Assembly: GCF_016801985.1 (NCBI RefSeq)
Contig: NZ_JAEVLS010000002.1
Span: forward strand, 1 to 64,000
Origin: Steroidobacter gossypii
GTDB taxonomy: Bacteria; Pseudomonadota; Gammaproteobacteria; Steroidobacterales; Steroidobacteraceae
Length of the DNA stretch: 64,000 nucleotides
Reading direction: 5' to 3'
The position numbers were made by a program, and so were the translations under genes. The notes under the pieces were generated by a model. It saw only the letters and a program-made list of their open reading frames with translations. It was not told where the DNA came from and did no database searches. Below are positions 1-64,000 of this stretch, one piece after another (positions within the stretch are counted from its first letter, which is position 1; every line of letters starts with the position of its first letter).

Positions 1-722
1 CAGGACCTGCGCACCGGCGGCACGGATCTGGCCATTGCCGGCGGCGTGAACCTGAGCATCCATCCGGGCAAGTACAGCATGCTGAGCGCCGGGCAGTTCA
101 TCTCGAGTGCGGGGCACTGCCAGAGCTTCGGTGAAGGCGGGGATGGCTATATTCCCGGCGAAGGCGTGGGCGCGGTGATTTTGAAACGACTGTCGGATGC
201 CGAGCGCGATGGCGATGCGATCTACGCCATCATCCGCGGCAGCGCGCTGAATCACGGCGGAAAGACGAACGGCTACACGGTGCCGAATCCGCAAGCACAA
301 GCGGCGGTGATCGGGCAGGCGTTGCGGGATGCGGGCATCAGTGCGCGCCAGGTGAGTTACATCGAAGCGCATGGCACCGGGACCAAGCTCGGCGATCCGA
401 TCGAGATCGCGGCGTTGAGCAAGGCGTTTCAGCAGTACACGGGCGACACGCAGTTCTGTTTGCTCGGCTCGGCGAAGTCGAACATCGGGCACTGCGAGTC
501 GGCGGCGGGCATCGCGGGGCTGACGAAAGTGGTTCTGCAGCTGCGCCACCGGCAGATCGTGCCGTCGCTGCATTCGCAACGTTTGAATCCGAACATCGAC
601 TTCGAGCGCAGCCCGTTCATCGTGAACCAGCAGCTGCGCGACTGGGAGGCTCCTGTCGTCGATGGCAAGCCGGTCGCGCGCATCGCTGGTTTGTCTTCAT
701 TCGGCGCGGGCGGTGCGAACGC
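1..722 (+). repeat. KS repeat copy 1 (PKS-A), 99% identical to 10396-11117
   Basis: By direct comparison, this stretch matches 10396-11117 with five single-base differences (at 512, 600, 607, 643 and 691). The match stops sharply at 722/11117, at the end of the KS core. The left end is cut by the window edge, so the repeat may be longer. One difference changes Arg to Cys (DFERSPF versus DFECSPF). Flanking linker and DH0 regions are clearly diverged, which points to recent gene conversion or recombination limited to the KS. Confidence 0.95.
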
Positions 723-3700
723 GCATCTTTTGGTCGAGGAATACACCGCGCCATTGAAGCATGAGTCGGTGCAGGAAAGCGCGCCTTGTGTCGTCCTGCT
801 GTCGGCGCGAACGCTCACTCAGTTACAGCAGAAGTCGCGCGATCTCAAAGCGTTCATCGACAACGATCCCAACATCGATCTGTTATCGCTCGCTTACACC
901 ACACAGATCGGCCGCGAAGCGATGGATGAGCGCGTGGGCATCCTGGTGTCTTCACGAGAGCAATTGCTCGAACGGCTGGCGCTGTTCGCTGCCAGCGCGA
1001 GCGAAGATGACGGTGCGCTCGCCGATGACATGTTCTACGCCCAGATCAAGCGCCATCGCGACGCCATGGCGCTGTTCAGCGCCGATGAGGATTTGCAGGC
1101 CAGTGTCGATGGCTGGTTCCGCGCCGGCAAGTGGTCGCGCCTGGTGGATGTCTGGACCAAAGGGCTCGAAATCGACTGGCGACGATTGTATGCGTCGTCT
1201 GTGCCCAGGCGCCTGCACTTGCCTACTTATCCGTTTGCGCGGGAAAGATACTGGCGTGAAGATGCCGATGAACGCACCGACGCCATCGTGGTGCCTCTCT
1301 CCGGTCATTCGCTGCTACAGCAAAACATCTCGAAGCCGGGTCAACAACGTTATCGAAGCTTGCTCGGCGTGGACGGCCAGCGCTACAGAGGCATCGAGCT
1401 TTTCGGCAATCCCATCTTGTCGCGCGGTGTTCTGATCGAAGCGGCGCGTGCGGCGCTCGAGGACGCGTTGCCGTCATTCGAGCGCAGCTCGGCTTTGGAA
1501 CTGCACGACGTAAGGCTCGCTTCACCCGTTGAAACGCTGGAGCACGTTCCCGTTGAGATCTCGGTGCTGCTGCCGGGCCAGGGTCGACGGCCAGCGCCCG
1601 AAGATGTCGCGTTCGAGATCACCAGTCAGAGCGCCGAACCGGTGGTGCTGTGTCAGGGGCTGGCGAGAGAGTGCGCGGACGAACCGGCTCACGTGCTCGA
1701 CGTTGCGAGTTTGCTAAGACGCGCTTCACCGATGCTTGGTGACAAGAACGCGGTCGCGAGCGCGTGTCAGTCGCTCGGGCTCGAGATCGCGCCGTTGTAT
1801 CAAGCTGTCACGTCAGTGCATCAGGCGACGGATGGATTGTTGTTGACGTTCGAGTCGTCGGACGCTTCCCGAGCAGCATTCGCTGACTTCGTGGTACAGC
1901 CGGCGGTGCTTGACGGCGCATTGATTGCTGCGCAATGGCTCCGCCGTCCTGTGGGCGATGGCCTGTATCTTCCGGCGAGCATCGCGACCCTGCGATGCAA
2001 TGTTGCGAGTCAGCAGCCGCAGTATGCGTGGATTCAGCTCTCGAATGCGCAGCCAAGGAATGATGCGTTCAGCGTCGATGTGACGATTTGCGATGCCGAT
2101 GGCAACGTCTGCGCTTCTTTCGGTCAGCTGACGTTAGTCGCAGCGAAGCTTCAGCCCGCGGCCGAGATCGATGCGCCGATCGCCGAACCGTCCGAACCCA
2201 CCATACACACCCCGGATCGCGCGTTCGCTGCGCTCGACAAACCCACCGCGATCGATCTGACGACACCGGAAGAAATCGATGCGCTGGCTGTCTCATCGAC
2301 GTTGCACAAGCCCGCGCTGGCTCTGGCGGCACGGGCCGACGCGCGAGACCTGGATGAGGGTGTGTCCATCGTCCTCGATGAACGAGGCGCGGGCATTTTC
2401 ACTCTGCGCTTGCAACGCAATGAAGGCAGATTCGATGAGCGATTGATCGGCGAGCTCGAACAGGCCCTGAAACGCGCGCGTGACCTGCCAACGATCAAAG
2501 CCTTGGTGATCGAGAGCGACGATCAGCGTTTGCCGAGCGCCGACCAAGACGTACTCGCCAGCGAAGCGGCGCGCGCGCTCTGGCACACCTTGGCTTCGTT
2601 TCCATATCCAACTGTGGCCGTACTGTCCAAGGCGGCATCGGGCGCGGGATTCTGGATCGCGTGTGTGTGCGATTTTGTTGTCGCCGTTGACGATCAGTCC
2701 TACGGTCTCGAGACGGCAGATGGATGGTCGTTGACGCAGGCGTGGCAAAGAGACTGGCTCGACGCGCGCTTTGGCGAGCCGTTCGCGGCCTTGCTGGCAA
2801 TGAACACCAGCAATCTCCTCGGCCGGGAGTTGCGGGACGCGGGCTGGGGTGCACGCGTGGTTGCGCAAGCTCAGGTCGATGGTGTCGTACAGGAGTTGTG
2901 CCAGGGCCTCGGCGAGAAAACGCAAAGCGCGCTGCGTCTACTCAAGCAACACATGGCGATGGAGTTCGAAGCGCGGGTTGCCGAACTCAGCTCAGCCGAA
3001 AGCTCACGGGCGATCAGTGCGCCCCGGGAATCTGTGTTGCAGGCGACGTCGGCTCCGAGCTGTGTCGAATCTGTTCGCAGCGACAACAACCAGGTCCATC
3101 TGCGACTGAGATCGCGAAATGGAACGGGTACTGCCGCTGCGCTGCTCGAACTGCGCGTCGCGCTTGAAGCTTGTAGCGGGGCCAGCGCGGTCCTCCTGAG
3201 CAGCGAGCTCAACGAGTTCTTGCCGGAGGACGCGGCTCGGCACAGCCAAACACTGCAGCAGTTGGTGTTTGCAGTGCTGCAACTCAACGCACCCATCATC
3301 GCGGTGCTGGATCGGAATGCGACCAATGCCGGGTTCCTGCTGGCACTGGCATGTGATGCCGCCGTTTACAGCGAGGGCGGCCGCTACGGTGGACTCGCGT
3401 TGCGAGATCATCGGGATCATCTGGCGCTGCTCGACGAAGTCACGCGGCAACGCTTAGGAGTCTGGGCGAGCGTCTGGACATTGACTGGCATGATGAGTGG
3501 CGCATGCGAGCTGCGGCAGCGTTTGCCGATGCTGGAGGTTTGTTCCGCCGACGCGGTGATGGACAAAGCGCAGCAGCTGGCCGACACGTTATCAGCTGTG
3601 TCACGAGATCTTTTCCGGCGTAAGACTGCGCTCGTTGCCCGCATCAGGCAGCGCGAACAGCCGTATGTCGAGCAGGCGACCGCTGACGCGCTGCCGACTC

Positions 3701-6700
3701 AGGAAATGCGATTAGCGCTGACGTCGAGTGTGGTTCGCGCGAGCGTCGATGCGGACGGTGTCGTGCTGGTGCATCTGGAAGACCGCGACGCGAAGAACAT
3801 GTTCTCCGACGCGCTGATCGCAGGCCTGCAGGAAGTGTTCGAACATGTACGCCAGTCGCTTTCATACAAAGCTGTCGTGCTCGTTGGCTATGACACTTAC
3901 TTTGCGTCCGGCGGCACGCGCGACGGATTGAAAGCGATTCACGCAGGTAAGGTGCGCTTCACCGACCTGGACGTCTTTCAGCTGGCGATGCGATGTCCGC
4001 TGCCGGTGGTGGCGGCAATGCAGGGCCACGGCATCGGGGCAGGCTGGACGCTCGGACTGTTTGCGGATTGCATGGTGTTCAGTGAAGAGAGCCGATACGT
4101 CAGCCCCTATATGAACTTCGGGTTCACGCCTGGCGCGGGCGCAACCGGCGTGCTGCCGCTGAAGCTTGGCCTCGATCTGGCGCGAGACAGCCTGTTCACC
4201 GGTCGCGAAATGTTGGGTAGCGAGATCCAGCAGCGCAATCCACTCTTGACAGTCGTGCCGCGCGCTCAGGTGCTGTCGGACGCAATGGCGATCGCTCGCT
4301 CGCTGAGCCGGCACGACCGCAACGATCTGCTTGCCTGGAAAGCCGCAAGCACTGCGCATCGGCTGGCTGCCTGGGAAGCTTTGTTTGCTCGCGAAGTCGC
4401 GATGCACGAGGCTACGTTGGTCGGTCAGACCGACACGCTGGCGCGCATCGAGCAGCGTTTTTCGCCGAGCGCATCTGCGCCGGCGAAGGCAGAGGTAAGC
4501 CTCTCGTCCGCATCTTCGCAGCGCGTTGATGTATTGCCGACCATCCGCCGTTTGCTCGCCGAGGAGTTGCGCCTCGGCGAAAGCGACATCGAGGCACGTA
4601 CGCCGTTCGTGGATTTGGGGTTGGACTCGATTTCGGGGGTGACCTGGATCCGCAAGATCAACGCCGAGTTCGGGCTCGCGATCGAGGCGACCAAGATCTA
4701 CAGCCACCCCAATTTGCAGCAGCTCAGTCGATACATCGGTGAGCTCTCGCAGGCGCATGCAAACATACCGGGCCCTTCGCACATCGAGCCCAAGGCAGAG
4801 GTTGCGGTGGAGCGGGTGCCGACGCCCGTTGCAATCAAGAAGGCCGGCGCGACGTTCGTCGGTTGGGAAAAGCTTGCCTCGTGGCGAGATGACAGCAGCG
4901 TCGCTGCGAGCACCTCGCACTCAACGCCGGCGCAGGCGCCAGCCATTGCCGTGATCGGCATGGCGGGGCGTTTCCCCATGGCGAAGGACCTGGAGCGATT
5001 CTGGGACAACATCGCCAACGGAAAAAACTGCATCAGCGAAGTGCCGCCGTCGCGCTGGAACATGGACGCGCTGTTCGTGGACGGCAGAGCGGTGCTCGGT
5101 CAAAGCAGCTCCAAGTGGATGGGCGTGCTCGAAGGCCACGACCAGTTCGATCCGCTGTTCTTTGGGTTATCGCCGATCGAGGCCGAGGCCATGGACCCGC
5201 AGCAGCGCCTGTTCCTGCAATGTTGCTGGCACGGCATGGAAAACGCGGGTTACACCGCCGAGCGACTGTCCGGAAGCAAATGCGGTGTGTTCGTAGGCTG
5301 TGCGCACGGCGACTACAACTTGTTGTCACGCGAACAGCAAATCAGTGCATTGGGTTTCACCGGCGGCGCGCCATCCATTCTGGCCGCGCGTGTCGCATAT
5401 TTCCTCAACCTGCAAGGACCTTGCATTTCGATCGATACGGCGTGTTCGTCTTCGCTGGTCGCCATCGCGACCGCCTGCGACAGCTTGATCACCGGCGCTT
5501 CCGATGTCGCGTTCGCCGGCGGCGTCTATGTCATGGCGAACGCCGACATGTTCTTGAAGACCAGTCATGCCGGCATGCTGTCGCCGGACGGACGCTGTTA
5601 TACATTCGATCAGCGCGCCAATGGCTTCGTCCCGGGCGAGGGCGTGGGTATCGTGCTCTTGAAGCGCCTGGCGGATGCCGAGCGCGATGGCGATCGGATC
5701 CTCGCGGTGGTGCGGGGATGGGGTGTCAACCAGGACGGCAAGACGAACGGCATCACCGCACCGAATGCCGATTCGCAGCAGCGCCTGATCAAGGATGTTT
5801 ATTCCAGGTTCTCGATCGATCCGCGGCAGATTCAGTTGATCGAGGCGCACGGCACCGGCACCAAGCTCGGCGATCCGATCGAGATCGAAGCGCTGAAGTC
5901 GGCGTTCTCGGCAGCGACGCAAGACAGGAATTACTGCGCCGTCGGTTCCGTGAAGACCAACATCGGACACTGTTTGACGGCGGCCGGCATCTCCGGCTTC
6001 ATCAAGCTGCTGCTGGCGATACGTCATCGACAGCTGCCGCCCAGCATCAATTTCGAAACGCCGAACGAACATCTCGGCCTCGACAACAGTCCGTTCTATG
6101 TAAACACCGCGTTGCGCGAGTGGGAAACGCCGGTCGAGGTGCCGCGTCAGGCGGCGATCAGCTCGTTCGGCTTCAGTGGTACGAATGCCCATATAGTGCT
6201 CACGGAGTACACGCCGCCCGTGTCGCAAGCCGCCACATCAGTCGTGGCACCACACGCTGGTTTCGTCATTCCGATCTCGGCGCGCACGCCCGAACAGCTG
6301 CTGCAGAAGGCAAGGGATTTGCGCGACTTCATGCAAGCACAACGCGGCTTGTCACTGGCTGAGTTGAGCAGCAGCTTGCAGCTGAACCGCGATCCCATGG
6401 AGGAGCGTCTTTGTTTCGTCGCCCATGATGTTCCCCAGGCGATCGATGACCTGAGTATCTATATCGATGCCGCCGCTGCGGGAAAACCACTGCCCGTGCA
6501 GCTGTTCGCGGCGAACATCAAGCAGGGCCGCGAGAGCATTCGACTGTTCAGCGAGGACGACGATGTGCGGACGCTCGTCATCGATAAGTGCATCGCCGAG
6601 GGCGGCATGAGCAGGCTCTGCGAGCTATGGGTCAAAGGCCTCGTGCTCGATTGGCGCAAACTGTACGGCTCGCACAGACCCAGCTCGATCAGTTTGCCGC

Positions 6701-7116
6701 TGTACCCGTTCGCCGCGGAATCGTACTGGGTTACGCCGACCGTTCCATCGATCGATGCGGTCTCGGTCCGAGGCAGCGAACTGCCGCGGAAGTTTCATCC
6801 ATTGCTGCACGAAAAGGTCGCCGACATCGCGGACCAGGGGTACCGCCAGGATGCGAGTGCCGACGACAGTCTCATGGATGGTGACAAGAAGATTCGCCTG
6901 ATGCATTTGCCGACCTATGCGTTCGCGCGCATGCGCTGCTGGTTTTCGAGCAAAGAAAGCCTGCGATCGAGCGACAGTGCACGAGTGGTTCCGCTGCCGA
7001 CACCCCACCGGCGGCTCGGCAAGGGCCTGGATTCCATTGCCGAGCTGTTCACCGAGCTCGAGCAGGGGAAGGTGACCACCGGCGAGGTGGTCAAGCGCGT
7101 GAAATCGCTGGCGTAG
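1..7116 (+). CDS. trans-AT polyketide synthase A (5' partial): KS-DH0-ECH-ECH-ECH-ACP(beta)-KS
   Basis: The frame is open from base 1, so the N-terminus lies outside the window. Domains by nucleotide position: C-terminal half of a KS (1-730; EAHGTGTKLGDP and NIGHCESAAG histidines); post-KS linker ending YPFARERYW near 1250; a DH-like fold (about 1300-2140) with no HxxxGxxxxP motif, so inactive; three consecutive crotonase folds (about 2353-2985, 3080-3670, 3738-4460); an ACP with Ser at 4627-4629 in DSISGVTW; and a complete KS (about 4940-6210, Cys at 5443-5445 in DTACSSSL). Only the third crotonase keeps an ECH2-like core (FASGGTRD, MQGHGIGAGW); the first two look degenerate. The Trp six residues after the ACP serine is the known beta-branching flag. 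There is no AT domain, so acyl units must come from a discrete AT. The C-terminus ends in a short helical tail (ELEQGKVTTGEVVKRVKSL), probably a docking element for PKS-B, which starts 30 bases later. Confidence 0.95.
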   Translation, partial: QDLRTGGTDLAIAGGVNLSIHPGKYSMLSAGQFISSAGHCQSFGEGGDGYIPGEGVGAVILKRLSDAERDGDAIYAIIRGSALNHGGKTNGYTVPNPQAQAAVIGQALRDAGISARQVSYIEAHGTGTKLGDPIEIAALSKAFQQYTGDTQFCLLGSAKSNIGHCESAAGIAGLTKVVLQLRHRQIVPSLHSQRLNPNIDFERSPFIVNQQLRDWEAPVVDGKPVARIAGLSSFGAGGANAHLLVEEYTAPLKHESVQESAPCVVLLSARTLTQLQQKSRDLKAFIDNDPNIDLLSLAYTTQIGREAMDERVGILVSSREQLLERLALFAASASEDDGALADDMFYAQIKRHRDAMALFSADEDLQASVDGWFRAGKWSRLVDVWTKGLEIDWRRLYASSVPRRLHLPTYPFARERYWREDADERTDAIVVPLSGHSLLQQNISKPGQQRYRSLLGVDGQRYRGIELFGNPILSRGVLIEAARAALEDALPSFERSSALELHDVRLASPVETLEHVPVEISVLLPGQGRRPAPEDVAFEITSQSAEPVVLCQGLARECADEPAHVLDVASLLRRASPMLGDKNAVASACQSLGLEIAPLYQAVTSVHQATDGLLLTFESSDASRAAFADFVVQPAVLDGALIAAQWLRRPVGDGLYLPASIATLRCNVASQQPQYAWIQLSNAQPRNDAFSVDVTICDADGNVCASFGQLTLVAAKLQPAAEIDAPIAEPSEPTIHTPDRAFAALDKPTAIDLTTPEEIDALAVSSTLHKPALALAARADARDLDEGVSIVLDERGAGIFTLRLQRNEGRFDERLIGELEQALKRARDLPTIKALVIESDDQRLPSADQDVLASEAARALWHTLASFPYPTVAVLSKAASGAGFWIACVCDFVVAVDDQSYGLETADGWSLTQAWQRDWLDARFGEPFAALLAMNTSNLLGRELRDAGWGARVVAQAQVDGVVQELCQGLGEKTQSALRLLKQHMAMEFEARVAELSSAESSRAISAPRESVLQATSAPSCVESVRSDNNQVHLRLRSRNGTGTAAALLELRVALEACSGASAVLLSSELNEFLPEDAARHSQTLQQLVFAVLQLNAPIIAVLDRNATNAGFLLALACDAAVYSEGGRYGGLALRDHRDHLALLDEVTRQRLGVWASVWTLTGMMSGACELRQRLPMLEVCSADAVMDKAQQLADTLSAVSRDLFRRKTALVARIRQREQPYVEQATADALPTQEMRLALTSSVVRASVDADGVVLVHLEDRDAKNMFSDALIAGLQEVFEHVRQSLSYKAVVLVGYDTYFASGGTRDGLKAIHAGKVRFTDLDVFQLAMRCPLPVVAAMQGHGIGAGWTLGLFADCMVFSEESRYVSPYMNFGFTPGAGATGVLPLKLGLDLARDSLFTGREMLGSEIQQRNPLLTVVPRAQVLSDAMAIARSLSRHDRNDLLAWKAASTAHRLAAWEALFAREVAMHEATLVGQTDTLARIEQRFSPSASAPAKAEVSLSSASSQRVDVLPTIRRLLAEELRLGESDIEARTPFVDLGLDSISGVTWIRKINAEFGLAIEATKIYSHPNLQQLSRYIGELSQAHANIPGPSHIEPKAEVAVERVPTPVAIKKAGATFVGWEKLASWRDDSSVAASTSHSTPAQAPAIAVIGMAGRFPMAKDLERFWDNIANGKNCISEVPPSRWNMDALFVDGRAVLGQSSSKWMGVLEGHDQFDPLFFGLSPIEAEAMDPQQRLFLQCCWHGMENAGYTAERLSGSKCGVFVGCAHGDYNLLSREQQISALGFTGGAPSILAARVAYFLNLQGPCISIDTACSSSLVAIATACDSLITGASDVAFAGGVYVMANADMFLKTSHAGMLSPDGRCYTFDQRANGFVPGEGVGIVLLKRLADAERDGDRILAVVRGWGVNQDGKTNGITAPNADSQQRLIKDVYSRFSIDPRQIQLIEAHGTGTKLGDPIEIEALKSAFSAATQDRNYCAVGSVKTNIGHCLTAAGISGFIKLLLAIRHRQLPPSINFETPNEHLGLDNSPFYVNTALREWETPVEVPRQAAISSFGFSGTNAHIVLTEYTPPVSQAATSVVAPHAGFVIPISARTPEQLLQKARDLRDFMQAQRGLSLAELSSSLQLNRDPMEERLCFVAHDVPQAIDDLSIYIDAAAAGKPLPVQLFAANIKQGRESIRLFSEDDDVRTLVIDKCIAEGGMSRLCELWVKGLVLDWRKLYGSHRPSSISLPLYPFAAESYWVTPTVPSIDAVSVRGSELPRKFHPLLHEKVADIADQGYRQDASADDSLMDGDKKIRLMHLPTYAFARMRCWFSSKESLRSSDSARVVPLPTPHRRLGKGLDSIAELFTELEQGKVTTGEVVKRVKSLA

Positions 7117-7146
7117 CCAGTGCCAAGCAACGCAAGAGATGGTGCC

Positions 7147-10100
7147 ATGGTCGATTTCGTCGAGTATGTGATTTCCGAGTTGCAGAGCAAGCGCCTGGCG
7201 AAAGTCGAGGCGCTGGATCTCATCGGTCAGTTCTTCGCGCGTCCGACCGACAACCCGCGTCTGCATCCGCTCGTGGAGCGCAATGTTTCCACATTGACTC
7301 GTCAGCGCTATCGCACGCGCCTGACGGGAGAAGAGTTCTTTCTGCGCGATCATCAGATCCGGATGCCGGGCGGCAACGTGGCGCGAGTTCTGCCGGGCGT
7401 CGCTTATTTGGAGATGGCGAGAGCGGCGGTCGCGGACGCCGTGCCCAATCTGGTCGAAGCCTCGCTGGTTGCGTTCGAAGATGTGCTGTGGTTGTCGCCC
7501 TTGGTCGTCGACAGCGAGCGCGACGTTTATATCGACATCGACGCCGGCGAGGATTTCCTGGAGTTTCGGATCTTCAGCCAGGACGCTGGCAATGAGGATA
7601 CCGATCATGCCTCGGGGCGTGTGCGCTTGTACGATACCGTCGAGGCTGCGCCGCTGAACATCGCGAGCATTCGTGAGCAGATGGCACGCGAGCACTGGGA
7701 CTGCGCATCGGTCTATCAACAGTATTCGCGTGTGGGCATCGAATACGGCCCGGCGCATCGAGGCATCGTGCAGTTGCATAGCGGCCAGGAACAGGTGCTG
7801 GCCGAGCTCGCATTACCCCAGGCGCTCGCCGGCGAAGACAACAGCGCCTACCTGCTGCATCCGGCGTTGCTCGACAGCGCGTTGCAGGCGGCAATCGGGT
7901 TGGGTAGACGCGACGTCGTCCCTTCGGAATCTCTGCTGCCGTTTGCGTTGGATTCGCTGTGCATTCTCGGCCCGTGCGGGGACGCACTTTATGCCTTTGT
8001 CCGACGAATTCAGCCGGCGGTCGAGGGCGGCAGCCCGCTGGTGCTGGATCTCGATCTGTGTGATCGAGACGGCAATATCTGCGTGCAAATGCGGGGCTTC
8101 CGTGCACGCCGTCTGGATGCAGCAGCAGTGGAGATATTGGTTGCGGTCCCGGAGTGGGGCGCGTATCGACGTGTCGAAAATTCCGGGCCGGCCGCGCTGG
8201 ATTTCGCTCATCGGCGAGCATTGCTATGTGATTTCCCAGCGATCGACATCAGTGCGCCGACGCGAACGCTCGGCGAGGTTGCGACGATCTTGTGCGCCGG
8301 CCAGGAACACCCAGCCGCAAGTTACGAGTCCGCAGCCCTGCAGGTTTTCGCGCACCTGCAGGCGGTGTTGAAGCAGCACGCGGGCTCGAAGGCGCTGGTC
8401 CAGTGCGTGATTCCGGATACCGCGGAGGGATTGTTGCTCGCTGGACTCAGCTCGATGCTGAAGACCGCGACCCTGGAGAATCCAGCGCTGACGACGCAGA
8501 TGATCATTACGAACGCGCAGGCCTCATGGGAGCAAGTTCAAGGATACTTGTCGCATGCGAGCACGCAGGCCGGGATCACGTCCATTCAATACAGCGCGGA
8601 CCAATGGCGCTCTCTCGATTGGAAGGTTCAGTCGCCACCGGTCGTAGAACCTGCGGATCCTCTGTACAAGGAAGAGGGCGTCTATGTCATTACCGGCGGA
8701 CTCGGTGGCTTGGGTCGGCTGCTTGCACGGGAGATCTTGCGGCAAACGCAGCGATCGCAGGTTGTGCTCACCGGGCGCGCACCGCTCGACGCCAAGATCC
8801 AGCAGCAGATGATGGCGGTCGGTTTCGAAACGCGGGTGCACTACCGCCGGCTCGATTTGAACGATCTTGCCCACTGCACGGCGACGATCGAAGACGTGCT
8901 GAGAAACGTCGGCCGCATTCAGGGAGTCTTCCACTGCGCCGGAGCGCGCAGTGACAATGTAATTATCAAGAAGACCGCTGAAGAAGTGGCGCAGGTGCTC
9001 CAGCCGAAGGTGCGCGGCACGTGGCACCTCGATGCAGCGACTCAACACCTGGATCTCGATTTCTTCGCGTTGTTTTCGTCCGGCGTGTCAGTGTTCGGCA
9101 ATGTTGGCCAAGCCGATTATGCGGCTGCCAACGGTTTCATGGACGCGTTCGCGCGTCGACGCGAACAATTGCGAGCGCAGCAGCTGCGTCGGGGCAGGAC
9201 GGTCGCGATCAATTGGCCGCTGTGGCAAGAAGGCGGCATGCGTCCCGCCGAGGACAGCGTGCAATGGTTGCAGGCGCAGACCGGCATGGCGCCGATGCAA
9301 ACTGCTTCGGCAATGGCAGTCCTGCATCGAGCGCTGGCCGGTGAAGACGCGCAGATCGTGGCACTGGAAGGCGATGGTGCAAAGTTGCGCCGACTGTTCG
9401 ATGCGCCTGCCGCATCCAGAACGGTGGAGCACACCCCACCCGCATTGCCAAATCCCGAGCGGCTGGAAACTTCTGCAGATTTGCTCGCCAGGACGCAAGC
9501 GTTCCTGCGCAAGGAGTTTGCGCCGATTCTCAAGATCGCGGCCGCACAGATCGATGTGCACGAGCCGCTGGAGAATTACGGCATCAATTCGATTCTGGCG
9601 ATGAACCTGACGCGCCAGCTGGAGCAACAGCTCGGGCCGCTGCAGAAAACGCTGTTCTTCGAATATCAGACGTTGGCCGAGCTCAGCGCGCATCTGGCCC
9701 ATGCGCACGAACCCGCGTTGCAGAGGCTGTTGGCCCCGGCCAAGATTGCAACGACGGAGCCGGTGCGAGCGGTGGAGAAACAAACACCGCGTGCGACGCA
9801 AAAGCTCGCAATGCGAGGGAAGGCGGCATCGCTACCTGCGATCACGAGGGCTCAGCCAAGCAGGCTCACAGCGTCGGAGCCGATCGCCGTCATCGGCCTG
9901 AGCGGCCGTTATCCAGAAGCAGAAACCGTACAGGATTATTGGCGCAATCTGCTAGACGGCAAGGATTGCGTCATTGAGATACCGCGCGAGCGATGGCGAT
10001 GGGAGGACTTCTACACCAGCGATCGAGATCAGCGCGGCCATTACAGCAAATGGGGCGGCTTCATCAGCGGCGCGGATGAATTCGATCCGCAGTTCTTCAA

Positions 10101-13100
10101 TATCTCGCCGCGCGAGGCGCCGTATATCGATCCGCAGGAACGTTTGTTCCTGCAGCACGCATGGATGGCGATGGAGGATGCGGGTTACACGCGCAAGAGC
10201 CTGCAGGTTCCTCGTGCGAATGGGCTGGCGGGGCAGGTGGGCGTGTACGTCGGGGTGATGTACGGCGAATACAACCGTTCGGGCAGTCTCGCGAGCATCG
10301 CCAATCGCGTCTCGTATGTGCTGAACCTGCACGGGCCGAGCATGACGCTGGACACGATGTGCTCATCGTCGCTGACGGCGATTCATCTGGCATGTCAGGA
10401 CCTGCGCACCGGCGGCACGGATCTGGCCATTGCCGGCGGCGTGAACCTGAGCATCCATCCGGGCAAGTACAGCATGCTGAGCGCCGGGCAGTTCATCTCG
10501 AGTGCGGGGCACTGCCAGAGCTTCGGTGAAGGCGGGGATGGCTATATTCCCGGCGAAGGCGTGGGCGCGGTGATTTTGAAACGACTGTCGGATGCCGAGC
10601 GCGATGGCGATGCGATCTACGCCATCATCCGCGGCAGCGCGCTGAATCACGGCGGAAAGACGAACGGCTACACGGTGCCGAATCCGCAAGCACAAGCGGC
10701 GGTGATCGGGCAGGCGTTGCGGGATGCGGGCATCAGTGCGCGCCAGGTGAGTTACATCGAAGCGCATGGCACCGGGACCAAGCTCGGCGATCCGATCGAG
10801 ATCGCGGCGTTGAGCAAGGCGTTTCAGCAGTACACGGGCGACACGCAGTTCTGTTTGCTCGGCTCGGCGAAGTCGAACATCGGGCACTGCGAGTCGGCGG
10901 CGGGCATTGCGGGGCTGACGAAAGTGGTTCTGCAGCTGCGCCACCGGCAGATCGTGCCGTCGCTGCATTCGCAACGTTTGAATCCGAACATCGATTTCGA
11001 GTGCAGCCCGTTCATCGTGAACCAGCAGCTGCGCGACTGGGAAGCTCCTGTCGTCGATGGCAAGCCGGTCGCGCGCATCGCTGGATTGTCTTCATTCGGC
11101 GCGGGCGGTGCGAACGCTCACTTCGTGATCGAGGAGTACAACGCCGCAGAATCGATCGTGAACGAGGCCATGGCAGCGCCGGTGATCGTGCCGCTGTCGG
11201 CACGTACTGCCGAGCAGTTGACCCAGAAGATGCGTGACCTTCTGGACTTCGTGCGGACTGAAGGCGGTCGGCGCATCGATCTCACTTCCCTGGCCTATAC
11301 GCTGCAAGTCGGTCGCGAGGCGATGGACGAACGCCTGTGCTTCGTCGTCGAGTCCGTGCCGGAGCTGGAGCGAGTACTGCGTGCCTGTCTCGACGGCGAT
11401 ACCGGAGAGGTGTTCCGCGGTCACGTCAAAGCGCATAAGGAGACGTTGGCGCTGTTCGCGGCGGATGCCGCATTCGAACAGGCGCTCGACCAGTGGATCG
11501 AGCAGCGCAGCCTCGCCAAGCTGGCGGAGCTGTGGGTGCGGGGATTGGATCTCGACTGGCAGAAATTTTACGGTCAGCAACGGCCGCGGCGCGCCCATCT
11601 GCCGTCGTACCCGTTCGCGAAAGACAAATACTGGATCGATCCGAACAAGGGGTTGTTCCCTGTCGATGTACCGAGCCAATCTCAAACTCCGACGGTCATC
11701 CATCCGCTACTGCATGCCAACACCTCGGATCTCGAGCAGTTGAGGTTCTCATCGGTCTTTCACGCCAATGAGCTCACGCCGTCGGCAATGCAATGCTCGA
11801 TGTTGTTGGAGATGGCGTGCGCGGCGCTGAATCGGGCGCGCAGGGCCCCGCAAGCTGGTGCGCTGGAATTGCGGTCGCTGCGCTTTGGCGAATCTTTCGT
11901 AGCTGACGGTGAGCGCGCGTTGCATATCGCACTCTATCCGTCGGCGGACGACGTGATCGATTTCGACATCTATAGCAACGATGCCGGCGAGCGCGTTCAC
12001 AGCCAGGGAAGCGGCGTCTTCACGACGTCCGTGCGCAGCGAAAGGATCGACATCGATGCCATCAAGAGGCGCCTGCATGAGGTGCCGTTGTCATCGAATC
12101 CATCGCCATCGGCTCGGCGCGCTTGGCTGGGCGCGCAGGAAATGCTGATCGGTATCGACAGTGGCGATGTCGGCAAGTCGGATCCCGATGAATGCTCATT
12201 GCCCCCCGCGTTGGTGCAGTCGGTGCTCGACACCGCGGCCACGGCGCTGCACATCGGCGATGCAACGCCGGAGATGATCGAATCGCTGTGTGTGATGTTT
12301 GCGTGTACGCCCAGCATGCGGGTGTGGGTACGGTGGCGTGACGGCGCCACGAATGTTTGGGACATGGACTGGTGCGACGCCTCTGGAACTGTGTGTCTGC
12401 GTTGGCGTGGATTGTCACTGGCTGTATCGGCGCACAGGGAAGACGATGCACCAGCAGTCACTGTGCAGGTTGTCCCTGCTGCAGTCGGCAATGGCTTGAC
12501 CAAGCCCAGCGCGGTTGCGTTGGCCGAGCTTTCGGCCATGCCGGCCATTGCTCAAACTGCGCTGACAAAACCAGACATCTCACAGTTGATTGCTCTGGAG
12601 GATGCACCCGCCACGATTGCGCGCGTCGATAGCGTATCGGCACCGGTCGTCGCAGCCGCGGTAGTCACACAAATGCCTGTGGAGCAGGTGTCGGCGCGCA
12701 CCGCTGGCGTTGATGTGAAGACGCTCCTGAAACGCACGCTCGCACAAGCGCTGTACCTGGACGAGGCGAGCATCGACGATGATCGGTCGTTCGTCGATCT
12801 GGGGCTCGATTCCATCGTCGGCGTCGAATGGGTCAAGCGCATCAACAAGGAGCTTGGGCTCAGTATCGCCGCCACTCGCGTCTACGATCACGCGAGCGTT
12901 GCCGCGCTCAGCACATATATACAGAGTCAATTGCCGACCAACGAGCCGGCCGTGGTCGTGAAAGCCCTGGATTCCGCGCCGCTCGGCGTCGAGCGCTTGC
13001 AGCAGGAATTGCAGCTGAGTCTGGCGCGGGCGCTATACCTGGATGTCGATGCGATCGACAGCGACAGATCGTTCGTGGATCTGGGGCTCGACTCCATCGT

Positions 13101-16100
13101 GGGTGTCGAATGGGTCAAGGCGATCAATAAAACCTACGGCCTGCAAATCCCGGCGACCCGCGTTTACGACTATGCAAACATTCGAGCCCTCGCGGGCCTC
13201 GTGCACGCCGAGCTGGCAAGGCTGCCCATCGAAGTCCCCGCCCCAAAAGTCGAGATCAGCCCACCCGCTCGCGTCGCCACAGTCAAATTGCCCGCTTTGA
13301 AGCGCCGATCGCGCACACTGGCAACACTTGCCAGCGCGCAACGCGACGAAGAGCCGAACAGGCATCAAGAGAAGATTGCGATCGTCGGCATGGCGGGGCG
13401 CTATCCCGGTGCCGAAAACCTCGCGCAGTTCTGGAGCAACCTGGTCGCCGGCCGCAATTCGATCCAGCAGATTCCGGCGGACCGCTGGGACGTCGACGCG
13501 TACTACGATCCGGAGCCCGGCAAACTCGGCAAGGTGTATTGCAAATGGCTCGGCGTGTTGGAGGGTGCGGAGCATTTCGATCCCTTGTTCTTCCAGATCT
13601 CGCCGTCGGAAGCCGAGATCATGGATCCGCAACACCGCCTGTTCATGCAGGAAAGCTATCGCGCCTTCGAGGACGCTGGCTACTCGAGCACGAAGCTGAG
13701 CAACACGAAGTGCGGCGTGTACCTCGGCATCATGAGCAACGAATACGCATTCCTGCTCGCCAAGGGCAATCCGCAGAACGTCGAGACCACCGGCAACAGC
13801 TTCGCCATCGGCGCCGCGCGCATCGCCTATCACTTGAACCTGAAGGGACCGGCGATCCCGATCGATACCGCCTGTTCCTCATCGCTGGTCGCGGTCCACC
13901 TCGCTTGCCAGGCGCTGTTGAATCGCGAGATCGACATGGGCCTCGCCGGCGGCGTCAGCCTGTACCTGGTTCCAGATTCGTACGTGGGCATGTGCCGGGC
14001 CGGCATGTTGTCGCGAGAGGGGCAATGCAAGACGTTCGACAACGGCGCCGACGGATTCGTGCCCGGCGAGGGTGTCGGGACGGTCGTGTTGAAGCGCCTC
14101 AGCGATGCCGAACGCGACGGCGACAGCATTTATGGGGTCATCATCGGCTCGGGCATCAATCAGGACGGCAAGACCAACGGCATCACGGCGCCGAGCGTGA
14201 ACAGCCAGATCGAGCTGGAACGCGAGATTTATCGCAAGCACCAGATCGATGCGGCTTCGATCAGCTATGTCGAAACGCACGGCACCGGCACCAAGCTCGG
14301 CGATCCGATCGAGCTCGAAGCGCTCGCGACCGTGTTCAAAGAACACACCAGCCAGCAGCGCTTCTGCGCATTGGGCGCGGTCAAAACCAACATCGGCCAC
14401 ACTTCAGGCGCCGCCGGCGTGGCCGGCCTGCACAAGGCACTGCTGTGTTTGCAAAACAGGAAGCTGGTGCCGAGCTTGAACATGACGCAGGAGAACGCGC
14501 TGTTCGACTTCGCCAACTCGCCGTTCTACGTCAACCAGACGGTGCGGGATTGGACTGCGGCGCCTGGAGTAAAGCGACGCGCCGCCATCAGCGCTTTCGG
14601 ATTCAGCGGGACCAATGCGCACGTCGTCATCGAGGAGTACACGGCCGCTCCGCGCGAAGAAGCGGTTCCTCCGCAGACATATATCGTTCCGCTATCGGCG
14701 CGCAGTGCCGAGCAGTTGAGGACGCGGGCGCAGGACATTCTTGTGTTTCTGGAGCGCGCCAACTGTAACGTCTCGTTGCGCGACTTCGCATATACGTTGC
14801 AGGTCGGCCGGGATGCAATGCGAGAGCGCTGCGCCTGGGTCGTGGACTCGATCGAGGAGTTGCAGGCGCAATTGCGTGCGTTCCTGGCGAGTGATGCGAA
14901 CGTCAGCGGGTATCGCGGCGCCGTGGCTCGCACGCAAGACAGCGCGGGATTGGCAGAACAACTGGCATCGCTGAGAAGAGGCGGTGGTCTGCAGCAATCC
15001 GCATCCATTGCAAAACTGTGGACCGAAGGGGCGGACGTGGACTGGTCGTCGCTCTATGCCGGAACGTTGCCCCAACGCTTGCATCTGCCCGGCTATCCGT
15101 TTGCAAAAGAGAGATATTGGGTACAGCCGACCCAGTCGTCCAGCGAGGCAGCGCCACTCGCCGAGCCGAAGGAAGGCAAGCAGAAAACATATTACGCGGC
15201 AAAGTGGCGTGCATCGTCCTTGCCGCCACGCAACGCGCCGTTTGGCCACGAAGATACGCTGTTGATTCTGGACGCCGACGATCGGCTGTTCGAGCAGGTG
15301 CAAGCTCGCCTCCTCACCGCCACGCCGTTGCAGGCGATCGTGTTGGTACAGCTGGCCGGCACGTATCAGCAACACAGCGCCGATCGGTTCAGTGTCGACG
15401 CCGGCAGGCCGGAGCACTTCGACAAGCTGATCGAGACTTTGCGGGCGCAAGGCAAGCATCCCACGCGTGTGATCCACAACTTGAATGGCGCGCGCCTGCT
15501 GTCCAACGACGGCCAAGTCGATGGGGACGATCAAACGCTGGAGCGCGCGCTGCAGGTCGGTGTCGAAGGCTTGTTCGCGCTTTGCAAGGCCCTGGTGGCG
15601 AGCCGGTCGCAGCAGTCGCCGTGCACTTTCGTATCCTACTTTCACGCGGCGGAGGCGGCGAACACGGCGCCTTGCGCGGCCTTGGCCGCGTTCTATCGAT
15701 CCTTGACGCTCGAAAACAATCGTTACAACGGTCGCGTGCTGGAGCTCGATCACCGATGTATCGATGCCGAGCGCAGCGCCATCGACACCGTCACTTGCAT
15801 CATCGAAGAGTTGGAGTCGCCGGCACCCTGGCAAACGGCGATTCGGTATGAGGCAGGCAATGGCGGCCCGGCTCGACGGTTCGTGCTTGGCTTGGAACAG
15901 CAACATCCCGAACAGCAGGTGGCCGCGGAGCTGCCGTTGAAACACGGCGGCGTCTACCTCATCACGGGGGGCCTTGGCGGTTTGGGATACTTGTTCGCAC
16001 GTCATCTCGCCGAGCGCTATCGAGCCAGGCTGGTGTTGAGCGGCCGTTCCGCGCCGAATGAGGAGTCGCAGCGGAAGCTGGATCGGCTGCGTGCATTCGG

Positions 16101-19100
16101 CGCCGACGTGATGTATGTGCCGTCGAACGTCGCTGATGCCGATGAAGCGCGCAGCCTGATCGAAACAGCGAAGGCACAGTTCGGACAGCTGAACGGTGTG
16201 CTTCACAGCGCTGGTGTGAATCACGATGCACTGTTGATCAGAAAGGAACGTGACAGCTTGCGGCGGGTGCTGGCGCCGAAGGTGCAAGGCACGTTGCACC
16301 TCGACCGCCTGACCGCGGCGGAGCCCCTGGATCTGTTCGTGCTGTTTTCGTCGGGTGCCGGCAGCTTCGGCAATGTCGGCCAGACGGACTATGCGTATGC
16401 GAATGCCTTCATGGACGCGTTCGCCGAGCACCGCGAATCCCGCCGTGGGCGGCGTCAGCGATTCGGAAAGACATTGTCCATCGCCTGGCCCTTCTGGCAG
16501 GACGGGGGAATGCAGTTGCCGGCGACCGATCTGCAGCGCACGGAACAGCGCACCGGAATGTGCGCCCTGCCGACCGACATCGGCCTGTCGTATTGGGAAA
16601 CGCTGCTGAGTTCCGATATGACACATGCGCTCGCGCTGTACGGCTATCCGTCGACGATTGCCGCGTATTGCTCGCCGCCCGCCGAGTTGGCGTCCCAGCC
16701 GCCGACGAACGAAGCCGCGATCGCCCCGGAGTTGCTGCGCACGTCGACACAACAGTACTTGTGCGAGCTGGTCGAGCGGGAAACCAAGATCCCGGCGGCA
16801 CGCGTCGATCTCAATGAGCGCTTCGAAGCATTCGGTTTCGATTCCGTCATGATCGGCCGCTTCAATGCGGCGCTCGAGCGCGACCTGGGTGATCTGCCGA
16901 AGACCTTGCTTTATGAACATGAGACGGTCGCCGAGCTCGCAGACTATCTGTGCGAAGCAGCCCCGGCAGCGCTCTGCCGCAAGTTGCGCACTGAAGTCAC
17001 GACGCAATCGTCAGCTCGCGCCTTACCGCAGGAGCCTGCGACCGAGGCCGTCGCACCGGTAACGCTGACCCACAACGAGCCAATCGCGATCGTAGGCGTG
17101 CACACCTATTTCCCGCAGGCGGAAGACCTGCATGCATTCTGGGAACATCTCGAGGCGGGCGACGACTTGATCCAGCTCGTGCCACCCGACCGGTGGAATT
17201 ACGCCCAGTTCTTCGACGCCGATCCCGCGCAGGCCGAACGCGGCAAGATTTATTGCAAGTGGGGCGGCTTCCTGGATGCGTTCGACCGATTCGACGCCGG
17301 GCTCTTCAATATCTCGAGCGCAGAAGCTGACATCATCGATCCGCAGGAGCGATGGTTCCTGCAATCGGCGTGGGCTGCCGTCGAAGACGCCGGCTACACG
17401 CGCGAGCGTTTGAAACAGCTGTATCCCAAGGGCAAGAGCGCCGACGTCGGTGTCTTTGTCGGCGTGACCACGAACTCCTATCACTTGCTCGCACCGGAAG
17501 CCTGGCAGCGCGGCGAGATGGTTACGCCGAGTGCCATGCCTTGGTCGATTGCGAATCGGGTGTCGTATCACTTCGATTTCCAAGGCCCGAGCCTGCCCGT
17601 CGACACGGCCTGCTCGTCATCGCTCGTGGCCGTGCACCTGGCTTGCGAAAGCCTGCGTCGGCGCGAGTGTCAGGTTGCGTTGGCCGGCGGCGTGAATTTG
17701 TATTTGCATCCCGCCAAATATCAGTCGTTCTGCCAGCGTCGCATGCTCGCCGTCGGCAGCCAGTGCCGCAGCTATGGTGCGGGCGACGATGGTTTCATTC
17801 CCGGAGAAGGTGTCGGTACGCTGGTGCTCAAGCCTCTGAGCCTGGCCGAGCGCGACCGCGACCACATCTATGGGGTGATCCGCGGCAGCTCGTTCGATCA
17901 CAGCGGTCGCTCCAATGGCTATGCGACGCCGAATCCGAACTCGCAGGCGCAGGTCATCAGCCAGGCGCTGGCGCAGGCCAACGTATCCGCACGCTCCATC
18001 AGCTACATCGAAGGCCACGGCACCGGCACGCAAATGGGCGACAGCCTGGAGCTAGCGGCGATCACCCAGGCTTTCGGTCAACACACTGCCGATAAGCAAT
18101 TCTGCGCGCTCGGTTCCGTCAAGGCGAACATCGGCCACGCCGAATCCGCGACCAGCATTGCTGGCATCGCGAAGATCCTGCTGCAGTTCAAACATCATCA
18201 GATCGCGCCGAGCATTCATGCCGAGGTCGCGAACCCCGATATCGATTTCGCGCGCTCACCGTGCATTCTGCAAACCACTTTGACGCCGTGGCCGGCCCCG
18301 GAGCAGTTTCCCCGTCGTGCATTGATCAATGCGTTCGGCGCCGGAGGCGTCAATGCTTGCGCCGTGCTCGAAGAGTATGTGCCGACGGAGTCGGGCGTGC
18401 GGCACGAAACAACAGGTGACTTTCTTTTCGTGCTTTCGGCGAAGAACGAGCCGCGCTTGCGAGAATACGCGGCTCGATATCTTGAATTCCTGGAGCGGAA
18501 TCCTCGCGGCGACATTGCAAGTCTCTGCTACACCGTGCAGGTCGGCCGTGAAGCGATGGCCGAGCGACTGGCGCTCTTGGTCGGAAGCGTCGCTCAATTG
18601 CGCGCCTCGCTTCAGCACTGGCTCGAGCAGCACGACCCGCTGGTCTCGACGGTGCACGTATGGCGCGGCAGCGTCGATCAGAAACGTGGCTCCAAGCAGG
18701 CCTCACGCGAAGCGCGCGAACATATGCACAAACTGTGTGCCGCGCATGATCTCACTGCGCTGGCTCAGTTGTGGGTGCAGGGTAGCGATGTCGATTGGCA
18801 GCGTCTCTACGGCGAACAGCCGCATTACAAGACTGCATTGCCGAGCTATCCGTTCGCGCGCGAGCGACATTGGATTAGCGCGTCGAGGACCACGACCCAT
18901 GTCGCCGAACCGACCTCCGCTCCGCGTTTACATCCGCTGATCTCTCATAACTCATCGACGCTGCGACAAGTGAGCTTCGATGCAGCGCTCGCGGATGATC
19001 AGTACTACGCGCAAGACCACAAGATCCAAGGACAGCCTGTGTTCCCCGGAGCTGGGTTCATCGAAATGGCCTGTGTCGCGGCGACCATTGCTGGTGAACA

Positions 19101-19815
19101 GCGGGTGCGTCAGTTGCGAGACATCGTCTGGGTGCAACCCCTCGCATTCAACCGTGGGTCGCAGCATCTGCAGGTGTGCTTGTCGAAGGTCATCGGTGAT
19201 AGCGCCGAGTTCGGTGTGGTGTCGTTCGATGACGATCAGGAACGGGTCGTGCACTGCGAGGGACGCGTGGTGTTCGAAGATGGGGCCGTCACCAAACCAG
19301 CGGCGGCGCCAGCACTCGAAGAATGGCAGCAACGCTGCCGTGAACATCGCGCAGCCACGATGTATTACCAACGCTTCCAGCGGCTCGGCATCGATTACGG
19401 GCCGGCGTTCCAAGTCGTCAAAGAAGTGTTGCTGGGCGACGGCTGCGCGCTTGCGAAGCTGCAGCTTGCGGCTGAGCAGGCGGCTGACTTCGAACAGTAC
19501 ATATTGCATCCCTGCCTGATCGACGGCGCGCTGCAATCGATTGCGGCGTTGCTCGATACAGGCAATCACGCCGCCGGAATGCATCTGCCGTTCGCGATCG
19601 ATGCGATCGAGATCCTGAGCACGTTGACGCCCTCGTGTCATGCGTTGATCGAGCAGGCCGACGATGAACGCAGCCGTGGCGCCAACATCCTGCAATTCAA
19701 CATTCACATTCTGAGCGAGAGCGGCGAGCCGCTGGTCAGGATCACCAATTTCTGCGTGCGGGCCTGGGTACCGCAGGAAGCCGCCGTGCATTCGCATGCA
19801 CGGATCACCGCCTGA
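7147..19815 (+). CDS. trans-AT polyketide synthase B: DH-KR-ACP-KS-DH0-ACP-ACP-KS-KR-ACP-KS-DH
   Basis: A giant PKS of about 4222 residues. I chose the ATG at 7147 because AAGAG lies about 8 bases upstream; a GTG at 7120 is also open. Order: N-terminal helical docking segment; DH (about 7260-8110; HPALLDSALQ present, but five extra residues between catalytic His and the LPG proline); KR (TGGLGGLG near 8690; Ser, Tyr and Asn present); ACP (Ser 9589, GINS); KS (Cys 10360-10362); a DH-like fold with no catalytic His (11700-12440); tandem ACPs (Ser 12811 and 13093, each DSIVGVEW); KS (Cys 13873); KR (NADPH motif near 15960); ACP (Ser 16843); KS (Cys 17611, unusual GVNACAV near its end); terminal DH (HKIQGQPVFPG and DGALQ intact). 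No cis-AT is present. Both tandem ACPs carry the beta-branching Trp at Ser+6. The protein ends after the DH, so its last module continues in PKS-C. Confidence 0.95.
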   Translation: MVDFVEYVISELQSKRLAKVEALDLIGQFFARPTDNPRLHPLVERNVSTLTRQRYRTRLTGEEFFLRDHQIRMPGGNVARVLPGVAYLEMARAAVADAVPNLVEASLVAFEDVLWLSPLVVDSERDVYIDIDAGEDFLEFRIFSQDAGNEDTDHASGRVRLYDTVEAAPLNIASIREQMAREHWDCASVYQQYSRVGIEYGPAHRGIVQLHSGQEQVLAELALPQALAGEDNSAYLLHPALLDSALQAAIGLGRRDVVPSESLLPFALDSLCILGPCGDALYAFVRRIQPAVEGGSPLVLDLDLCDRDGNICVQMRGFRARRLDAAAVEILVAVPEWGAYRRVENSGPAALDFAHRRALLCDFPAIDISAPTRTLGEVATILCAGQEHPAASYESAALQVFAHLQAVLKQHAGSKALVQCVIPDTAEGLLLAGLSSMLKTATLENPALTTQMIITNAQASWEQVQGYLSHASTQAGITSIQYSADQWRSLDWKVQSPPVVEPADPLYKEEGVYVITGGLGGLGRLLAREILRQTQRSQVVLTGRAPLDAKIQQQMMAVGFETRVHYRRLDLNDLAHCTATIEDVLRNVGRIQGVFHCAGARSDNVIIKKTAEEVAQVLQPKVRGTWHLDAATQHLDLDFFALFSSGVSVFGNVGQADYAAANGFMDAFARRREQLRAQQLRRGRTVAINWPLWQEGGMRPAEDSVQWLQAQTGMAPMQTASAMAVLHRALAGEDAQIVALEGDGAKLRRLFDAPAASRTVEHTPPALPNPERLETSADLLARTQAFLRKEFAPILKIAAAQIDVHEPLENYGINSILAMNLTRQLEQQLGPLQKTLFFEYQTLAELSAHLAHAHEPALQRLLAPAKIATTEPVRAVEKQTPRATQKLAMRGKAASLPAITRAQPSRLTASEPIAVIGLSGRYPEAETVQDYWRNLLDGKDCVIEIPRERWRWEDFYTSDRDQRGHYSKWGGFISGADEFDPQFFNISPREAPYIDPQERLFLQHAWMAMEDAGYTRKSLQVPRANGLAGQVGVYVGVMYGEYNRSGSLASIANRVSYVLNLHGPSMTLDTMCSSSLTAIHLACQDLRTGGTDLAIAGGVNLSIHPGKYSMLSAGQFISSAGHCQSFGEGGDGYIPGEGVGAVILKRLSDAERDGDAIYAIIRGSALNHGGKTNGYTVPNPQAQAAVIGQALRDAGISARQVSYIEAHGTGTKLGDPIEIAALSKAFQQYTGDTQFCLLGSAKSNIGHCESAAGIAGLTKVVLQLRHRQIVPSLHSQRLNPNIDFECSPFIVNQQLRDWEAPVVDGKPVARIAGLSSFGAGGANAHFVIEEYNAAESIVNEAMAAPVIVPLSARTAEQLTQKMRDLLDFVRTEGGRRIDLTSLAYTLQVGREAMDERLCFVVESVPELERVLRACLDGDTGEVFRGHVKAHKETLALFAADAAFEQALDQWIEQRSLAKLAELWVRGLDLDWQKFYGQQRPRRAHLPSYPFAKDKYWIDPNKGLFPVDVPSQSQTPTVIHPLLHANTSDLEQLRFSSVFHANELTPSAMQCSMLLEMACAALNRARRAPQAGALELRSLRFGESFVADGERALHIALYPSADDVIDFDIYSNDAGERVHSQGSGVFTTSVRSERIDIDAIKRRLHEVPLSSNPSPSARRAWLGAQEMLIGIDSGDVGKSDPDECSLPPALVQSVLDTAATALHIGDATPEMIESLCVMFACTPSMRVWVRWRDGATNVWDMDWCDASGTVCLRWRGLSLAVSAHREDDAPAVTVQVVPAAVGNGLTKPSAVALAELSAMPAIAQTALTKPDISQLIALEDAPATIARVDSVSAPVVAAAVVTQMPVEQVSARTAGVDVKTLLKRTLAQALYLDEASIDDDRSFVDLGLDSIVGVEWVKRINKELGLSIAATRVYDHASVAALSTYIQSQLPTNEPAVVVKALDSAPLGVERLQQELQLSLARALYLDVDAIDSDRSFVDLGLDSIVGVEWVKAINKTYGLQIPATRVYDYANIRALAGLVHAELARLPIEVPAPKVEISPPARVATVKLPALKRRSRTLATLASAQRDEEPNRHQEKIAIVGMAGRYPGAENLAQFWSNLVAGRNSIQQIPADRWDVDAYYDPEPGKLGKVYCKWLGVLEGAEHFDPLFFQISPSEAEIMDPQHRLFMQESYRAFEDAGYSSTKLSNTKCGVYLGIMSNEYAFLLAKGNPQNVETTGNSFAIGAARIAYHLNLKGPAIPIDTACSSSLVAVHLACQALLNREIDMGLAGGVSLYLVPDSYVGMCRAGMLSREGQCKTFDNGADGFVPGEGVGTVVLKRLSDAERDGDSIYGVIIGSGINQDGKTNGITAPSVNSQIELEREIYRKHQIDAASISYVETHGTGTKLGDPIELEALATVFKEHTSQQRFCALGAVKTNIGHTSGAAGVAGLHKALLCLQNRKLVPSLNMTQENALFDFANSPFYVNQTVRDWTAAPGVKRRAAISAFGFSGTNAHVVIEEYTAAPREEAVPPQTYIVPLSARSAEQLRTRAQDILVFLERANCNVSLRDFAYTLQVGRDAMRERCAWVVDSIEELQAQLRAFLASDANVSGYRGAVARTQDSAGLAEQLASLRRGGGLQQSASIAKLWTEGADVDWSSLYAGTLPQRLHLPGYPFAKERYWVQPTQSSSEAAPLAEPKEGKQKTYYAAKWRASSLPPRNAPFGHEDTLLILDADDRLFEQVQARLLTATPLQAIVLVQLAGTYQQHSADRFSVDAGRPEHFDKLIETLRAQGKHPTRVIHNLNGARLLSNDGQVDGDDQTLERALQVGVEGLFALCKALVASRSQQSPCTFVSYFHAAEAANTAPCAALAAFYRSLTLENNRYNGRVLELDHRCIDAERSAIDTVTCIIEELESPAPWQTAIRYEAGNGGPARRFVLGLEQQHPEQQVAAELPLKHGGVYLITGGLGGLGYLFARHLAERYRARLVLSGRSAPNEESQRKLDRLRAFGADVMYVPSNVADADEARSLIETAKAQFGQLNGVLHSAGVNHDALLIRKERDSLRRVLAPKVQGTLHLDRLTAAEPLDLFVLFSSGAGSFGNVGQTDYAYANAFMDAFAEHRESRRGRRQRFGKTLSIAWPFWQDGGMQLPATDLQRTEQRTGMCALPTDIGLSYWETLLSSDMTHALALYGYPSTIAAYCSPPAELASQPPTNEAAIAPELLRTSTQQYLCELVERETKIPAARVDLNERFEAFGFDSVMIGRFNAALERDLGDLPKTLLYEHETVAELADYLCEAAPAALCRKLRTEVTTQSSARALPQEPATEAVAPVTLTHNEPIAIVGVHTYFPQAEDLHAFWEHLEAGDDLIQLVPPDRWNYAQFFDADPAQAERGKIYCKWGGFLDAFDRFDAGLFNISSAEADIIDPQERWFLQSAWAAVEDAGYTRERLKQLYPKGKSADVGVFVGVTTNSYHLLAPEAWQRGEMVTPSAMPWSIANRVSYHFDFQGPSLPVDTACSSSLVAVHLACESLRRRECQVALAGGVNLYLHPAKYQSFCQRRMLAVGSQCRSYGAGDDGFIPGEGVGTLVLKPLSLAERDRDHIYGVIRGSSFDHSGRSNGYATPNPNSQAQVISQALAQANVSARSISYIEGHGTGTQMGDSLELAAITQAFGQHTADKQFCALGSVKANIGHAESATSIAGIAKILLQFKHHQIAPSIHAEVANPDIDFARSPCILQTTLTPWPAPEQFPRRALINAFGAGGVNACAVLEEYVPTESGVRHETTGDFLFVLSAKNEPRLREYAARYLEFLERNPRGDIASLCYTVQVGREAMAERLALLVGSVAQLRASLQHWLEQHDPLVSTVHVWRGSVDQKRGSKQASREAREHMHKLCAAHDLTALAQLWVQGSDVDWQRLYGEQPHYKTALPSYPFARERHWISASRTTTHVAEPTSAPRLHPLISHNSSTLRQVSFDAALADDQYYAQDHKIQGQPVFPGAGFIEMACVAATIAGEQRVRQLRDIVWVQPLAFNRGSQHLQVCLSKVIGDSAEFGVVSFDDDQERVVHCEGRVVFEDGAVTKPAAAPALEEWQQRCREHRAATMYYQRFQRLGIDYGPAFQVVKEVLLGDGCALAKLQLAAEQAADFEQYILHPCLIDGALQSIAALLDTGNHAAGMHLPFAIDAIEILSTLTPSCHALIEQADDERSRGANILQFNIHILSESGEPLVRITNFCVRAWVPQEAAVHSHARITA
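10396..11117 (+). repeat. KS repeat copy 2 (PKS-B), partner of 1-722
   Basis: Second copy of the near-identical KS segment, in the PKS-B module that carries the DH0 and tandem beta-branching ACPs. Both copies belong to KSs that open a beta-branching module followed by a dead DH. Confidence 0.95.
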
Positions 19816-19853
19816 AAAGGCTGCCACCCGCCTGTCGTCAGGATTCCAGTCTC

Positions 19854-22800
19854 ATGAAGTCATCCGCAGCAACGAGCGCCCCGCGCGACTATCCGGTCGG
19901 CGAGTTTCGGTCGGTCTTCACCGGCAGCGAGCCGTTCCTGGCCGATCATGTGATCCAGGGTCAAAGGATCCTTCCGGGCATGGCGTATCTGGAGATCGCG
20001 CGCGCCGCGGTGGCGGCATCGATCTCGTTGCCCAGGGATTCGATGCTGGTTTTGAGCAACAGCGTATTCGTCAACGCGCTGACCGTAAGAGAGCAGCGAT
20101 CGGTCGTTACACGGGTCTATCCCGGCGCCGCCGGATCGTTTGGCGTGGAAGTCAGCACCGAGCAGGGCGTGCACTTTCAATCCAAAGTGTCGGTGCAAAA
20201 GAAGCGCGAGTTTCTGGCAGCCAAAGGTCATGCCCCGCAGCTGGATATCGCGCTGTTGCGAGAGGAATGCACCTTGTCCGGCCCCACCAAGGCGGCGTTC
20301 TATGAAAGGTTCAGCAAGCGCGGCGTCGATCTTGGGCCGTCGCATCGGGGCGTCGAGGAGATCTGGCTCGATGGCAAGGGTGCTGGGCTCGCCAAGATTC
20401 GCCTGCCCGGCGCGGCCGCGCGAGGCATGGCGATGGACGCCGGCATGTTGGATAGCATCATTCAAAGTGGCATCGCGCTGGTGAGCAATCCCGAAGCCAA
20501 CGTCGTGCCGTTTGCAGTCAGCAATACGCTGGTGCTCGACGCGCTCGCCGATACGATGATGGTCTACATCCGGCAGCACACCGATGGCATGCACTACATC
20601 GCCGCCGATGAGTCCGGAAATGTTCGCGTGATCATCGAGGGCTTTCAGACGCGCGAGATCGATCTGAATGCCAGGCAGGACAGGGTGAGCTTTTACCTGC
20701 CGGAGTGGAAGGTGACTGCGGCGCCGGCGCGCTCGGACGCGCGCGAGCCTCTCATCGTCGAGGCAGGCACCGATTACGTTGCGACTACCAAAGCCTTGTT
20801 GGACGCAGCTCGATCATTGTTGCAGGACAGATCTCAGCAGCACGTCATCGAGCTCCGCGCACACACTCGAGATCAATGCGCGCATGGCTTGTGGGCCGCG
20901 TTGAGAACGATCGCGATGGAACATTCGCACATCGACTTTCGGTTGAAGGTCGGCAATGACTACCTGTCGCTGGAACATACCGAAGCGACCTTGGACAGCC
21001 GGGAGCTCGCTTGGCCGAACGGCAAAAAAATCCTCATCAGCGGGGGACTCGGCGCCCTGGGCTTCCTGGTCGCGCGCGACATCGCGGAGCATTCGCTTGG
21101 TAGCACACTGATCCTGCTCGGCAGGCGGCCACCCAACGGCTCGGACGACGCTCGCATTCAAGCATTGAAACAACTCGGCGCCGACGTGGTGTACCGACAA
21201 TGCGATGTGGCGCAATTGGAGCAGGTCGAGGCGATCGTCGCCGAGCATCCGGATATACAGATCGTGGTGCACGCTGCGGGCCTGATCGATGATGCCTGGG
21301 TGGCGCAGAAGAGCGGCGAAGCCGTGGATCGCGTACTGGGGCCGAAGGTACGAGGCATCGAAAACCTCGATCGTGCCACTGCCGCGTGTCAGCTGGAGTA
21401 CTTCGTCGCCTTTTCTTCCGTTGCCGGCGCACTGGGCAATCCGGGGCAGTTCGACTACGCCGCCGCCAACGGCTACATGGATGCCTATATCGAACAACGG
21501 GCACAGCGGGCACCCGGCCGTTCGATCAGTATCAATTGGCCTCTGTGGGAGGAGGGCGGCATGCAACTCGATGCTGCCGCTCGCGAGACTCTGGCCAGGA
21601 CGTTCGCGATCAAGCCGTTGCCGAGCAGCGCAGGATTGGCGGCCTTGCGTCTCATCATGGCGAGCTCCCATTCCCGCGTGTTGCCGCTCTACGGCCAGAA
21701 ACATTTGCAGGCTGCTTTGTTCGCGCCTCCCAAGACGGCGAGCGAGCCGCAGCATTCATCGGTCGAGCTCGACAAGCTGCAACGAGACATTCTGCAGGAC
21801 GTGCGCCTGCAAGCGGCACAGCATCTGAAGCTCAAACCCAATCAGCTCAACGACAGCGAGGACTGGACCGCATTTGGGTTCGACTCGATTCTGATCTCGA
21901 GCTTCGTGACGCACTTGAATCACGCGTACGACTTGAACTTGATGCCGACGGCGATGTTCGAGGCGTCCAACCTGCTACGGTTCAGTCGCTTCCTCGCGGA
22001 GAATCATGCGTCGCAGATGATGAAAAAACTCGCTCCGACGACTGCCCGAGGCTCGGCAGCGCCAGCGAAACCATTGCCGCGTACCGCGACGGCCGAGGCA
22101 GCGGCGGACGATCCATCCGTTACGCAGTTCGCGCGCCGGTTTCACGGGGCTTACAAGAGCCAGCGCAGCTATCGCGATGAGGACATTGCTGTCATCGGCA
22201 TGAGCTGCCGGGTCGCGGGCGCGGAAGGGCCGGATGAGTTCTGGCGCATGCTCGACGAAGGCCGCGACACGATTCGAGAGATTCCGCCCGAACGCTGGAA
22301 CTGGCGCGACTATCCGGGCGTGAGCAAGTGGGGCTCGTTCATCGACGGTATGGACGAATTCGATCCGCTGTTCTTCGGGATCTCGCCGGCCGAGGCCGCG
22401 TACATGAATCCCGAGCAACGCCTCATGATGCAGTATGTCTGGAAGTGCATCGAAGACGCCGGTTACGGCGGCGACAGTCTCAAAGGCACCAACACCGGAA
22501 TCTTCATCGGCTGCGGCCCGAGCAGTTACGCGAGCCTGATGAGCCATCTGCCGATCGAGGCGTACTCGGTCACGGGCAATGTATCGTCGGTGGGGCCCAA
22601 CCGCATCAGCTACTACATGGACTGGCACGGAGCGAGCAACCCGATCGATACGGCGTGCAGCAGTTCGCTCGTGGCTGTTCATCGCGCGGTCGAAGCGCTG
22701 CGCCAGGGGCATTGTGATCAGGCAATCATCGGCGGCGTCAACGCCTTGCTCGGCCCCGACGTCTACGTGAGCTTCACCAAGTCCGGCATGCTGTGCGAGG

Positions 22801-23903
22801 ACGGCCGCTGCAAGACGTTCTCCGATAAAGCGAATGGTTACGTGCGCGGTGAAGGCGTCGGCATGTTGATGCTGAAGCCACTGGCCGCGGCACGACGCGA
22901 CGGCGACGATATTTACGCTGTCATCAAGGGCGCGGCAGAGAATCACGGTGGACGAACCACGTCGCTGACGGCACCGAATCCCAATGCGCAAGCCGCTGTG
23001 ATCAAAAAAGCCATCGAGGATGCCGGCATCGACTTTCGTCGCGTCGGCTACATCGAATGCCATGGCACGGGCACCGAGTTGGGCGATCCCGTGGAAGTGC
23101 GCGGCTTGAAGGCTGTCGCGAAGGAGCTGCTCGAGGCCGGCAGCGCCGTCGAGAAACAGCAGACCGACCCGTGTTATCTCGGCAGCATCAAATCGAACAT
23201 CGGCCACCTCGAATATGCCGCGGGCGTGGTGGGACTGATCAAGGCGATCCTGCAAATTCGCCATCGCAGGATCGCGCAGAGCTTGCATTGCGAGCGCATC
23301 AGTCCGCTGCTCGACTTGAGCGACACGCCTTACAAGATCGCACAACAGGCCTGCGACTGGATCGTAGCGGCGGGGCAGAGCCGCATCGCAGGTGTCAGCA
23401 GCTTCGGCTTCGGCGGAGCGAATGCGCACGTCGTCGTCGAGGAATACATCGAGCCCGACTCGGCAGCTGTCGCAACGACCGACAGCGCTGCACCTCAACT
23501 ACTGGTGTTCTCGGCGCGCAACGCGGACGCCTTGTACAACACACTGCGAGCGTATCCGTCGTTCCTGCGCAGAACCGACCCTTCGCCGCTCACGCTCCAG
23601 CGCATTGCCTATACGTTGCAAACGGGCCGCGCGGAAATGCAGGAACGCGTCGCGTTCGTCGCCAACACGATCGAGGAATGGAGCGAGTTGCTCGAGGGGT
23701 TCCTGCAAGAGCGCGAGAATTTTTATCACCGCAAGGTGTTTCGGGGTTCGGTGAAGCTGGGCGCCGACGCCAATCTCGACGTCGGCGACACGCAGGCGGG
23801 TCAGGAGTTCATGCAGCGCCTGGTGGAGACCCGCGAGGTCGAGAAGCTCGCCGAGCTCTGGGTCAAGGGTTCCAAGTTGGATTGGCAGCTGCTGCACGCC
23901 TGA
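19854..23903 (+). CDS. trans-AT polyketide synthase C: DH-KR-ACP-KS
   Basis: 1349 residues, starting 38 bases after PKS-B. Domains: DH (about 19890-20680; HVIQGQRILPG and LDSIIQ look catalytically complete); KR (SGGLGALG near 21045; GLIDD resembles the LDD signature of B-type KRs; Ser/Tyr/Asn catalytic residues present); ACP (FGFDS, Ser 21885-21887); KS (Cys 22656-22658 in DTACSSSL, plus ECHGTGTELGDP and NIGHLEYAAG histidines). The protein stops in the post-KS linker (LAELWVKGSKLDWQ) with no further carrier, condensation or thioesterase domain. A DH therefore ends PKS-B and another begins PKS-C, a split DH/DH module. The final KS must pass the chain to a module on another protein, presumably encoded left of the window. 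KR stereochemistry is a tentative reading. Confidence 0.95.
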   Translation: MKSSAATSAPRDYPVGEFRSVFTGSEPFLADHVIQGQRILPGMAYLEIARAAVAASISLPRDSMLVLSNSVFVNALTVREQRSVVTRVYPGAAGSFGVEVSTEQGVHFQSKVSVQKKREFLAAKGHAPQLDIALLREECTLSGPTKAAFYERFSKRGVDLGPSHRGVEEIWLDGKGAGLAKIRLPGAAARGMAMDAGMLDSIIQSGIALVSNPEANVVPFAVSNTLVLDALADTMMVYIRQHTDGMHYIAADESGNVRVIIEGFQTREIDLNARQDRVSFYLPEWKVTAAPARSDAREPLIVEAGTDYVATTKALLDAARSLLQDRSQQHVIELRAHTRDQCAHGLWAALRTIAMEHSHIDFRLKVGNDYLSLEHTEATLDSRELAWPNGKKILISGGLGALGFLVARDIAEHSLGSTLILLGRRPPNGSDDARIQALKQLGADVVYRQCDVAQLEQVEAIVAEHPDIQIVVHAAGLIDDAWVAQKSGEAVDRVLGPKVRGIENLDRATAACQLEYFVAFSSVAGALGNPGQFDYAAANGYMDAYIEQRAQRAPGRSISINWPLWEEGGMQLDAAARETLARTFAIKPLPSSAGLAALRLIMASSHSRVLPLYGQKHLQAALFAPPKTASEPQHSSVELDKLQRDILQDVRLQAAQHLKLKPNQLNDSEDWTAFGFDSILISSFVTHLNHAYDLNLMPTAMFEASNLLRFSRFLAENHASQMMKKLAPTTARGSAAPAKPLPRTATAEAAADDPSVTQFARRFHGAYKSQRSYRDEDIAVIGMSCRVAGAEGPDEFWRMLDEGRDTIREIPPERWNWRDYPGVSKWGSFIDGMDEFDPLFFGISPAEAAYMNPEQRLMMQYVWKCIEDAGYGGDSLKGTNTGIFIGCGPSSYASLMSHLPIEAYSVTGNVSSVGPNRISYYMDWHGASNPIDTACSSSLVAVHRAVEALRQGHCDQAIIGGVNALLGPDVYVSFTKSGMLCEDGRCKTFSDKANGYVRGEGVGMLMLKPLAAARRDGDDIYAVIKGAAENHGGRTTSLTAPNPNAQAAVIKKAIEDAGIDFRRVGYIECHGTGTELGDPVEVRGLKAVAKELLEAGSAVEKQQTDPCYLGSIKSNIGHLEYAAGVVGLIKAILQIRHRRIAQSLHCERISPLLDLSDTPYKIAQQACDWIVAAGQSRIAGVSSFGFGGANAHVVVEEYIEPDSAAVATTDSAAPQLLVFSARNADALYNTLRAYPSFLRRTDPSPLTLQRIAYTLQTGRAEMQERVAFVANTIEEWSELLEGFLQERENFYHRKVFRGSVKLGADANLDVGDTQAGQEFMQRLVETREVEKLAELWVKGSKLDWQLLHA

Positions 23904-23952
23904 GGCGGCGCAGGGTCGAGGCGTCTGGTCATTTCTTTTGTGGAGAATTGCG

Positions 23953-25212
23953 ATGAGAACCGTCGGGATAGAAGCGATGAACGCCTTCGCCGGCACAGCG
24001 TACCTGGACGTCAGGAAGCTCGCGGAGCACCGCAAGCTCGATACGGCGCGCTTCGAGAACTTGCTGATGAAGGAAAAATCGGTAGCGCTGCCGTACGAGG
24101 ATCCGATCACGTTCGGGGTCAATGCCGCGAAGCCAATCGTCGACGCGTTGAGCGCCGCGGAAAAGGACCGTATCGAGATGGTGATCACGTGCACCGAGTC
24201 GGCGTTCGACTTCGGCAAGTCCATGAGCACCTATTGTCATAGTCTGCTCGGATTGAATCGCAACTGCCGTTTGTTCGAGCTGAAGAATGCCTGTTACTCG
24301 GGTGTCGCAGGCATTCAAGCCGCGGTGAACTTCGTGCTGTCCCAGGCCTCGCCAGGGGCCAAGGCGCTGGTGATCGCGACCGATGTGTCGCGCTTCATGG
24401 TGGAGGAAGGCGGGGATGCGCTGACTGCCGACTGGTCGTTTGCCGAGCCGAGCAGCGGTTCGGGCGCGGTGGCCATGCTAATCAGCGAGCAGCCTCACGT
24501 TTTTCAAGTCGACGTGGGCGCCAACGGATATTACGGCTATGAAGTGATGGACACCTGCCGCCCGACGCCGGACGGCGATGCCGGCGATTCGGACCTCTCG
24601 TTGCTGTCCTACCTGGATTGCTGCGAAAACGCTTTCCGCGAATACAACAAGCGCGTGCCCGACGCGAACTATGCGGAGACGTTCACGTATCTCGCGTATC
24701 ACTGTCCGTTCGGCGGCATGGTGAAAGGCGCTCACCGCAACATGATGCGCAAGCTGTTGCAAGCCAAGCCGCAGGTCATCGAGGATGATTTTCAGCGCCG
24801 CGTCACGCCAGGCATGATCTATTGTCAGCGCGTGGCGAACATCATGGGTGCGACAGCATCGCTGGCGCTCGCGAGCACGATCGAGCACGGCAATTTCGAA
24901 CGGCCACGTCGTGTCGGCGTGTTCTCGTATGGCTCCGGCTGCTGCTCTGAATTCTTCAGCGGCGTGGTGCGCGCCGAAGGTCAGCAGCGCCTGCGGGCCA
25001 TGCGAATCAAGCAACATCTCGATCGGCGCACCGAGCTGACCCTGGACGAATATGACCGCCTGCTGGTCGGCAACAACGCCGTGAAGCTCGGCACCCGCAA
25101 CGTCGAGCTCGACACGAGCTTCATCTCGCGTGCCCGCAGCGCGCTCGGCAAGCCGGTGCTGTTCCTGAAACAAATCAAGGAATTTCACCGCGAATACGAG
25201 TGGATCGGCTGA
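23953..25212 (+). CDS. HMG-CoA synthase-like enzyme (HMGS) of beta-branching cassette
   Basis: 419-residue member of the 3-hydroxy-3-methylglutaryl synthase family. In trans-AT clusters this enzyme condenses an acetyl unit from a donor ACP with the beta-keto group of a chain on a Trp-flagged ACP. The catalytic set is visible: Glu in TCTESAFDFGKS, nucleophilic Cys in ELKNACYSG, and His in AYHCPFGGMVKGAH. The ATG at 23953 is preceded by GGAGA at 23942-23946. The stop overlaps the ECH1 start (TGATG), so the two are translationally coupled. Its targets here are probably the ACP at 4627 and the pair at 12811 and 13093. Confidence 0.93.
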   Translation: MRTVGIEAMNAFAGTAYLDVRKLAEHRKLDTARFENLLMKEKSVALPYEDPITFGVNAAKPIVDALSAAEKDRIEMVITCTESAFDFGKSMSTYCHSLLGLNRNCRLFELKNACYSGVAGIQAAVNFVLSQASPGAKALVIATDVSRFMVEEGGDALTADWSFAEPSSGSGAVAMLISEQPHVFQVDVGANGYYGYEVMDTCRPTPDGDAGDSDLSLLSYLDCCENAFREYNKRVPDANYAETFTYLAYHCPFGGMVKGAHRNMMRKLLQAKPQVIEDDFQRRVTPGMIYCQRVANIMGATASLALASTIEHGNFERPRRVGVFSYGSGCCSEFFSGVVRAEGQQRLRAMRIKQHLDRRTELTLDEYDRLLVGNNAVKLGTRNVELDTSFISRARSALGKPVLFLKQIKEFHREYEWIG

Positions 25213-25991
25213 TGGACACGCCTGCCTGCGCGACGCTGCGCACCCGTTTCGACGGCGACATCGCGTACCTGCAAATCCACCGCCCGCAAGCCAACAACAC
25301 GATCAACGAGCAACTGATCAGGGAGTTCACGGCGGCGCTCGACGTGTGCGATACGCGTTGCAAGATCGTCGTCATCGAGGGACTGCCGGAAGTGTTCTGT
25401 TTTGGAGCCGATTTCAAGGAGCTGGAGCAGAGCTCGGAAGGCGGCGAGAGCCGGCAGCAGGATCCAAGGCCCATGTATGCGCTGTGGGGGCGACTTGCGA
25501 CCGGCCCTTTTGTATCGATCGCTCACGTTCGCGGCAAGGCCAACGCCGGCGGAATCGGTTTCGTTGCCGCTTGCGACATCGTGCTCGCGGATGCTGCGGC
25601 GGTGTTCAGCCTGTCCGAGCTGTTGTTCGGTTTGATGCCGGCCTGCGTGCTGCCGTTCCTGATCCGGCGCATCGGCTTCGCGAAAGCCAATTACATGACA
25701 TTGATGACGCAGCCGGTCACAGTGCAGCAGGCACAAGAGTGGGGCCTGGTCGACGCGTATGAAGAAAACAGCGACAACCTGCTGCGCAAGAACCTGTTGC
25801 GCCTGCGCCGACTGAACAAGACCGGCGTCGCCCGCTACAAGCGCTACTTGCATGCGATCGATGGCTCGATCGATGCAGCTGAAGACGCAGCGATCACGGC
25901 GAACCGCGAGGTGTTTGCGGATTCGCAGAACCTGCAAAGGATTGCGCGCTATGTGCGCACGGGTCAGTTTCCGTGGGAGGGCGACTCATGA
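25212..25991 (+). CDS. Enoyl-CoA hydratase ECH1 (dehydratase of beta-branching cassette)
   Basis: 259-residue crotonase-fold protein. By family and position it is ECH1, which dehydrates HMG-ACP to 3-methylglutaconyl-ACP. The oxyanion-hole region CFGADFKELEQ and the turn KANAGGIGFVAACDIVLAD are clear crotonase signatures, and SELLFGLMPACVLPFL follows. It overlaps the HMGS stop by one base and the ECH2 start by four (ATGA), giving a tight HMGS-ECH1-ECH2 unit. Confidence 0.92.
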   Translation: MDTPACATLRTRFDGDIAYLQIHRPQANNTINEQLIREFTAALDVCDTRCKIVVIEGLPEVFCFGADFKELEQSSEGGESRQQDPRPMYALWGRLATGPFVSIAHVRGKANAGGIGFVAACDIVLADAAAVFSLSELLFGLMPACVLPFLIRRIGFAKANYMTLMTQPVTVQQAQEWGLVDAYEENSDNLLRKNLLRLRRLNKTGVARYKRYLHAIDGSIDAAEDAAITANREVFADSQNLQRIARYVRTGQFPWEGDS

Positions 25992-26737
25992 CAGACAGCG
26001 TCGTCGAATTGCAAACCGTGGAGCGGCACGTCTTGCAGATCAAGATGCAGGACCGCGTCAGCAAGAACACGTTCTCGGAAGCGTTGACCCGGGGGCTCAT
26101 CGAGACCTTTGCAGAGGTCGGCGCGCGCTCCGATTGCAAAGTCGTCATCCTCACCGGTTACGACAACTACTTTGCCAGCGGAGGCACGCAAGAAGCGCTG
26201 CTGAGTCTCTCGGCAGGCCACGGCGCTTTCACCGATCGCGATCTGTATAGCCTCGCACTGCGCTGCCCGGTGCCGGTGATCTCGGCGATGCAAGGTCACG
26301 GCATCGGCGGCGGATTCGTGCTCGGGCTGTTTTCGGACATCGTGATACTCAGTCGCGAAAGCATTTATACCGCGAATTTCATGCGCTACGGCTTTACGCC
26401 CGGCATGGGCGCCACTTGCGTGTTGCCGCAGAAGCTGGGCTTTGGGCTGGCGACTGAAATGATGCTCTCGGCAAACAATTATCGCGGCGAGGAACTGCAG
26501 CAGCGCGGTATCTCGTTTCCGGTGCTGCCTCGGGACCAGGTCATGATACGTGCGCTGGAGCTGGCCCAGGTATTGGCTGAAAAGCCGCGCCTGTCGCTGG
26601 TTACATTGAAGGAACATTTGAATGCCTCGCTGCGGGATGCGTTGCCGGGCATGGTCGAGAAGGAAGTGGCGATGCATGCCATCACGTTCCCACAGCCGGA
26701 AGTGAAAGCTCGCATCGAAGAATTGTTCCGGCACTGA
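25988..26737 (+). CDS. Enoyl-CoA hydratase ECH2 (decarboxylase), copy 1
   Basis: 249 residues, crotonase fold of the ECH2 type that decarboxylates 3-methylglutaconyl-ACP to leave a beta-methyl (or exomethylene) branch. Signatures are YDNYFASGGTQEAL, SAMQGHGIGGGFVLGLFSD and MRYGFTPGMGATCVLPQKLG. It is clearly similar to the discrete copy at 32369-33115 and to the third crotonase domain of PKS-A. The ATG overlaps the ECH1 stop. Confidence 0.92.
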   Translation: MTDSVVELQTVERHVLQIKMQDRVSKNTFSEALTRGLIETFAEVGARSDCKVVILTGYDNYFASGGTQEALLSLSAGHGAFTDRDLYSLALRCPVPVISAMQGHGIGGGFVLGLFSDIVILSRESIYTANFMRYGFTPGMGATCVLPQKLGFGLATEMMLSANNYRGEELQQRGISFPVLPRDQVMIRALELAQVLAEKPRLSLVTLKEHLNASLRDALPGMVEKEVAMHAITFPQPEVKARIEELFRH

Positions 26738-26749
26738 GCGAGCGGATCC

Positions 26750-27997
26750 ATGTCGAATCATGAGCAAGAGCAGATCGTCATCAGCGGTGTCGGCGTCACT
26801 GCGGCCATCGGCCAGGGACGAGGTGCTTTCACCGAGGCACTGCTGACGGGCGCGCATCGCTTCGACGTGATGACGCGTCCGGGTCGGCAAGTGCCGGATG
26901 AAGTGACGGACTCGGGCAGCTCATTCATTGGAGCGGAGATCGCGAACCTGGTGCTGCCTGCCGACATACCAGCCGCGAAACTGCGCAATGCTTCCTGGTC
27001 GGCGCAAGTTGCACTCGCGACGTTGCACGAAGCCTGGCACGACGCGTGTCTGGGCGATGTGGATCCGCAGCGAGTCGGGTTGATCATCGGCGGGTCGAAC
27101 ATTCAACAGCGCGAACTGGTGCAGATCCAGCGGCAGTATCGCGAGCAGGTGTCTTTCTTGCGGCCGACCTACGGCATGTCATTCATGGATTCCGATCTGT
27201 GCGGCCTGTGCAGCGAGCTGTTCGGCATCCGCGGACTCGCGTTCACCACGGGTGGAGCATCGGCGAGTGGCCAGCTGGCCGTGATTCAAGCAATCGAGGC
27301 GCTGAAGTCCGGGCAGGTCGATGTCTGTATCGCGCTCGGTGCCTTGATGGACTTGTCCTACTTCGAGTGCCAGAGCTTGCGCTCGCTGGGTGCAATGGGC
27401 TCGGATCGATTCGCGGCCCAGCCCGCGCTGGCATGCCGGCCGTTCGATCGCGATCACGACGGTTTCATTTATGGAGAAGCGTGCGGCGCCGTCGTGATCG
27501 AGCGTGCCGGCACAGCGGTACGGGCGAAACGCGATCCTTACGCAGCGCTGCTGGGGTGGGCAATGGCCTGGGATGCGAATCGAAATCCAAACCCGTCGCT
27601 GGAGGGAGAAACCACGGTGATACGGCGCGCGCTCGCGAATGCGAGCCTGAACGCCGACACGATCGATTACGTGAATCCCCATGGCACCGGCTCGCACGTC
27701 GGCGACGAAACGGAGCTGGATGCGTTGCGTCGCTGCGGTCTCGCGCACGCGTACATCAATACGACCAAATCCATCATTGGACATGGATTGAGCGCCGCCG
27801 GCATCGTCGAGCTGATCGCGGTGCTGCTGCAGATGAATGCGGGCAAGTTACATCCCTCGCGCAATCTCGAGCAACCGCTGGACCCGGCATTTCCATGGGT
27901 GCGGGCGCAGCCTGTCGATCACGTCATCCAGCGCGCGCTGAACATGAGCATGGGATTCGGCGGCATCAATACTGCGGTGTGCGTGGAACGCTGCTGA
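26750..27997 (+). CDS. Decarboxylating ketosynthase-like protein (KS0) of HMGS cassette
   Basis: 415-residue free-standing KS homologue. The nucleophilic Cys is absent: the expected TACxx region reads TTGGASASG, while both catalytic histidines remain (NPHGTGSHVGDE and KSIIGHGLSAAG). Such cysteine-less KSs in HMGS cassettes decarboxylate malonyl-ACP to acetyl-ACP on the donor ACP, supplying the acetyl unit used by HMGS. The donor ACP here is probably at 33126-33365. It starts 12 bases after ECH2. Confidence 0.9.
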   Translation: MSNHEQEQIVISGVGVTAAIGQGRGAFTEALLTGAHRFDVMTRPGRQVPDEVTDSGSSFIGAEIANLVLPADIPAAKLRNASWSAQVALATLHEAWHDACLGDVDPQRVGLIIGGSNIQQRELVQIQRQYREQVSFLRPTYGMSFMDSDLCGLCSELFGIRGLAFTTGGASASGQLAVIQAIEALKSGQVDVCIALGALMDLSYFECQSLRSLGAMGSDRFAAQPALACRPFDRDHDGFIYGEACGAVVIERAGTAVRAKRDPYAALLGWAMAWDANRNPNPSLEGETTVIRRALANASLNADTIDYVNPHGTGSHVGDETELDALRRCGLAHAYINTTKSIIGHGLSAAGIVELIAVLLQMNAGKLHPSRNLEQPLDPAFPWVRAQPVDHVIQRALNMSMGFGGINTAVCVERC

Positions 27998-28036
27998 CGC
28001 ACGCCGCCCAACGACTGACATTGGTTAGGAGATCGA

Positions 28037-29143
28037 ATGAAAGCTTATCTGTTTCCCGGGCAAGGTTCGCAGGCGCGCGGCATGGGCGCGTCCTTGTTCG
28101 ACGAATTTCCGGAGCTCACCGCCCAGGCCGACCGCGTGCTGGGTTACTCCATCAAGGAGCTGTGCCTGAGCGATCCGCGCCGCGAGCTCAACAAAACACA
28201 ATTCACCCAGCCCGCGCTCTATGTCGTCAACGCACTGTCGTACTACAAGAGAGTGCAGCTGGCGGGCGAGCAGCCGGATTTCGTGGCGGGCCACAGCCTC
28301 GGCGAGTTCAATGCCTTACTCGCAGCGGAATGTTTCGACTTTGAAACCGGGCTGAAGCTGGTCAAACAACGCGGCGAGCTGATGAGCCAGGCGACGGAAG
28401 GCGCGATGGCGGCGATCCTGAACGCAACGCGCTCCCAGGTGGAGGCGCTGCTGAAGAGCAATCGGCTCAACCGCGTGGACATCGCGAACTACAACACGCC
28501 GCTGCAGATCGTGATTTCGGGGCCGCTCGATGAGATCACCGCATGCGAAAGCATCTTCCAGTTCGACAAAGTGATGTTCGTGCCGCTGAATACCAGCGGA
28601 GCCTTTCATTCACGGCTGATGTTGCCCGCCCAGGGCGAGTTCCAGCGGTTCCTCGCAGGCCACCGCTTCGCCGAGCCGAAGATCCCCGTGATCGCGAACT
28701 GGACGGCGAAGCCGTATCCGGGCGGGGCCGCGGTCGCGGAATACCTGTCGAACCAGATCTGCAGCACGGTGCTATGGAGCGACACCATTCAGTCGTTGAT
28801 AAGCCTCGAGCCGGACATCGAGCTCATCGAAGTGGGGCATGGCGACGTCCTGACCAAGATGATCCCGAAGATCAAGGAGCAGCTGGCGAAGGTCGCGCGC
28901 AACGCCCCGACGCCCGCGGTTGCCTCTGCAGCTCAACAGGAGAATCCGTTCGCGCTCGCCGAGCAGAAAGTGGCGGCATGGAACCAGCGTCATCCGGTCG
29001 GTACCAAGGTCCGATCGCGCGTGCTGGATTACGGTGACCTGGTCACGCGCACGCCGGCGATCGTGCTGTTCGGTCATCGCGCGGCGGTCTACATGGAGCG
29101 CTACAACGGTTACTTCGATCTGGACGAAATTCTTGCTGCGTGA
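28037..29143 (+). CDS. trans-acting malonyl acyltransferase (AT1)
   Basis: 368 residues, FabD-like. Visible motifs: FPGQGSQARGMG, GHSLGE with the nucleophilic Ser, the Arg in LVKQRGELM that binds the malonyl carboxylate in FabD-type enzymes, and GAFHSRLM with the catalytic His. A C-terminal extension of about 85 residues (to NGYFDLDEILAA) is of the kind seen in trans-AT cluster enzymes. It most likely loads malonyl units on all AT-less modules of PKS-A, -B and -C. AGGAG sits just upstream of the ATG. Confidence 0.92.
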   Translation: MKAYLFPGQGSQARGMGASLFDEFPELTAQADRVLGYSIKELCLSDPRRELNKTQFTQPALYVVNALSYYKRVQLAGEQPDFVAGHSLGEFNALLAAECFDFETGLKLVKQRGELMSQATEGAMAAILNATRSQVEALLKSNRLNRVDIANYNTPLQIVISGPLDEITACESIFQFDKVMFVPLNTSGAFHSRLMLPAQGEFQRFLAGHRFAEPKIPVIANWTAKPYPGGAAVAEYLSNQICSTVLWSDTIQSLISLEPDIELIEVGHGDVLTKMIPKIKEQLAKVARNAPTPAVASAAQQENPFALAEQKVAAWNQRHPVGTKVRSRVLDYGDLVTRTPAIVLFGHRAAVYMERYNGYFDLDEILAA

Positions 29144-29150
29144 GTCCGCC

Positions 29151-30137
29151 ATGCGCCGTGCTGTCGTTTTCATGTTCTCCGGGCAGGGCTCGCAGTACTA
29201 CCAGATGGGCCGTGAGCTGTACCACAGCCACGCGCGCTTCCGGATGTGGATGGACCATTGCGACGAGATTGCGCTGCCGTTGATGGAGCGGTCGCTTTGC
29301 GACCTGCTGTATCGAGGCGCGGACAAGAGCGAGCGGTTTGACCGGCTCCTGTACACCAATCCGGCATTGCTGTGTTTCGAGTTCAGTCTCGCGCGCGTTT
29401 TGATCGAAAGCGGTATCAAACCCGATTACGTACTCGGGTACAGTCTCGGAGAGATCAGCGCAGCCGTCATTGCCGGTGCGTTGTCGTTGGAACAGGGTGT
29501 CCGCTTCGTCGTCGATTGCGCAAAGGTGCTCGAGGCGGAAAGTCCGCGGGCCAGCATGCTCGCGGTATTGGATACACCTTCCATCATGGCACGATACACG
29601 CCTGATTCGGGCGGTTGCTGGATTACAGCGCGTAATTTCGATCGTCACTTTGTCGTGTCCGGGCCGGTGGCGGCGGTAGAACGAATACGGGCAGCGATGC
29701 TCCGAGATGGCATCGTATGCCAGCTACTCGCCGTCAATGTCGGATTTCACTGCGAGATGCTGCAGCCAATGGAGCGTTCGATCACCGAGCTGGCGCGGCG
29801 CATGGATTGCCGCTCATTGCGAATGCCGCTCGTCTCCAGCCTCGACGGTGCGGTGCTCGATACGCGATTCGATAGCGCACAGTGGCCTCGGCATTTTTGG
29901 TCCGTGCTGCGCCATCCGATCGCATTCGACACGACGATCCAGGCACTGCTGCGTCGAGGCGACTTTCACTTTGTCGATGTAGGGCCGAGCGGCACGCTCG
30001 CGACCTTCACGAAATACTTGTTACCCACGGGCACCCTCTCGGTGTGTACGGACGTGATCAATACTTTTGGCAAGGACAACCGTTCCTTTGACAATGCCCT
30101 GCGCAGTCTGGGAGTGGCCGAGGTCCGCAGCGCATGA
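29151..30137 (+). CDS. AT-family protein, probable acyl hydrolase (AT2)
   Basis: 328-residue second AT homologue with FSGQGSQYYQMG, GYSLGEIS (nucleophilic Ser) and NVGFHCEML (His). The Arg that binds malonate in AT1 (VKQRGEL) is replaced here by Cys (VVDCAKVL), and the GAFHS motif becomes VGFHC. This argues against malonyl transfer and for the acyl-hydrolase (editing) group, which clears stalled acyl units from ACPs in trans-AT systems. That role is inferred from residues and synteny. The stop overlaps the next start by four bases. Confidence 0.85.
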   Translation: MRRAVVFMFSGQGSQYYQMGRELYHSHARFRMWMDHCDEIALPLMERSLCDLLYRGADKSERFDRLLYTNPALLCFEFSLARVLIESGIKPDYVLGYSLGEISAAVIAGALSLEQGVRFVVDCAKVLEAESPRASMLAVLDTPSIMARYTPDSGGCWITARNFDRHFVVSGPVAAVERIRAAMLRDGIVCQLLAVNVGFHCEMLQPMERSITELARRMDCRSLRMPLVSSLDGAVLDTRFDSAQWPRHFWSVLRHPIAFDTTIQALLRRGDFHFVDVGPSGTLATFTKYLLPTGTLSVCTDVINTFGKDNRSFDNALRSLGVAEVRSA

Positions 30138-30580
30138 CTCTGCAATTGAGAAGAGGCGAGCGCCTGTTCGATCAGGGGCAACAGGTCCTGGTGTCGCAGC
30201 CCTTCAGCCGGCTCTTGGGCACCGAGCTGCGCGACCTGCGCGAGGGCTATGCCGAGCTCGCGCTGCGCATCCGCGAGGACTTCAAACAAAGTTATGGATA
30301 CGTGCACGGCGGCGTCGTGAGCTACCTCGCGGACAACTGTTTGACGTTTGCTGGCGCCACCGTCCTCGGTGCATGTGTAACGTCGGAGTTCAAGATCAAC
30401 TACGTGATGCCGACCATCGGGGAGCTCTTGATCGCCAAGTCGACGGTATTGTCATTCGCCCTGCGCCAGGCCGTCTGCGAATGCAAGGTTCACGTGCTTC
30501 GCGGCCGGGAATCGATGCTGGTCGCCGTGGCGCAAGGCACGATCGTGAAGATCGAGACCGACATCGGCCATCGCCCATGA
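30134..30580 (+). CDS. PaaI-type hotdog thioesterase
   Basis: 148-residue hotdog-fold protein with the typical GYVHGGVVSYLADN segment (HGG motif) and a YVMPTIGELLIAKSTVL strand region. This family hydrolyses acyl-CoA or acyl-carrier thioesters. In the cluster it could release or proofread acyl groups; since no terminal TE domain is visible, a role in release cannot be excluded. It is coupled by ATGA overlaps to genes on both sides. Confidence 0.85.
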   Translation: MTLQLRRGERLFDQGQQVLVSQPFSRLLGTELRDLREGYAELALRIREDFKQSYGYVHGGVVSYLADNCLTFAGATVLGACVTSEFKINYVMPTIGELLIAKSTVLSFALRQAVCECKVHVLRGRESMLVAVAQGTIVKIETDIGHRP

Positions 30581-31569
30581 AGGCGATCGTGTTTTATGAG
30601 TACGGCGCGCCGGAGGTCCTGCAAGTTCAGGAAATCGAGAAGCCGGTGCCGCGGGCAGGCGAAGTGCTGGTGCGCGTGCGTGCCGCGTCGGTCAATCCCG
30701 CGGATCACTATCTCATGCGTGGCCGCCCCTATGTGTTTCGAATGATGAGTGGCTGGACTCGGCCGAAAGTCAATGGTATCGGTCAGGATTTCGCGGGCGT
30801 GGTCGAGGGGGTCGGCAGCGGCGTGGACGCGCTGCGAACCGGCGATGAGGTATTCGGAGAGGTGGCGGGACAGTTCAGCGACGTGACGCGCTCGTTTGCC
30901 GAATACATTCGCGTCTCCGCGGCGAGCGTCGTCACCAAGCCGAGCAATGTTTCCTTTGCCGAAGCTGCCGCTGTGCCGCTGGCCGGACGTACGGCACTGC
31001 ACGCCTTGCGAGATTGCGGTCGCATACAACCCGGCCAGCATGTTCTGATCAACGGCGCAGGCGGCGGAGTAGGGGTGTTCGCGGTGCAACTCGCGAAGCA
31101 CTTCGGGGCCACGGTGACTGCTGTCTGCAGCGAGAGCAAAGGCGGGTTGCTTCGCGAGCTGGGCGCGGACCGCATCATCGACTATCGACAGCAGGACTTC
31201 ACTGCCGAGCGCGTGTCCTACGACCTGATCGTGGACATGGTCAGCAGCCAAAGCGTCAGACGTTGTCGGCGTGTGCTGGCGACGCACGGGACTTACGTTT
31301 GGGTCGGTGCACCGGATACCGATCGATGGTTGGGCCCGCTGCGACCGATGTTTGCTGTGCTGTGGATGTCAGTGCTCGGCGGCCGGCAACGCTGGCGCTG
31401 TGCCGCGACGCCCCAGTTGCCGGATGACCTGATGTTTCTGGCTCGGCTGCTCGCGGACGGGAAGCTGCGCCCCGTGATCGATCGGCGTTATCCGCTCGAG
31501 CATGGAGCCGACGCCATCCGTTATCTCGAGCAGGGACATGCTTGCGGCAAGATCGTCATCGAGGTCTGA
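30577..31569 (+). CDS. Zinc-independent MDR quinone reductase-like oxidoreductase (possible trans-ER)
   Basis: 330 residues, medium-chain dehydrogenase/reductase of the quinone-oxidoreductase group. NADPH-binding motif NGAGGGVGVFAVQLAK; SVNPADHYLMRG and FAEAAAVPLAGRTAL are family signatures; no structural-zinc cysteine cluster is seen. PKS enoylreductase domains share this fold, and no cis-ER exists in the three PKSs, so it may act as a trans ER or tailoring reductase. Usual trans-AT ERs are FMN proteins, so this is only a suggestion. The start overlaps the thioesterase stop. Confidence 0.85.
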   Translation: MKAIVFYEYGAPEVLQVQEIEKPVPRAGEVLVRVRAASVNPADHYLMRGRPYVFRMMSGWTRPKVNGIGQDFAGVVEGVGSGVDALRTGDEVFGEVAGQFSDVTRSFAEYIRVSAASVVTKPSNVSFAEAAAVPLAGRTALHALRDCGRIQPGQHVLINGAGGGVGVFAVQLAKHFGATVTAVCSESKGGLLRELGADRIIDYRQQDFTAERVSYDLIVDMVSSQSVRRCRRVLATHGTYVWVGAPDTDRWLGPLRPMFAVLWMSVLGGRQRWRCAATPQLPDDLMFLARLLADGKLRPVIDRRYPLEHGADAIRYLEQGHACGKIVIEV

Positions 31570-31601
31570 CGATCACCCGAGCGCATCCAAGGAGTTCGGG
31601 T

Positions 31602-32348
31602 TTGTTCTCGGAACCGTCAACGCTTACCGTACCGGACCTGCCGAATCAGGCGCGCTTCGTTGTCAGCGAAGGGCGGAGCGACTGGTTCGCACCCGATATC
31701 GCGCTGTATCGATGCGATTTCGAGCTCGCGCATTTCGATGACCTGCTGTTCGAGCAGCTCGGCATCGCTTGTCCGCCCAGCGTTCGAAGATCCGTGGCGA
31801 AGCGACGCGCCGAATATCTGGCCGGACGTTATTGCGCCAGCATGGCATTGCGTGCGCTTGGACGATGCGCCGTCCAGATCGCTATTGGCCCTAATCGCGC
31901 GCCGCTGTGGCCGCACTCGATCGTCGGATCGCTCAGTCACTGCGACGGGTCCGCCGTGGCGGCGGTCAGCGCGAATCCGAAGTACCGCGGCATCGGCATC
32001 GACATCGAGAACCACGTCACTGATGCAACGATCGAGAATCTGGAGAGGCTTGTGTTGTGCGGCAGCGAGCGTGCGCTCTTGCCTCGCGTGCCCGATGAGA
32101 GAAGGGCGTGGTTCACGCTGATCTTCTCGCTGAAGGAAAGCTTCTTCAAAGCGGCTTTCGCCACTGTCGGACGGTATTTCGACTTCGACGCAGTGACCGT
32201 GCGTAGCGTCGATCTTGCCAGTGGCCGCATCTGTTTCGAAACCAACTATGGACTGGCCGACAGCCTGCCCGCGAGAACATGCCTGCAGGGTGCGTTTCGT
32301 CTGCTGCCCGACGAACGTGTCGTGACCAGCGTCGCGCTGACCCGCTGA
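31602..32348 (+). CDS. 4'-phosphopantetheinyl transferase (EntD/Sfp superfamily)
   Basis: About 248 residues. Motifs: GSLSHCDGSAVAAVS, GIGIDIENH (Mg-binding Asp/Glu) and FSLKESFFKA (the KE(A/S) motif). It transfers phosphopantetheine from CoA to the ACP serines of the cluster. I chose the TTG at 31602 because AAGGAG (31589-31594) is correctly spaced; no in-frame ATG suits. It lies 32 bases after the MDR gene in the same operon. Confidence 0.88.
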   Translation: MFSEPSTLTVPDLPNQARFVVSEGRSDWFAPDIALYRCDFELAHFDDLLFEQLGIACPPSVRRSVAKRRAEYLAGRYCASMALRALGRCAVQIAIGPNRAPLWPHSIVGSLSHCDGSAVAAVSANPKYRGIGIDIENHVTDATIENLERLVLCGSERALLPRVPDERRAWFTLIFSLKESFFKAAFATVGRYFDFDAVTVRSVDLASGRICFETNYGLADSLPARTCLQGAFRLLPDERVVTSVALTR

Positions 32349-32368
32349 AGTTCCCCATGAGGCCCCTG

Positions 32369-33115
32369 ATGTCAGAACCGATCATCGAATTGAAGGACCT
32401 CGCCAACGGCGTGGCACAGGTCAGAATGCAGGACCGGGTCCATAGAAACGCGTTCACCGAGGCGCTCATCTGTGGTCTGACCGGTACCTTCGCAACCATC
32501 AACAGGAGCACGGACTGCAAGGTCGTGATCCTCACCGGCTACGACGGCTATTTCTCCAGCGGCAGCACGCGAGAGGCATTGCGCGATCTGTTCGCCGGCA
32601 AGTTCAAATTCACCAGCAAGGATCTCGGCGGTCTCGCGTTGAATTGCCCCGTGCCGGTGATCGCGGCCATGCAAGGCGATGGGGTCGGCGGCGGCTTCGT
32701 GCTCGGCGCGTTCGCGGACTTCACGATTCTGGCGCGCGAAAGCGTCTACACGGCGAACTGCATGAACTACGGCTTCACTCCCGGGATGGGAGCGACGTTC
32801 ATTCTGCCGAGGAAGCTCGGGTTCACGCTGGCGGAGGAAATGATGCTCAGCGCATCGGCATACCGCGGCGAGGAGTTGCAAAAGCGCGGCATTCCCTTCG
32901 CCGTCCTGCCCCGCGAAGGCGTGTTGCCCCGTGCCCTGGAGCTCGCCAGGACGTTGGCCGAGAAACCGCGGTTTTCGCTGGTCACGCTCAAGAACCATCT
33001 GGTCGGCTCCATTCGGGAGCAGATGCCACGCATGATCGAACAGGAGGTGGCGATGTATCAGCTCACCTCGCAGCACACCGATGCGAACAGCGTCGAGCCC
33101 ATGTCTGAAAAGTAG
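32369..33115 (+). CDS. Enoyl-CoA hydratase ECH2, copy 2
   Basis: 248-residue crotonase, obviously paralogous to the ECH2 at 25988-26737 along its whole length (GFTPGMGATFILPRKLGFTL, LAEKPRFSLVTLKNHL). Differences fall at active-site loops: MQGDGVGGGF instead of MQGHGIGGGF, and SSGSTREAL instead of ASGGTQEAL. It may have a different regiochemistry, be specialised for one beta-branching site, or be inactive. The ATG at 32369 has GAGG seven bases upstream; an in-frame ATG at 32357 is the alternative. Confidence 0.9.
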   Translation: MSEPIIELKDLANGVAQVRMQDRVHRNAFTEALICGLTGTFATINRSTDCKVVILTGYDGYFSSGSTREALRDLFAGKFKFTSKDLGGLALNCPVPVIAAMQGDGVGGGFVLGAFADFTILARESVYTANCMNYGFTPGMGATFILPRKLGFTLAEEMMLSASAYRGEELQKRGIPFAVLPREGVLPRALELARTLAEKPRFSLVTLKNHLVGSIREQMPRMIEQEVAMYQLTSQHTDANSVEPMSEK

Positions 33116-33125
33116 GAGAACCGCA

Positions 33126-33365
33126 ATGAACCAAGCCGAGATCTTCGAAACAATCGTGCGCCATACCCGGGAAGTGGTGCCGGCGCTGCAAGCGCATCGC
33201 TTCACGTTGACCGATTCGTTGCGCGAGCTGGGCGCGAACTCGGTCGACCGCGCCGACATCATCATGATGACGCTCGAATCGCTCGCACTGCGCATCCCGT
33301 TGAGCACGATGGCCAAGGCCGAGAACATCGGCGAGCTGGCCAGCATCATTCACGCCAGGGCTTAG
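33126..33365 (+). CDS. Discrete acyl carrier protein (donor ACP of HMGS cassette)
   Basis: 79 residues with LGANSVDRADIIMMTLESL; the phosphopantetheine Ser is at 33240-33242. It lacks the beta-branching Trp, as expected for the acetyl-donor ACP that pairs with the decarboxylating KS and HMGS. TAGGAG lies just upstream of the ATG. Confidence 0.9.
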   Translation: MNQAEIFETIVRHTREVVPALQAHRFTLTDSLRELGANSVDRADIIMMTLESLALRIPLSTMAKAENIGELASIIHARA

Positions 33366-33396
33366 CCCGCGATCATCAGTCGAGACGGAGGGTGCC

Positions 33397-33768
33397 ATGA
33401 CGCTGCAACGATATGAGGGATTGTCGGAGGCGGAGCTGGATCGCATCGAACGGCTGGCCGAAGCGGCAACGCAGGGGCCGTGGTTTTCGTATGTCGCCGG
33501 ACGCGATGCGGCCGACGGGTCGAGCTGGATCGAACTCGGCGCGTGCAACGAGCTGGGTTCGTTCCGATCCATGGAGTTGATCGGCGGGACGGTGGCGGAC
33601 CAGGATTTCATCGCCAGCGCGCGCCAGGATGTGCCGAGACTGCTGCTCGAAGTGCGGGCGTTGCGAGCGCGCCTGGATTCGCTTCGCGACGCGGAGATCA
33701 GCTTGAGAATGCGTGCATTGCGGGGCGCCGCGGAGGAATCGGCAGCGCCATCGTCGGCAATGGTGTAG
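33397..33768 (+). CDS. Hypothetical protein, weakly resembling phage Ead/Ea22-type proteins
   Basis: 123 residues. The pattern RIERLAEAATQGPW near the N-terminus, then DQDFIASARQDVPRLLLEVRALRARL, resembles the Ead/Ea22-like phage protein layout (AEAATPGPW ... FIAAAR ... LL..V..L). That is a family resemblance by eye only. The C-terminal half is probably a coiled coil. ACGGAGG lies upstream of the ATG at 33397. It follows the ACP by 31 bases and may be the end of the cluster operon or a separate accessory gene. Confidence 0.6.
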   Translation: MTLQRYEGLSEAELDRIERLAEAATQGPWFSYVAGRDAADGSSWIELGACNELGSFRSMELIGGTVADQDFIASARQDVPRLLLEVRALRARLDSLRDAEISLRMRALRGAAEESAAPSSAMV

Positions 33769-33805
33769 ACCGTATCAAAAGTGATAATCCATATAGGGAC
33801 ACGCC

Positions 33806-34021
33806 ATGGACACTCGTCTGGAAAATAAACAATCCGAGACCTTCGGTTCGCCGTTGGGATTTCAGCTCGCGTTGTCGGCGCTGAATCGTCTGCCGGATCA
33901 CTGCGCGTTGGATGTGGGCGAGCTGGCCGCGAGAATCGGTGCCGACAAGTTGGAGTTGATCACGTGGGGCCGAGCAGATATAAAGTTCGCACGTCTGCTC
34001 GCTTCGAAAGTCACCAAGTAG
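33806..34021 (+). CDS. Small hypothetical protein
   Basis: 71 residues, not recognised. Contains ALDVGELAARIGADKLELITWGRADIKFARLL, which looks like a small helical fold. An AGGGA about 8 bases before the ATG is a possible ribosome site. An inverted repeat TATCA-AAAG-TGATA at 33773-33786 lies in its leader and could be an operator. The stop is only 17 bases before tRNA-Cys. Confidence 0.5.
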   Translation: MDTRLENKQSETFGSPLGFQLALSALNRLPDHCALDVGELAARIGADKLELITWGRADIKFARLLASKVTK

Positions 34022-34038
34022 AACATTTGTCCCGATTG

Positions 34039-34112
34039 GGCTCGGTAGCAAAGTGGTTATGCAGCGGCCTGCAAAGCCGTTCACGTCGGTTCGATCCCGG
34101 CCCGAGCCTCCA
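34039..34112 (+). tRNA. tRNA-Cys (GCA)
   Basis: Cloverleaf folds fully: acceptor GGCTCGG pairs with CCGAGCC, anticodon stem GCGGC/GCCGT with anticodon GCA, T-arm GTCGG/CCGGC with loop TTCGATC, and an encoded CCA end. It separates the PKS cluster from the cassette array. Confidence 0.95.
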
Positions 34113-34195
34113 TCCGGTCTTCCAGGCGTGATCTCCAAAACGCCGGGCTCAAAGCACGGCGCTGTTAAGAAAGAATTGCGCCAGCTCGCCTAGAA

Positions 34196-34384
34196 TTAAG
34201 AAAAGTTGGGGCGGCTGAATAAAACATGAGCGCTGCTGGTATGAATTTTTGCGCCAGAGGCTTTGGCCTGAGCGCTTTTGCGCCGGAGCGTTGTGTCGAA
34301 CCTAGCGTTCATACGACGCGAGACGTGACAGACCAGGTGCTGGAAGTGCTCTACCAACCGCTCGTAGTCGTCTTCCGAGCTCAT
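34196..34384 (-). CDS. Small hypothetical protein, last cassette of the array
   Basis: 62 residues (starts MSSEDDYERLVEHF), not recognised. Its ATG lies three bases past the core site of the neighbouring attC (34388-34459), exactly where cassette genes usually start on this strand. A short imperfect inverted repeat (AACGCCG ... CGGCGCTGTT, 34138-34170) downstream may be a decayed attC, but this is weak. Confidence 0.4.
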   Translation of the reverse strand: MSSEDDYERLVEHFQHLVCHVSRRMNARFDTTLRRKSAQAKASGAKIHTSSAHVLFSRPNFS

Positions 34385-34387
34385 GAT

Positions 34388-34459
34388 GCATAACGCCGCC
34401 GCTGCGCCGCGAGCAGGGCGCTTCGCCGGTGCGAGTCGGAAGCAGCCGGCTTGTTATGT
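34388..34459 (-). other. integron attC site 1
   Basis: 72-bp imperfect palindrome. Read on the minus strand it has inverse core ACATAAC and core GTTATGC, with AAGCCGGCTG pairing with CAGCGGCGG and an inner stem around GCGAAGCGCC. The stop codon (TAA) of the upstream cassette gene lies in the inverse core, a classic cassette arrangement. Confidence 0.85.
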
Positions 34460-34876
34460 TTCCTCACGACGCCTCGTGAGCCGTAGCGCGCGTTGCGCCT
34501 TTCTAATGATTCGCCGCTCACTTCGCTCAAGGCGACGACCTGTCCTGGACATACCGAAGCGCATTCCGAGCCCTAGAATTGCGCCGCAGCCTACACCCAG
34601 CAACGATGCATAGTAGAGCGGTCGTGGCCCTAGCACTACGTAGTCCGCAATCCCAAGAGCCAATGTCAACGCACTCAGTGTCCAGACGAACCGATCTCGT
34701 GCAACTTGACCAAAGGACGCCGCGGATGCGACGGCAATGACAAGGCATACGACCGCCAGGAAGTATGACAGAGCGAGACATTGTCGTGCCGCCGACGCCC
34801 AGCCGTCAGTGAAGCCCCAGACGAGAAAGAGCAGGCCCAGGCAGCAAACACTCGAAAAGGACTTGCTCCAACTCAT
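34454..34876 (-). CDS. Cassette-encoded membrane protein
   Basis: 140 residues from the ATG at 34876 (MSWSKSFSSVCC). About four hydrophobic segments (CCLGLLFLVWGF, LALSYFLAVVCLVIAVASAA, WTLSALTLALGIADYVVL, SLLGVGCGAILGLGM), then a very basic tail (RRLERSERRIIRKAQR). Function not recognised. The longer frame upstream is a read-through of the attC at 34896-34957. The gene ends inside attC 1. Confidence 0.6.
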   Translation of the reverse strand: MSWSKSFSSVCCLGLLFLVWGFTDGWASAARQCLALSYFLAVVCLVIAVASAASFGQVARDRFVWTLSALTLALGIADYVVLGPRPLYYASLLGVGCGAILGLGMRFGMSRTGRRLERSERRIIRKAQRALRLTRRREET

Positions 34877-34895
34877 GCGTAGCGGCTCATCAAGA

Positions 34896-34957
34896 AAACG
34901 TCTGCGTTCAGCCGAAGCCGCGTCTTCGCGGCCATCGGCTGCAACGCGTTGTTGGGC
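34896..34957 (-). other. integron attC site 2
   Basis: Minus-strand inverse core GCCCAAC (complement of GTTGGGC at 34951-34957) and a long palindrome: TGCGTTCAGCCGAAGCCGCG pairs with CGCGGCCATCGGCTGCAACGC around a TCTT loop. The core end (GTTTTC) is less canonical. It lies 9 bases after the stop of the 116-residue ORF. Confidence 0.75.
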
Positions 34958-34965
34958 AGAGCCGC

Positions 34966-35316
34966 TCAACCGAGCCACTCCGCCAATGCGTCGTCCGACA
35001 CGAAACCAAGGATAGATAACGCTGTCGGGTCAGTTCCAAAGGCAAGCGAGAAGACCTCGCGCTCAGGGGAGTACACCAGCCAGTTGTCGCCCTGACGAGC
35101 GACAACATATAGCGCGATCCGCTCGAGATCCTTCTTGGCACCGTACTCGAATGACTCGCCAACGATGCGGATCGGCACTGGCTCGATGAGAGCTTCGCGG
35201 AGCTCATTAGCCTTCTCCCGAACGTAGGTATCTCTGTCATTCGTTCCGAGCGTAGGCGTAGCACTCTCCTTAGCCAGCGATCGCTCAATTGCGATTCTCG
35301 CCTCTTTCTTGTTCAT
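34966..35316 (-). CDS. Cassette-encoded hypothetical protein
   Basis: 116 residues, soluble, not recognised. Contains LERIALYVVARQGDNWLVYSPERE and ends LGFVSDDALAEWLG. The ATG overlaps the stop of the next upstream ORF (ATGA at 35313-35316). It is followed directly by attC 2. Confidence 0.6.
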   Translation of the reverse strand: MNKKEARIAIERSLAKESATPTLGTNDRDTYVREKANELREALIEPVPIRIVGESFEYGAKKDLERIALYVVARQGDNWLVYSPEREVFSLAFGTDPTALSILGFVSDDALAEWLG

Positions 35317-35624
35317 GTTGCCAACTCTGCCGCTGTCCCGCGAGCGAAAGCGCTTCGCTTTTGCGAGTCGGAACCAGAGATACGGAACTTGAGCGCACTC
35401 GCCGTCGGTTGCTTCGAGAGAGCACGAAAGTAGTCCAATACGGTGGATCGTAGGCCGGGCGACAGCGGACGGAACGTGTCTCGAGTTGCAAGTAGAGCAA
35501 GCTCAGAGCGGCTCTGCGCAAGTTCTTCGCGGAGTGCGCTCTCGCGCTGCATCTGTGCCGCTTCCCTCTGCTGAGCTAAAGCAGCCCCGATCAAACTCAT
35601 CTTCTGCTTGATGGCGGAAGTCAT
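35313..35624 (-). CDS. Cassette-encoded coiled-coil hypothetical protein running into a decayed attC
   Basis: 103 residues beginning MTSAIKQKMSLIGAAL, with a Glu/Gln/Arg-rich heptad region (QQREAAQMQRESALREEL) likely to be a coiled coil. The ATG overlaps the core site of attC 4. The last 25 or so residues (SGSDSQKRSAFARGTAAE region) are translated from an attC-like sequence that lost its inverse core, so the natural stop is missing. It ends by ATGA overlap with the following ORF. Confidence 0.55.
   Translation of the reverse strand: MTSAIKQKMSLIGAALAQQREAAQMQRESALREELAQSRSELALLATRDTFRPLSPGLRSTVLDYFRALSKQPTASALKFRISGSDSQKRSAFARGTAAELAT
35319..35390 (-). other. degenerate attC site 3 (inverse core lost)
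   Basis: Aligns base for base with attC 4 from the core side (TGCCAAC, CCGCTGT.CCGCGAGC, GCTTCGC, GCGAGTCGGAACCAG), but the part that should read CGGCTTGTTAGCC reads AGATACGGAACTT. The inverse core and its stop codon are gone, so it is probably not recombinogenic at that end. Confidence 0.7.
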
Positions 35625-35695
35625 ATCAACGCCGCCGCTGTGCCGCGAGCACAGGTGCTTCGCCTGTGCGAGTCGGAACCAGCGGCTTGTTAGCC
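35624..35695 (-). other. integron attC site 4
   Basis: 72-bp site, strongly similar to attC 1. Minus strand: inverse core GGCTAAC, AAGCCGCTG pairing with CAGCGGCGG, inner stem CACAGGCGAAGCACCTGTG, core GTTGATA. The TAA of the upstream cassette gene sits in the inverse core. Confidence 0.85.
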
Positions 35696-36100
35696 ACCAG
35701 CGCCCCACCTTCGGAAGGTAGCGAGCACTGCTGCGCATGCTCCCATGGCCCCGGGAACTGCACAGACGACAATGTACGCGCGCTTCCCAGGATCGGATAT
35801 TTCCGGATCGAAAACGATCACGGGAAACAGGACGACGAACGTCACGCACGCCACCAGCATTCCGTAGAACACGAAGAATCCATAAAACTTCCCAACTGGC
35901 CGCACAAGCCCGAGGACCGCCAAGACTATCCGCACAAAGAAATAAGACAATAGGAAACAGATGAGAACGGCCAAGGGAGACGTAACGCGCTGAACCCATG
36001 AGAGGCCGGGCAGAAGTGCCGCCACAAGTGCGGACATAGCGCAGGAGACGATCACGATCTGCTGCTTGAATGGAAAGGAATCTTTGTGAGGCCAGATCAT
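35690..36100 (-). CDS. Cassette-encoded membrane protein
   Basis: 136 residues from the ATG at 36100 (MIWPHKDSFPFKQQ), which lies 7 bases past the core of attC 5. About four hydrophobic helices (IVIVSCAMSALVAALLPG, LAVLICFLLSYFFVRIVLAV, FVFYGMLVACVTFVVLFPV, YIVVCAVPGAMGACAAVLA). Function not recognised. The open frame further upstream only reads through attC 5. Confidence 0.6.
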   Translation of the reverse strand: MIWPHKDSFPFKQQIVIVSCAMSALVAALLPGLSWVQRVTSPLAVLICFLLSYFFVRIVLAVLGLVRPVGKFYGFFVFYGMLVACVTFVVLFPVIVFDPEISDPGKRAYIVVCAVPGAMGACAAVLATFRRWGAGG

Positions 36101-36106
36101 GATAGT

Positions 36107-36195
36107 GGTCAACGAAAACAATGAGCCGCGCGGCAAGATGCGGTTGAGGAAAGGCGCATTTGCTTCACCGCGTCGGCTCCATTGTTTTGTTAGAG
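36107..36195 (-). other. integron attC site 5
   Basis: 89-bp palindrome: AACGAAAACAATGAGCCG ... CGGCTCCATTGTTTTGTTAG on the + strand. Minus-strand inverse core CTCTAAC, core GTTGACC. The preceding cassette gene continues about 30 bases into it. Confidence 0.8.
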
Positions 36196-37157
36196 CGTCC
36201 ATGCTTTCCACACAACCAATAAAAGCTCACCAATGCAAAGAACATTATTGGGAGCGAGTACAGATAATACGAGATGTTCTTCGACGCGTTGAGTGTAGGG
36301 CCAGCATGCCGATAAACCGTCGATCCCCCGTCCGTTTCGACGGACGGCGTCTCGATCAGCCACAGAGCCGCAATCACCAAGAATAGGCTAATCGCAAGCG
36401 AAAGCGCGAGAGCCGCGGGAGTAGGCATCTGCGGCAGGTACTTCCTAAACAGCACCGCCGCGGGCATCGGAAGGAGCGCAATGAAAAACATGAACGCGAA
36501 TGTACCCACGCCGCCAAACACCAAGCCAACCAGCATCGTGCCTGACGCTGGTATGCCAGAAAATAAGGAACTGATCGTGAGAATCACTGAACCACCGGCG
36601 GCGACCATGACTGCCGCTTTGACCGCCACAATGCTTGCACCTGGAGCTGTCGTGTTGACGTTGTTGCCGACGCTAGCTCGGGGGGCGAGCACGTGATCAG
36701 GCATTGGATCCGCAACGTTTCGTTGCCTCGCAAATCCTCTTTCTGCAAGCACGTGACAGCACGGTATCAGGGCCGGCGCCGCAATGTAGTTCACCATGAG
36801 CTCGTACGCATAGGTCGGCAAGTCGACGCCGGCTGCAGCGAGAATCAACAGCAGCAGGGAAACCAAAACCAGGACCGCTCCGAGCCCCACAACATAGAAA
36901 TACAGGAACGGCACGTCTGCTATGCCACGCCTCCCTTTCGCCAGAAACGCGATGACAATTCGCCATCCGCAAAGTTGCAGAATGAGCCCCAGGAATGTGA
37001 AGGCCGCAACGACGTGGGCACCCGCCGGCTCTTTGGATAGGCCATTCCGATACATGGCCAGGAGGGCGAGCGAGTAGAAGATCGTCAGGAGCGTGATCGG
37101 CGCCAGCAAGGTGATGGCTTCGACCAGTAGCAGTTTTTGCGACGTGCGTTCTTTCAT
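36165..37157 (-). CDS. Cassette-encoded multi-pass membrane protein
   Basis: 330 residues with about eight hydrophobic segments (for example ITLLAPITLLTIFYSLALLA, GLGAVLVLVSLLLLILAAAG, FGGVGTFAFMFFIALLPM, SYYLYSLPIMFFALVSFYWL). No recognised family. The protein ends SNKTMEPTR, where NKTMEPTR is translated from the attC arm. It is large for a cassette gene. Confidence 0.65.
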   Translation of the reverse strand: MKERTSQKLLLVEAITLLAPITLLTIFYSLALLAMYRNGLSKEPAGAHVVAAFTFLGLILQLCGWRIVIAFLAKGRRGIADVPFLYFYVVGLGAVLVLVSLLLLILAAAGVDLPTYAYELMVNYIAAPALIPCCHVLAERGFARQRNVADPMPDHVLAPRASVGNNVNTTAPGASIVAVKAAVMVAAGGSVILTISSLFSGIPASGTMLVGLVFGGVGTFAFMFFIALLPMPAAVLFRKYLPQMPTPAALALSLAISLFLVIAALWLIETPSVETDGGSTVYRHAGPTLNASKNISYYLYSLPIMFFALVSFYWLCGKHGRSNKTMEPTR

Positions 37158-37165
37158 GCTTTAAG

Positions 37166-37225
37166 CTCTAACGCCAGCCATCAGGCGCGCGCGTTTCGCG
37201 CGTCGTCTGCATGGCCTTGTTGGGC
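37166..37225 (-). other. integron attC site 6
   Basis: 60-bp site with minus-strand inverse core GCCCAAC (37219-37225), core GTTAGAG (37166-37172), arms AAGGCCATGCAGACGACG and CGCCTGATGGCTGGC, inner stem GCGCGCG. Both core boxes fit RYYYAAC / GTTRRRY well. Confidence 0.85.
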
Positions 37226-37350
37226 GCCGCTGCGCTTTCCCACGCCGAGCATCTCTTCTCTCCTTTGCCATTCGGAGACGTTCTGGTTCGGTGTAGACGC
37301 GTTCTAGCAGTGCGATTGTGAAGTCCAAGAGATCCTGCGCATCCGCTTCG
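37226..37350 (-). other. Short cassette without a convincing gene
   Basis: About 125 bases between two attC sites. The minus frame is open (contains LLDFTIALLERVYTEPERLRMAKERRD) and continuous with the attC upstream, but it has no suitable start codon after the attC core. It may be a truncated gene or a gene-less cassette. Confidence 0.4.
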
Positions 37351-37419
37351 ACCAGCGTGCCGGCGTGCGCACCGGAGCGCGCGTCTTCGCGCGCGATCGG
37401 TTGCAACGGCTTGTTAGGA
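37351..37419 (-). other. integron attC site 7 (core side decayed)
   Basis: Minus-strand inverse core TCCTAAC (37413-37419) and a strong palindrome (AACCGATCGCGCGC ... GCGCGCTCCGGT). The distal core that should read GTTRRRY reads CGCTGGTC, so this end looks mutated. Confidence 0.65.
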
Positions 37420-37887
37420 ACTCTTCGATTTAGAGAGACTTCTGAGCGCAATCGCATCCTCTTCTCCCATTGCTCTTTCTCTTGTGCGACTACAGAGCGA
37501 AAGCTCGTAAGCCTCGCTTTCGAGCTTATACGCGTAAACGAGGTATCTTTCTCCGGCGCGCACAGGATAGCCGCACGTCGCGGAGCTCTTGTGGGTAAAG
37601 AGCACCACTTCGGACCTCTCCGGACCCTTCCATACTTCATGTGTCTTAAGGCGGACGGAGAGACCAATTTCCTCGGGATTGCTGTAGAGATACCCGAAGA
37701 GTTCCTGGAGCCATACCTTCGCTCTGCGCAGGCCTACGTGGCGATCCTCTACCGCAACCACAGTTCCATCCAAAACCACATGGGACGAGCGAAACGCCTC
37801 ATCGACAGATGGCGTTGGTACGCACGAGCAGGCTTGGCTCGTTTGCCAGGCGCACACGAGAACGAGCATCACGAGTGTTCTAGCCAT
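37414..37887 (-). CDS. Cassette-encoded secreted TIMP-like (CSC-type) protein
   Basis: 157 residues. Hydrophobic signal peptide ending CAWQTSQA, then CSCVPTPSVDEAF at the mature N-terminus, followed by VVLDGTVVAVE, VWKGPERSEVVLFTH, ATCGYPVRAGERYLVYA and SLCSRTR. This is the layout of bacterial TIMP/netrin-like (NTR) domain proteins, with an N-terminal CxC pair and two later cysteines likely forming disulfides outside the cytoplasm. The function of bacterial members is not established. The stop lies in the inverse core of attC 7; attC 8 lies just upstream of the start. Confidence 0.7.
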   Translation of the reverse strand: MARTLVMLVLVCAWQTSQACSCVPTPSVDEAFRSSHVVLDGTVVAVEDRHVGLRRAKVWLQELFGYLYSNPEEIGLSVRLKTHEVWKGPERSEVVLFTHKSSATCGYPVRAGERYLVYAYKLESEAYELSLCSRTRERAMGEEDAIALRSLSKSKSS

Positions 37888-37893
37888 TCTGAG

Positions 37894-37954
37894 TTCTAAC
37901 GCCGCCCATCACGCTCGCGCGTCTTCGCACGTCGCGTGCATGGCGTTGTTATGC
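37894..37954 (-). other. integron attC site 8
   Basis: 61-bp site: minus-strand inverse core GCATAAC (37948-37954), core GTTAGAA (37894-37900), arms CAACGCCATGCACGCGACG and CGTGATGGGCGGC, inner stem around GCGAAGACGCGCG. It is the right-most attC seen and closely resembles attC 6. Confidence 0.85.
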
Positions 37955-37980
37955 GCTCCGGTCGCTTAGGTAAAGGTCAC

Positions 37981-38022
37981 TTGACATGCGTTCGATTACT
38001 GGCATAGTAAAGCACGCTTTAC
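37981..38022 (+). promoter_or_regulatory. Promoter with palindromic operator upstream of the membrane/Xre pair
   Basis: TTGACA (37981-37986), 16-17 bases, then CATAGTA (about 38003-38009). A perfect inverted repeat GTAAAGC-AC-GCTTTAC at 38007-38022 overlaps the -10 / start region, an ideal place for autorepression by the Xre-type regulator encoded downstream, now a pseudogene. Confidence 0.6.
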
Positions 38023-38044
38023 ATGCCTCTCGATAGGTGCGCTC

Positions 38045-38404
38045 ATGCAGTATCTCGGAATGATTCTGTTCCTCATCACAACGGCGGCTGTGGCGCTTCT
38101 TCTACGTCGCTTCGATATCCCTGAGCCTTGGCCGTACATCCTCGGTGCACTATCCGTACTTCCGCCAGCGCTTCTCATAGCCTTCGGGATGCTCCGAACA
38201 ACCCGGGAACAGGACGAGCTATACCGACGCGTGCAGTTCGAAGCCATTGCATTCGCGGCTGTTGTCGCCTGGTTGTTTACATTCAGCTGGGGCGCGCTGG
38301 AGCTCATGGAACTCGTGCCTGAATTGCCGGCATATGCGATAGCGACGAGCATCGTGTTTCTCTACGGATTCGGTGGATGGCTCTTCTATCGGCGCTACCG
38401 TTGA
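38045..38404 (+). CDS. Small membrane protein, partner of an Xre-type regulator
   Basis: 119 residues with about four hydrophobic segments (MILFLITTAAVALLL, PYILGALSVLPPALLIAFGML, AIAFAAVVAWLFTFSWGAL, ATSIVFLYGFGGWLFYRRY). Contains RTTREQDELYRRVQFEAIAFA, a pattern common in small membrane proteins encoded next to Xre-family HTH regulators. The stop overlaps the start of the HTH remnant by four bases (TTGA). It is the only gene of the array region on the + strand and has its own promoter. Confidence 0.65.
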   Translation: MQYLGMILFLITTAAVALLLRRFDIPEPWPYILGALSVLPPALLIAFGMLRTTREQDELYRRVQFEAIAFAAVVAWLFTFSWGALELMELVPELPAYAIATSIVFLYGFGGWLFYRRYR

Positions 38405-38502
38405 ATAACCGGCTAAGAGAACTCCGTGAGGAAAAGGGCTGATCGCAGCAATCCTTGGCAGAGAAGCTAGACGTGTCTCGTCAGACAATCATTTCGATCG
38501 AA
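38401..38502 (+). pseudogene. Xre/Cro-type HTH regulator remnant with in-frame stops
   Basis: Reading from the TTG at 38401: NNRLRELREEKG, stop (TGA 38440-38442, probably a former Trp codon), SQQSLAEKLDVSRQTIISIE, stop (TAG 38503-38505). This is the typical first two-thirds of a short Xre regulator (RLRELREE.G.SQ..LAE.L.VSRQTI.SIE). The 3' part is missing, and sequence beyond about 38505 is antisense to an integrase remnant, so a deletion joined the two. Confidence 0.75.
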
Positions 38503-38504
38503 TA

Positions 38505-38840
38505 GTTGAACGAGCTGCGCTTGGTGTCCAGATACTCTTTCGCGAGTGCAGAGAAGGTGTCGGCTATGGCTTGTCGCTCCGCCTTCTTCTTGCCGCGGAA
38601 TCGATTCCATCAGAGGGTAGCTTGCGCGCCTGCTCCATGCGCTCTCGTGCTCGCTTCAACGTGGTGTGAGGCCACTCGCCGATGGCGAGCAGCTTTTCGC
38701 GCCCACCGTATCGAATTCATCCGCATAGTCGCGCACCCGTCCGTGGCACATACAAGAAGAGGCCACCCGTCGTACACCTTGAATGGCTTGTCTGCAGGTT
38801 TGACGGCCTTCACTGCAGTCTCAGTCAGAGGTAACGCTCT
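38505..38840 (-). pseudogene. P4-type tyrosine integrase N-terminal remnant, frameshifted
   Basis: Minus-strand reading in three frames gives LPLTETAVKAVKPADKPFKV, then REKLLAIGEWPHTTLKRARE, then KKAERQAIADTFSALAKEYL. Together these are the arm-type DNA-binding domain (DUF4102) and start of the core-binding domain of a P4/CP4-57-type integrase, with at least two frameshifts and no catalytic domain. It starts about 110 bases from the 3' end of tRNA-Leu, the usual position of such integrases, so an island was probably inserted at this tRNA. Confidence 0.8.
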
Positions 38841-38943
38841 GCTGCCCCCGGACGGCATCAGACAGCCGCGAGCCAAATCTCGCGGAAAATGCTTGTGTTC
38901 TATTGGTTTGAGCGATGCCGACGGACGGTGTCGGATGCTCAGA

Positions 38944-39030
38944 TGGTGCCGGTGGAGGGAATCGAACCCACACGCTTTTAAGGGCGGCGGATTTTGAGTC
39001 CGCTGCGTCTACCAGTTCCGCCACACCGGC
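38944..39030 (-). tRNA. tRNA-Leu (CAA)
   Basis: 87 nt on the minus strand: acceptor GCCGGTG pairs with CACCGGC, anticodon loop CTCAAAA (anticodon CAA) on stem GCGGA/TCCGC, long variable arm, T-arm with GTTCGATTC, and encoded CCA. Its 3' end faces the integrase remnant and cassette array, so it is the probable attachment site of the former island. Confidence 0.95.
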
Positions 39031-39128
39031 TCCGGGGAGCGAAGGGCGGCGATTATAGCGGAATGTCGTTGGCCAGCCGCAACGTCTTTTTTGCGACCTT
39101 TTTGCCGGCCGGGGCATCAAAGCAGGCA

Positions 39129-39734
39129 ATGTCGCACTTTCAGGGGATCGAGGTCGCCGTTGAAGTGGTCCGGGCAGCCCAGCGGGGCGAGGCGCGGGCC
39201 CACGAGGCTATTTATGTGGCCTGTCGCCGGCCCATCTACAACCTGATCCGGCGCCTGGTGGTGCGGCCGGCCGTGGCGGACGAGCTGTTCCAGGAGACCT
39301 TCGTGGAGGTGCTGCGGAACATCGGGGCGTACTCGGGCGAGGGGGCGTTTGGCGGGTGGGTGCGCAGTATCGCGGTGAGCAAGTGCTTGATGTACCTGCG
39401 ATCGCCGTGGCACCGAAGCCTGCTGTACCTGGACAACGATCAGGACTCGGCCGCCGCGCCCATCGTGCTGTTGGACGCGGCCTCGCATCCCGACGCGCAG
39501 GCGATGGCGAGCGTCGATGTGGAGCGTGCGCTGGCCGCGCTGCCGGCGCTGACGCGCAGCGTCGTCTGGCTGCACGACGTGGAAGGTTACACACACGCGG
39601 AGATTGGACGCCTGCTCGGACGCACGGCGAGTTTTTCGAAGTCACAGTTGGCGCGGGCGCATATCCGCTTGCGCGAGCTACTGGAGCAACCGGCGGAATC
39701 AACGTCATGCACGCACGCATCGAGCACTTGTTAA
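39129..39734 (+). CDS. ECF-family RNA polymerase sigma factor
   Basis: About 201 residues from the ATG at 39129 (MSHFQGIEV); an upstream ATG at 39063 is possible. Region 2: EAIYVACRRPIYNLIRRLV ... ADELFQETFVEVLRNIGAY, then GWVRSIAVSKCLMYLR. Region 4: ALAALPALTRSVVWLHDVEG and YTHAEIGRLLGRT, then AHIRLRELL. The 3' end overlaps the anti-sigma gene by 28 bases, so they are probably regulated and translated together, followed by a PDZ protein. Confidence 0.9.
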   Translation: MSHFQGIEVAVEVVRAAQRGEARAHEAIYVACRRPIYNLIRRLVVRPAVADELFQETFVEVLRNIGAYSGEGAFGGWVRSIAVSKCLMYLRSPWHRSLLYLDNDQDSAAAPIVLLDAASHPDAQAMASVDVERALAALPALTRSVVWLHDVEGYTHAEIGRLLGRTASFSKSQLARAHIRLRELLEQPAESTSCTHASSTC

Positions 39735-40339
39735 GTCTTCGGGACGGCGAGCCGGTCCCGGTGGAAGTGACCGCGCATCTCAAGGCGTGTCCGGCTTGCA
39801 CAGCTGAGTTACAGCGCCTGACTGCGATTCGTGCGGAGATGCAGGCCTTGCCCGACTTCGAACCGCCTGAGTTCGCGTGGGAGGGGATTCGCGATGCGAT
39901 CTCGTACCGCGAGCGTGGCGTGCGACCGCGAAAGGTGGGCCTCGCGGCAGCCGCCGCGGCGGTGGTCACGGTGTCGGTGATCGCATTGATCGCGAGTTAC
40001 GCCGATCGGCGCAGCACCGAGGTGACGACGGTGTCGGTACACGGCGGGACATCGCCCGAAGAGGTCGTCCCGCGCCTCGATGAGTTGGTCGCGCAGTCAC
40101 AGCAGCTGGAGCAATTGTTGAGAAAGTTGCCGGAGCGTCCGCGGATCGAACGCGTGTCCACCGCCGCGACCATCGACACCATCCAGCAACGCATTCAGTG
40201 GCTGGATTTCCAGCTCACGAACGTCCCCGAAGGCACTTTGAGCCAGGAACAGTCGCGGCAACTGTGGCGCGAGCGGGTGGAATTGATGGATTCGCTGGTG
40301 AAGGTTCGTTACGCCGAAGCCGGGGCGGTGTGGTTCTAA
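39707..40339 (+). CDS. Anti-sigma factor with zinc-finger motif and one membrane span
   Basis: 210 residues. N-terminal HLKACPACTAEL matches the HxxxCxxC zinc-finger anti-sigma pattern; a single hydrophobic span (VGLAAAAAAVVTVSVIALIA) follows at about residues 77-98; the C-terminal part (LDELVAQSQQLEQLLRKLP, IQQRIQWLDFQL) is helical and probably periplasmic. It likely holds the ECF sigma at the membrane. Confidence 0.82.
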   Translation: MHARIEHLLSLRDGEPVPVEVTAHLKACPACTAELQRLTAIRAEMQALPDFEPPEFAWEGIRDAISYRERGVRPRKVGLAAAAAAVVTVSVIALIASYADRRSTEVTTVSVHGGTSPEEVVPRLDELVAQSQQLEQLLRKLPERPRIERVSTAATIDTIQQRIQWLDFQLTNVPEGTLSQEQSRQLWRERVELMDSLVKVRYAEAGAVWF

Positions 40340-40356
40340 TCATGGGAGTACACGTT

Positions 40357-41424
40357 ATGAACGGTAAGTTGCGTGCGGGACTGCGCGTCGCGTTAGTGGC
40401 CGTTGCAGCGGCCGTGGCGACGGCCTCGGTTACCGCAGCCGAGGTGGAGAAAAAGTCCGCGGAATCGCAGGCTGAAATGGAGAAGAAGCTCGAAGACGCG
40501 CGCCGCAGGCTCGACGTGGCCGCGCGCGAAGTCGCCGAGTTGAGCATGTCGATGTCGGAGCACGCGGTGCCCGCCTTCCGGCACATCACTAGCTTTACCG
40601 CGCCGCGCGCGATGCTGGGCATCAATCTCGGTCCGCGTGGCGAAGAGCTGAAGGAAGGGGTCTCCGTGGCCAGCGTCAGTCCCGGCGGCGCGGCTGAAAG
40701 CGCGGGTTTGAAGGCCGGCGACGTCTTGTTGGCCATCGGAGACAAGCAGCTCACGCGCACGGAAGACTTGTCCGCCCGCGAAGTGCTCATGCAGGAAATG
40801 GGAAAGGTGAAGCCCGGCGAGAAAGTGAGGCTGCGCTATCGCCGCGACAACAAGGTCGCGATCGCCACGGTGACTGCGCAAGCTGCGGATCGCTTGTTCG
40901 GGATCCCGCCGGTCGCGGTGCGCGGGAAGTTCACTGGACCAGAGTTTCGCTTCCCGCCGCTGGTCGCGATGCGCGCGGCCGGTGTGTTCGGCTCGGCTGA
41001 ACTGGTGCCGCTGACGCCGAAGCTGGGCCAGTATTTCGGCACCGACAAGGGCCTGCTCGTGGTCCGCGCGCCGGAAGATAGCCGCTTCAAACTCGAAGAC
41101 GGCGACGTCATCGTCGATATCGACGGGCGCACCCCCGCGAACCCGTCGCATGCCTTCCGCATTCTCGGCTCGTATCAGGCGGGGGAGAGGCTGACGCTCA
41201 ACGTGTTGCGGCAGAAAAAGAAGATGTCATTCGACATCACCATCCCGGACGAGCCGTCCGCGGCCCGCACCGAGCCGTTCATATTCCACCAGGAGTTCAA
41301 TGGCCCGGAACGGGGATTTCAGGACTTCGTCATCGCTCCGGGTCCGGGCGCACCGCCGCCGCCTCCGCCGCCGCATGAGCACGGGCACGAGCGCGTCATC
41401 AGCATCATGGACGAGAGGGCCTGA
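40357..41424 (+). CDS. Exported protein with two PDZ domains
   Basis: About 355 residues with a signal peptide (LRVALVAVAAAVATASVTAA), a coiled segment (AEMEKKLEDARRRLDVAAREV), then two PDZ domains (LGINLGPRG ... ASVSPGGAAESAGLKAGDVLLAIGD; GLLVVRAPEDSRFKLEDGDVIVDIDG) and a C-terminal Pro/His-rich tail (APPPPPPPHEHGHE). No protease triad is seen. The ATG at 40357 follows GGGAG at 40345-40349; an ATG at 40342 is also in frame. It probably works with the ECF/anti-sigma pair in an envelope-stress circuit. Confidence 0.85.
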   Translation: MNGKLRAGLRVALVAVAAAVATASVTAAEVEKKSAESQAEMEKKLEDARRRLDVAAREVAELSMSMSEHAVPAFRHITSFTAPRAMLGINLGPRGEELKEGVSVASVSPGGAAESAGLKAGDVLLAIGDKQLTRTEDLSAREVLMQEMGKVKPGEKVRLRYRRDNKVAIATVTAQAADRLFGIPPVAVRGKFTGPEFRFPPLVAMRAAGVFGSAELVPLTPKLGQYFGTDKGLLVVRAPEDSRFKLEDGDVIVDIDGRTPANPSHAFRILGSYQAGERLTLNVLRQKKKMSFDITIPDEPSAARTEPFIFHQEFNGPERGFQDFVIAPGPGAPPPPPPPHEHGHERVISIMDERA

Positions 41425-41492
41425 GGCGCTCCTGAGCGCCCGGTGAGCTGCGGGCAGCGCCGGCGGCGCTGTTCTGCTACCGTGCGCGCCCC

Positions 41493-42524
41493 ATGCGGCG
41501 CACCGACTTCGCTTACGACCTCCCGGTCGACCTGATCGCTCAACACCCTCCGGCCCACCGGGCCGGTGGGCGGCTGCTGCACGTTCCCAAGGCGGCGCCG
41601 GTCCAGGATCTGAAATTCACCGACTTTCCTGACCTGCTGCGCGCCGGCGACCTGCTGGTTTTCAACGACACGCGGGTCATCCCGGCGCGCGTGCGTGGGG
41701 TGAAACCCACGGGCGGGCAGGTGGAAATCCTGCTCGAGCGCGTGCTCGATGCCAATCGCATCCTTGCCCACGTTCACGCCAGCAAGCCGCTGCGGCCCGA
41801 AGCGCCGGTGTCGTTGCCAGGCGGAGTCGAAGCTCGCTTCATCCAGCGACACGACGATTTGTTCGAGCTGCAGCTGAGCACCGAGCCGCTCGCATATTTC
41901 GAACAGTACGGCGCCATGCCGTTGCCGCCGTATATCGAGCGCGACGCCGAAGCCGACGACGCCGCGCGTTATCAAACAATCTACGCACGGAAGCCTGGCG
42001 CCGTCGCCGCGCCCACCGCGGGTTTGCATTTCGACGATGAGGTGCTCGCTCGTTGCAAGAGCAAGGGCGTCGATACGACGTTCGTGACATTGCATGTCGG
42101 CGCCGGCACGTTTCAAAACGTTCGCGTCGAGGATCTGCAACAGCATCGCATGCACGCCGAGCGCATCAGTGTCAGCGAGCAGGCTTGCGAAGCCATCGCT
42201 GCAGCCAAAGCGCGCGGTGGGCGAGTGGTCGCGGTGGGAACGACAGTCGTGCGCACGCTGGAGTCGGCCGCCCAATCTGGAACGTCATTGGTCGGCGCGT
42301 TGCAGCCCTACGAAGGCGAAACCCGCTTGTTCATCACGCCGGGTTATGACTTCCGCGTCATCGATGCGTTGCTCACCAACTTCCATTTGCCCGAATCGAC
42401 CTTATTGATGCTGGTCAGCGCCTTCGGCGGCTTCGATGAAGTCATGCGCGCTTACCGGCACGCGGTCGAGCAGCGCTATAGATTTTTCAGTTACGGCGAC
42501 GCGATGTTTCTGGAGCGTCGATAG
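41493..42524 (+). CDS. queA: S-adenosylmethionine:tRNA ribosyltransferase-isomerase
   Basis: 343 residues, full length for QueA. Motifs: DFAYDLPVDLIAQHPP, LLVFNDTRVIPARV, PPYIERDAEADDAARYQTIYA, AAPTAGLHFD, THVGAGTF-like LHVGAGTFQNV, and FLTNFHLPES-like LLTNFHLPESTLLMLV. It transfers the ribosyl part of SAM to preQ1-modified tRNA (queuosine pathway). tgt follows after three bases. Confidence 0.96.
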   Translation: MRRTDFAYDLPVDLIAQHPPAHRAGGRLLHVPKAAPVQDLKFTDFPDLLRAGDLLVFNDTRVIPARVRGVKPTGGQVEILLERVLDANRILAHVHASKPLRPEAPVSLPGGVEARFIQRHDDLFELQLSTEPLAYFEQYGAMPLPPYIERDAEADDAARYQTIYARKPGAVAAPTAGLHFDDEVLARCKSKGVDTTFVTLHVGAGTFQNVRVEDLQQHRMHAERISVSEQACEAIAAAKARGGRVVAVGTTVVRTLESAAQSGTSLVGALQPYEGETRLFITPGYDFRVIDALLTNFHLPESTLLMLVSAFGGFDEVMRAYRHAVEQRYRFFSYGDAMFLERR

Positions 42525-43652
<1,128 letters not shown>

Positions 43653-43701
43653 TGCGCCGACCGCGTCCGATCTGAGCCACCGCCGAGTTCAACAAGCATT
43701 C

Positions 43702-44847
43702 ATGCTCGCCGATTTGCCTACCGCACCCTGGTTTCGCCGCCTGCTGGTTTCCGGCCTGATCCTGGGGATTTTGCTGTTGACCTTCACGGTCCTGCAGCCG
43801 TTCATCGTGCCGCTGATCTGGGGCGCCATCCTGGCGTACGTCAGCTGGCCCATGCATCTGCGCGTGCTGAAGATGTGCGGCAATCGCAGCTCGGTGGCCT
43901 CGCTGATCACCACGTTGATCGTCACGGTGATCATCGTCGTGCCGCTGGTGTGGTTGATCCTGCTGGCCCGAGTGGAGGCGCTGGCCGCCTATCAGGCCAT
44001 TCAGGAATTCCTGGCCACCAAGCCGGTGTTGCCGCAAGCGATCCGCGATCTGCCGTATGTGGGCGCGCAAGCCCAGCAGATCCTCGATCAGCTGGCGTCG
44101 GATCCGACTGCCTTGCGTGGCCAGGTGCTGGTGCTGATGGAGCAATCCTCGGTGGAAGTGACCAGGCTCATCGGCGGCGCGGGCCGTAACATCGCGAAAC
44201 TGTTCTTCGCGGTGTTCTCACTCTATTTCCTGTTGCGAGACGGACCGCGGCTGATGCGAGAGGCGCGCGCGGTGCTGGAAGGAATATTGGGTCCACGCGT
44301 GCACGACTATCTCGATGCGGCCGGTTACACGACGCAAGCGGTCGTTTATGCGTTGATGCTGGGAGCACTGGCGCAGGGCGCCGTCGCCGGCATTGGCTAT
44401 TGGATTTTTGGAGTGGAGGCGCCGGTGTTGATGGGGGCCGTCACCGTGCTCATCGCGTTGGTTCCTTTCGGCGCGCCGATGGTGTGGGGCAGCCTCGCGG
44501 TCTGGGCGCTGGTTCGCGGCGACATGGTCAACGGCGTCGGCCTGATCCTGTGGGGCCTGATCCTGGTCAGCTGGGTGGACAACATCGTGCGTCCGCTGGT
44601 GATCTCGAATGCGACGCGCATGCCGTTCCTGCTGGTGGTGTTCGGCGTGCTCGGCGGTGTGCTGGCGTTCGGCCTGGTCGGCTTGTTCATCGGTCCGGTG
44701 CTGCTGGCGGTGTCGCTCGCCATCTGGCGCGAGTGGCTGGAGGAACATTCCACCAAGGAAGAGCCGGTGATTGTGACGCCGGCCAACACCACCCTTGCAA
44801 CGCCCTCGACAGCGGTCGAGACGAGGGCGAGCAGCAAGGCGCCTTAA
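43702..44847 (+). CDS. AI-2E family transporter / PerM-like permease
   Basis: About 381 residues from the ATG at 43702 (MLADLPTAPWFRRL). About seven hydrophobic stretches, including LILGILLLTFTVLQPFIVPLIWG (a PFxxPLxWA-like motif) and the C-terminal GVLGGVLAFGLVGLFIGPVLLAV typical of PF01594. The substrate is not determinable. The 3' end overlaps the convergent CNNM gene at their stop codons. Confidence 0.85.
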   Translation: MLADLPTAPWFRRLLVSGLILGILLLTFTVLQPFIVPLIWGAILAYVSWPMHLRVLKMCGNRSSVASLITTLIVTVIIVVPLVWLILLARVEALAAYQAIQEFLATKPVLPQAIRDLPYVGAQAQQILDQLASDPTALRGQVLVLMEQSSVEVTRLIGGAGRNIAKLFFAVFSLYFLLRDGPRLMREARAVLEGILGPRVHDYLDAAGYTTQAVVYALMLGALAQGAVAGIGYWIFGVEAPVLMGAVTVLIALVPFGAPMVWGSLAVWALVRGDMVNGVGLILWGLILVSWVDNIVRPLVISNATRMPFLLVVFGVLGGVLAFGLVGLFIGPVLLAVSLAIWREWLEEHSTKEEPVIVTPANTTLATPSTAVETRASSKAP

Positions 44848-46127
44848 ACAGTCGAGTGCTTGCGCAGCAGTATCTTGTCGATGCGCACGCCGTCCATGTC
44901 GACGATCTCGATCTTCAGATCGCGCCAGGTGAGCGTATCGCCAGCCTTGGGAATGCGGCCGAGGCGCGCAAGCACGAAGCCCGCGACCGTATGATAGTCG
45001 CGGCCGCCCATGTCGCGACGGGATAGCCGCTGCTGCAACTCTTCGATGGGCATATGCCCATCCACCAGATACGAGCCGTCCTCGCGTTGAACCCATTCGG
45101 CGCGCTCGCGACTGCCCAGGTCGGGCAACTCGCCCGCGATGGCTTTCAGAATATCGATCGGCGTGGTGATGCCCTCGATTTCGCCGTATTCATCGGTGAC
45201 CACCGCCAGGTGGGTGCTGGAGCGTTGGAACTGATCCAGCAGTTGCAGGACTGAAATCGAATCGGGGATGTGCAGCGGCGGATCGAGGTCTTTCTCGATA
45301 TCCAGCGCGCCCCGATGCATCGCCTCGCTCAGATCGGCCAGCGTGATCACGCCTAGCAGGTTGTCGAGTTTCTCGCGCGCCACCAAAAAACGCGCGTGGC
45401 CGCTTTCCTTGGCTCGTTGCCACAGCACTTCGATGGGCTCTTCCACGTCCAGCCAGATCACATCCTGGCGTGGAATCATGATCGAGCCGACCTTGCGATC
45501 GGCGAGCGCCAGCACGCCTTCGAGCAAGCGTCGCTCCGAGGCGAGAAACACGCCGGCGTGGGTGCCTTCGGCGACGAGTGCGCGCACATCGTCTTCAGTC
45601 ACTGCCGCCTGCGGGGCGGAAGAGACGGGCAGCAGTTTGAGGAGCCGATTCACGGTCACCCGCAACAACCACACGGCGGGCACCATGATGGTCGCGAACA
45701 AGCGCATGGGCGGCGCCACGGTGGTTGCGAGCGATTCGGCGTGCAGCAGCGCGACGCGCTTGGGCATCAGCTCGCCCAGGATCAGCGATACGAAGGTCAC
45801 GATGATCACCACCACGGCCGTTGCAAGGTCGTCGGCGAAATCGACCGGCATGCCGAGCGGCACGAGTCGCTGGGCCAGCGGCTCTGCGAACACGTTGGTG
45901 CTGAATATGCCCGTGACGAACGAGATCACGGTGATGCCGATCTGGATCGCCGACAGCAGGGTGGTGGGATCTTCCATCAGCGCCAGGGCCGACTTGGCGC
46001 CGGCGCGGCCCTGTTCCGCGGCGACCTGCAGGCGCGCGCGCTTAGCGGCGACCAGCGCCATTTCCGACAAGGCGAAGAACCCGTTCAAAAGAATCAGCAG
46101 CAGCAGAATCAGTACGTCGCGGGACAT
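44844..46127 (-). CDS. CNNM/CorC-HlyC family protein with CBS domains
   Basis: 427 residues from the ATG at 46127 (MSRDVLILLLLILLNGFFALSE). N-terminal DUF21 (CNNM) membrane domain with about three to four spans including EMALVAAKRARL and LILGELMPKRVAL; a CBS pair (MIPRQDVIWLDVEEPIEVL ... RFLVAREKLDNLLGVI); and a C-terminal CorC_HlyC domain (YLVDGHMPIEELQQRL, TVAGFVLARLGRIPKAGD). Family members are tied to magnesium/cobalt efflux. It is transcribed away from yajC. Confidence 0.9.
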   Translation of the reverse strand: MSRDVLILLLLILLNGFFALSEMALVAAKRARLQVAAEQGRAGAKSALALMEDPTTLLSAIQIGITVISFVTGIFSTNVFAEPLAQRLVPLGMPVDFADDLATAVVVIIVTFVSLILGELMPKRVALLHAESLATTVAPPMRLFATIMVPAVWLLRVTVNRLLKLLPVSSAPQAAVTEDDVRALVAEGTHAGVFLASERRLLEGVLALADRKVGSIMIPRQDVIWLDVEEPIEVLWQRAKESGHARFLVAREKLDNLLGVITLADLSEAMHRGALDIEKDLDPPLHIPDSISVLQLLDQFQRSSTHLAVVTDEYGEIEGITTPIDILKAIAGELPDLGSRERAEWVQREDGSYLVDGHMPIEELQQRLSRRDMGGRDYHTVAGFVLARLGRIPKAGDTLTWRDLKIEIVDMDGVRIDKILLRKHSTV

Positions 46128-46237
46128 TGCGGCGGAAGCGGCCTCACCCAAGGGGCTGCACAGTGTACGGCAGCCGGCCTGCGCCGGGGCGGCAACCCGT
46201 CCTGCCGACCCTGGATAGTGGCCTGAAGGGTGGTGTG

Positions 46238-46243
46238 TATAAT
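46238..46243 (+). promoter_or_regulatory. Candidate -10 element for the yajC-secD-secF operon
   Basis: Consensus TATAAT in the 251-base gap between the divergent CNNM gene and yajC, about 135 bases before the yajC start. No convincing -35 is seen. Confidence 0.4.
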
Positions 46244-46378
46244 GCGCCGCTCTTTGCCGACCCCGGCGGCTGCCGGGCGGGCGCACACCGCGCCGGCTAA
46301 GAGGTTCCTACAGGTATTCCGGGTCGTTGGCCCCGGTTCTATGGCCAGGTTTTTCCCAGTTTTCGGGGGCATTGCAAG

Positions 46379-46711
46379 ATGGATTGGTTGATCTCCACCG
46401 CTGCCGCACAGGCGACCGGCGCAGCCGGCCAGCCCAGCGCGCTCATGCAAATGTTGCCGCTGGTCCTCATTTTCGTCGTGTTCTATTTCCTGCTGATCCG
46501 ACCGCAAACCAAGCGCGCCAAGGAACATCGCGCCATGGTCGCGGCCCTGGAAGTGGGCGCCGAGGTAGCCACCAACGGCGGCATCCTGGGCAAGGTCACC
46601 GAGGTGGGCGAGCAGTTCATCACCATCGAAGTCGCCTCCGGCGTCAACATCAAGCTGCAGCGGCACGCCGTGGCCCAGGTGCTCCCGAAGGGCACGTTGA
46701 AAAGCGTCTAA
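46379..46711 (+). CDS. yajC: Sec translocon accessory protein YajC
   Basis: 110 residues with one membrane span (MLPLVLIFVVFYFLLIRPQ), then the conserved RPQTKRAKEHRAM and GGILGKVTEV segments. It forms the SecDF-YajC complex with the next two genes; 24 bases separate it from secD. Confidence 0.96.
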   Translation: MDWLISTAAAQATGAAGQPSALMQMLPLVLIFVVFYFLLIRPQTKRAKEHRAMVAALEVGAEVATNGGILGKVTEVGEQFITIEVASGVNIKLQRHAVAQVLPKGTLKSV

Positions 46712-46735
46712 CCACCCAACGCAGCGCTTCCTCGC

Positions 46736-48604
46736 ATGTACCAGATTCCTCGCTGGCGATATTGGCTCGTGGCCGTCACCTTGCTGCTCGGCCTGCTGCT
46801 CGCACTGCCCAACGTCTTCGGCACCGAACCGGCCATTCAGCTGGCGCGCGACGATCGCGCCGTCATCGACACGGCGGGCATGGAGAAAGTGCGCGGCATG
46901 CTCGAGGCGCGCAGCGTGGTGCCCACCGCCTCCTACCTGGAAGAAGGGCGACTGGTGCTGCGTTTTGGGCACGTGGACGATCAGATCAAGGCGCGCGACG
47001 CGATCGAGGACGCGGCCCCGGGCGAGTATGTGATCGCTCTGACCGACGTGCCGCGCACGCCGACGTTGCTGCGGCAGATGGGATTCAAGCCCATGAGCCT
47101 TGGCCTGGATCTGCGCGGCGGCGTGCATTTCATGTATCAGGTCGATGTGCAGGGCGCGGTCGATCTGGCGTTCGAGCGCATGGCGCAGGACGTGCGCGCG
47201 CAATTGCGAAAGGCGCGCATTCCCTACACCGAAGTGATCAAGGAAGGAACATCCGTCAACGTGGCGCTGCGCCCGGGGGCGGACGTGGCTGCGGCGCGCG
47301 AGACCATTCAGGGCGGCGATCCGGGTATCGTCATCAACGAAAGTGAGCGCGATGGCGCCGAGGGGCAAGTCACGGTGCTCAATGTGACATTCAGTCCCGA
47401 ACGCCTGAAGCAGCGCCAGGACTTCGCCATCGAACAGAACATCACCACGCTGCGCAATCGGGTCAACGAGCTGGGCGTGTCCGAGCCGATCGTGGCGCGT
47501 CAGGGCACCGATCGCATCATCGTGCAGTTGCCCGGCGTGAGCGATCCCAACCAGGCGGTGCGCGTGTTGGGTGCCACCGCGACTGTCGAATTCCGACTGG
47601 TCGATGAAAACAACAATCCCTATGAAGCCGAAACCACGCGTCGCGTGCCGATCGGCTCCAAGCTGTATCGCGACCAGGCCGGCCGTCCGATTTTGCTGAA
47701 GCGCGATCTGATCGCCACCGGCGAGCAGTTGAGCGACGCGACCACCGGCTTTTCCGAAGGTGCGCCCGAGGTCAACGTGACGCTCGATGCGCGCGGCGGC
47801 CAGGAGATGCTCGAAGCCACGCGCGACAACGTCGGCCGGCGCATGGCCGTGGTTTACATCGAAACCAAGAGCCTGGCTGAAGGCGAGCAGTGCAAGGGCA
47901 CGCGCTCTGGCGACACTTGCGTGGAAGAGACCGTTATCAGCGCGGCGACCATTCAAAGCGTGCTGTCGTCCCGCTTCCGCATCACCGGTCTGCAATCGGC
48001 CGAAGCGCACGATCTGGCGTTGCTGTTGCGTTCCGGCGCGCTGGCCGCCCCGCAGACCATCGTCGAGCAGCGTTCGATCGGCCCGAGCCTCGGCCAGGAC
48101 AACATCGATCGCGGCATGATGGCGCTGGCCATCGGCGCCGTGCTGACCTTCATCTTCCTGGCGGTCTACTACCGGGTCTTCGGCCTGGTGGCCAACCTCG
48201 TGTTGGTGATGAACGTGGTGTTGCTGGTCGCGCTGATGTCGTTGTTGCAGGCGTCATTGTCGCTGCCGGGCATCGCCGGCGTGGTGCTCACCATCGGTAT
48301 GGCCGCAGACGCCAACGTGCTCATCTACGAACGTATCCGTGAAGAGCTACGCAATGGCAATTCGCCGCACGCCGCCATCACGGTGGGCTTCGAAAAGGCG
48401 TTCTCTGCGATCGCCGACTCGAACGTGACGACGCTGATCGCCGGCATCGTGCTGTTCGCGTTCGGCACCGGTCCGATCAAGGGCTTCGCCGTGACCCTGG
48501 TGCTCGGCATCGCCACTTCGCTGTTTACCGCCGTGGTCGCCAGCCGCGTGGTGATCGACCTGATCTGGGGTCGACGCCGGCGTCTGGCCACACTGCCCGT
48601 TTAA
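46736..48604 (+). CDS. secD: Protein translocase subunit SecD
   Basis: 622 residues. N-terminal span, then the large periplasmic P1 region beginning LGLDLRGGVHFMYQVD, and the C-terminal RND-type membrane domain (RSIGPSLGQDNIDRGMMA, GMAADANVLIYERIREE, TLIAGIVLFAFGTGPIKGFA). It drives late steps of Sec export with the proton motive force. Confidence 0.97.
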   Translation: MYQIPRWRYWLVAVTLLLGLLLALPNVFGTEPAIQLARDDRAVIDTAGMEKVRGMLEARSVVPTASYLEEGRLVLRFGHVDDQIKARDAIEDAAPGEYVIALTDVPRTPTLLRQMGFKPMSLGLDLRGGVHFMYQVDVQGAVDLAFERMAQDVRAQLRKARIPYTEVIKEGTSVNVALRPGADVAAARETIQGGDPGIVINESERDGAEGQVTVLNVTFSPERLKQRQDFAIEQNITTLRNRVNELGVSEPIVARQGTDRIIVQLPGVSDPNQAVRVLGATATVEFRLVDENNNPYEAETTRRVPIGSKLYRDQAGRPILLKRDLIATGEQLSDATTGFSEGAPEVNVTLDARGGQEMLEATRDNVGRRMAVVYIETKSLAEGEQCKGTRSGDTCVEETVISAATIQSVLSSRFRITGLQSAEAHDLALLLRSGALAAPQTIVEQRSIGPSLGQDNIDRGMMALAIGAVLTFIFLAVYYRVFGLVANLVLVMNVVLLVALMSLLQASLSLPGIAGVVLTIGMAADANVLIYERIREELRNGNSPHAAITVGFEKAFSAIADSNVTTLIAGIVLFAFGTGPIKGFAVTLVLGIATSLFTAVVASRVVIDLIWGRRRRLATLPV

Positions 48605-48637
48605 CTTCAAGTCGCGCACGCGCATCGAGCAAGTCAG

Positions 48638-49573
48638 ATGGAATTTTTCCGGCGCACTCCGAACATCGATTTCATGGGCAAGCGGCGCATCACTTATGTG
48701 ATCACCGCGTTGCTGATGATCGGCTCGTTCGTTCTGCTCGCCACCCGCGGGCTGAATTTCGGCATCGACTTCACCGGCGGCGTGGTCGTCGAGGTGAGCT
48801 ATCCAAACACGGCGGACGTCGACCAGGCCCGCGACGCGCTGGCTCAGGCGGGCTTCGAGGAGGCGCAGGTGCAGTCGTTCGGCAGCTCGCGCGACCTGGC
48901 GGTGCGCGTCACTCCGGAAAACGACGAGGACGTGAACGAGGTCAGCAGGCGGGTCGCCGCGGCGCTGGCCCAGGTCGATCCCGGGGTGCAGGTCCGCCGC
49001 ACCGAGGTGGTGGGGCCGCAGGTAGGCGAAGATCTCACCGAGCAGGGCGGCCTCGCCATCCTGTTCACTTTCATCGGCATCCTGATCTACGTCGGCTTCC
49101 GTTTCGAGAAAAAGATGGCGGCCGGCACGGTGCTGGCGGCGTTGCACGACCCGATCGTGATCCTCGGCTTTTTCGCCGCCACCCAGCTCACCTTCGACCT
49201 GTCGGTGCTGGCCTCGGTCCTGGCGGTGATCGGCTACTCGATCAACGACACCGTCGTGGTGTTCGACCGCGTGCGCGAGGTGTTCCGGGAGATGCGCAAG
49301 GCGACGCCTACCCAGGTGCTGAACGCCGCCATCAACCAGACCCTGTCTCGCACCTTGATGACCAGCTTTTCGGTGCTGTTCGTGGTGGTGTCGCTGTATG
49401 CGTTCGCGGGCGAGAGCCTGAAGGGCTTTTCCATCGCCATCATCATCGGCGTGCTGATCGGCACCTATTCCTCCATCTTCGTGGCCGGCGCGCTGGCGCA
49501 CGACCTGGGAGTCAACGCCCAGGACCTGATGCCGGTGAAACACGACGATCCGGAACTGGATGCCCTGCCTTGA
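48638..49573 (+). CDS. secF: Protein translocase subunit SecF
   Basis: 311 residues: FGIDFTGGVVVEVSYP, EVVGPQVGEDLTEQG, GYSINDTVVVFDRVRE and TLMTSFSVLFVVVSLYAFAG are SecF signatures. It follows secD after 33 bases. Confidence 0.97.
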   Translation: MEFFRRTPNIDFMGKRRITYVITALLMIGSFVLLATRGLNFGIDFTGGVVVEVSYPNTADVDQARDALAQAGFEEAQVQSFGSSRDLAVRVTPENDEDVNEVSRRVAAALAQVDPGVQVRRTEVVGPQVGEDLTEQGGLAILFTFIGILIYVGFRFEKKMAAGTVLAALHDPIVILGFFAATQLTFDLSVLASVLAVIGYSINDTVVVFDRVREVFREMRKATPTQVLNAAINQTLSRTLMTSFSVLFVVVSLYAFAGESLKGFSIAIIIGVLIGTYSSIFVAGALAHDLGVNAQDLMPVKHDDPELDALP

Positions 49574-49601
49574 CCGTTAAGCGTACTCACTGACGGTCAA
49601 G
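49569..49601 (+). terminator. Hairpin at the end of secF, possible weak terminator
   Basis: CTTGACCGT pairs perfectly with ACGGTCAAG across a 15-base loop and overlaps the secF stop codon. No T-run follows, so this may be a stabilising hairpin instead of an intrinsic terminator. Confidence 0.3.
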
Positions 49602-49619
49602 TACACGGCGCCCCGCTCG

Positions 49620-49935
49620 ATGATGTGGATCATCACTTTTTGTTCTCTACCTCGGGGTGCTGGCGCTGGACCTGGTGGTCCTGCATCGCGAATCCAAGCA
49701 AATGAGCGTGCGCCAGGCGCTCGGCAGGACCGTCGTCTGGATCATGGTGGCGCTGTCGTTCGCCGGCCTGGTGTACGGCGTTTACGAGCATCACTGGTTC
49801 GGCTGGCGGGTCGCGCCCGACGCGCTCCTCGTCATTGGCATCATTGCGTGGGTGTCACGACGCGAGAGCACGGCCGGCATGGTCGACCTGTGCAACGATT
49901 CAGGGCGCGGGATAGCCAACCGAACATATGCATGA
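49620..49935 (+). pseudogene. TerC-family N-terminal fragment with frameshift
   Basis: Dropping one T from the T5 run at 49637-49641 joins MMWIITF to VLYLGVLALDLVVLHRESKQ, followed by MSVRQALGRTVVWIMVALSF, which matches the N-terminus of long TerC/Alx proteins. The frame then leaves the family pattern and stops at 49935, so the rest of the protein is missing. If used at all, the GTG at 49657 would give a 92-residue product. It lies 10 bases before an intact, different TerC-family gene. Confidence 0.55.
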
Positions 49936-49945
49936 GGGCTGAACC

Positions 49946-50710
49946 TTGGAACTATTGACCGATCCCCAGGTGTGGCTGGCGTTCGTGACGCTCACGGCCC
50001 TGGAGATTGTCCTCGGCATCGACAACATCATTTTCATTTCCATTCTGGTCGGACGCCTGCCGCCCGAACAGCGCGCCCGCGGCCGGACCTTCGGTCTGGC
50101 GCTGGCGATGATCACGCGCATCCTGCTGCTGCTGTCGATCACGTGGGTGATGGGCCTGTCGGACGAGTTGTTCTCGGTCATGGGCCGCGGCGTTTCCGGG
50201 CGCGACCTGATCCTGTTCGGCGGCGGCTTGTTTCTGATCGCCAAGAGCACCCTGGAGATCCATACCAGCCTCGAAGGGGAAGGTGAGGGCGGCGGCGAGC
50301 GCGCAGTCAAAGGCGGCGCGACTTTCATGTCGATCATCATTCAGATCGCCATCATCGACATCGTGTTCTCGCTCGACTCAGTCATCACCGCGGTGGGCAT
50401 GGCCGAACACGTCGAAGTGATGATCGCGGCGGTGATCGTAGCGGTGCTGATGATGATGTTTCTTGCCGGCCCGATCGGCAATTTCGTCGACCGTCACCCG
50501 ACCATCAAGATGTTGGCGCTGTCGTTCCTGATCCTGATCGGCGTGGCGCTGGTCGGCGAGGGCCTCGGCTTCCACATCCCGAAGGGCTACATCTATTTCG
50601 CGATGGCGTTCTCGGTCGTGGTGGAGATGCTCAACATGCAGGTGCGCAAGCGCACGACCAAGGCTCCGGAGGAGCCGGTCAAGCTGCGCAAGGCGATCGA
50701 GGAAGAATAG
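49946..50710 (+). CDS. TerC-family membrane protein
   Basis: 254 residues from a TTG start with TGAGGG about 8 bases upstream. Contains LEIVLGIDNIIFISILVGRLP and IIDIVFSLDSVITAVGM, the paired acidic motifs of TerC proteins, and about seven spans. Family members are linked to metal (manganese) homeostasis or tellurium resistance. It ends in a charged cytoplasmic tail (KLRKAIEEE). Confidence 0.9.
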   Translation: MELLTDPQVWLAFVTLTALEIVLGIDNIIFISILVGRLPPEQRARGRTFGLALAMITRILLLLSITWVMGLSDELFSVMGRGVSGRDLILFGGGLFLIAKSTLEIHTSLEGEGEGGGERAVKGGATFMSIIIQIAIIDIVFSLDSVITAVGMAEHVEVMIAAVIVAVLMMMFLAGPIGNFVDRHPTIKMLALSFLILIGVALVGEGLGFHIPKGYIYFAMAFSVVVEMLNMQVRKRTTKAPEEPVKLRKAIEEE

Positions 50711-50747
50711 GCGAGCAAGAACAGGCGCGGGCGCAACTGCCGAGGGA

Positions 50748-51059
50748 TCAACCCAGGGCTGCCGCACCCTTCTTGTTCTTGCCATCCAGATACAGGTTGT
50801 AGAGAGCGACGAACAGCGGGAACAGGTTGGACATGACTCCAACCGAGTCGTTCTTGCCGAAGATGAAATAGGCGAGCAGCAGGATGCTGCCGAGGGCGCT
50901 CATGTACCAGAACAGGGTGGGCATGACCGGTTTGCCGGAGGCTTTGGAGGCCGCCAGTTGCACGAACCAGCGACCGGCGAACAGAAACACGCCGGTGTAA
51001 CCGACCAGTTTCCACGGCGTCACGGTGACGCCGAACATCACGAACAACACATCTCTCAT
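50748..51059 (-). CDS. LAB_N (lipid A biosynthesis N-terminal) domain protein
   Basis: 103 residues with three membrane spans. Features YTGVFLFAGRWFVQLAASKASGKPVMPTLFWYMS split across the first two spans, and LFPLFVALYNLYLD, matching the small LAB_N family whose members are often found near lipid A or glycosyltransferase genes. The start at 51059 is chosen by domain extent; an upstream in-frame ATG exists at 51107. Confidence 0.75.
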   Translation of the reverse strand: MRDVLFVMFGVTVTPWKLVGYTGVFLFAGRWFVQLAASKASGKPVMPTLFWYMSALGSILLLAYFIFGKNDSVGVMSNLFPLFVALYNLYLDGKNKKGAAALG

Positions 51060-51323
51060 GGCGGGCAAGCGTTCCGACAACCAGCGATGAGGCGGCACTT
51101 TACCCATATCGGCGAGCTGTGGCGCGCGCTTTGGGGGCGCGCAATGGGCGCGACGAGCCGTAGCGGTGCAACCGCAATTACTGTCGCTGGTTGGATGACG
51201 TCCGCTGCCGGATGCGCCTATGATCCGCACCGCGTGGCTACCTGCGGGTACCCAAGCATGCGGCGATTCCGTTGATTCCGGTTCACACTCCACCGGCATT
51301 GCAGACCCGAGGAAACCGACATA

Positions 51324-52829
51324 ATGAATTGGCGTATCAAACCCCTCGCCGAGATTCTGGCGAGCGCCGAGAAGAAATCGCTGACTCGCACCCTGGGCGC
51401 GTTTCAGCTGACCATGCTCGGCATCGGGGCGGTCATCGGCACGGGCATTTTCGTGCTGACGGCGGAGGCCGCGCAGAAGGCCGGTCCCGGCATGATGATG
51501 TCCTTCGTGATCGCAGGCTTCGTGTGCGCAGTGACCGCGCTGTGCTATGCCGAGCTGGCGGCGATGGTGCCGGTCTCGGGTTCCGCCTACACGTACTCCT
51601 ACGCCGTGCTTGGCGAAGTGATCGCCTGGATGGTGGGCTGGGCGCTGATCCTCGAATACGCCGTCGCCGCCAGCGCGGTGTCGGTGGGCTGGTCGAATTA
51701 CTTCGTCGGGTTGATGGAACGGTCGCTGAATATAGACATACCGGCGGCGTTCACCAGCGGCCTGCACGTCGGCGGCATCATGAATGTCCCAGCCGCGGTC
51801 ATCGCGTTGCTCGTGACCGGCTTGCTGGTGCTGGGCACGCGTGAAAGCGCGACGGTGAATGCGATCCTGGTTGGCATCAAGGTCGCGGCGCTGACGTTGT
51901 TCGTCATCCTCGCAATTCCGGTGATGAACATGGAGAACTTCGAGCCGTTCTCGCCCAACGGTTTCATCGGCGAAATCTCCGGCATGGGTATCGCGGGCGC
52001 GGCGGCGTCCATCTTTTTCGCTTACGTCGGCTTCGATGCAGTCTCGACCGCGGCGGAAGAAACCAAGAATCCTCAACGCAACATGCCGATCGGCCTGATC
52101 GGCAGCCTGGTGATCTGCACCATCTTCTACGTGCTGGTCGCCTCCGGCGCGGTGGGTTCGATCGGCGCGCAGCCGGTGATCGATCCGGCCACCAACCTGG
52201 CTTACGAGCCGGGCAGCGCCGACATGGCGATTGCGTGCCGTCAACCGGACAACGCCGAGAAGCTCGTGTGCAGCGGTGAGCCGCTGGCGCACGTGCTCGA
52301 TCAGCTCGGCTGGAAGAAGGTGTCGCAGCTGATCGGCCTGGCCGCGTTCCTCGCGCTGCCTTCCGTGATTCTGATGATGTTGTTCGGTCAGACGCGCATC
52401 TTCTTCGCAATGGCGCGCGACAAGCTGCTGCCTTTCAACGAGGCGCTGACCAAGGTTCATCCGAAGTTCCACACGCCGCACGTTGTGACCATTGTCACTG
52501 GCCTGGCAGTGACGGTGTTCGCCGCGTTCTTCCCGGTGGGCGTGCTCGCCGATCTTTCCAACAGCGGTACGTTGTTCGCGTTCCTTACCGTATCTGCCGG
52601 TGTGATGATCCTGCGCAAACGCGACCCCGAACGTCACCGTCCCTTCCGCGCACCCGGCGTCTGGATCGTCGCGCCGCTCGCAATGGCCGGCTGCGCGTTC
52701 CTCATGTTCTCACTGCCCCTGCGCACGCAGCTCACGTTCTTCCTGTGGGCCGGCCTTGGATTGGTGGTCTACGCGCTGTACGGCTACCGCAAGAGCCCCA
52801 TCGGCAATCGCGTAACCGAAAGCCAATAG
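51324..52829 (+). CDS. APC-family amino acid permease
   Basis: 501 residues, about 12 spans. GIGAVIGTGIFVLTAEAA is the helix-1 substrate-binding motif; FFAYVGFDAVSTAAEETKNPQRNMP is the conserved helix-6 segment of cationic amino acid transporter-like proteins; an extracytoplasmic loop with two cysteines (IACRQPDNAEKLVCSGE) is present. The substrate is not predicted. An intrinsic terminator follows. Confidence 0.92.
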   Translation: MNWRIKPLAEILASAEKKSLTRTLGAFQLTMLGIGAVIGTGIFVLTAEAAQKAGPGMMMSFVIAGFVCAVTALCYAELAAMVPVSGSAYTYSYAVLGEVIAWMVGWALILEYAVAASAVSVGWSNYFVGLMERSLNIDIPAAFTSGLHVGGIMNVPAAVIALLVTGLLVLGTRESATVNAILVGIKVAALTLFVILAIPVMNMENFEPFSPNGFIGEISGMGIAGAAASIFFAYVGFDAVSTAAEETKNPQRNMPIGLIGSLVICTIFYVLVASGAVGSIGAQPVIDPATNLAYEPGSADMAIACRQPDNAEKLVCSGEPLAHVLDQLGWKKVSQLIGLAAFLALPSVILMMLFGQTRIFFAMARDKLLPFNEALTKVHPKFHTPHVVTIVTGLAVTVFAAFFPVGVLADLSNSGTLFAFLTVSAGVMILRKRDPERHRPFRAPGVWIVAPLAMAGCAFLMFSLPLRTQLTFFLWAGLGLVVYALYGYRKSPIGNRVTESQ

Positions 52830-52842
52830 GTCGTTGATGCTG

Positions 52843-52886
52843 AACGCGGCGCTTTCCCTGACGGAGAGCGCCGCGTTTCTATTTGA
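52843..52886 (+). terminator. Intrinsic terminator after the APC permease
   Basis: AACGCGGCGCT pairs with AGCGCCGCGTT (11 bp), followed by the T-rich TCTATTT. It lies 13 bases after the permease stop. Confidence 0.7.
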
Positions 52887-53095
52887 GGGGAAGGAAGAGG
52901 TTCTGGCTGGCGCCGTCCGTGGTGTCCTCCCTCTTCCCGGCACCGTGCTCCCCTCGTCGCGCAAGCGCGCCCGAGGGGCCCCATTGCGCTGCGCAGTCCT
53001 GGCATCTCGTGCGGCTCTTCGGGCCCTCCCGAAGGGAGGGCCCGAAGAAGAAACAAATGTTTTCGGTGGACGCCTCCGAAGGCGGAGGCAAGGGA
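52887..53095. other. Intergenic region with GC-rich hairpins
   Basis: No gene is supported. It holds a perfect 13-bp inverted repeat at about 53017-53046 (CTTCGGGCCCTCC / GGAGGGCCCGAAG) and a second small repeat (CCTCCGAAGGCGGAGG) at about 53072-53087. They may end convergent transcripts from the permease and suhB, although no T-run follows. Confidence 0.5.
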
Positions 53096-53899
53096 TCAGG
53101 TCAGCTCGGGGGGTACGAAGGGAGCGAGCAGCTCCACCAGAGGGGCGTGGACCTTCGGAGTGCCGGCGAGGATGTTGCCACCTTGTTTGTATTCAGTGCC
53201 CTGGAGCGAGCTCACCATGCCGCCGGCTTCGGTGATAAGCAGGGTGCCCGCAGCCGTATCCCAGGGCGACAAGCCAAATTCCCAGAAGGCATCGAGGCGA
53301 CCGGCCGCCACGTAAGCGAGATCCAAAGCAGCGGCGCCGGGGCGACGGATGCCGGCAGTCGCTTGAGTCACCGCTTTGAACATGCCCATGTAGTTGTCGA
53401 TCCAGTGCAGGTTGGTTCGATATGGAAAGCCGGTGCCGATCAGCGCGCGCTCCAGCCCAACGTGCTGGCTCACTCGGATGCGGCGGCCGTCGAGCTGGGC
53501 GCCTTCGCCCCGAGAAGCCGTGAACAATTCCTGGCGCAGCGGGTCGTACACCACTGCATGCTCCATTCGACCACGACGCTGCACGCCAATCGAGACGGCG
53601 AACTGCGGGAAGCCATGCAGATAGTTGGTGGTGCCGTCGAGCGGATCGATGATCCAGACGAACTCGCTGTGAATGGAGCCACCGTGCGAGCCGCTCTCCT
53701 CGGCGAGGAAGGCGTGATCCGGGTAGCTCTTGCGCACCGTCTCGATGATTTCCATCTCGGCCTGAGTGTCGATCTCCGAGACGAAATCGTTCTGCCCCTT
53801 CTGACGGATATCGAGGCGATGCACGCGGTTCATGCCACGGACGATGACTTCACCGGCACGACGGGCGGCGCGGACGGCAATATTGAGCAAAGGCTGCAT
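53096..53899 (-). CDS. suhB: Inositol monophosphatase family protein SuhB
   Basis: 267 residues from the ATG at 53899 (MQPLLNIAVRAARRAGEVI). Metal-binding motifs: FLAEESG, WIIDPLDGTTNYLHG and SPWDTAAGTLLITEAGG, all diagnostic of IMPase. In enterics SuhB also acts in rRNA transcription antitermination. Divergent from trmJ, as is common in gammaproteobacteria. Confidence 0.95.
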   Translation of the reverse strand: MQPLLNIAVRAARRAGEVIVRGMNRVHRLDIRQKGQNDFVSEIDTQAEMEIIETVRKSYPDHAFLAEESGSHGGSIHSEFVWIIDPLDGTTNYLHGFPQFAVSIGVQRRGRMEHAVVYDPLRQELFTASRGEGAQLDGRRIRVSQHVGLERALIGTGFPYRTNLHWIDNYMGMFKAVTQATAGIRRPGAAALDLAYVAAGRLDAFWEFGLSPWDTAAGTLLITEAGGMVSSLQGTEYKQGGNILAGTPKVHAPLVELLAPFVPPELT

Positions 53900-54054
53900 G
53901 TAACGACCTCGAAAAATCACTCCCCTTCGCAATTCGAGCGCGAACGGGGCGGGGCAGGGAATGGTAAAGAGCGTGGCGGCGTCCTGGAGCACTTCAAGGG
54001 CGCAAGACTCGAGGGGACCGCTCGCCTGGGGGACGCTAGAATAGCGCACTTACG

Positions 54055-54798
54055 ATGAGTATTCGTGTCGTCCTGGTCGATCCCAAGCACCCCGGTAACA
54101 TTGGCGCGGTCGCGCGCGCTATGAAAAACATGGGGCTCACGCAGCTGCACCTGGTGCGGCCTAAGGCTTTTCCGGATGCGGAGGCGACCGCGCGCGCCTC
54201 AGGCGCGGACGACGTGCTGGACTCGGCTCGGGTGCATGAGGAATTCGAGGACGCGATCGCCGACTGCGGCCTGGTGATTGGCACCAGTGCGCGCCAGCGG
54301 CATCTGACCTTCGATCTGGTCGAGCCGCGCGAGTGCGCGCACCTGGTTGCGGAGGCCGCGCAGGTCGGCAATGTCGCGCTGGTGTTCGGCTCGGAAAAGT
54401 ATGGACTGCTCAATGTCGAGCTGGCCCGGTGCCACCGGTTGGTCACCATTCCGACGGCCGGCGACTACGCGTCACTGAATCTGGCCATGGCGGTGCAAGT
54501 CATCACGTACGAGATCCTGCTGGCGACGCGGCCGGGCGCTCCGGTTCCACCGCCTCCCGACGTTCCCTTCGCGACCGGTCGCGAGATGGAGCTGCTGTAC
54601 GAGCACTTCGAACGAGTGCTCGAAGAGGTCGAGTTTCGCGACCGCACCGGCGGCGGCCAACTGATGGCGCGCATCCGTCGTTTATTCAATCGTGCGCGGC
54701 TCGATCAAAATGAAATGAACATTCTTCGTGGGATTCTGACAGCCGTGCAGGCGCGCAGACGCGTAGCCGGATCGAAGAGCCAACGAGGCGACGGATGA
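54055..54798 (+). CDS. trmJ: tRNA (cytidine/uridine-2'-O-)-methyltransferase TrmJ
   Basis: 247 residues, SPOUT family. Signatures: VLVDPKHPGNIGAVARAMKNMGL, VFGSEKYGL and IPTAGDYASLNLAMAVQV (the SAM-binding knot). Methylates position 32 of several tRNAs. A TAGAAT element at 54037-54042 is a possible -10. Confidence 0.94.
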   Translation: MSIRVVLVDPKHPGNIGAVARAMKNMGLTQLHLVRPKAFPDAEATARASGADDVLDSARVHEEFEDAIADCGLVIGTSARQRHLTFDLVEPRECAHLVAEAAQVGNVALVFGSEKYGLLNVELARCHRLVTIPTAGDYASLNLAMAVQVITYEILLATRPGAPVPPPPDVPFATGREMELLYEHFERVLEEVEFRDRTGGGQLMARIRRLFNRARLDQNEMNILRGILTAVQARRRVAGSKSQRGDG

Positions 54799-54808
54799 AC
54801 ACCGACCG

Positions 54809-56014
54809 ATGAATAGCATGAGCAGTCCCGCGAAATCCGCGCCTGTGATTTATCTCGACTACGCGGCCACCACGCCGGTGGATCCGCGGGTCGCCGAGGT
54901 CATGATCGAGTGCCTGCGCCCCGAAGGGCCGCATGGCAATCCGTCGTCGATGGGGCATGAACCTGGTCGTCGCGCTCGCGCGTTGGTGGAGAAAGCGCGA
55001 CAGCAAGTCGCTGCCTCGATCGGCGCACGGCCTGAATGCATCGTGTGGACATCCGGCGCCACGGAGTCGGACAACCTCGCCATTCTGGGTGTGGCGCGCT
55101 TCCATGCCGATCGCGGTCGGCATGTGATCACGGCGCGCACCGAGCACAAAGCCGTGCTCGACGCCTTCAAGCAGCTCGAAAAGGAAGGTTTCGAAGTCAC
55201 CTGGCTCAAGCCCGGCGTCGACGGCATCGTGCGGCCCGAGCAGGTTCGTGATGCGCTTCGCAGCGACACGCAGCTGGTCTCGCTCATGCACGTCAACAAC
55301 GAAACCGGCGTGATTCAGGATGTTGCCGGCGTCGGCGCGATTTGCCGCGAGCGAGGCGTAGCGTTTCATGTCGACGCTGCGCAGAGCGCGGGCAAATTGC
55401 CGTTGAACGTCGAGGCGATGAATGTCGATCTGCTGTCGCTCACGGCGCATAAAAGCTACGGCCCCAAGGGCGTCGGCGCGCTGTATGTACGACGCAGGCC
55501 GCCGCTCGGGCTGAAGCCGTTGTTTCATGGCGGCGGTCAGGAGTTGGGCCTGCGCTCCGGCACGCTGCCGACGCATCAAATCGTCGGCATGGGCGAGGCG
55601 TTCGAGATCGGCGAGCGCGATCGCGAGTCCGACGTCGCCCGCATCGCCGTGCTTCGCGAGCGGCTGTGGCAGGGATTGACGGCGATTGGCGGCGTCGAGC
55701 TGAACGGTCACCCGTCCGAGCGCGTCGCCGGCGTGCTCAACGTTTGTTTCCACGATGTCGAAGGCGAGAGCCTGCGCTTCGCATTGCGCGAGCTCGCGGT
55801 GTCTTCGGGCTCGGCCTGTTCTTCAGGCTCCGACGAGGCGTCGTATGTGTTACGCGCGCTAGGCAGGAGCGATCAGCTGGCGCAAAGCTCGATTCGGTTC
55901 AGCCTGGGGCGCTTCACGACCGCGGACGATGTCGATCGCGCGATTGCCATCGTGTCCCGGGAAGTCGCCAGGTTGCGGGCCCTGACTCCGACGGCGGATT
56001 CAAATGGAACCTGA
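54809..56014 (+). CDS. iscS: Cysteine desulfurase IscS
   Basis: 401 residues. YLDYAATTPVDPRV at the N-terminus, PLP-binding Lys in TAHKSYGPKGVGALYV, and the persulfide Cys in SSGSACSSGSDEASYVLRALG. It supplies sulfur for Fe-S clusters and tRNA thiolation. No iscR, hscBA or fdx is visible nearby. A start at 54818 is also possible. It overlaps the next ORF by 11 bases. Confidence 0.95.
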   Translation: MNSMSSPAKSAPVIYLDYAATTPVDPRVAEVMIECLRPEGPHGNPSSMGHEPGRRARALVEKARQQVAASIGARPECIVWTSGATESDNLAILGVARFHADRGRHVITARTEHKAVLDAFKQLEKEGFEVTWLKPGVDGIVRPEQVRDALRSDTQLVSLMHVNNETGVIQDVAGVGAICRERGVAFHVDAAQSAGKLPLNVEAMNVDLLSLTAHKSYGPKGVGALYVRRRPPLGLKPLFHGGGQELGLRSGTLPTHQIVGMGEAFEIGERDRESDVARIAVLRERLWQGLTAIGGVELNGHPSERVAGVLNVCFHDVEGESLRFALRELAVSSGSACSSGSDEASYVLRALGRSDQLAQSSIRFSLGRFTTADDVDRAIAIVSREVARLRALTPTADSNGT

Positions 56015-56384
56015 ATATTCCCCCACCGTCGTCGACCACTTCGAACACCCTCGTAACGGCGGGCGCTTTGAGGCGGGTGAGGGGGTCATCAAGGGAGTTG
56101 CTGGCAGCCTCGAGCAGGGCACGATGTTCGTTCTGAGTGCGCGCGTCGCCGCGGATCGGATCGAATCGGTGCGTTTCGAAGCGTACGGCTGCCCGCATTG
56201 CATCGCCGCCGGCTCGTGGCTGACCGAACAGTTGGTGGGGCTGACCCAACCGGAGCTGCGGGCCTGGCACTGGCGCGCCGCCGACCAGGCGCTGCAGTTC
56301 CCGATGCAAAAGCGTGGCCGACTTCTCATTCTGGAGGACGCCGTGCGCGCACTGAGTGAAGCCTGGGCCCGGCTTATTCCATAA
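56004..56384 (+). CDS. IscU/NifU-N-like protein lacking the usual scaffold cysteines
   Basis: 126 residues. VVDHFEHPRNGG at the N-terminus matches IscU-type proteins and YGCPHCIAAGSWLTEQLVG matches the second Cys region. The first Cys site (usual GAPACGDVM) reads GSLEQGTMF, and the C-terminal Cys region (usual HCS) reads KRGRLLILEDA. Two of the three cluster ligands are therefore missing. It sits where iscU normally lies, between iscS and iscA, with its start inside iscS. It may be a sulfur-transfer or regulatory homologue instead of a scaffold. Confidence 0.7.
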   Translation: MEPEYSPTVVDHFEHPRNGGRFEAGEGVIKGVAGSLEQGTMFVLSARVAADRIESVRFEAYGCPHCIAAGSWLTEQLVGLTQPELRAWHWRAADQALQFPMQKRGRLLILEDAVRALSEAWARLIP

Positions 56385-56462
56385 TCCACCCCGGGTCGAG
56401 CCGAATTGGCATGACCCTCGCACTTGATTCAGCGCGCTGCCGCCATCACGCTTGTACCCGCT

Positions 56463-56786
56463 ATGAGCATCTCACTGACTCCCGCCGCCGCCGATCGTGT
56501 CCAGTCTTTCCTCACACGCAGGGGCCATGGCCTGGGCCTGCGTCTGGCGATCAAGAAGACCGGCTGTTCAGGTTTCGCCTACGTAGTGAACTATGCCGAC
56601 GACATCGGCTCGAACGACGTGGTGTTCGAGGATCGGGGGGTCAAGGTCATCGTCGATCGCGACAGCCTGGACTACATCAACGGCACCGAGGTGGACTTCG
56701 TGAAGCAGGGCCTGAACGAAGCCTTCCGGTTCCGCAATCCGAAAGCCAAGGGCGAATGCGGCTGCGGTGAGTCCTTCTCGGTATGA
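56463..56786 (+). CDS. iscA: A-type iron-sulfur carrier protein (IscA/HesB family)
   Basis: 107 residues from the ATG at 56463 ([17 protein letters not shown]). Three ligand cysteines: [13 protein letters not shown] and [25 protein letters not shown] is the family signature. Probably accepts clusters made with IscS; an erpA-like role cannot be ruled out. Confidence 0.9.
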
Positions 56787-56945
56787 GTCGTAAGGCTCTG
56801 ACCTAACTCCGCGTCCCGACTCATTTTCTTGCTGCTCCCGGTGTTGCCGGGTAGACTGCGCGCGCGCAATTGCCGCCGCCCGGCGACAGCGGTTCGGGCG
56901 GGCCTCGCAAACCTTTTCCAATTCATTGATTAACGGGACGATTCC

Positions 56946-57374
56946 ATGGCGGTCGAACGCACACTTTCCATTGTCAAACCCGACGGCGTGCAAAAGAACG
57001 TGATCGGTGAGGTGTACCGCCGCTTCGAGCAGGCCGGCCTCAAGATCATCGCCGCGCGCATGCTGAATCTGAGCCAGGCCCAGGCCGAAGGCTTCTACGC
57101 GGTCCACAAGGAGCGCCCGTTCTTCAAGGACCTGGTCAAGTACATGAGCTCCGGTCCGGTGATGGTTCAGGTGCTGGAAGGTGAAAACGCCGTGCTCAAG
57201 AACCGCGAGCTGATGGGCGCCACCGACCCGAAGAAGGCCGATAAGGGCACGATTCGCGCCGACTTCGCCACCAGCATCGAAGAAAACGTGGTGCATGGCT
57301 CCGACAGCGTCGACAACGCCAAGATCGAGATCGCATACTTCTTCGCGACCGCCGATCTCTGCCCGCGCGCTTAA
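56946..57374 (+). CDS. ndk: Nucleoside diphosphate kinase
   Basis: 142 residues, with active-site His in [20 protein letters not shown] and nucleotide-binding [16 protein letters not shown]. Interconverts NDPs and NTPs. It has its own 159-base leader with no clear promoter. Confidence 0.97.
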
Positions 57375-57396
57375 GTTTCGCGCAGGCTGACCACTC

Positions 57397-58515
57397 ATGA
57401 ACGCGACGCTCGCCAAGACCAACCTGCTGGGTCTGACCAGGACCGAGCTGGAGGCGTTCGTCGCGAACATGGGCGAGAAGCCGTTTCGCGCCCGGCAACT
57501 GATGAAGTGGCTGTACAAGCGCCACATCGCAGACTTCGAACAGATGACCGATCTGGCGAAGAGCTTTCGCGCCAAGCTGAGCGAAGTGGCCGAAGTCGTG
57601 GTGCCAGAGATCACCATGACGCAGGTGTCCACGGATGGCACTCGAAAGTGGCTGCTCGCCATGAATACCAGCGAGGGAGTGAAGCAGGGCATCGAGATGG
57701 TGTTCATCCCCGAGCCTGGCCGGGGCACCTTGTGTATATCCAGCCAGGTCGGTTGTGCGATGGACTGCACGTTTTGCTCAACTGCTCAGCAAGGCTTCAA
57801 CCGAAACCTCACCGCCGCCGAAATCGTCGGTCAGGTATGGCTTGCCAACAAAGAACTGGGCTATCAGCACGGCGGCGACCGCGTCGTCACCAATATCGTG
57901 TTCATGGGCATGGGCGAGCCGCTCGCGAACTATCGCAACGTCGTGCCCGCTACGGAAATTCTCATGGACGATCTGGGTTTCGATATCTCACGTCGCCGGG
58001 TCACGGTGAGCACCTCGGGCCTGGTGCCGCAGATGTTGAAGCTCGCTGAAGAGACCAATTGCGCGCTGGCCGTCTCGCTGCACGCGCCGAACGATACGTT
58101 GCGAGACGAGCTGGTGCCGATCAATCGCAAGCACAAGATCGCCGAGCTGCTGGATGCGTGCTGGGTGTATGTGAACAAGCAGAACGCACGCAGCATCACT
58201 TTCGAATACGTCATGCTCGACGGCGTCAACGATCATCCCGAGCATGCGCACGAGCTGGTCGCCCTGCTCAAGGGCCGGCCGGCCAAGCTGAACCTGATCC
58301 CGTTCAATCCTTTTCCGGGCACGCGATACAAGCGCTCCAGCGCCGCGGCCATCGAACGCTTCCGTGACATCCTCAATGCGAACGGAGTGATCGCGACCAC
58401 GCGTCGGACGCGCGGCGACGATATCGATGCGGCCTGCGGGCAGCTGGTCGGGCGCGTGCACGATCGAACGACGGTCCGTCTGGGTTCGAAGCTGATCTCG
58501 GTGGCAGTGCAATGA
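57397..58515 (+). CDS. rlmN: Dual-specificity 23S rRNA/tRNA m2A methyltransferase RlmN
   Basis: 372 residues, radical [19 protein letters not shown] holds the CxxxCxxC cluster motif, [11 protein letters not shown] the SAM-binding segment, and [17 protein letters not shown] the second catalytic Cys. Methylates C2 of A2503 in 23S rRNA and A37 of tRNAs. The stop overlaps the pilW start by four bases. Confidence 0.97.
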
Positions 58516-59279
58516 AGAACAACGCAGTAGTGGCTTTATCCGTGGTCGTGCTTGCCGCTCTCACGGGGTGCATGAGCACGCGGGAAACGCTCGGCACGCC
58601 CGATTCGGAGCGCGCGGCAGAAATCAATCTGCAGCTGGGCACCGATTACCTGCGCAAGAACAATCTGGCGCAGGCCAAGGAGAAGATCGACAAGGCCATC
58701 GAGCAGAATCCGCGCAATCCGAACGCGCAGATCACCGCCGGCATGCTCTACGAGCGGCTCGGCCAGACCAGCAAAGCCGAGTCGCATTTCTCCAAGGCGT
58801 TGGCGCTCGATCCGCAAAACCCGGAGATCCAGAACAACTACGGCGCTTATCTGTGCCAGAAGGGCAAGCACGAGCGTGGCGAGAAGCTGATGCTCCAGGC
58901 GGCCGCCAATCCCTTGTATCGCACGCCCGAAGTGGCGTATCTCAACGCGGCCAGCTGCGCGACCGCCGGCGGCAACATGAAGGCCGCCGAGGAAAATCTG
59001 CGCAAGGCGCTGGCGATCAGGCCGAAGTTCAGTGACGCGCTGTACCAGATGGCCGATCTGCAATTCAAACAAACCGATTATCTGTCCGCTCGCGGTTTCC
59101 TCGAACGGTACACGGAAGTGGGTCGCACCAGCCCGGCGACGCTGTGGCTGGGCGTACGCATAGAACGCGCGTTGGGCAATGCCGCCGCCGCGAAGAACTA
59201 TGCGGAACGTTTGAAACTGGAATACCCGAGGGCCGCTCAGACCAAGGAGTTGATCGAGTCCGAGCGGAATCCTGGATGA
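58512..59279 (+). CDS. pilW: Type IV pilus biogenesis/stability lipoprotein PilW (PilF)
   Basis: 255 residues. Lipoprotein signal VVLAALTGC (lipobox Cys near residue 20), then about six TPR units ([40 protein letters not shown]). PilW/PilF localises secretin PilQ to the outer membrane. The rlmN-pilW-rodZ order is typical of gammaproteobacteria. Confidence 0.92.
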
Positions 59280-60334
59280 ATGCAGCTGGCAACAGCAGCG
59301 AGCAGAACGCGCTCGACAATGCACAGGTCGGCTCTGCCGAGCCGACCAACGACGCGCTGACGCCCGGAGAACTGCTGCGCCGGGAGCGCGAGCGGCGCTC
59401 CCTCTCTCAGCTGCACATCGCCGAAGAGCTGCATCTCGACGTGCGCATGGTCGAGGCGATCGAAACGAATCGTTTCGATGAGCTGGGCGTGCCAGTGTAT
59501 GCGCGCGGGCATTTGCGACAGTACGCGACGCTGCTCGGGTTGTCGCCGCAGCTGATCATCGAGCGTTACGAAGCAGTGACGGGCCGGCAGGAAGCGCCGC
59601 CGCCCATCCCTGCATCCGCCACCACCTCGGTGGCCATGCAACGTCCCTCGCTGGCCGGCCCGTTGTGGCTGGGCGTGGGCTTGATCGCATTGATGCTGGG
59701 CTGGTGGATCTGGGCGACAGTGGCGACGCCCGGCGATCCGGTGCAGGCTGCGTTGGATGAGCAGTTCGCTGCGGAGTCGCAAGCCCAGTCTGAAGTCGCG
59801 AGCGAGCCGGTGACGCCACCGCCGTCGGCGGTCGAGGCGTCGACGCCAGCGCCTGCGACGACAACAACTGTGCCTGCGACTACGACAGCGCCGCCTGCGA
59901 CCACGACTACGAGTCCGCCTGCGCCTGTGCAGCCCTCGAGGGCGACCAACTCGCCTGCCACCAGTTCGCCAGCGCCGACTTCGCCGGCTCCAGGTTCAGC
60001 GGTTGCGCAGAGCTCGCAGCCGGCGAATGCGCCGGCAGCAGATGCCGTCCGCCTGCGGCTGGAATTCAGCGATGCGTCGTGGACCGAGATTTACGACGCC
60101 ACGGGAAAGAGGTTGATGTTCGGTCTGGGTGAGAGTGGGCGCGTGCGCAATGTTTCCGGCACGCCGCCGATTCGAATCACACTCGGCAATGCGTCCGCGG
60201 TCTCGGTTCAGGTGAACGGCGAGTCCGTGGTGGTGCCGCGCAGGGCGGGCAAAGATTCGACCAGGTTCGTGGTCGCCGCCGGCGGCGCCATTGAAATGAG
60301 TGGGACCATGACCGGTGAGGTTTCGGGCGAGTGA
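59276..60334 (+). CDS. rodZ: Cytoskeleton protein RodZ
   Basis: 352 residues. N-terminal cytoplasmic HTH ([18 protein letters not shown], then [18 protein letters not shown]), one span ([20 protein letters not shown]) near residue 125, a long Ala/Pro/Thr/Ser linker, and a C-terminal DUF4115 periplasmic domain ([20 protein letters not shown]). Links MreB to the elongasome. The start overlaps the pilW stop (ATGA). Confidence 0.92.
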
Positions 60335-61653
60335 GCCAGCAGCAGATCCAGCCGCCTCGCGGCATGAACGACATTTTGCCGGCGGACATGGCCGCCTGGC
60401 AGCGCCTGGAGAATCTGGCGCGCGAGATTTTCGCTTCGTATGCCTATCAGGAAATTCGCGTGCCCATCGTCGAGCACACGAACCTGTTCAAGCGCTCCAT
60501 CGGCGAGTTCACCGACGTGGTGTCCAAGGAAATGTTTACTTTCCAGGACCCGGGCGGCGACTCGCTGACCCTGCGTCCGGAAGCCACCGCCGGCATCGTG
60601 CGCGCCATGATCAGCAACGGCCTGCTGCACAATCAGAAGCAGCGAGTGTGGTGCGCCGGCCCGATGTTCCGTCACGAGAAGCCACAGCGCGGGCGCTTCC
60701 GTCAGTTTCATCAGCTCGATGTGGAAGCTTTCGGCTATCCCGGCCCGGACATCGATGCGGAAGTGATTCTGCTCAGCTCGCGCCTGCTGACCAAGGCGGG
60801 CGTGCAACGTATCGAGCTCAACCTGAATTCGCTCGGCACGCCGGCCTCGCGTCGCGTGTATCGCGAGAAGCTGGTGGAATATTTCACCGCGTACAAGTCC
60901 AAGCTGGACGCGGACAGCCTGCGTCGGCTGGAAGGCAATCCGCTGCGCATCCTGGACAGCAAGAATCCAGAGCTGCAGGACATCATCAAGAACGCGCCGA
61001 TGCTGACCGAGCACCTCGACGAGGAATCGCGTCAGCACTTCAGCGGGCTGTGCCGCCACCTCGATGCGTTGGGCATCAAATATGTTTTGAATCCGCTGCT
61101 GGTGCGCGGCTTGGATTACTACTCGCACACGGTGTTCGAGTGGGTCACGACCGAACTCGGCTCGCAAGGCGCGGTGTGCTCGGGCGGACGTTACGACGGA
61201 CTGGTCGAGCAGCTGGGCGGCAAGCCCACGCCTGCGATCGGTTGGGCGCTGGGCCAGGAGCGCATCGTCGAATTGCTGCGCGTACAGACCGGTGAAGTGC
61301 GCGCCACGCCGCCGGATGTTTATTTTGTGATCGCGGGCGAGCGGGCCGAGGCCGAAGGGCTGCGTCTGGCCGAAACGCTGCGCGATCAGGTGCCGCGCAT
61401 CCGCGTCGAAATGAATTGCGGCGGCGGCAGCTTTCAATCGCAGCTCAAGCGGGCCGACAAGAGCGGCGCCGCCTGGGCATTGATTTTGGGCGACGCTGAA
61501 ACCGACAAGCGCGTCGCCGGTCTGAAATCCCTGCGGGTGGGGGCGCCCCAGGTGGAAGTCGCCTGGGAGCGACTGGCCGAGGAGCTGCGCTCACGGCTGG
61601 CCCAGGGCCAGACGCAAGACTCGACGCAACACTCGAATGGACTGCCGGCTTAG
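60331..61653 (+). CDS. hisS: Histidyl-tRNA synthetase
   Basis: 440 residues from a GTG overlapping the rodZ stop. Class II motifs: [42 protein letters not shown], the HisA loops [15 protein letters not shown] and [14 protein letters not shown]. The usual ispG between rodZ and hisS is absent here. Confidence 0.97.
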
Positions 61654-61688
61654 CCTTTCCACTTCTTACTACAAGCAAGACACAAGTT

Positions 61689-62384
61689 ATGGTCGATGAA
61701 TTTCTGACCGATCGCGATCAGGAAGAGGCGCTACGCAACTGGTGGCGCGAAAACTGGACCTGGATCCTCGGCGGCATCGTGCTGGGCCTGGCGCTGCTGG
61801 GCGGCTGGCAGTACTGGAAGATCCACTCGGCCGACCAGGCCGCGGCGGCCGCCAACCTGTACGAAGAGTTTCGTGGCGCCCTGGAGCGCAACGAGCTGGA
61901 TGCGGCGAACCGCTCGCTCGGTACGCTGGTCGCCGACCACGAAGATTCGCCGTACACCCAGCACGGTCGCTTGCTGCTGGCCAAGAAACATGTCGATGCG
62001 GGCAAGTTCGACGAGGCGCTGCCGCTGTTGCGTGCGGTGGTCGACACCTCGAAAGACGACGAGCTGGCGTGGGTCGCGCGCACGCGCGTCGCTCGTCTGC
62101 TCATTCAGCAAGGCAAGCATGACGAGGCGTTGAGCCTGCTGAACCCAGAGAAGGCGGGCGCGTTCGCCGCGCAAGTCCGCGAGATCCGAGGCGATGCGCA
62201 GGTTGCGAAAGGCAATCCCGAAGCGGCGCGGGCCGAGTATGCGGCGGCGTTGACGGCTAACATCAGCGGCGCGGAGCGCATGATCGACCGCAACCTGATC
62301 GAAATGAAATTGCAGGACGTGGGCGGCGACAAGCAAGCCGCCGAGCCCGCGACCGAACCAGCCTCGGCCCAGGGTCAACCATGA
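61689..62384 (+). CDS. yfgM: YfgM-like ancillary SecYEG translocon subunit
   Basis: 231 residues: cytoplasmic N-terminus, one span (WTWILGGIVLGLALLGGWQYW), then a periplasmic TPR-like region (PF09976 type). Lies between hisS and bamB as in other gammaproteobacteria; the stop overlaps the bamB start. Confidence 0.9.
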   Translation: MVDEFLTDRDQEEALRNWWRENWTWILGGIVLGLALLGGWQYWKIHSADQAAAAANLYEEFRGALERNELDAANRSLGTLVADHEDSPYTQHGRLLLAKKHVDAGKFDEALPLLRAVVDTSKDDELAWVARTRVARLLIQQGKHDEALSLLNPEKAGAFAAQVREIRGDAQVAKGNPEAARAEYAAALTANISGAERMIDRNLIEMKLQDVGGDKQAAEPATEPASAQGQP

Positions 62385-63586
62385 TCGACAAGAAGACTTC
62401 CTTGACGCGTCTATATCGGGGTGCGCGGATCGCCGCCGCCGCGACGGCCTTGCTGGTCATGCTCGGCTGTGACAACGACAAGGAGGTCGATCCGCCGGCG
62501 GAGCTCACCGAGATCACGACCACGCGCGACGTGCAGCGTCTCTGGACGGTGGGGCTGGGCGGCGATTCGGAGCGGCTGCGTCTGGCGCTCAAACCGAATG
62601 TCGTGGACGGCGTGGTGTATGCCGCCTCTCACGACGGGGAAGTCGTCGCGATCGCGGCCGACACCGGCAAGCGCCAGTGGATCGCCAAGACCAAGCTGGC
62701 ACTGTCGGCGGGTCCGGAAGTCGGCGGAGGCCTGGTGGTGCTGGGCTCCAGCGACGGCGACATCATCGCGCTCGATGCCACCAACGGCGCGCAGCGTTGG
62801 CGTCAGTCCATCGCCAGCGAAATCCTCGCTCGACCCTTGATCGTGAATGACACCGTCGTGATCCGCACCGTCGACGGTCACATCGAGGCTTTATCCGCGG
62901 TGGACGGCGCCACCAAGTGGGCGGTCGACGAGTCCGTGCCGAGGCTGACATTGCGTGGCACGGCGCCGCCGGTGTTGGCGGGCGATCGCATCATTGCCGG
63001 CTTCGACAGCGGCAAGGTGTTGGCCATCGATCCTCGCAACGGCGACGTGCTGTGGGACACGATCGTGAACGCGCCCCGCGGCCGTACCGAGCTGGAGCGT
63101 CTCACCGATATCGACGCGCCCGCGCGCGTTTCGGGTGACGACATTTTCGTCGTCGGTTTCCAGGGCCGCGTCGCCATGCTGGCGCGCGATTCCGGGCAGA
63201 TCTGGTGGGCGCGCGATGCTTCGAGCTATCGCGGCTTCGCGATGGACGAACAGAATCTGTATCTCACCAACGCGGACAGCGTGGTGATCGCCATGCGCCG
63301 CAGTGACGGCGCCGTGCAGTGGGAGCAGGACACGATGAAACGTCGCGGCCTGACCGCACCAGCCATCGACGGCGACGCACTGGTGGTGGGCGACTTCGAG
63401 GGTTACCTGCACTGGCTCGACAAGGCCACCGGCGAGATCGTGGCGCGCCAGAAGACCGATGGCGAACGTATTACCAACGCGGCGGTCAGCGACGACCAGC
63501 GCGTGTATGTGCAGACGGATTCGGGCAAGCTGCTGGTGTTTCGCAGCGCCGCCCGCGAAGTCAAAACGGCTGACAGCGGCCAGTAG
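62381..63586 (+). CDS. bamB: Outer membrane assembly lipoprotein BamB
   Basis: 401 residues. Lipobox ALLVMLGC, then an eight-bladed PQQ-type beta-propeller with repeats such as GVVYAASHDGEVVAIAADTG, VVLGSSDGDIIALDATNG and DALVVGDFEGYLHWLDKATG. Accessory subunit of the BAM complex for outer-membrane protein insertion. Confidence 0.95.
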   Translation: MIDKKTSLTRLYRGARIAAAATALLVMLGCDNDKEVDPPAELTEITTTRDVQRLWTVGLGGDSERLRLALKPNVVDGVVYAASHDGEVVAIAADTGKRQWIAKTKLALSAGPEVGGGLVVLGSSDGDIIALDATNGAQRWRQSIASEILARPLIVNDTVVIRTVDGHIEALSAVDGATKWAVDESVPRLTLRGTAPPVLAGDRIIAGFDSGKVLAIDPRNGDVLWDTIVNAPRGRTELERLTDIDAPARVSGDDIFVVGFQGRVAMLARDSGQIWWARDASSYRGFAMDEQNLYLTNADSVVIAMRRSDGAVQWEQDTMKRRGLTAPAIDGDALVVGDFEGYLHWLDKATGEIVARQKTDGERITNAAVSDDQRVYVQTDSGKLLVFRSAAREVKTADSGQ

Positions 63587-63636
63587 CCGCCTGTCAGCCG
63601 TGACTGCGCTGACTGCTTCCAATCATTTGCTCTGGC

Positions 63637-63664
63637 CAGTCACCAGTCATTAGTCATCAGTCAC
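63637..63664 (+). repeat. Four 7-bp direct repeats ahead of der
   Basis: Imperfect heptamers CAGTCAC, CAGTCAT, TAGTCAT, CAGTCAC run head to tail and end 4 bases before the der ATG. No clear Shine-Dalgarno sequence remains in this leader. Confidence 0.8.
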
Positions 63665-63668
63665 TTCT

Positions 63669-64000
63669 ATGTTGCCTGTCATCGCTCTGGTCGGTCGCCC
63701 CAACGTCGGCAAATCGACCTTATTCAATTTCCTGACGCGCACCCGCGACGCATTGGTCGCGGACATGCCGGGGCTGACCCGCGATCGTAACTACGGTTAC
63801 GGCAAGGTCGGCTCGCTGCCGTATGTGGTGGTCGATACGGGCGGTCTGGTCGTAGACGCGCGCGGCGTCGAGCAGCAGATGGTCAAGCAGGCGTTGCGCG
63901 CGGTGCAGGAGGCCGACCGGGTTTTGTTTCTGGTCGACTCGCGCAGCGGCGTCACCCCGGACGATCACTACATCGCGCAGACGCTGCGCAAGCTCAACAA
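63669..64000 (+). CDS. der: Ribosome biogenesis GTPase Der (3' partial)
   Basis: First about 110 residues. [19 protein letters not shown] is the first G1 motif, [12 protein letters not shown] the switch region, and VVDTGGL the G3 motif. The gene runs off the window end. Der (EngA) has two GTPase domains and acts in 50S assembly. Confidence 0.95.

Follow-up and report, generated by a model that had tools for sequence, protein, structure and literature searches.

In the current study, we have detected three consecutive crotonase domains (D1, D2 and D3) in one beta-branching module of PKS-A, a polyketide synthase of Steroidobacter gossypii encoded at the start of the 64,000-nucleotide stretch analyzed here (the window). 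Based on their residues, their distribution and a structural model, we propose, with modest confidence, that the decarboxylase built into this module is a cis pseudo-trimer formed by one live and two dead crotonases. The domain order of PKS-A is KS(C-part)–DH*–D1–D2–D3–ACP(Trp flag)–KS–C-terminal tail, with the following features, the bounds of D1, D2 and D3 being refined from the AlphaFold model:

1..7116, + strand: PKS-A, 2371 aa in the window, its 5' end cut by the contig start
1306..2142, + strand: dead DH-like domain (DH*); Pfam PKS_DH_N 30.8 bits, PS-DH 48.3 bits
2365..2994, + strand: D1, degenerate crotonase domain; Pfam ECH_1 82.1 bits (5e-23), AlphaFold model
3061..3651, + strand: D2, most degenerate crotonase domain; Pfam ECH_1 31.9 bits (1e-7), hhalign to D3 E 4e-33
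3727..4458, + strand: D3, active-looking ECH2 decarboxylase domain; Pfam ECH_1 146.4 bits (1e-42), PRK07110, PksI match, Foldseek
4540..4737, + strand: ACP with the Trp flag DSISGVTW, the acceptor ACP of beta-branching; Pfam PP-binding, motif as given in the available text of PMC11425284

An earlier note, made from the sequence alone, had placed three crotonase segments at 2353-4460 between a dead DH and a Trp-flagged ACP, and this arrangement was borne out. The DH* lacks the HxxxGxxxxP motif (read from the sequence: ELFGNPILSRGV), and the flag of the ACP, GLDSISGVTW, fits DSx5W. The DH* is not universal among loci with the trio, as Pfam detected no DH in a Planctomycetota locus (L049). D1, D2 and D3 are all crotonase folds according to Pfam, profile comparison and the AlphaFold model. 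Each domain scores above the ECH_1 cut-off of 27 bits, Pfam recognizes three ECH_1 stretches in the intact PKS-A protein, and profile–profile comparison over 60 trios related the domains far beyond chance (D1–D3 E 5e-37, D2–D3 4e-33, D1–D2 1e-30). The profile comparison and the model rule out that D2, with its low Pfam score, is a chance match. That the first two segments might prove not to be crotonase folds, which the note had named as its refutation, is thus answered for both.

Judged by its sequence, D3 is a beta-branching decarboxylase (ECH2) of the PksI/CurF family that has the catalytic residues. It scores 255.9 bits with PRK07110 (NCBIfam, cut-off 215 bits), and D1 and D2 stay below this cut-off (72.4 and 36.8 bits), so that only D3 belongs to the ECH2 sequence family. 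D3 matches PksI 4q1k at E 1e-59, and Foldseek superposes it on PksI 4q1h with an rmsd of 2.0 and a TMt of 0.92. Two PksI chains, 4q1g_A and 4q1g_C, gave rmsd values of 23.4 and 20.5 compared with 1.9-2.7 for the other PksI chains, which we took for an alignment artefact. Counted within 2338-4506 of the window, G526, A568 and H690 of D3 correspond to G66, G108 and H230 of PksI, whose catalytic roles are described in the available text of PMC7501309. The positions of PksI G66, F81, F136 and H230 are invariant in D3 of all 60 non-redundant trios, and position 568 (PksI G108) is A in 54 and G in 6 of them. The motifs FASGGTRD and MQGHGIGAGW are confined to D3, in agreement with the earlier view that only the third domain is ECH2-like.

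D1 and D2 were expected to be devoid of catalytic residues, and they are: the column of PksI H230 holds His in 60/60 D3, 0/60 D1 and 0/60 D2, which makes D1 and D2 relatives of ECH2 rather than members. Their active-site loops are divergent, as had been noticed, and the degeneration extends further. The region that reaches from the first oxyanion motif up to the conserved Pro, 35 residues long in D3 of 60/60 trios, measures 27 residues in 55/60 D1 and 27 or fewer in 58/60 D2, and is shorter than that of D3 in 60/60 for either domain; both also lack the C-terminal end, which carries the catalytic histidine, although the alpha7 region is retained. Among the doubles described below, one (L144) has a His in the H230 column of D1.

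A retained chemical role of D1 or D2, for instance in holding the acyl chain or shifting a double bond, would find its best argument in the glycines of both oxyanion motifs, which D1 of most relatives has kept (G68 in 56/60, G102 in 55/60, G104 in 57/60). The D1 of the window, however, carries A and D in the first of these motifs, and the shortened loop and the lack of the ECH2 His in 60/60 make such a role very improbable. The isomerisation by one of them that had been suggested is likewise unlikely, the column of the ECH1 Asp (PksH Asp68) holding only gaps in 60/60 D1 and 60/60 D2, in a region where the alignment is loose. In the column of the ECH1 Glu (PksH Glu137), E is outside the seven commonest letters in D1 and occurs in 3/60 D2, the alignment again being loose. 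The residues at these loosely aligned Asp and Glu columns argue against D1 or D2 as an ECH1 dehydratase of the PksH/VirD type.

The degenerate domains nevertheless recur. The trio was found in 72/77 of the best-scoring loci, from at least six phyla, which answers the earlier proposal to search for other PKSs with an ECH-ECH-ECH-ACP order; a triple crotonase is therefore less unusual than had been supposed, and the trio is not a local oddity of Steroidobacter. The proportion is enriched, because the trio served as query in ranking 340 relatives and the best 80 of them supplied these 77 loci; of the 72 D1 calls, two (L082, L089) are short stubs lying at the start of a contig. Pfam recognized three ECH_1 stretches in 6/6 loci tested. 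The naming of D1, D2 and D3 in other loci relies on profiles derived either from six trios within the genus or from the 60 trios. The latter are the ones kept below 80% identity after alignment of 73 trios (L016 was dropped, being 83% identical to L086); another alignment, A2, holds 67/71 of the collected trios plus the window and L016, with L075, L074, L061 and L078 left out. Among the embedded ECH2s of 14 genomes, 31/39 were triples, 7/39 were D1–D3 doubles and 1/39 was single (L147), the share of triples being enriched because the genomes were chosen for holding such loci. D2 is also missing from the nearest PKS relatives of the window (L031, L044, L054), and no partner domain was seen beside the ECH2 of three plasmid loci (L162, L167, L169). 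The existence of doubles and solos means that three domains are not always needed, and a rule that they are always required is ruled out. In evenly drawn samples (369 genomes from the class and 398 from the phylum, E 1e-35), embedded ECH2s were found only in the genome of the window and in two others, one with a double whose D1 is weak (G130, 50 bits) and one in which the frame encoding D1 differs from that of the remaining two domains (G254).

D1 and D2 are mostly under purifying selection. In the 16 closest pairs dN/dS was 0.08-0.46 for D1, and for D2 it was 0.11-0.36 in 14 pairs and near 1 in the other two, where the values are unsure because dS is only 0.02-0.03. Values below 0.5 in 16/16 (D1) and 14/16 (D2) close pairs, and a domain order that is constant across at least six phyla, are hardly expected if D1 and D2 were duplication leftovers, tolerated and being lost. 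This explanation, which we consider improbable, at best fits the D2 of the lineage of the window, whose end branch is the longest in the tree (2.74) and which is absent from L031, L044 and L054. In this tree of at most 24 of the 60 trios, D2 occupies one side of a branch (support 92/76, rising to 100/100 without L150), and two label changes are required for D1 and two for D3. Four ECH1s were placed inside D1 on a branch of 4.23 (join support 84/30); this is a long-branch placement.

The window also encodes the following enzymes:

23938..25212, + strand: HMG synthase (HMGS) of the cassette; TIGR01835 E 3e-67, 227 bits, below the cut-off (360) of this NCBIfam family of primary-metabolism HMG-CoA synthases; Pfam HMG_CoA_synt N and C
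25200..25991, + strand: free ECH1 (dehydratase, PksH-like); PRK07112 395.9 bits (cut-off 250), PksH 3hp0 E 2e-100
25973..26737, + strand: free ECH2 number 1; PRK07110 370.2 bits
26750..27997, + strand: stand-alone KS (Pfam KS) with Ser at the expected active-site Cys (TTGGASAS, read from the sequence), probably a decarboxylating KS0
28037..30137, + strand: two trans acyltransferases (28037-29143 and about 28995-30137); Pfam Acyl_transf_1
32279..33115, + strand: free ECH2 number 2; PRK07110 324.6 bits

HMGS, the probable KS0, ECH1, ECH2 and a Trp-flagged acceptor ACP, the components of a beta-branching system with an HMGS cassette, are thus all in the window, and no donor ACP was seen among the ORFs listed at 29900-30600.

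The AlphaFold model of 723 residues, built from 69 sequences, has a mean pLDDT of 86.2 and a pTM of 0.89 (71.2 and 0.67 for a first model from 6 sequences). In this model D1–D2–D3 appear as one defined three-domain body, the pTM speaking only for a defined arrangement. Free ECH2s form trimers in which the docking site of the ACP presumably lies between two subunits, according to the available text of PMC7501309 and PMC10006238. PksI and CurF ECH2 are described as trimeric (PMC7501309), and VirE as trimeric by SAXS and modelling. In the reported ACP-VirD (ECH1) crystal, the ACP contacts two adjacent monomers, one through beta10 with its loop and helix alpha10, the other through helix alpha7, the beta1-beta2 turn and the alpha1-beta4 loop; the VirE SAXS data are described as compatible with this docking. 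Given trimeric free ECH2s and ACP docking between subunits, we propose the cis pseudo-trimer. HMGS and the free ECH1 would act in trans on the Trp-flagged ACP to give 3-methylglutaconyl-ACP, which D3 would decarboxylate in cis; going by the literature on embedded ECH2s, an exo-methylene (beta,gamma) product is the most likely. D1 and D2 would perform no chemistry and would occupy, in a presumed ring, the places of the other two subunits of the ECH2 trimer. Each chain would then contain a closed pseudo-trimer with a single live site, which would spare a twofold-symmetric PKS from having to build a threefold enzyme out of different chains. As the ACP docks between two subunits, D3 would need a crotonase neighbor. 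The doubles found are D1–D3, which makes D1 the more probable partner of D3 in docking, and D2 may close the ring and be dispensable. The recurrence of the trio in many unrelated bacteria suggests that the dead copies are probably built-in partners that let D3 work in a large enzyme, which supports the earlier idea of a structural role.

Several observations count against the proposal, among them the ECH2s without a partner domain, the His in the H230 column of the L144 D1 and the two D2 dN/dS values near 1. Of the presumed docking patches of D1, only the beta1-beta2 turn (2.47) is more conserved than the domain as a whole (mean 2.30), alpha7 (2.10) and the alpha1-beta4 loop (1.98) lying below it. 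The absence of D2 from 7/39 embedded ECH2s and from the nearest relatives speaks against a strict need for three domains. D1 and D2 might instead be platforms to which trans enzymes (HMGS, ECH1, donor ACP) dock, setting the order of beta-branching and forming no ring with D3, in line with the earlier suggestion that they gate the access of HMGS/ECH1. Their conservation without catalytic residues next to the acceptor ACP would fit this, as would the aurantinin ECH with a changed catalytic residue, which in the available text of PMC11425284 steers the assembly line and performs no beta-branching. A separate platform, however, need not form one body with D3 as in the model, and PKS-B, also encoded in the window, shows tandem Trp-flag ACPs and no ECH match at E 1e-5, so that a platform is not required in every branching module; we regard this alternative as unlikely.

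The pseudo-trimer finds minor support in two positions. K199 and H210 (PksI numbers) are present in 54/60 and 56/60 D1, in 0/60 and 3/60 D3, and in 1/60 and 3/60 D2; near free ECH2s have them in 17/17 and 16/17 cases. Free ECH2s thus share these residues with D1, although they are more closely related to D3. As a clean mark of partner swapping the pair weakened on wider sampling: among the D1s of 12 doubles, 3 have K199 and 11 have H210 (D3 0 and 0), seven further free or N-terminal ECH2s on plasmids have K199 in 4 and H210 in 2, and solo D3s are mixed.

More generally, embedded ECH2s of trans-AT PKSs may commonly be single-chain pseudo-trimers in which D1 and D3 form the ACP dock, and two-ECH annotations may have missed the middle domain; we put this forward tentatively and with more doubt than the proposal for PKS-A. 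A conserved chain in which two dead crotonases accompany a live one would be a direct, testable answer to the problem of a trimeric enzyme in a dimeric PKS, of which no account was found in the literature as far as it is available. If true, it would account for the truncated ECH observed in several clusters for natural products, and engineers may need to move the decarboxylase as a three-domain block.

D3 resembles PksI (4q1g-k) and CurF ECH2 (2q2x, 2q34, 2q35) in sequence and fold and has the catalytic residues of PksI, but these enzymes are described as single domains assembled as homotrimers (PMC7501309), while D3 is part of a three-domain chain. BoxC (2w3p) aligned by Foldseek over 591 columns of the first model with an rmsd of 26.7 and a TM of 0.21/0.27, pointing to an arrangement unlike that of the trio, and was absent among the 50 matches listed for the better model. 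Aurantinin is described with three separate ECH genes, and the 'tandem ECH' class of NaPDoS2 as an ECH plus an ER in cis-AT PKSs. In the available text of PMC6855096, OnnB (onnamide and pederin relatives) has two ECHs in one module (ECH1-ECH2), tied to an exo-methylene; in several relatives the motif regions of the first ECH are deleted, and antiSMASH reports two or one ECH, the first being treated as ECH1. By its residues, the first ECH of PKS-A is neither ECH1 nor ECH2. No module with three ECH domains was found in the openly available full-text literature. The closest parallel is ECHa-ECHb of LasH/LasO (lasonolide; available text of PMC9600693), where an ECH2 directly follows a truncated ECH that lacks oxyanion-hole sites and is regarded as inactive; by their sequence, D1 and D2 resemble this truncated ECH. 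Such a pair is commonly seen there with exo-methylene formation, and an endo-methyl is predicted for one of the two lasonolide modules. These modules are described with two ECH domains, compared with three in PKS-A, and, going by the description, an overlooked middle domain is possible in the lasonolide PKS. As far as these sources go, the truncated dead ECH before an ECH2 is already known from lasonolide, and the trio is new here.

Base 1 of the window is also base 1 of the contig and falls inside the gene of a trans-AT PKS (PKS-A), in which Pfam recognizes the architecture listed first below. Its three tandem crotonase domains are here called D1, D2 and D3, or together the trio, with residues numbered within window 2338-4506.

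1-7116: PKS-A, with KS end, DH-like region, three ECH_1 stretches, ACP and second KS
2365-2994: D1
3061-3651: D2
3727-4458: D3

Run separately, the segments scored 82.1 (D1), 31.9 (D2) and 146.4 bits (D3) against Pfam ECH_1 (cut-off 27). PRK07110, also the family of the two free ECH2s of the window, was the top NCBIfam family for all three, with D3 the only one of them to pass its cut-off, and the closest solved structures to D3 were the ECH2 decarboxylases PksI and CurF ECH2.

Catalysis by PksI has been attributed to His230 and the oxyanion hole Gly66/Gly108, with Lys80 described as dispensable (PMC7501309). His230, Gly66 and Gly108 correspond to H690, G526 and A568 of D3; H690, G525 and G526 are invariant in all 60 non-redundant trios, and no D1 (0/60) or D2 (0/60) has a His in the catalytic column, both domains ending short of that position. 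The distance from the first oxyanion motif to a conserved Pro is 35 residues in D3 (60/60), 27 in D1 (55/60, fewer in the remainder) and at most 27 in D2 in 58 of 60 trios. Besides, the residue pair of the ECH1 dehydratase PksH was not found in D1 or D2 in a loose alignment. Given the missing His, the shortened loop and the missing ECH1 pair, D3 alone should be catalytic, and we consider it very likely that D3 is alive and D1 and D2 are dead.

PksI and CurF ECH2 have been reported as trimers (PMC7501309), as has VirE by SAXS and modelling; in the crystal of ACP with the ECH1 VirD, the ACP lies between two monomers, and the same arrangement is reported to fit the SAXS data of the ECH2 VirE (PMC10006238). 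Since free ECH2s are trimeric, probably with the ACP between monomers, a chain-embedded ECH2 is without neighbours unless these come along. We hypothesize that D1 and D2 would act as neighbour subunits of D3, and we regard the chances of such a cis pseudo-trimer, with one live and two dead crotonases in one chain, as roughly even. In D1 and D2 the crotonase fold is present, the helix alpha7 region is retained and the catalytic end is absent, as expected of neighbour subunits. Seventeen near free ECH2s have 138 conserved columns, of which D3 retains 40 that D1 and D2 have lost. A further eight are retained (75% or more) in D1, lost (25% or less) in D2, D3 or both, and retained in neither; a ninth is retained in D1 and middling in D2 and D3. 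Five of the eight lie in PksI 196-211, adjoining VirD R192 (PksI 198 by our own alignment), a residue assigned to the adjacent monomer (PMC10006238). Wider sampling blurs this D1-retention pattern at PksI 196-211: the D1 of 12 doubles (D1-D3 without D2) has H210 in 11 and K199 in three, and more distant free ECH2s are often without both (PksI numbers).

The model of the trio (723 residues of the window, 69 sequences) had a mean pLDDT of 86.2 and a pTM of 0.89, with D3 at 2.0 Å from PksI 4q1h. As randomly placed domains could not, we infer, give this pTM, the trio is predicted to form a single defined body, in which D1, D2 and D3 may be arranged as a ring.

Scanning genome contigs yielded 340 relatives, the best 80 of which (77 loci) were retained. 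Among these, the order D1-D2-D3 occurs in 72 of 77 loci, some cut at contig ends, and D1-D3 only in four (L031, L044, L054, L095); L090 is cut. By titles and tree labels, they belong to Bacteroidota, Pseudomonadota, Acidobacteriota, Planctomycetota, Verrucomicrobiota and Fibrobacterota, and Pfam alone found three ECH_1 stretches in all six loci checked. Embedded ECH2s in frames above 1000 aa from 14 genomes (n=39) comprised 31 triples, seven doubles (all D1-D3) and one single, both sets being query-selected, so that the share of the trio among all embedded ECH2s is overstated. Among the 69 trios with sufficient sequence, 53 have an ACP with the DSx5W motif (Trp flag) no more than 420 residues downstream, and 16 lack the Trp. 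At locus L150 (genome G254), D1 occupies its own frame and the other two domains another. On an Azospirillum argentinense plasmid (L170), an ECH2 ends an 894-aa frame and has Gln in the catalytic His column, as is likewise reported for ECHQ proteins (PMC11425284).

A tree built from 96 domains places D2 with ECH2 and D3 (98/99) and has it as one side of a single branch (92/76); D1 is separate, and the ECH1s join within it through one very long branch. The middle domain of L150, which still looks ECH2-like, had its top score (139 bits) as D3-like, in keeping with an origin of D2 as an early copy of ECH2. The D1 and D3 of the window are each sister (100/100 each) to their counterparts in L107, which is the same locus as L031; D2 is absent there and in L044 and L054, so that its loss from a trio is probable in the lineage of these loci. 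From the ACP to its end, PKS-A is 61-64% identical to L031, L044 and L054, and the D2 of the window has the longest end branch in the tree. Among the 16 closest pairs, dN/dS was 0.08-0.46 for D1, 0.045-0.30 for D3 and 0.11-0.36 for D2 in 14 pairs, being near 1 in the two with dS of 0.02-0.03; D1 and D2 are retained in lineages other than that of the window.

The own genome carries a second trio (L016), and two genomes of the genus carry two each. The contig start falls inside a 749-base direct repeat (1-749 and 10396-11144, 98.3% identity) within two KS domains, and window 1-127 is identical to the final 127 bases of contig C30 of the same genome (L151 3467-3593), which terminates within a PKS frame. 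If C30 joins the window, the second trio would lie about 10.4 kb upstream, a spacing resembled by the trio pairs of G001 and G011 (about 10 kb apart). The two trio modules are probably in one cluster, with some doubt owing to the KS repeat.

Further features of the window are as follows.

~12720-13150: tandem pair of Trp-flag ACPs (GLDSIVGVEW) in PKS-B (P0003 from aa 1870)
23938-33115: HMGS, ECH1, ECH2, KS0, two ATs, phosphopantetheinyl transferase and second free ECH2
25973-26737 and 32279-33115: the two free ECH2 genes, besides the embedded ECH2 of PKS-A
30134-30580: 148-aa ORF flanked by the second AT and an oxidoreductase, which we take to resemble a hotdog thioesterase

The PKS-B protein bearing the tandem ACPs contains no crotonase domain, and this region is a second beta-branching module, which presumably relies on the free ECH1 and ECH2.

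An inactive truncated ECH ahead of ECH2 has been published for exo-methylene modules (PMC9600693), and two ECHs for onnamide (PMC6855096). Exo-methylene formation in weishanmycin is said to be controlled by an in-cis ECH2 (PMC7618002), and for palmerolide an in-line ECH is described as not always predicting a terminal olefin (PMC8739492). Neither a triple ECH nor a pseudo-trimer was found in the literature searched, mostly open-access papers.
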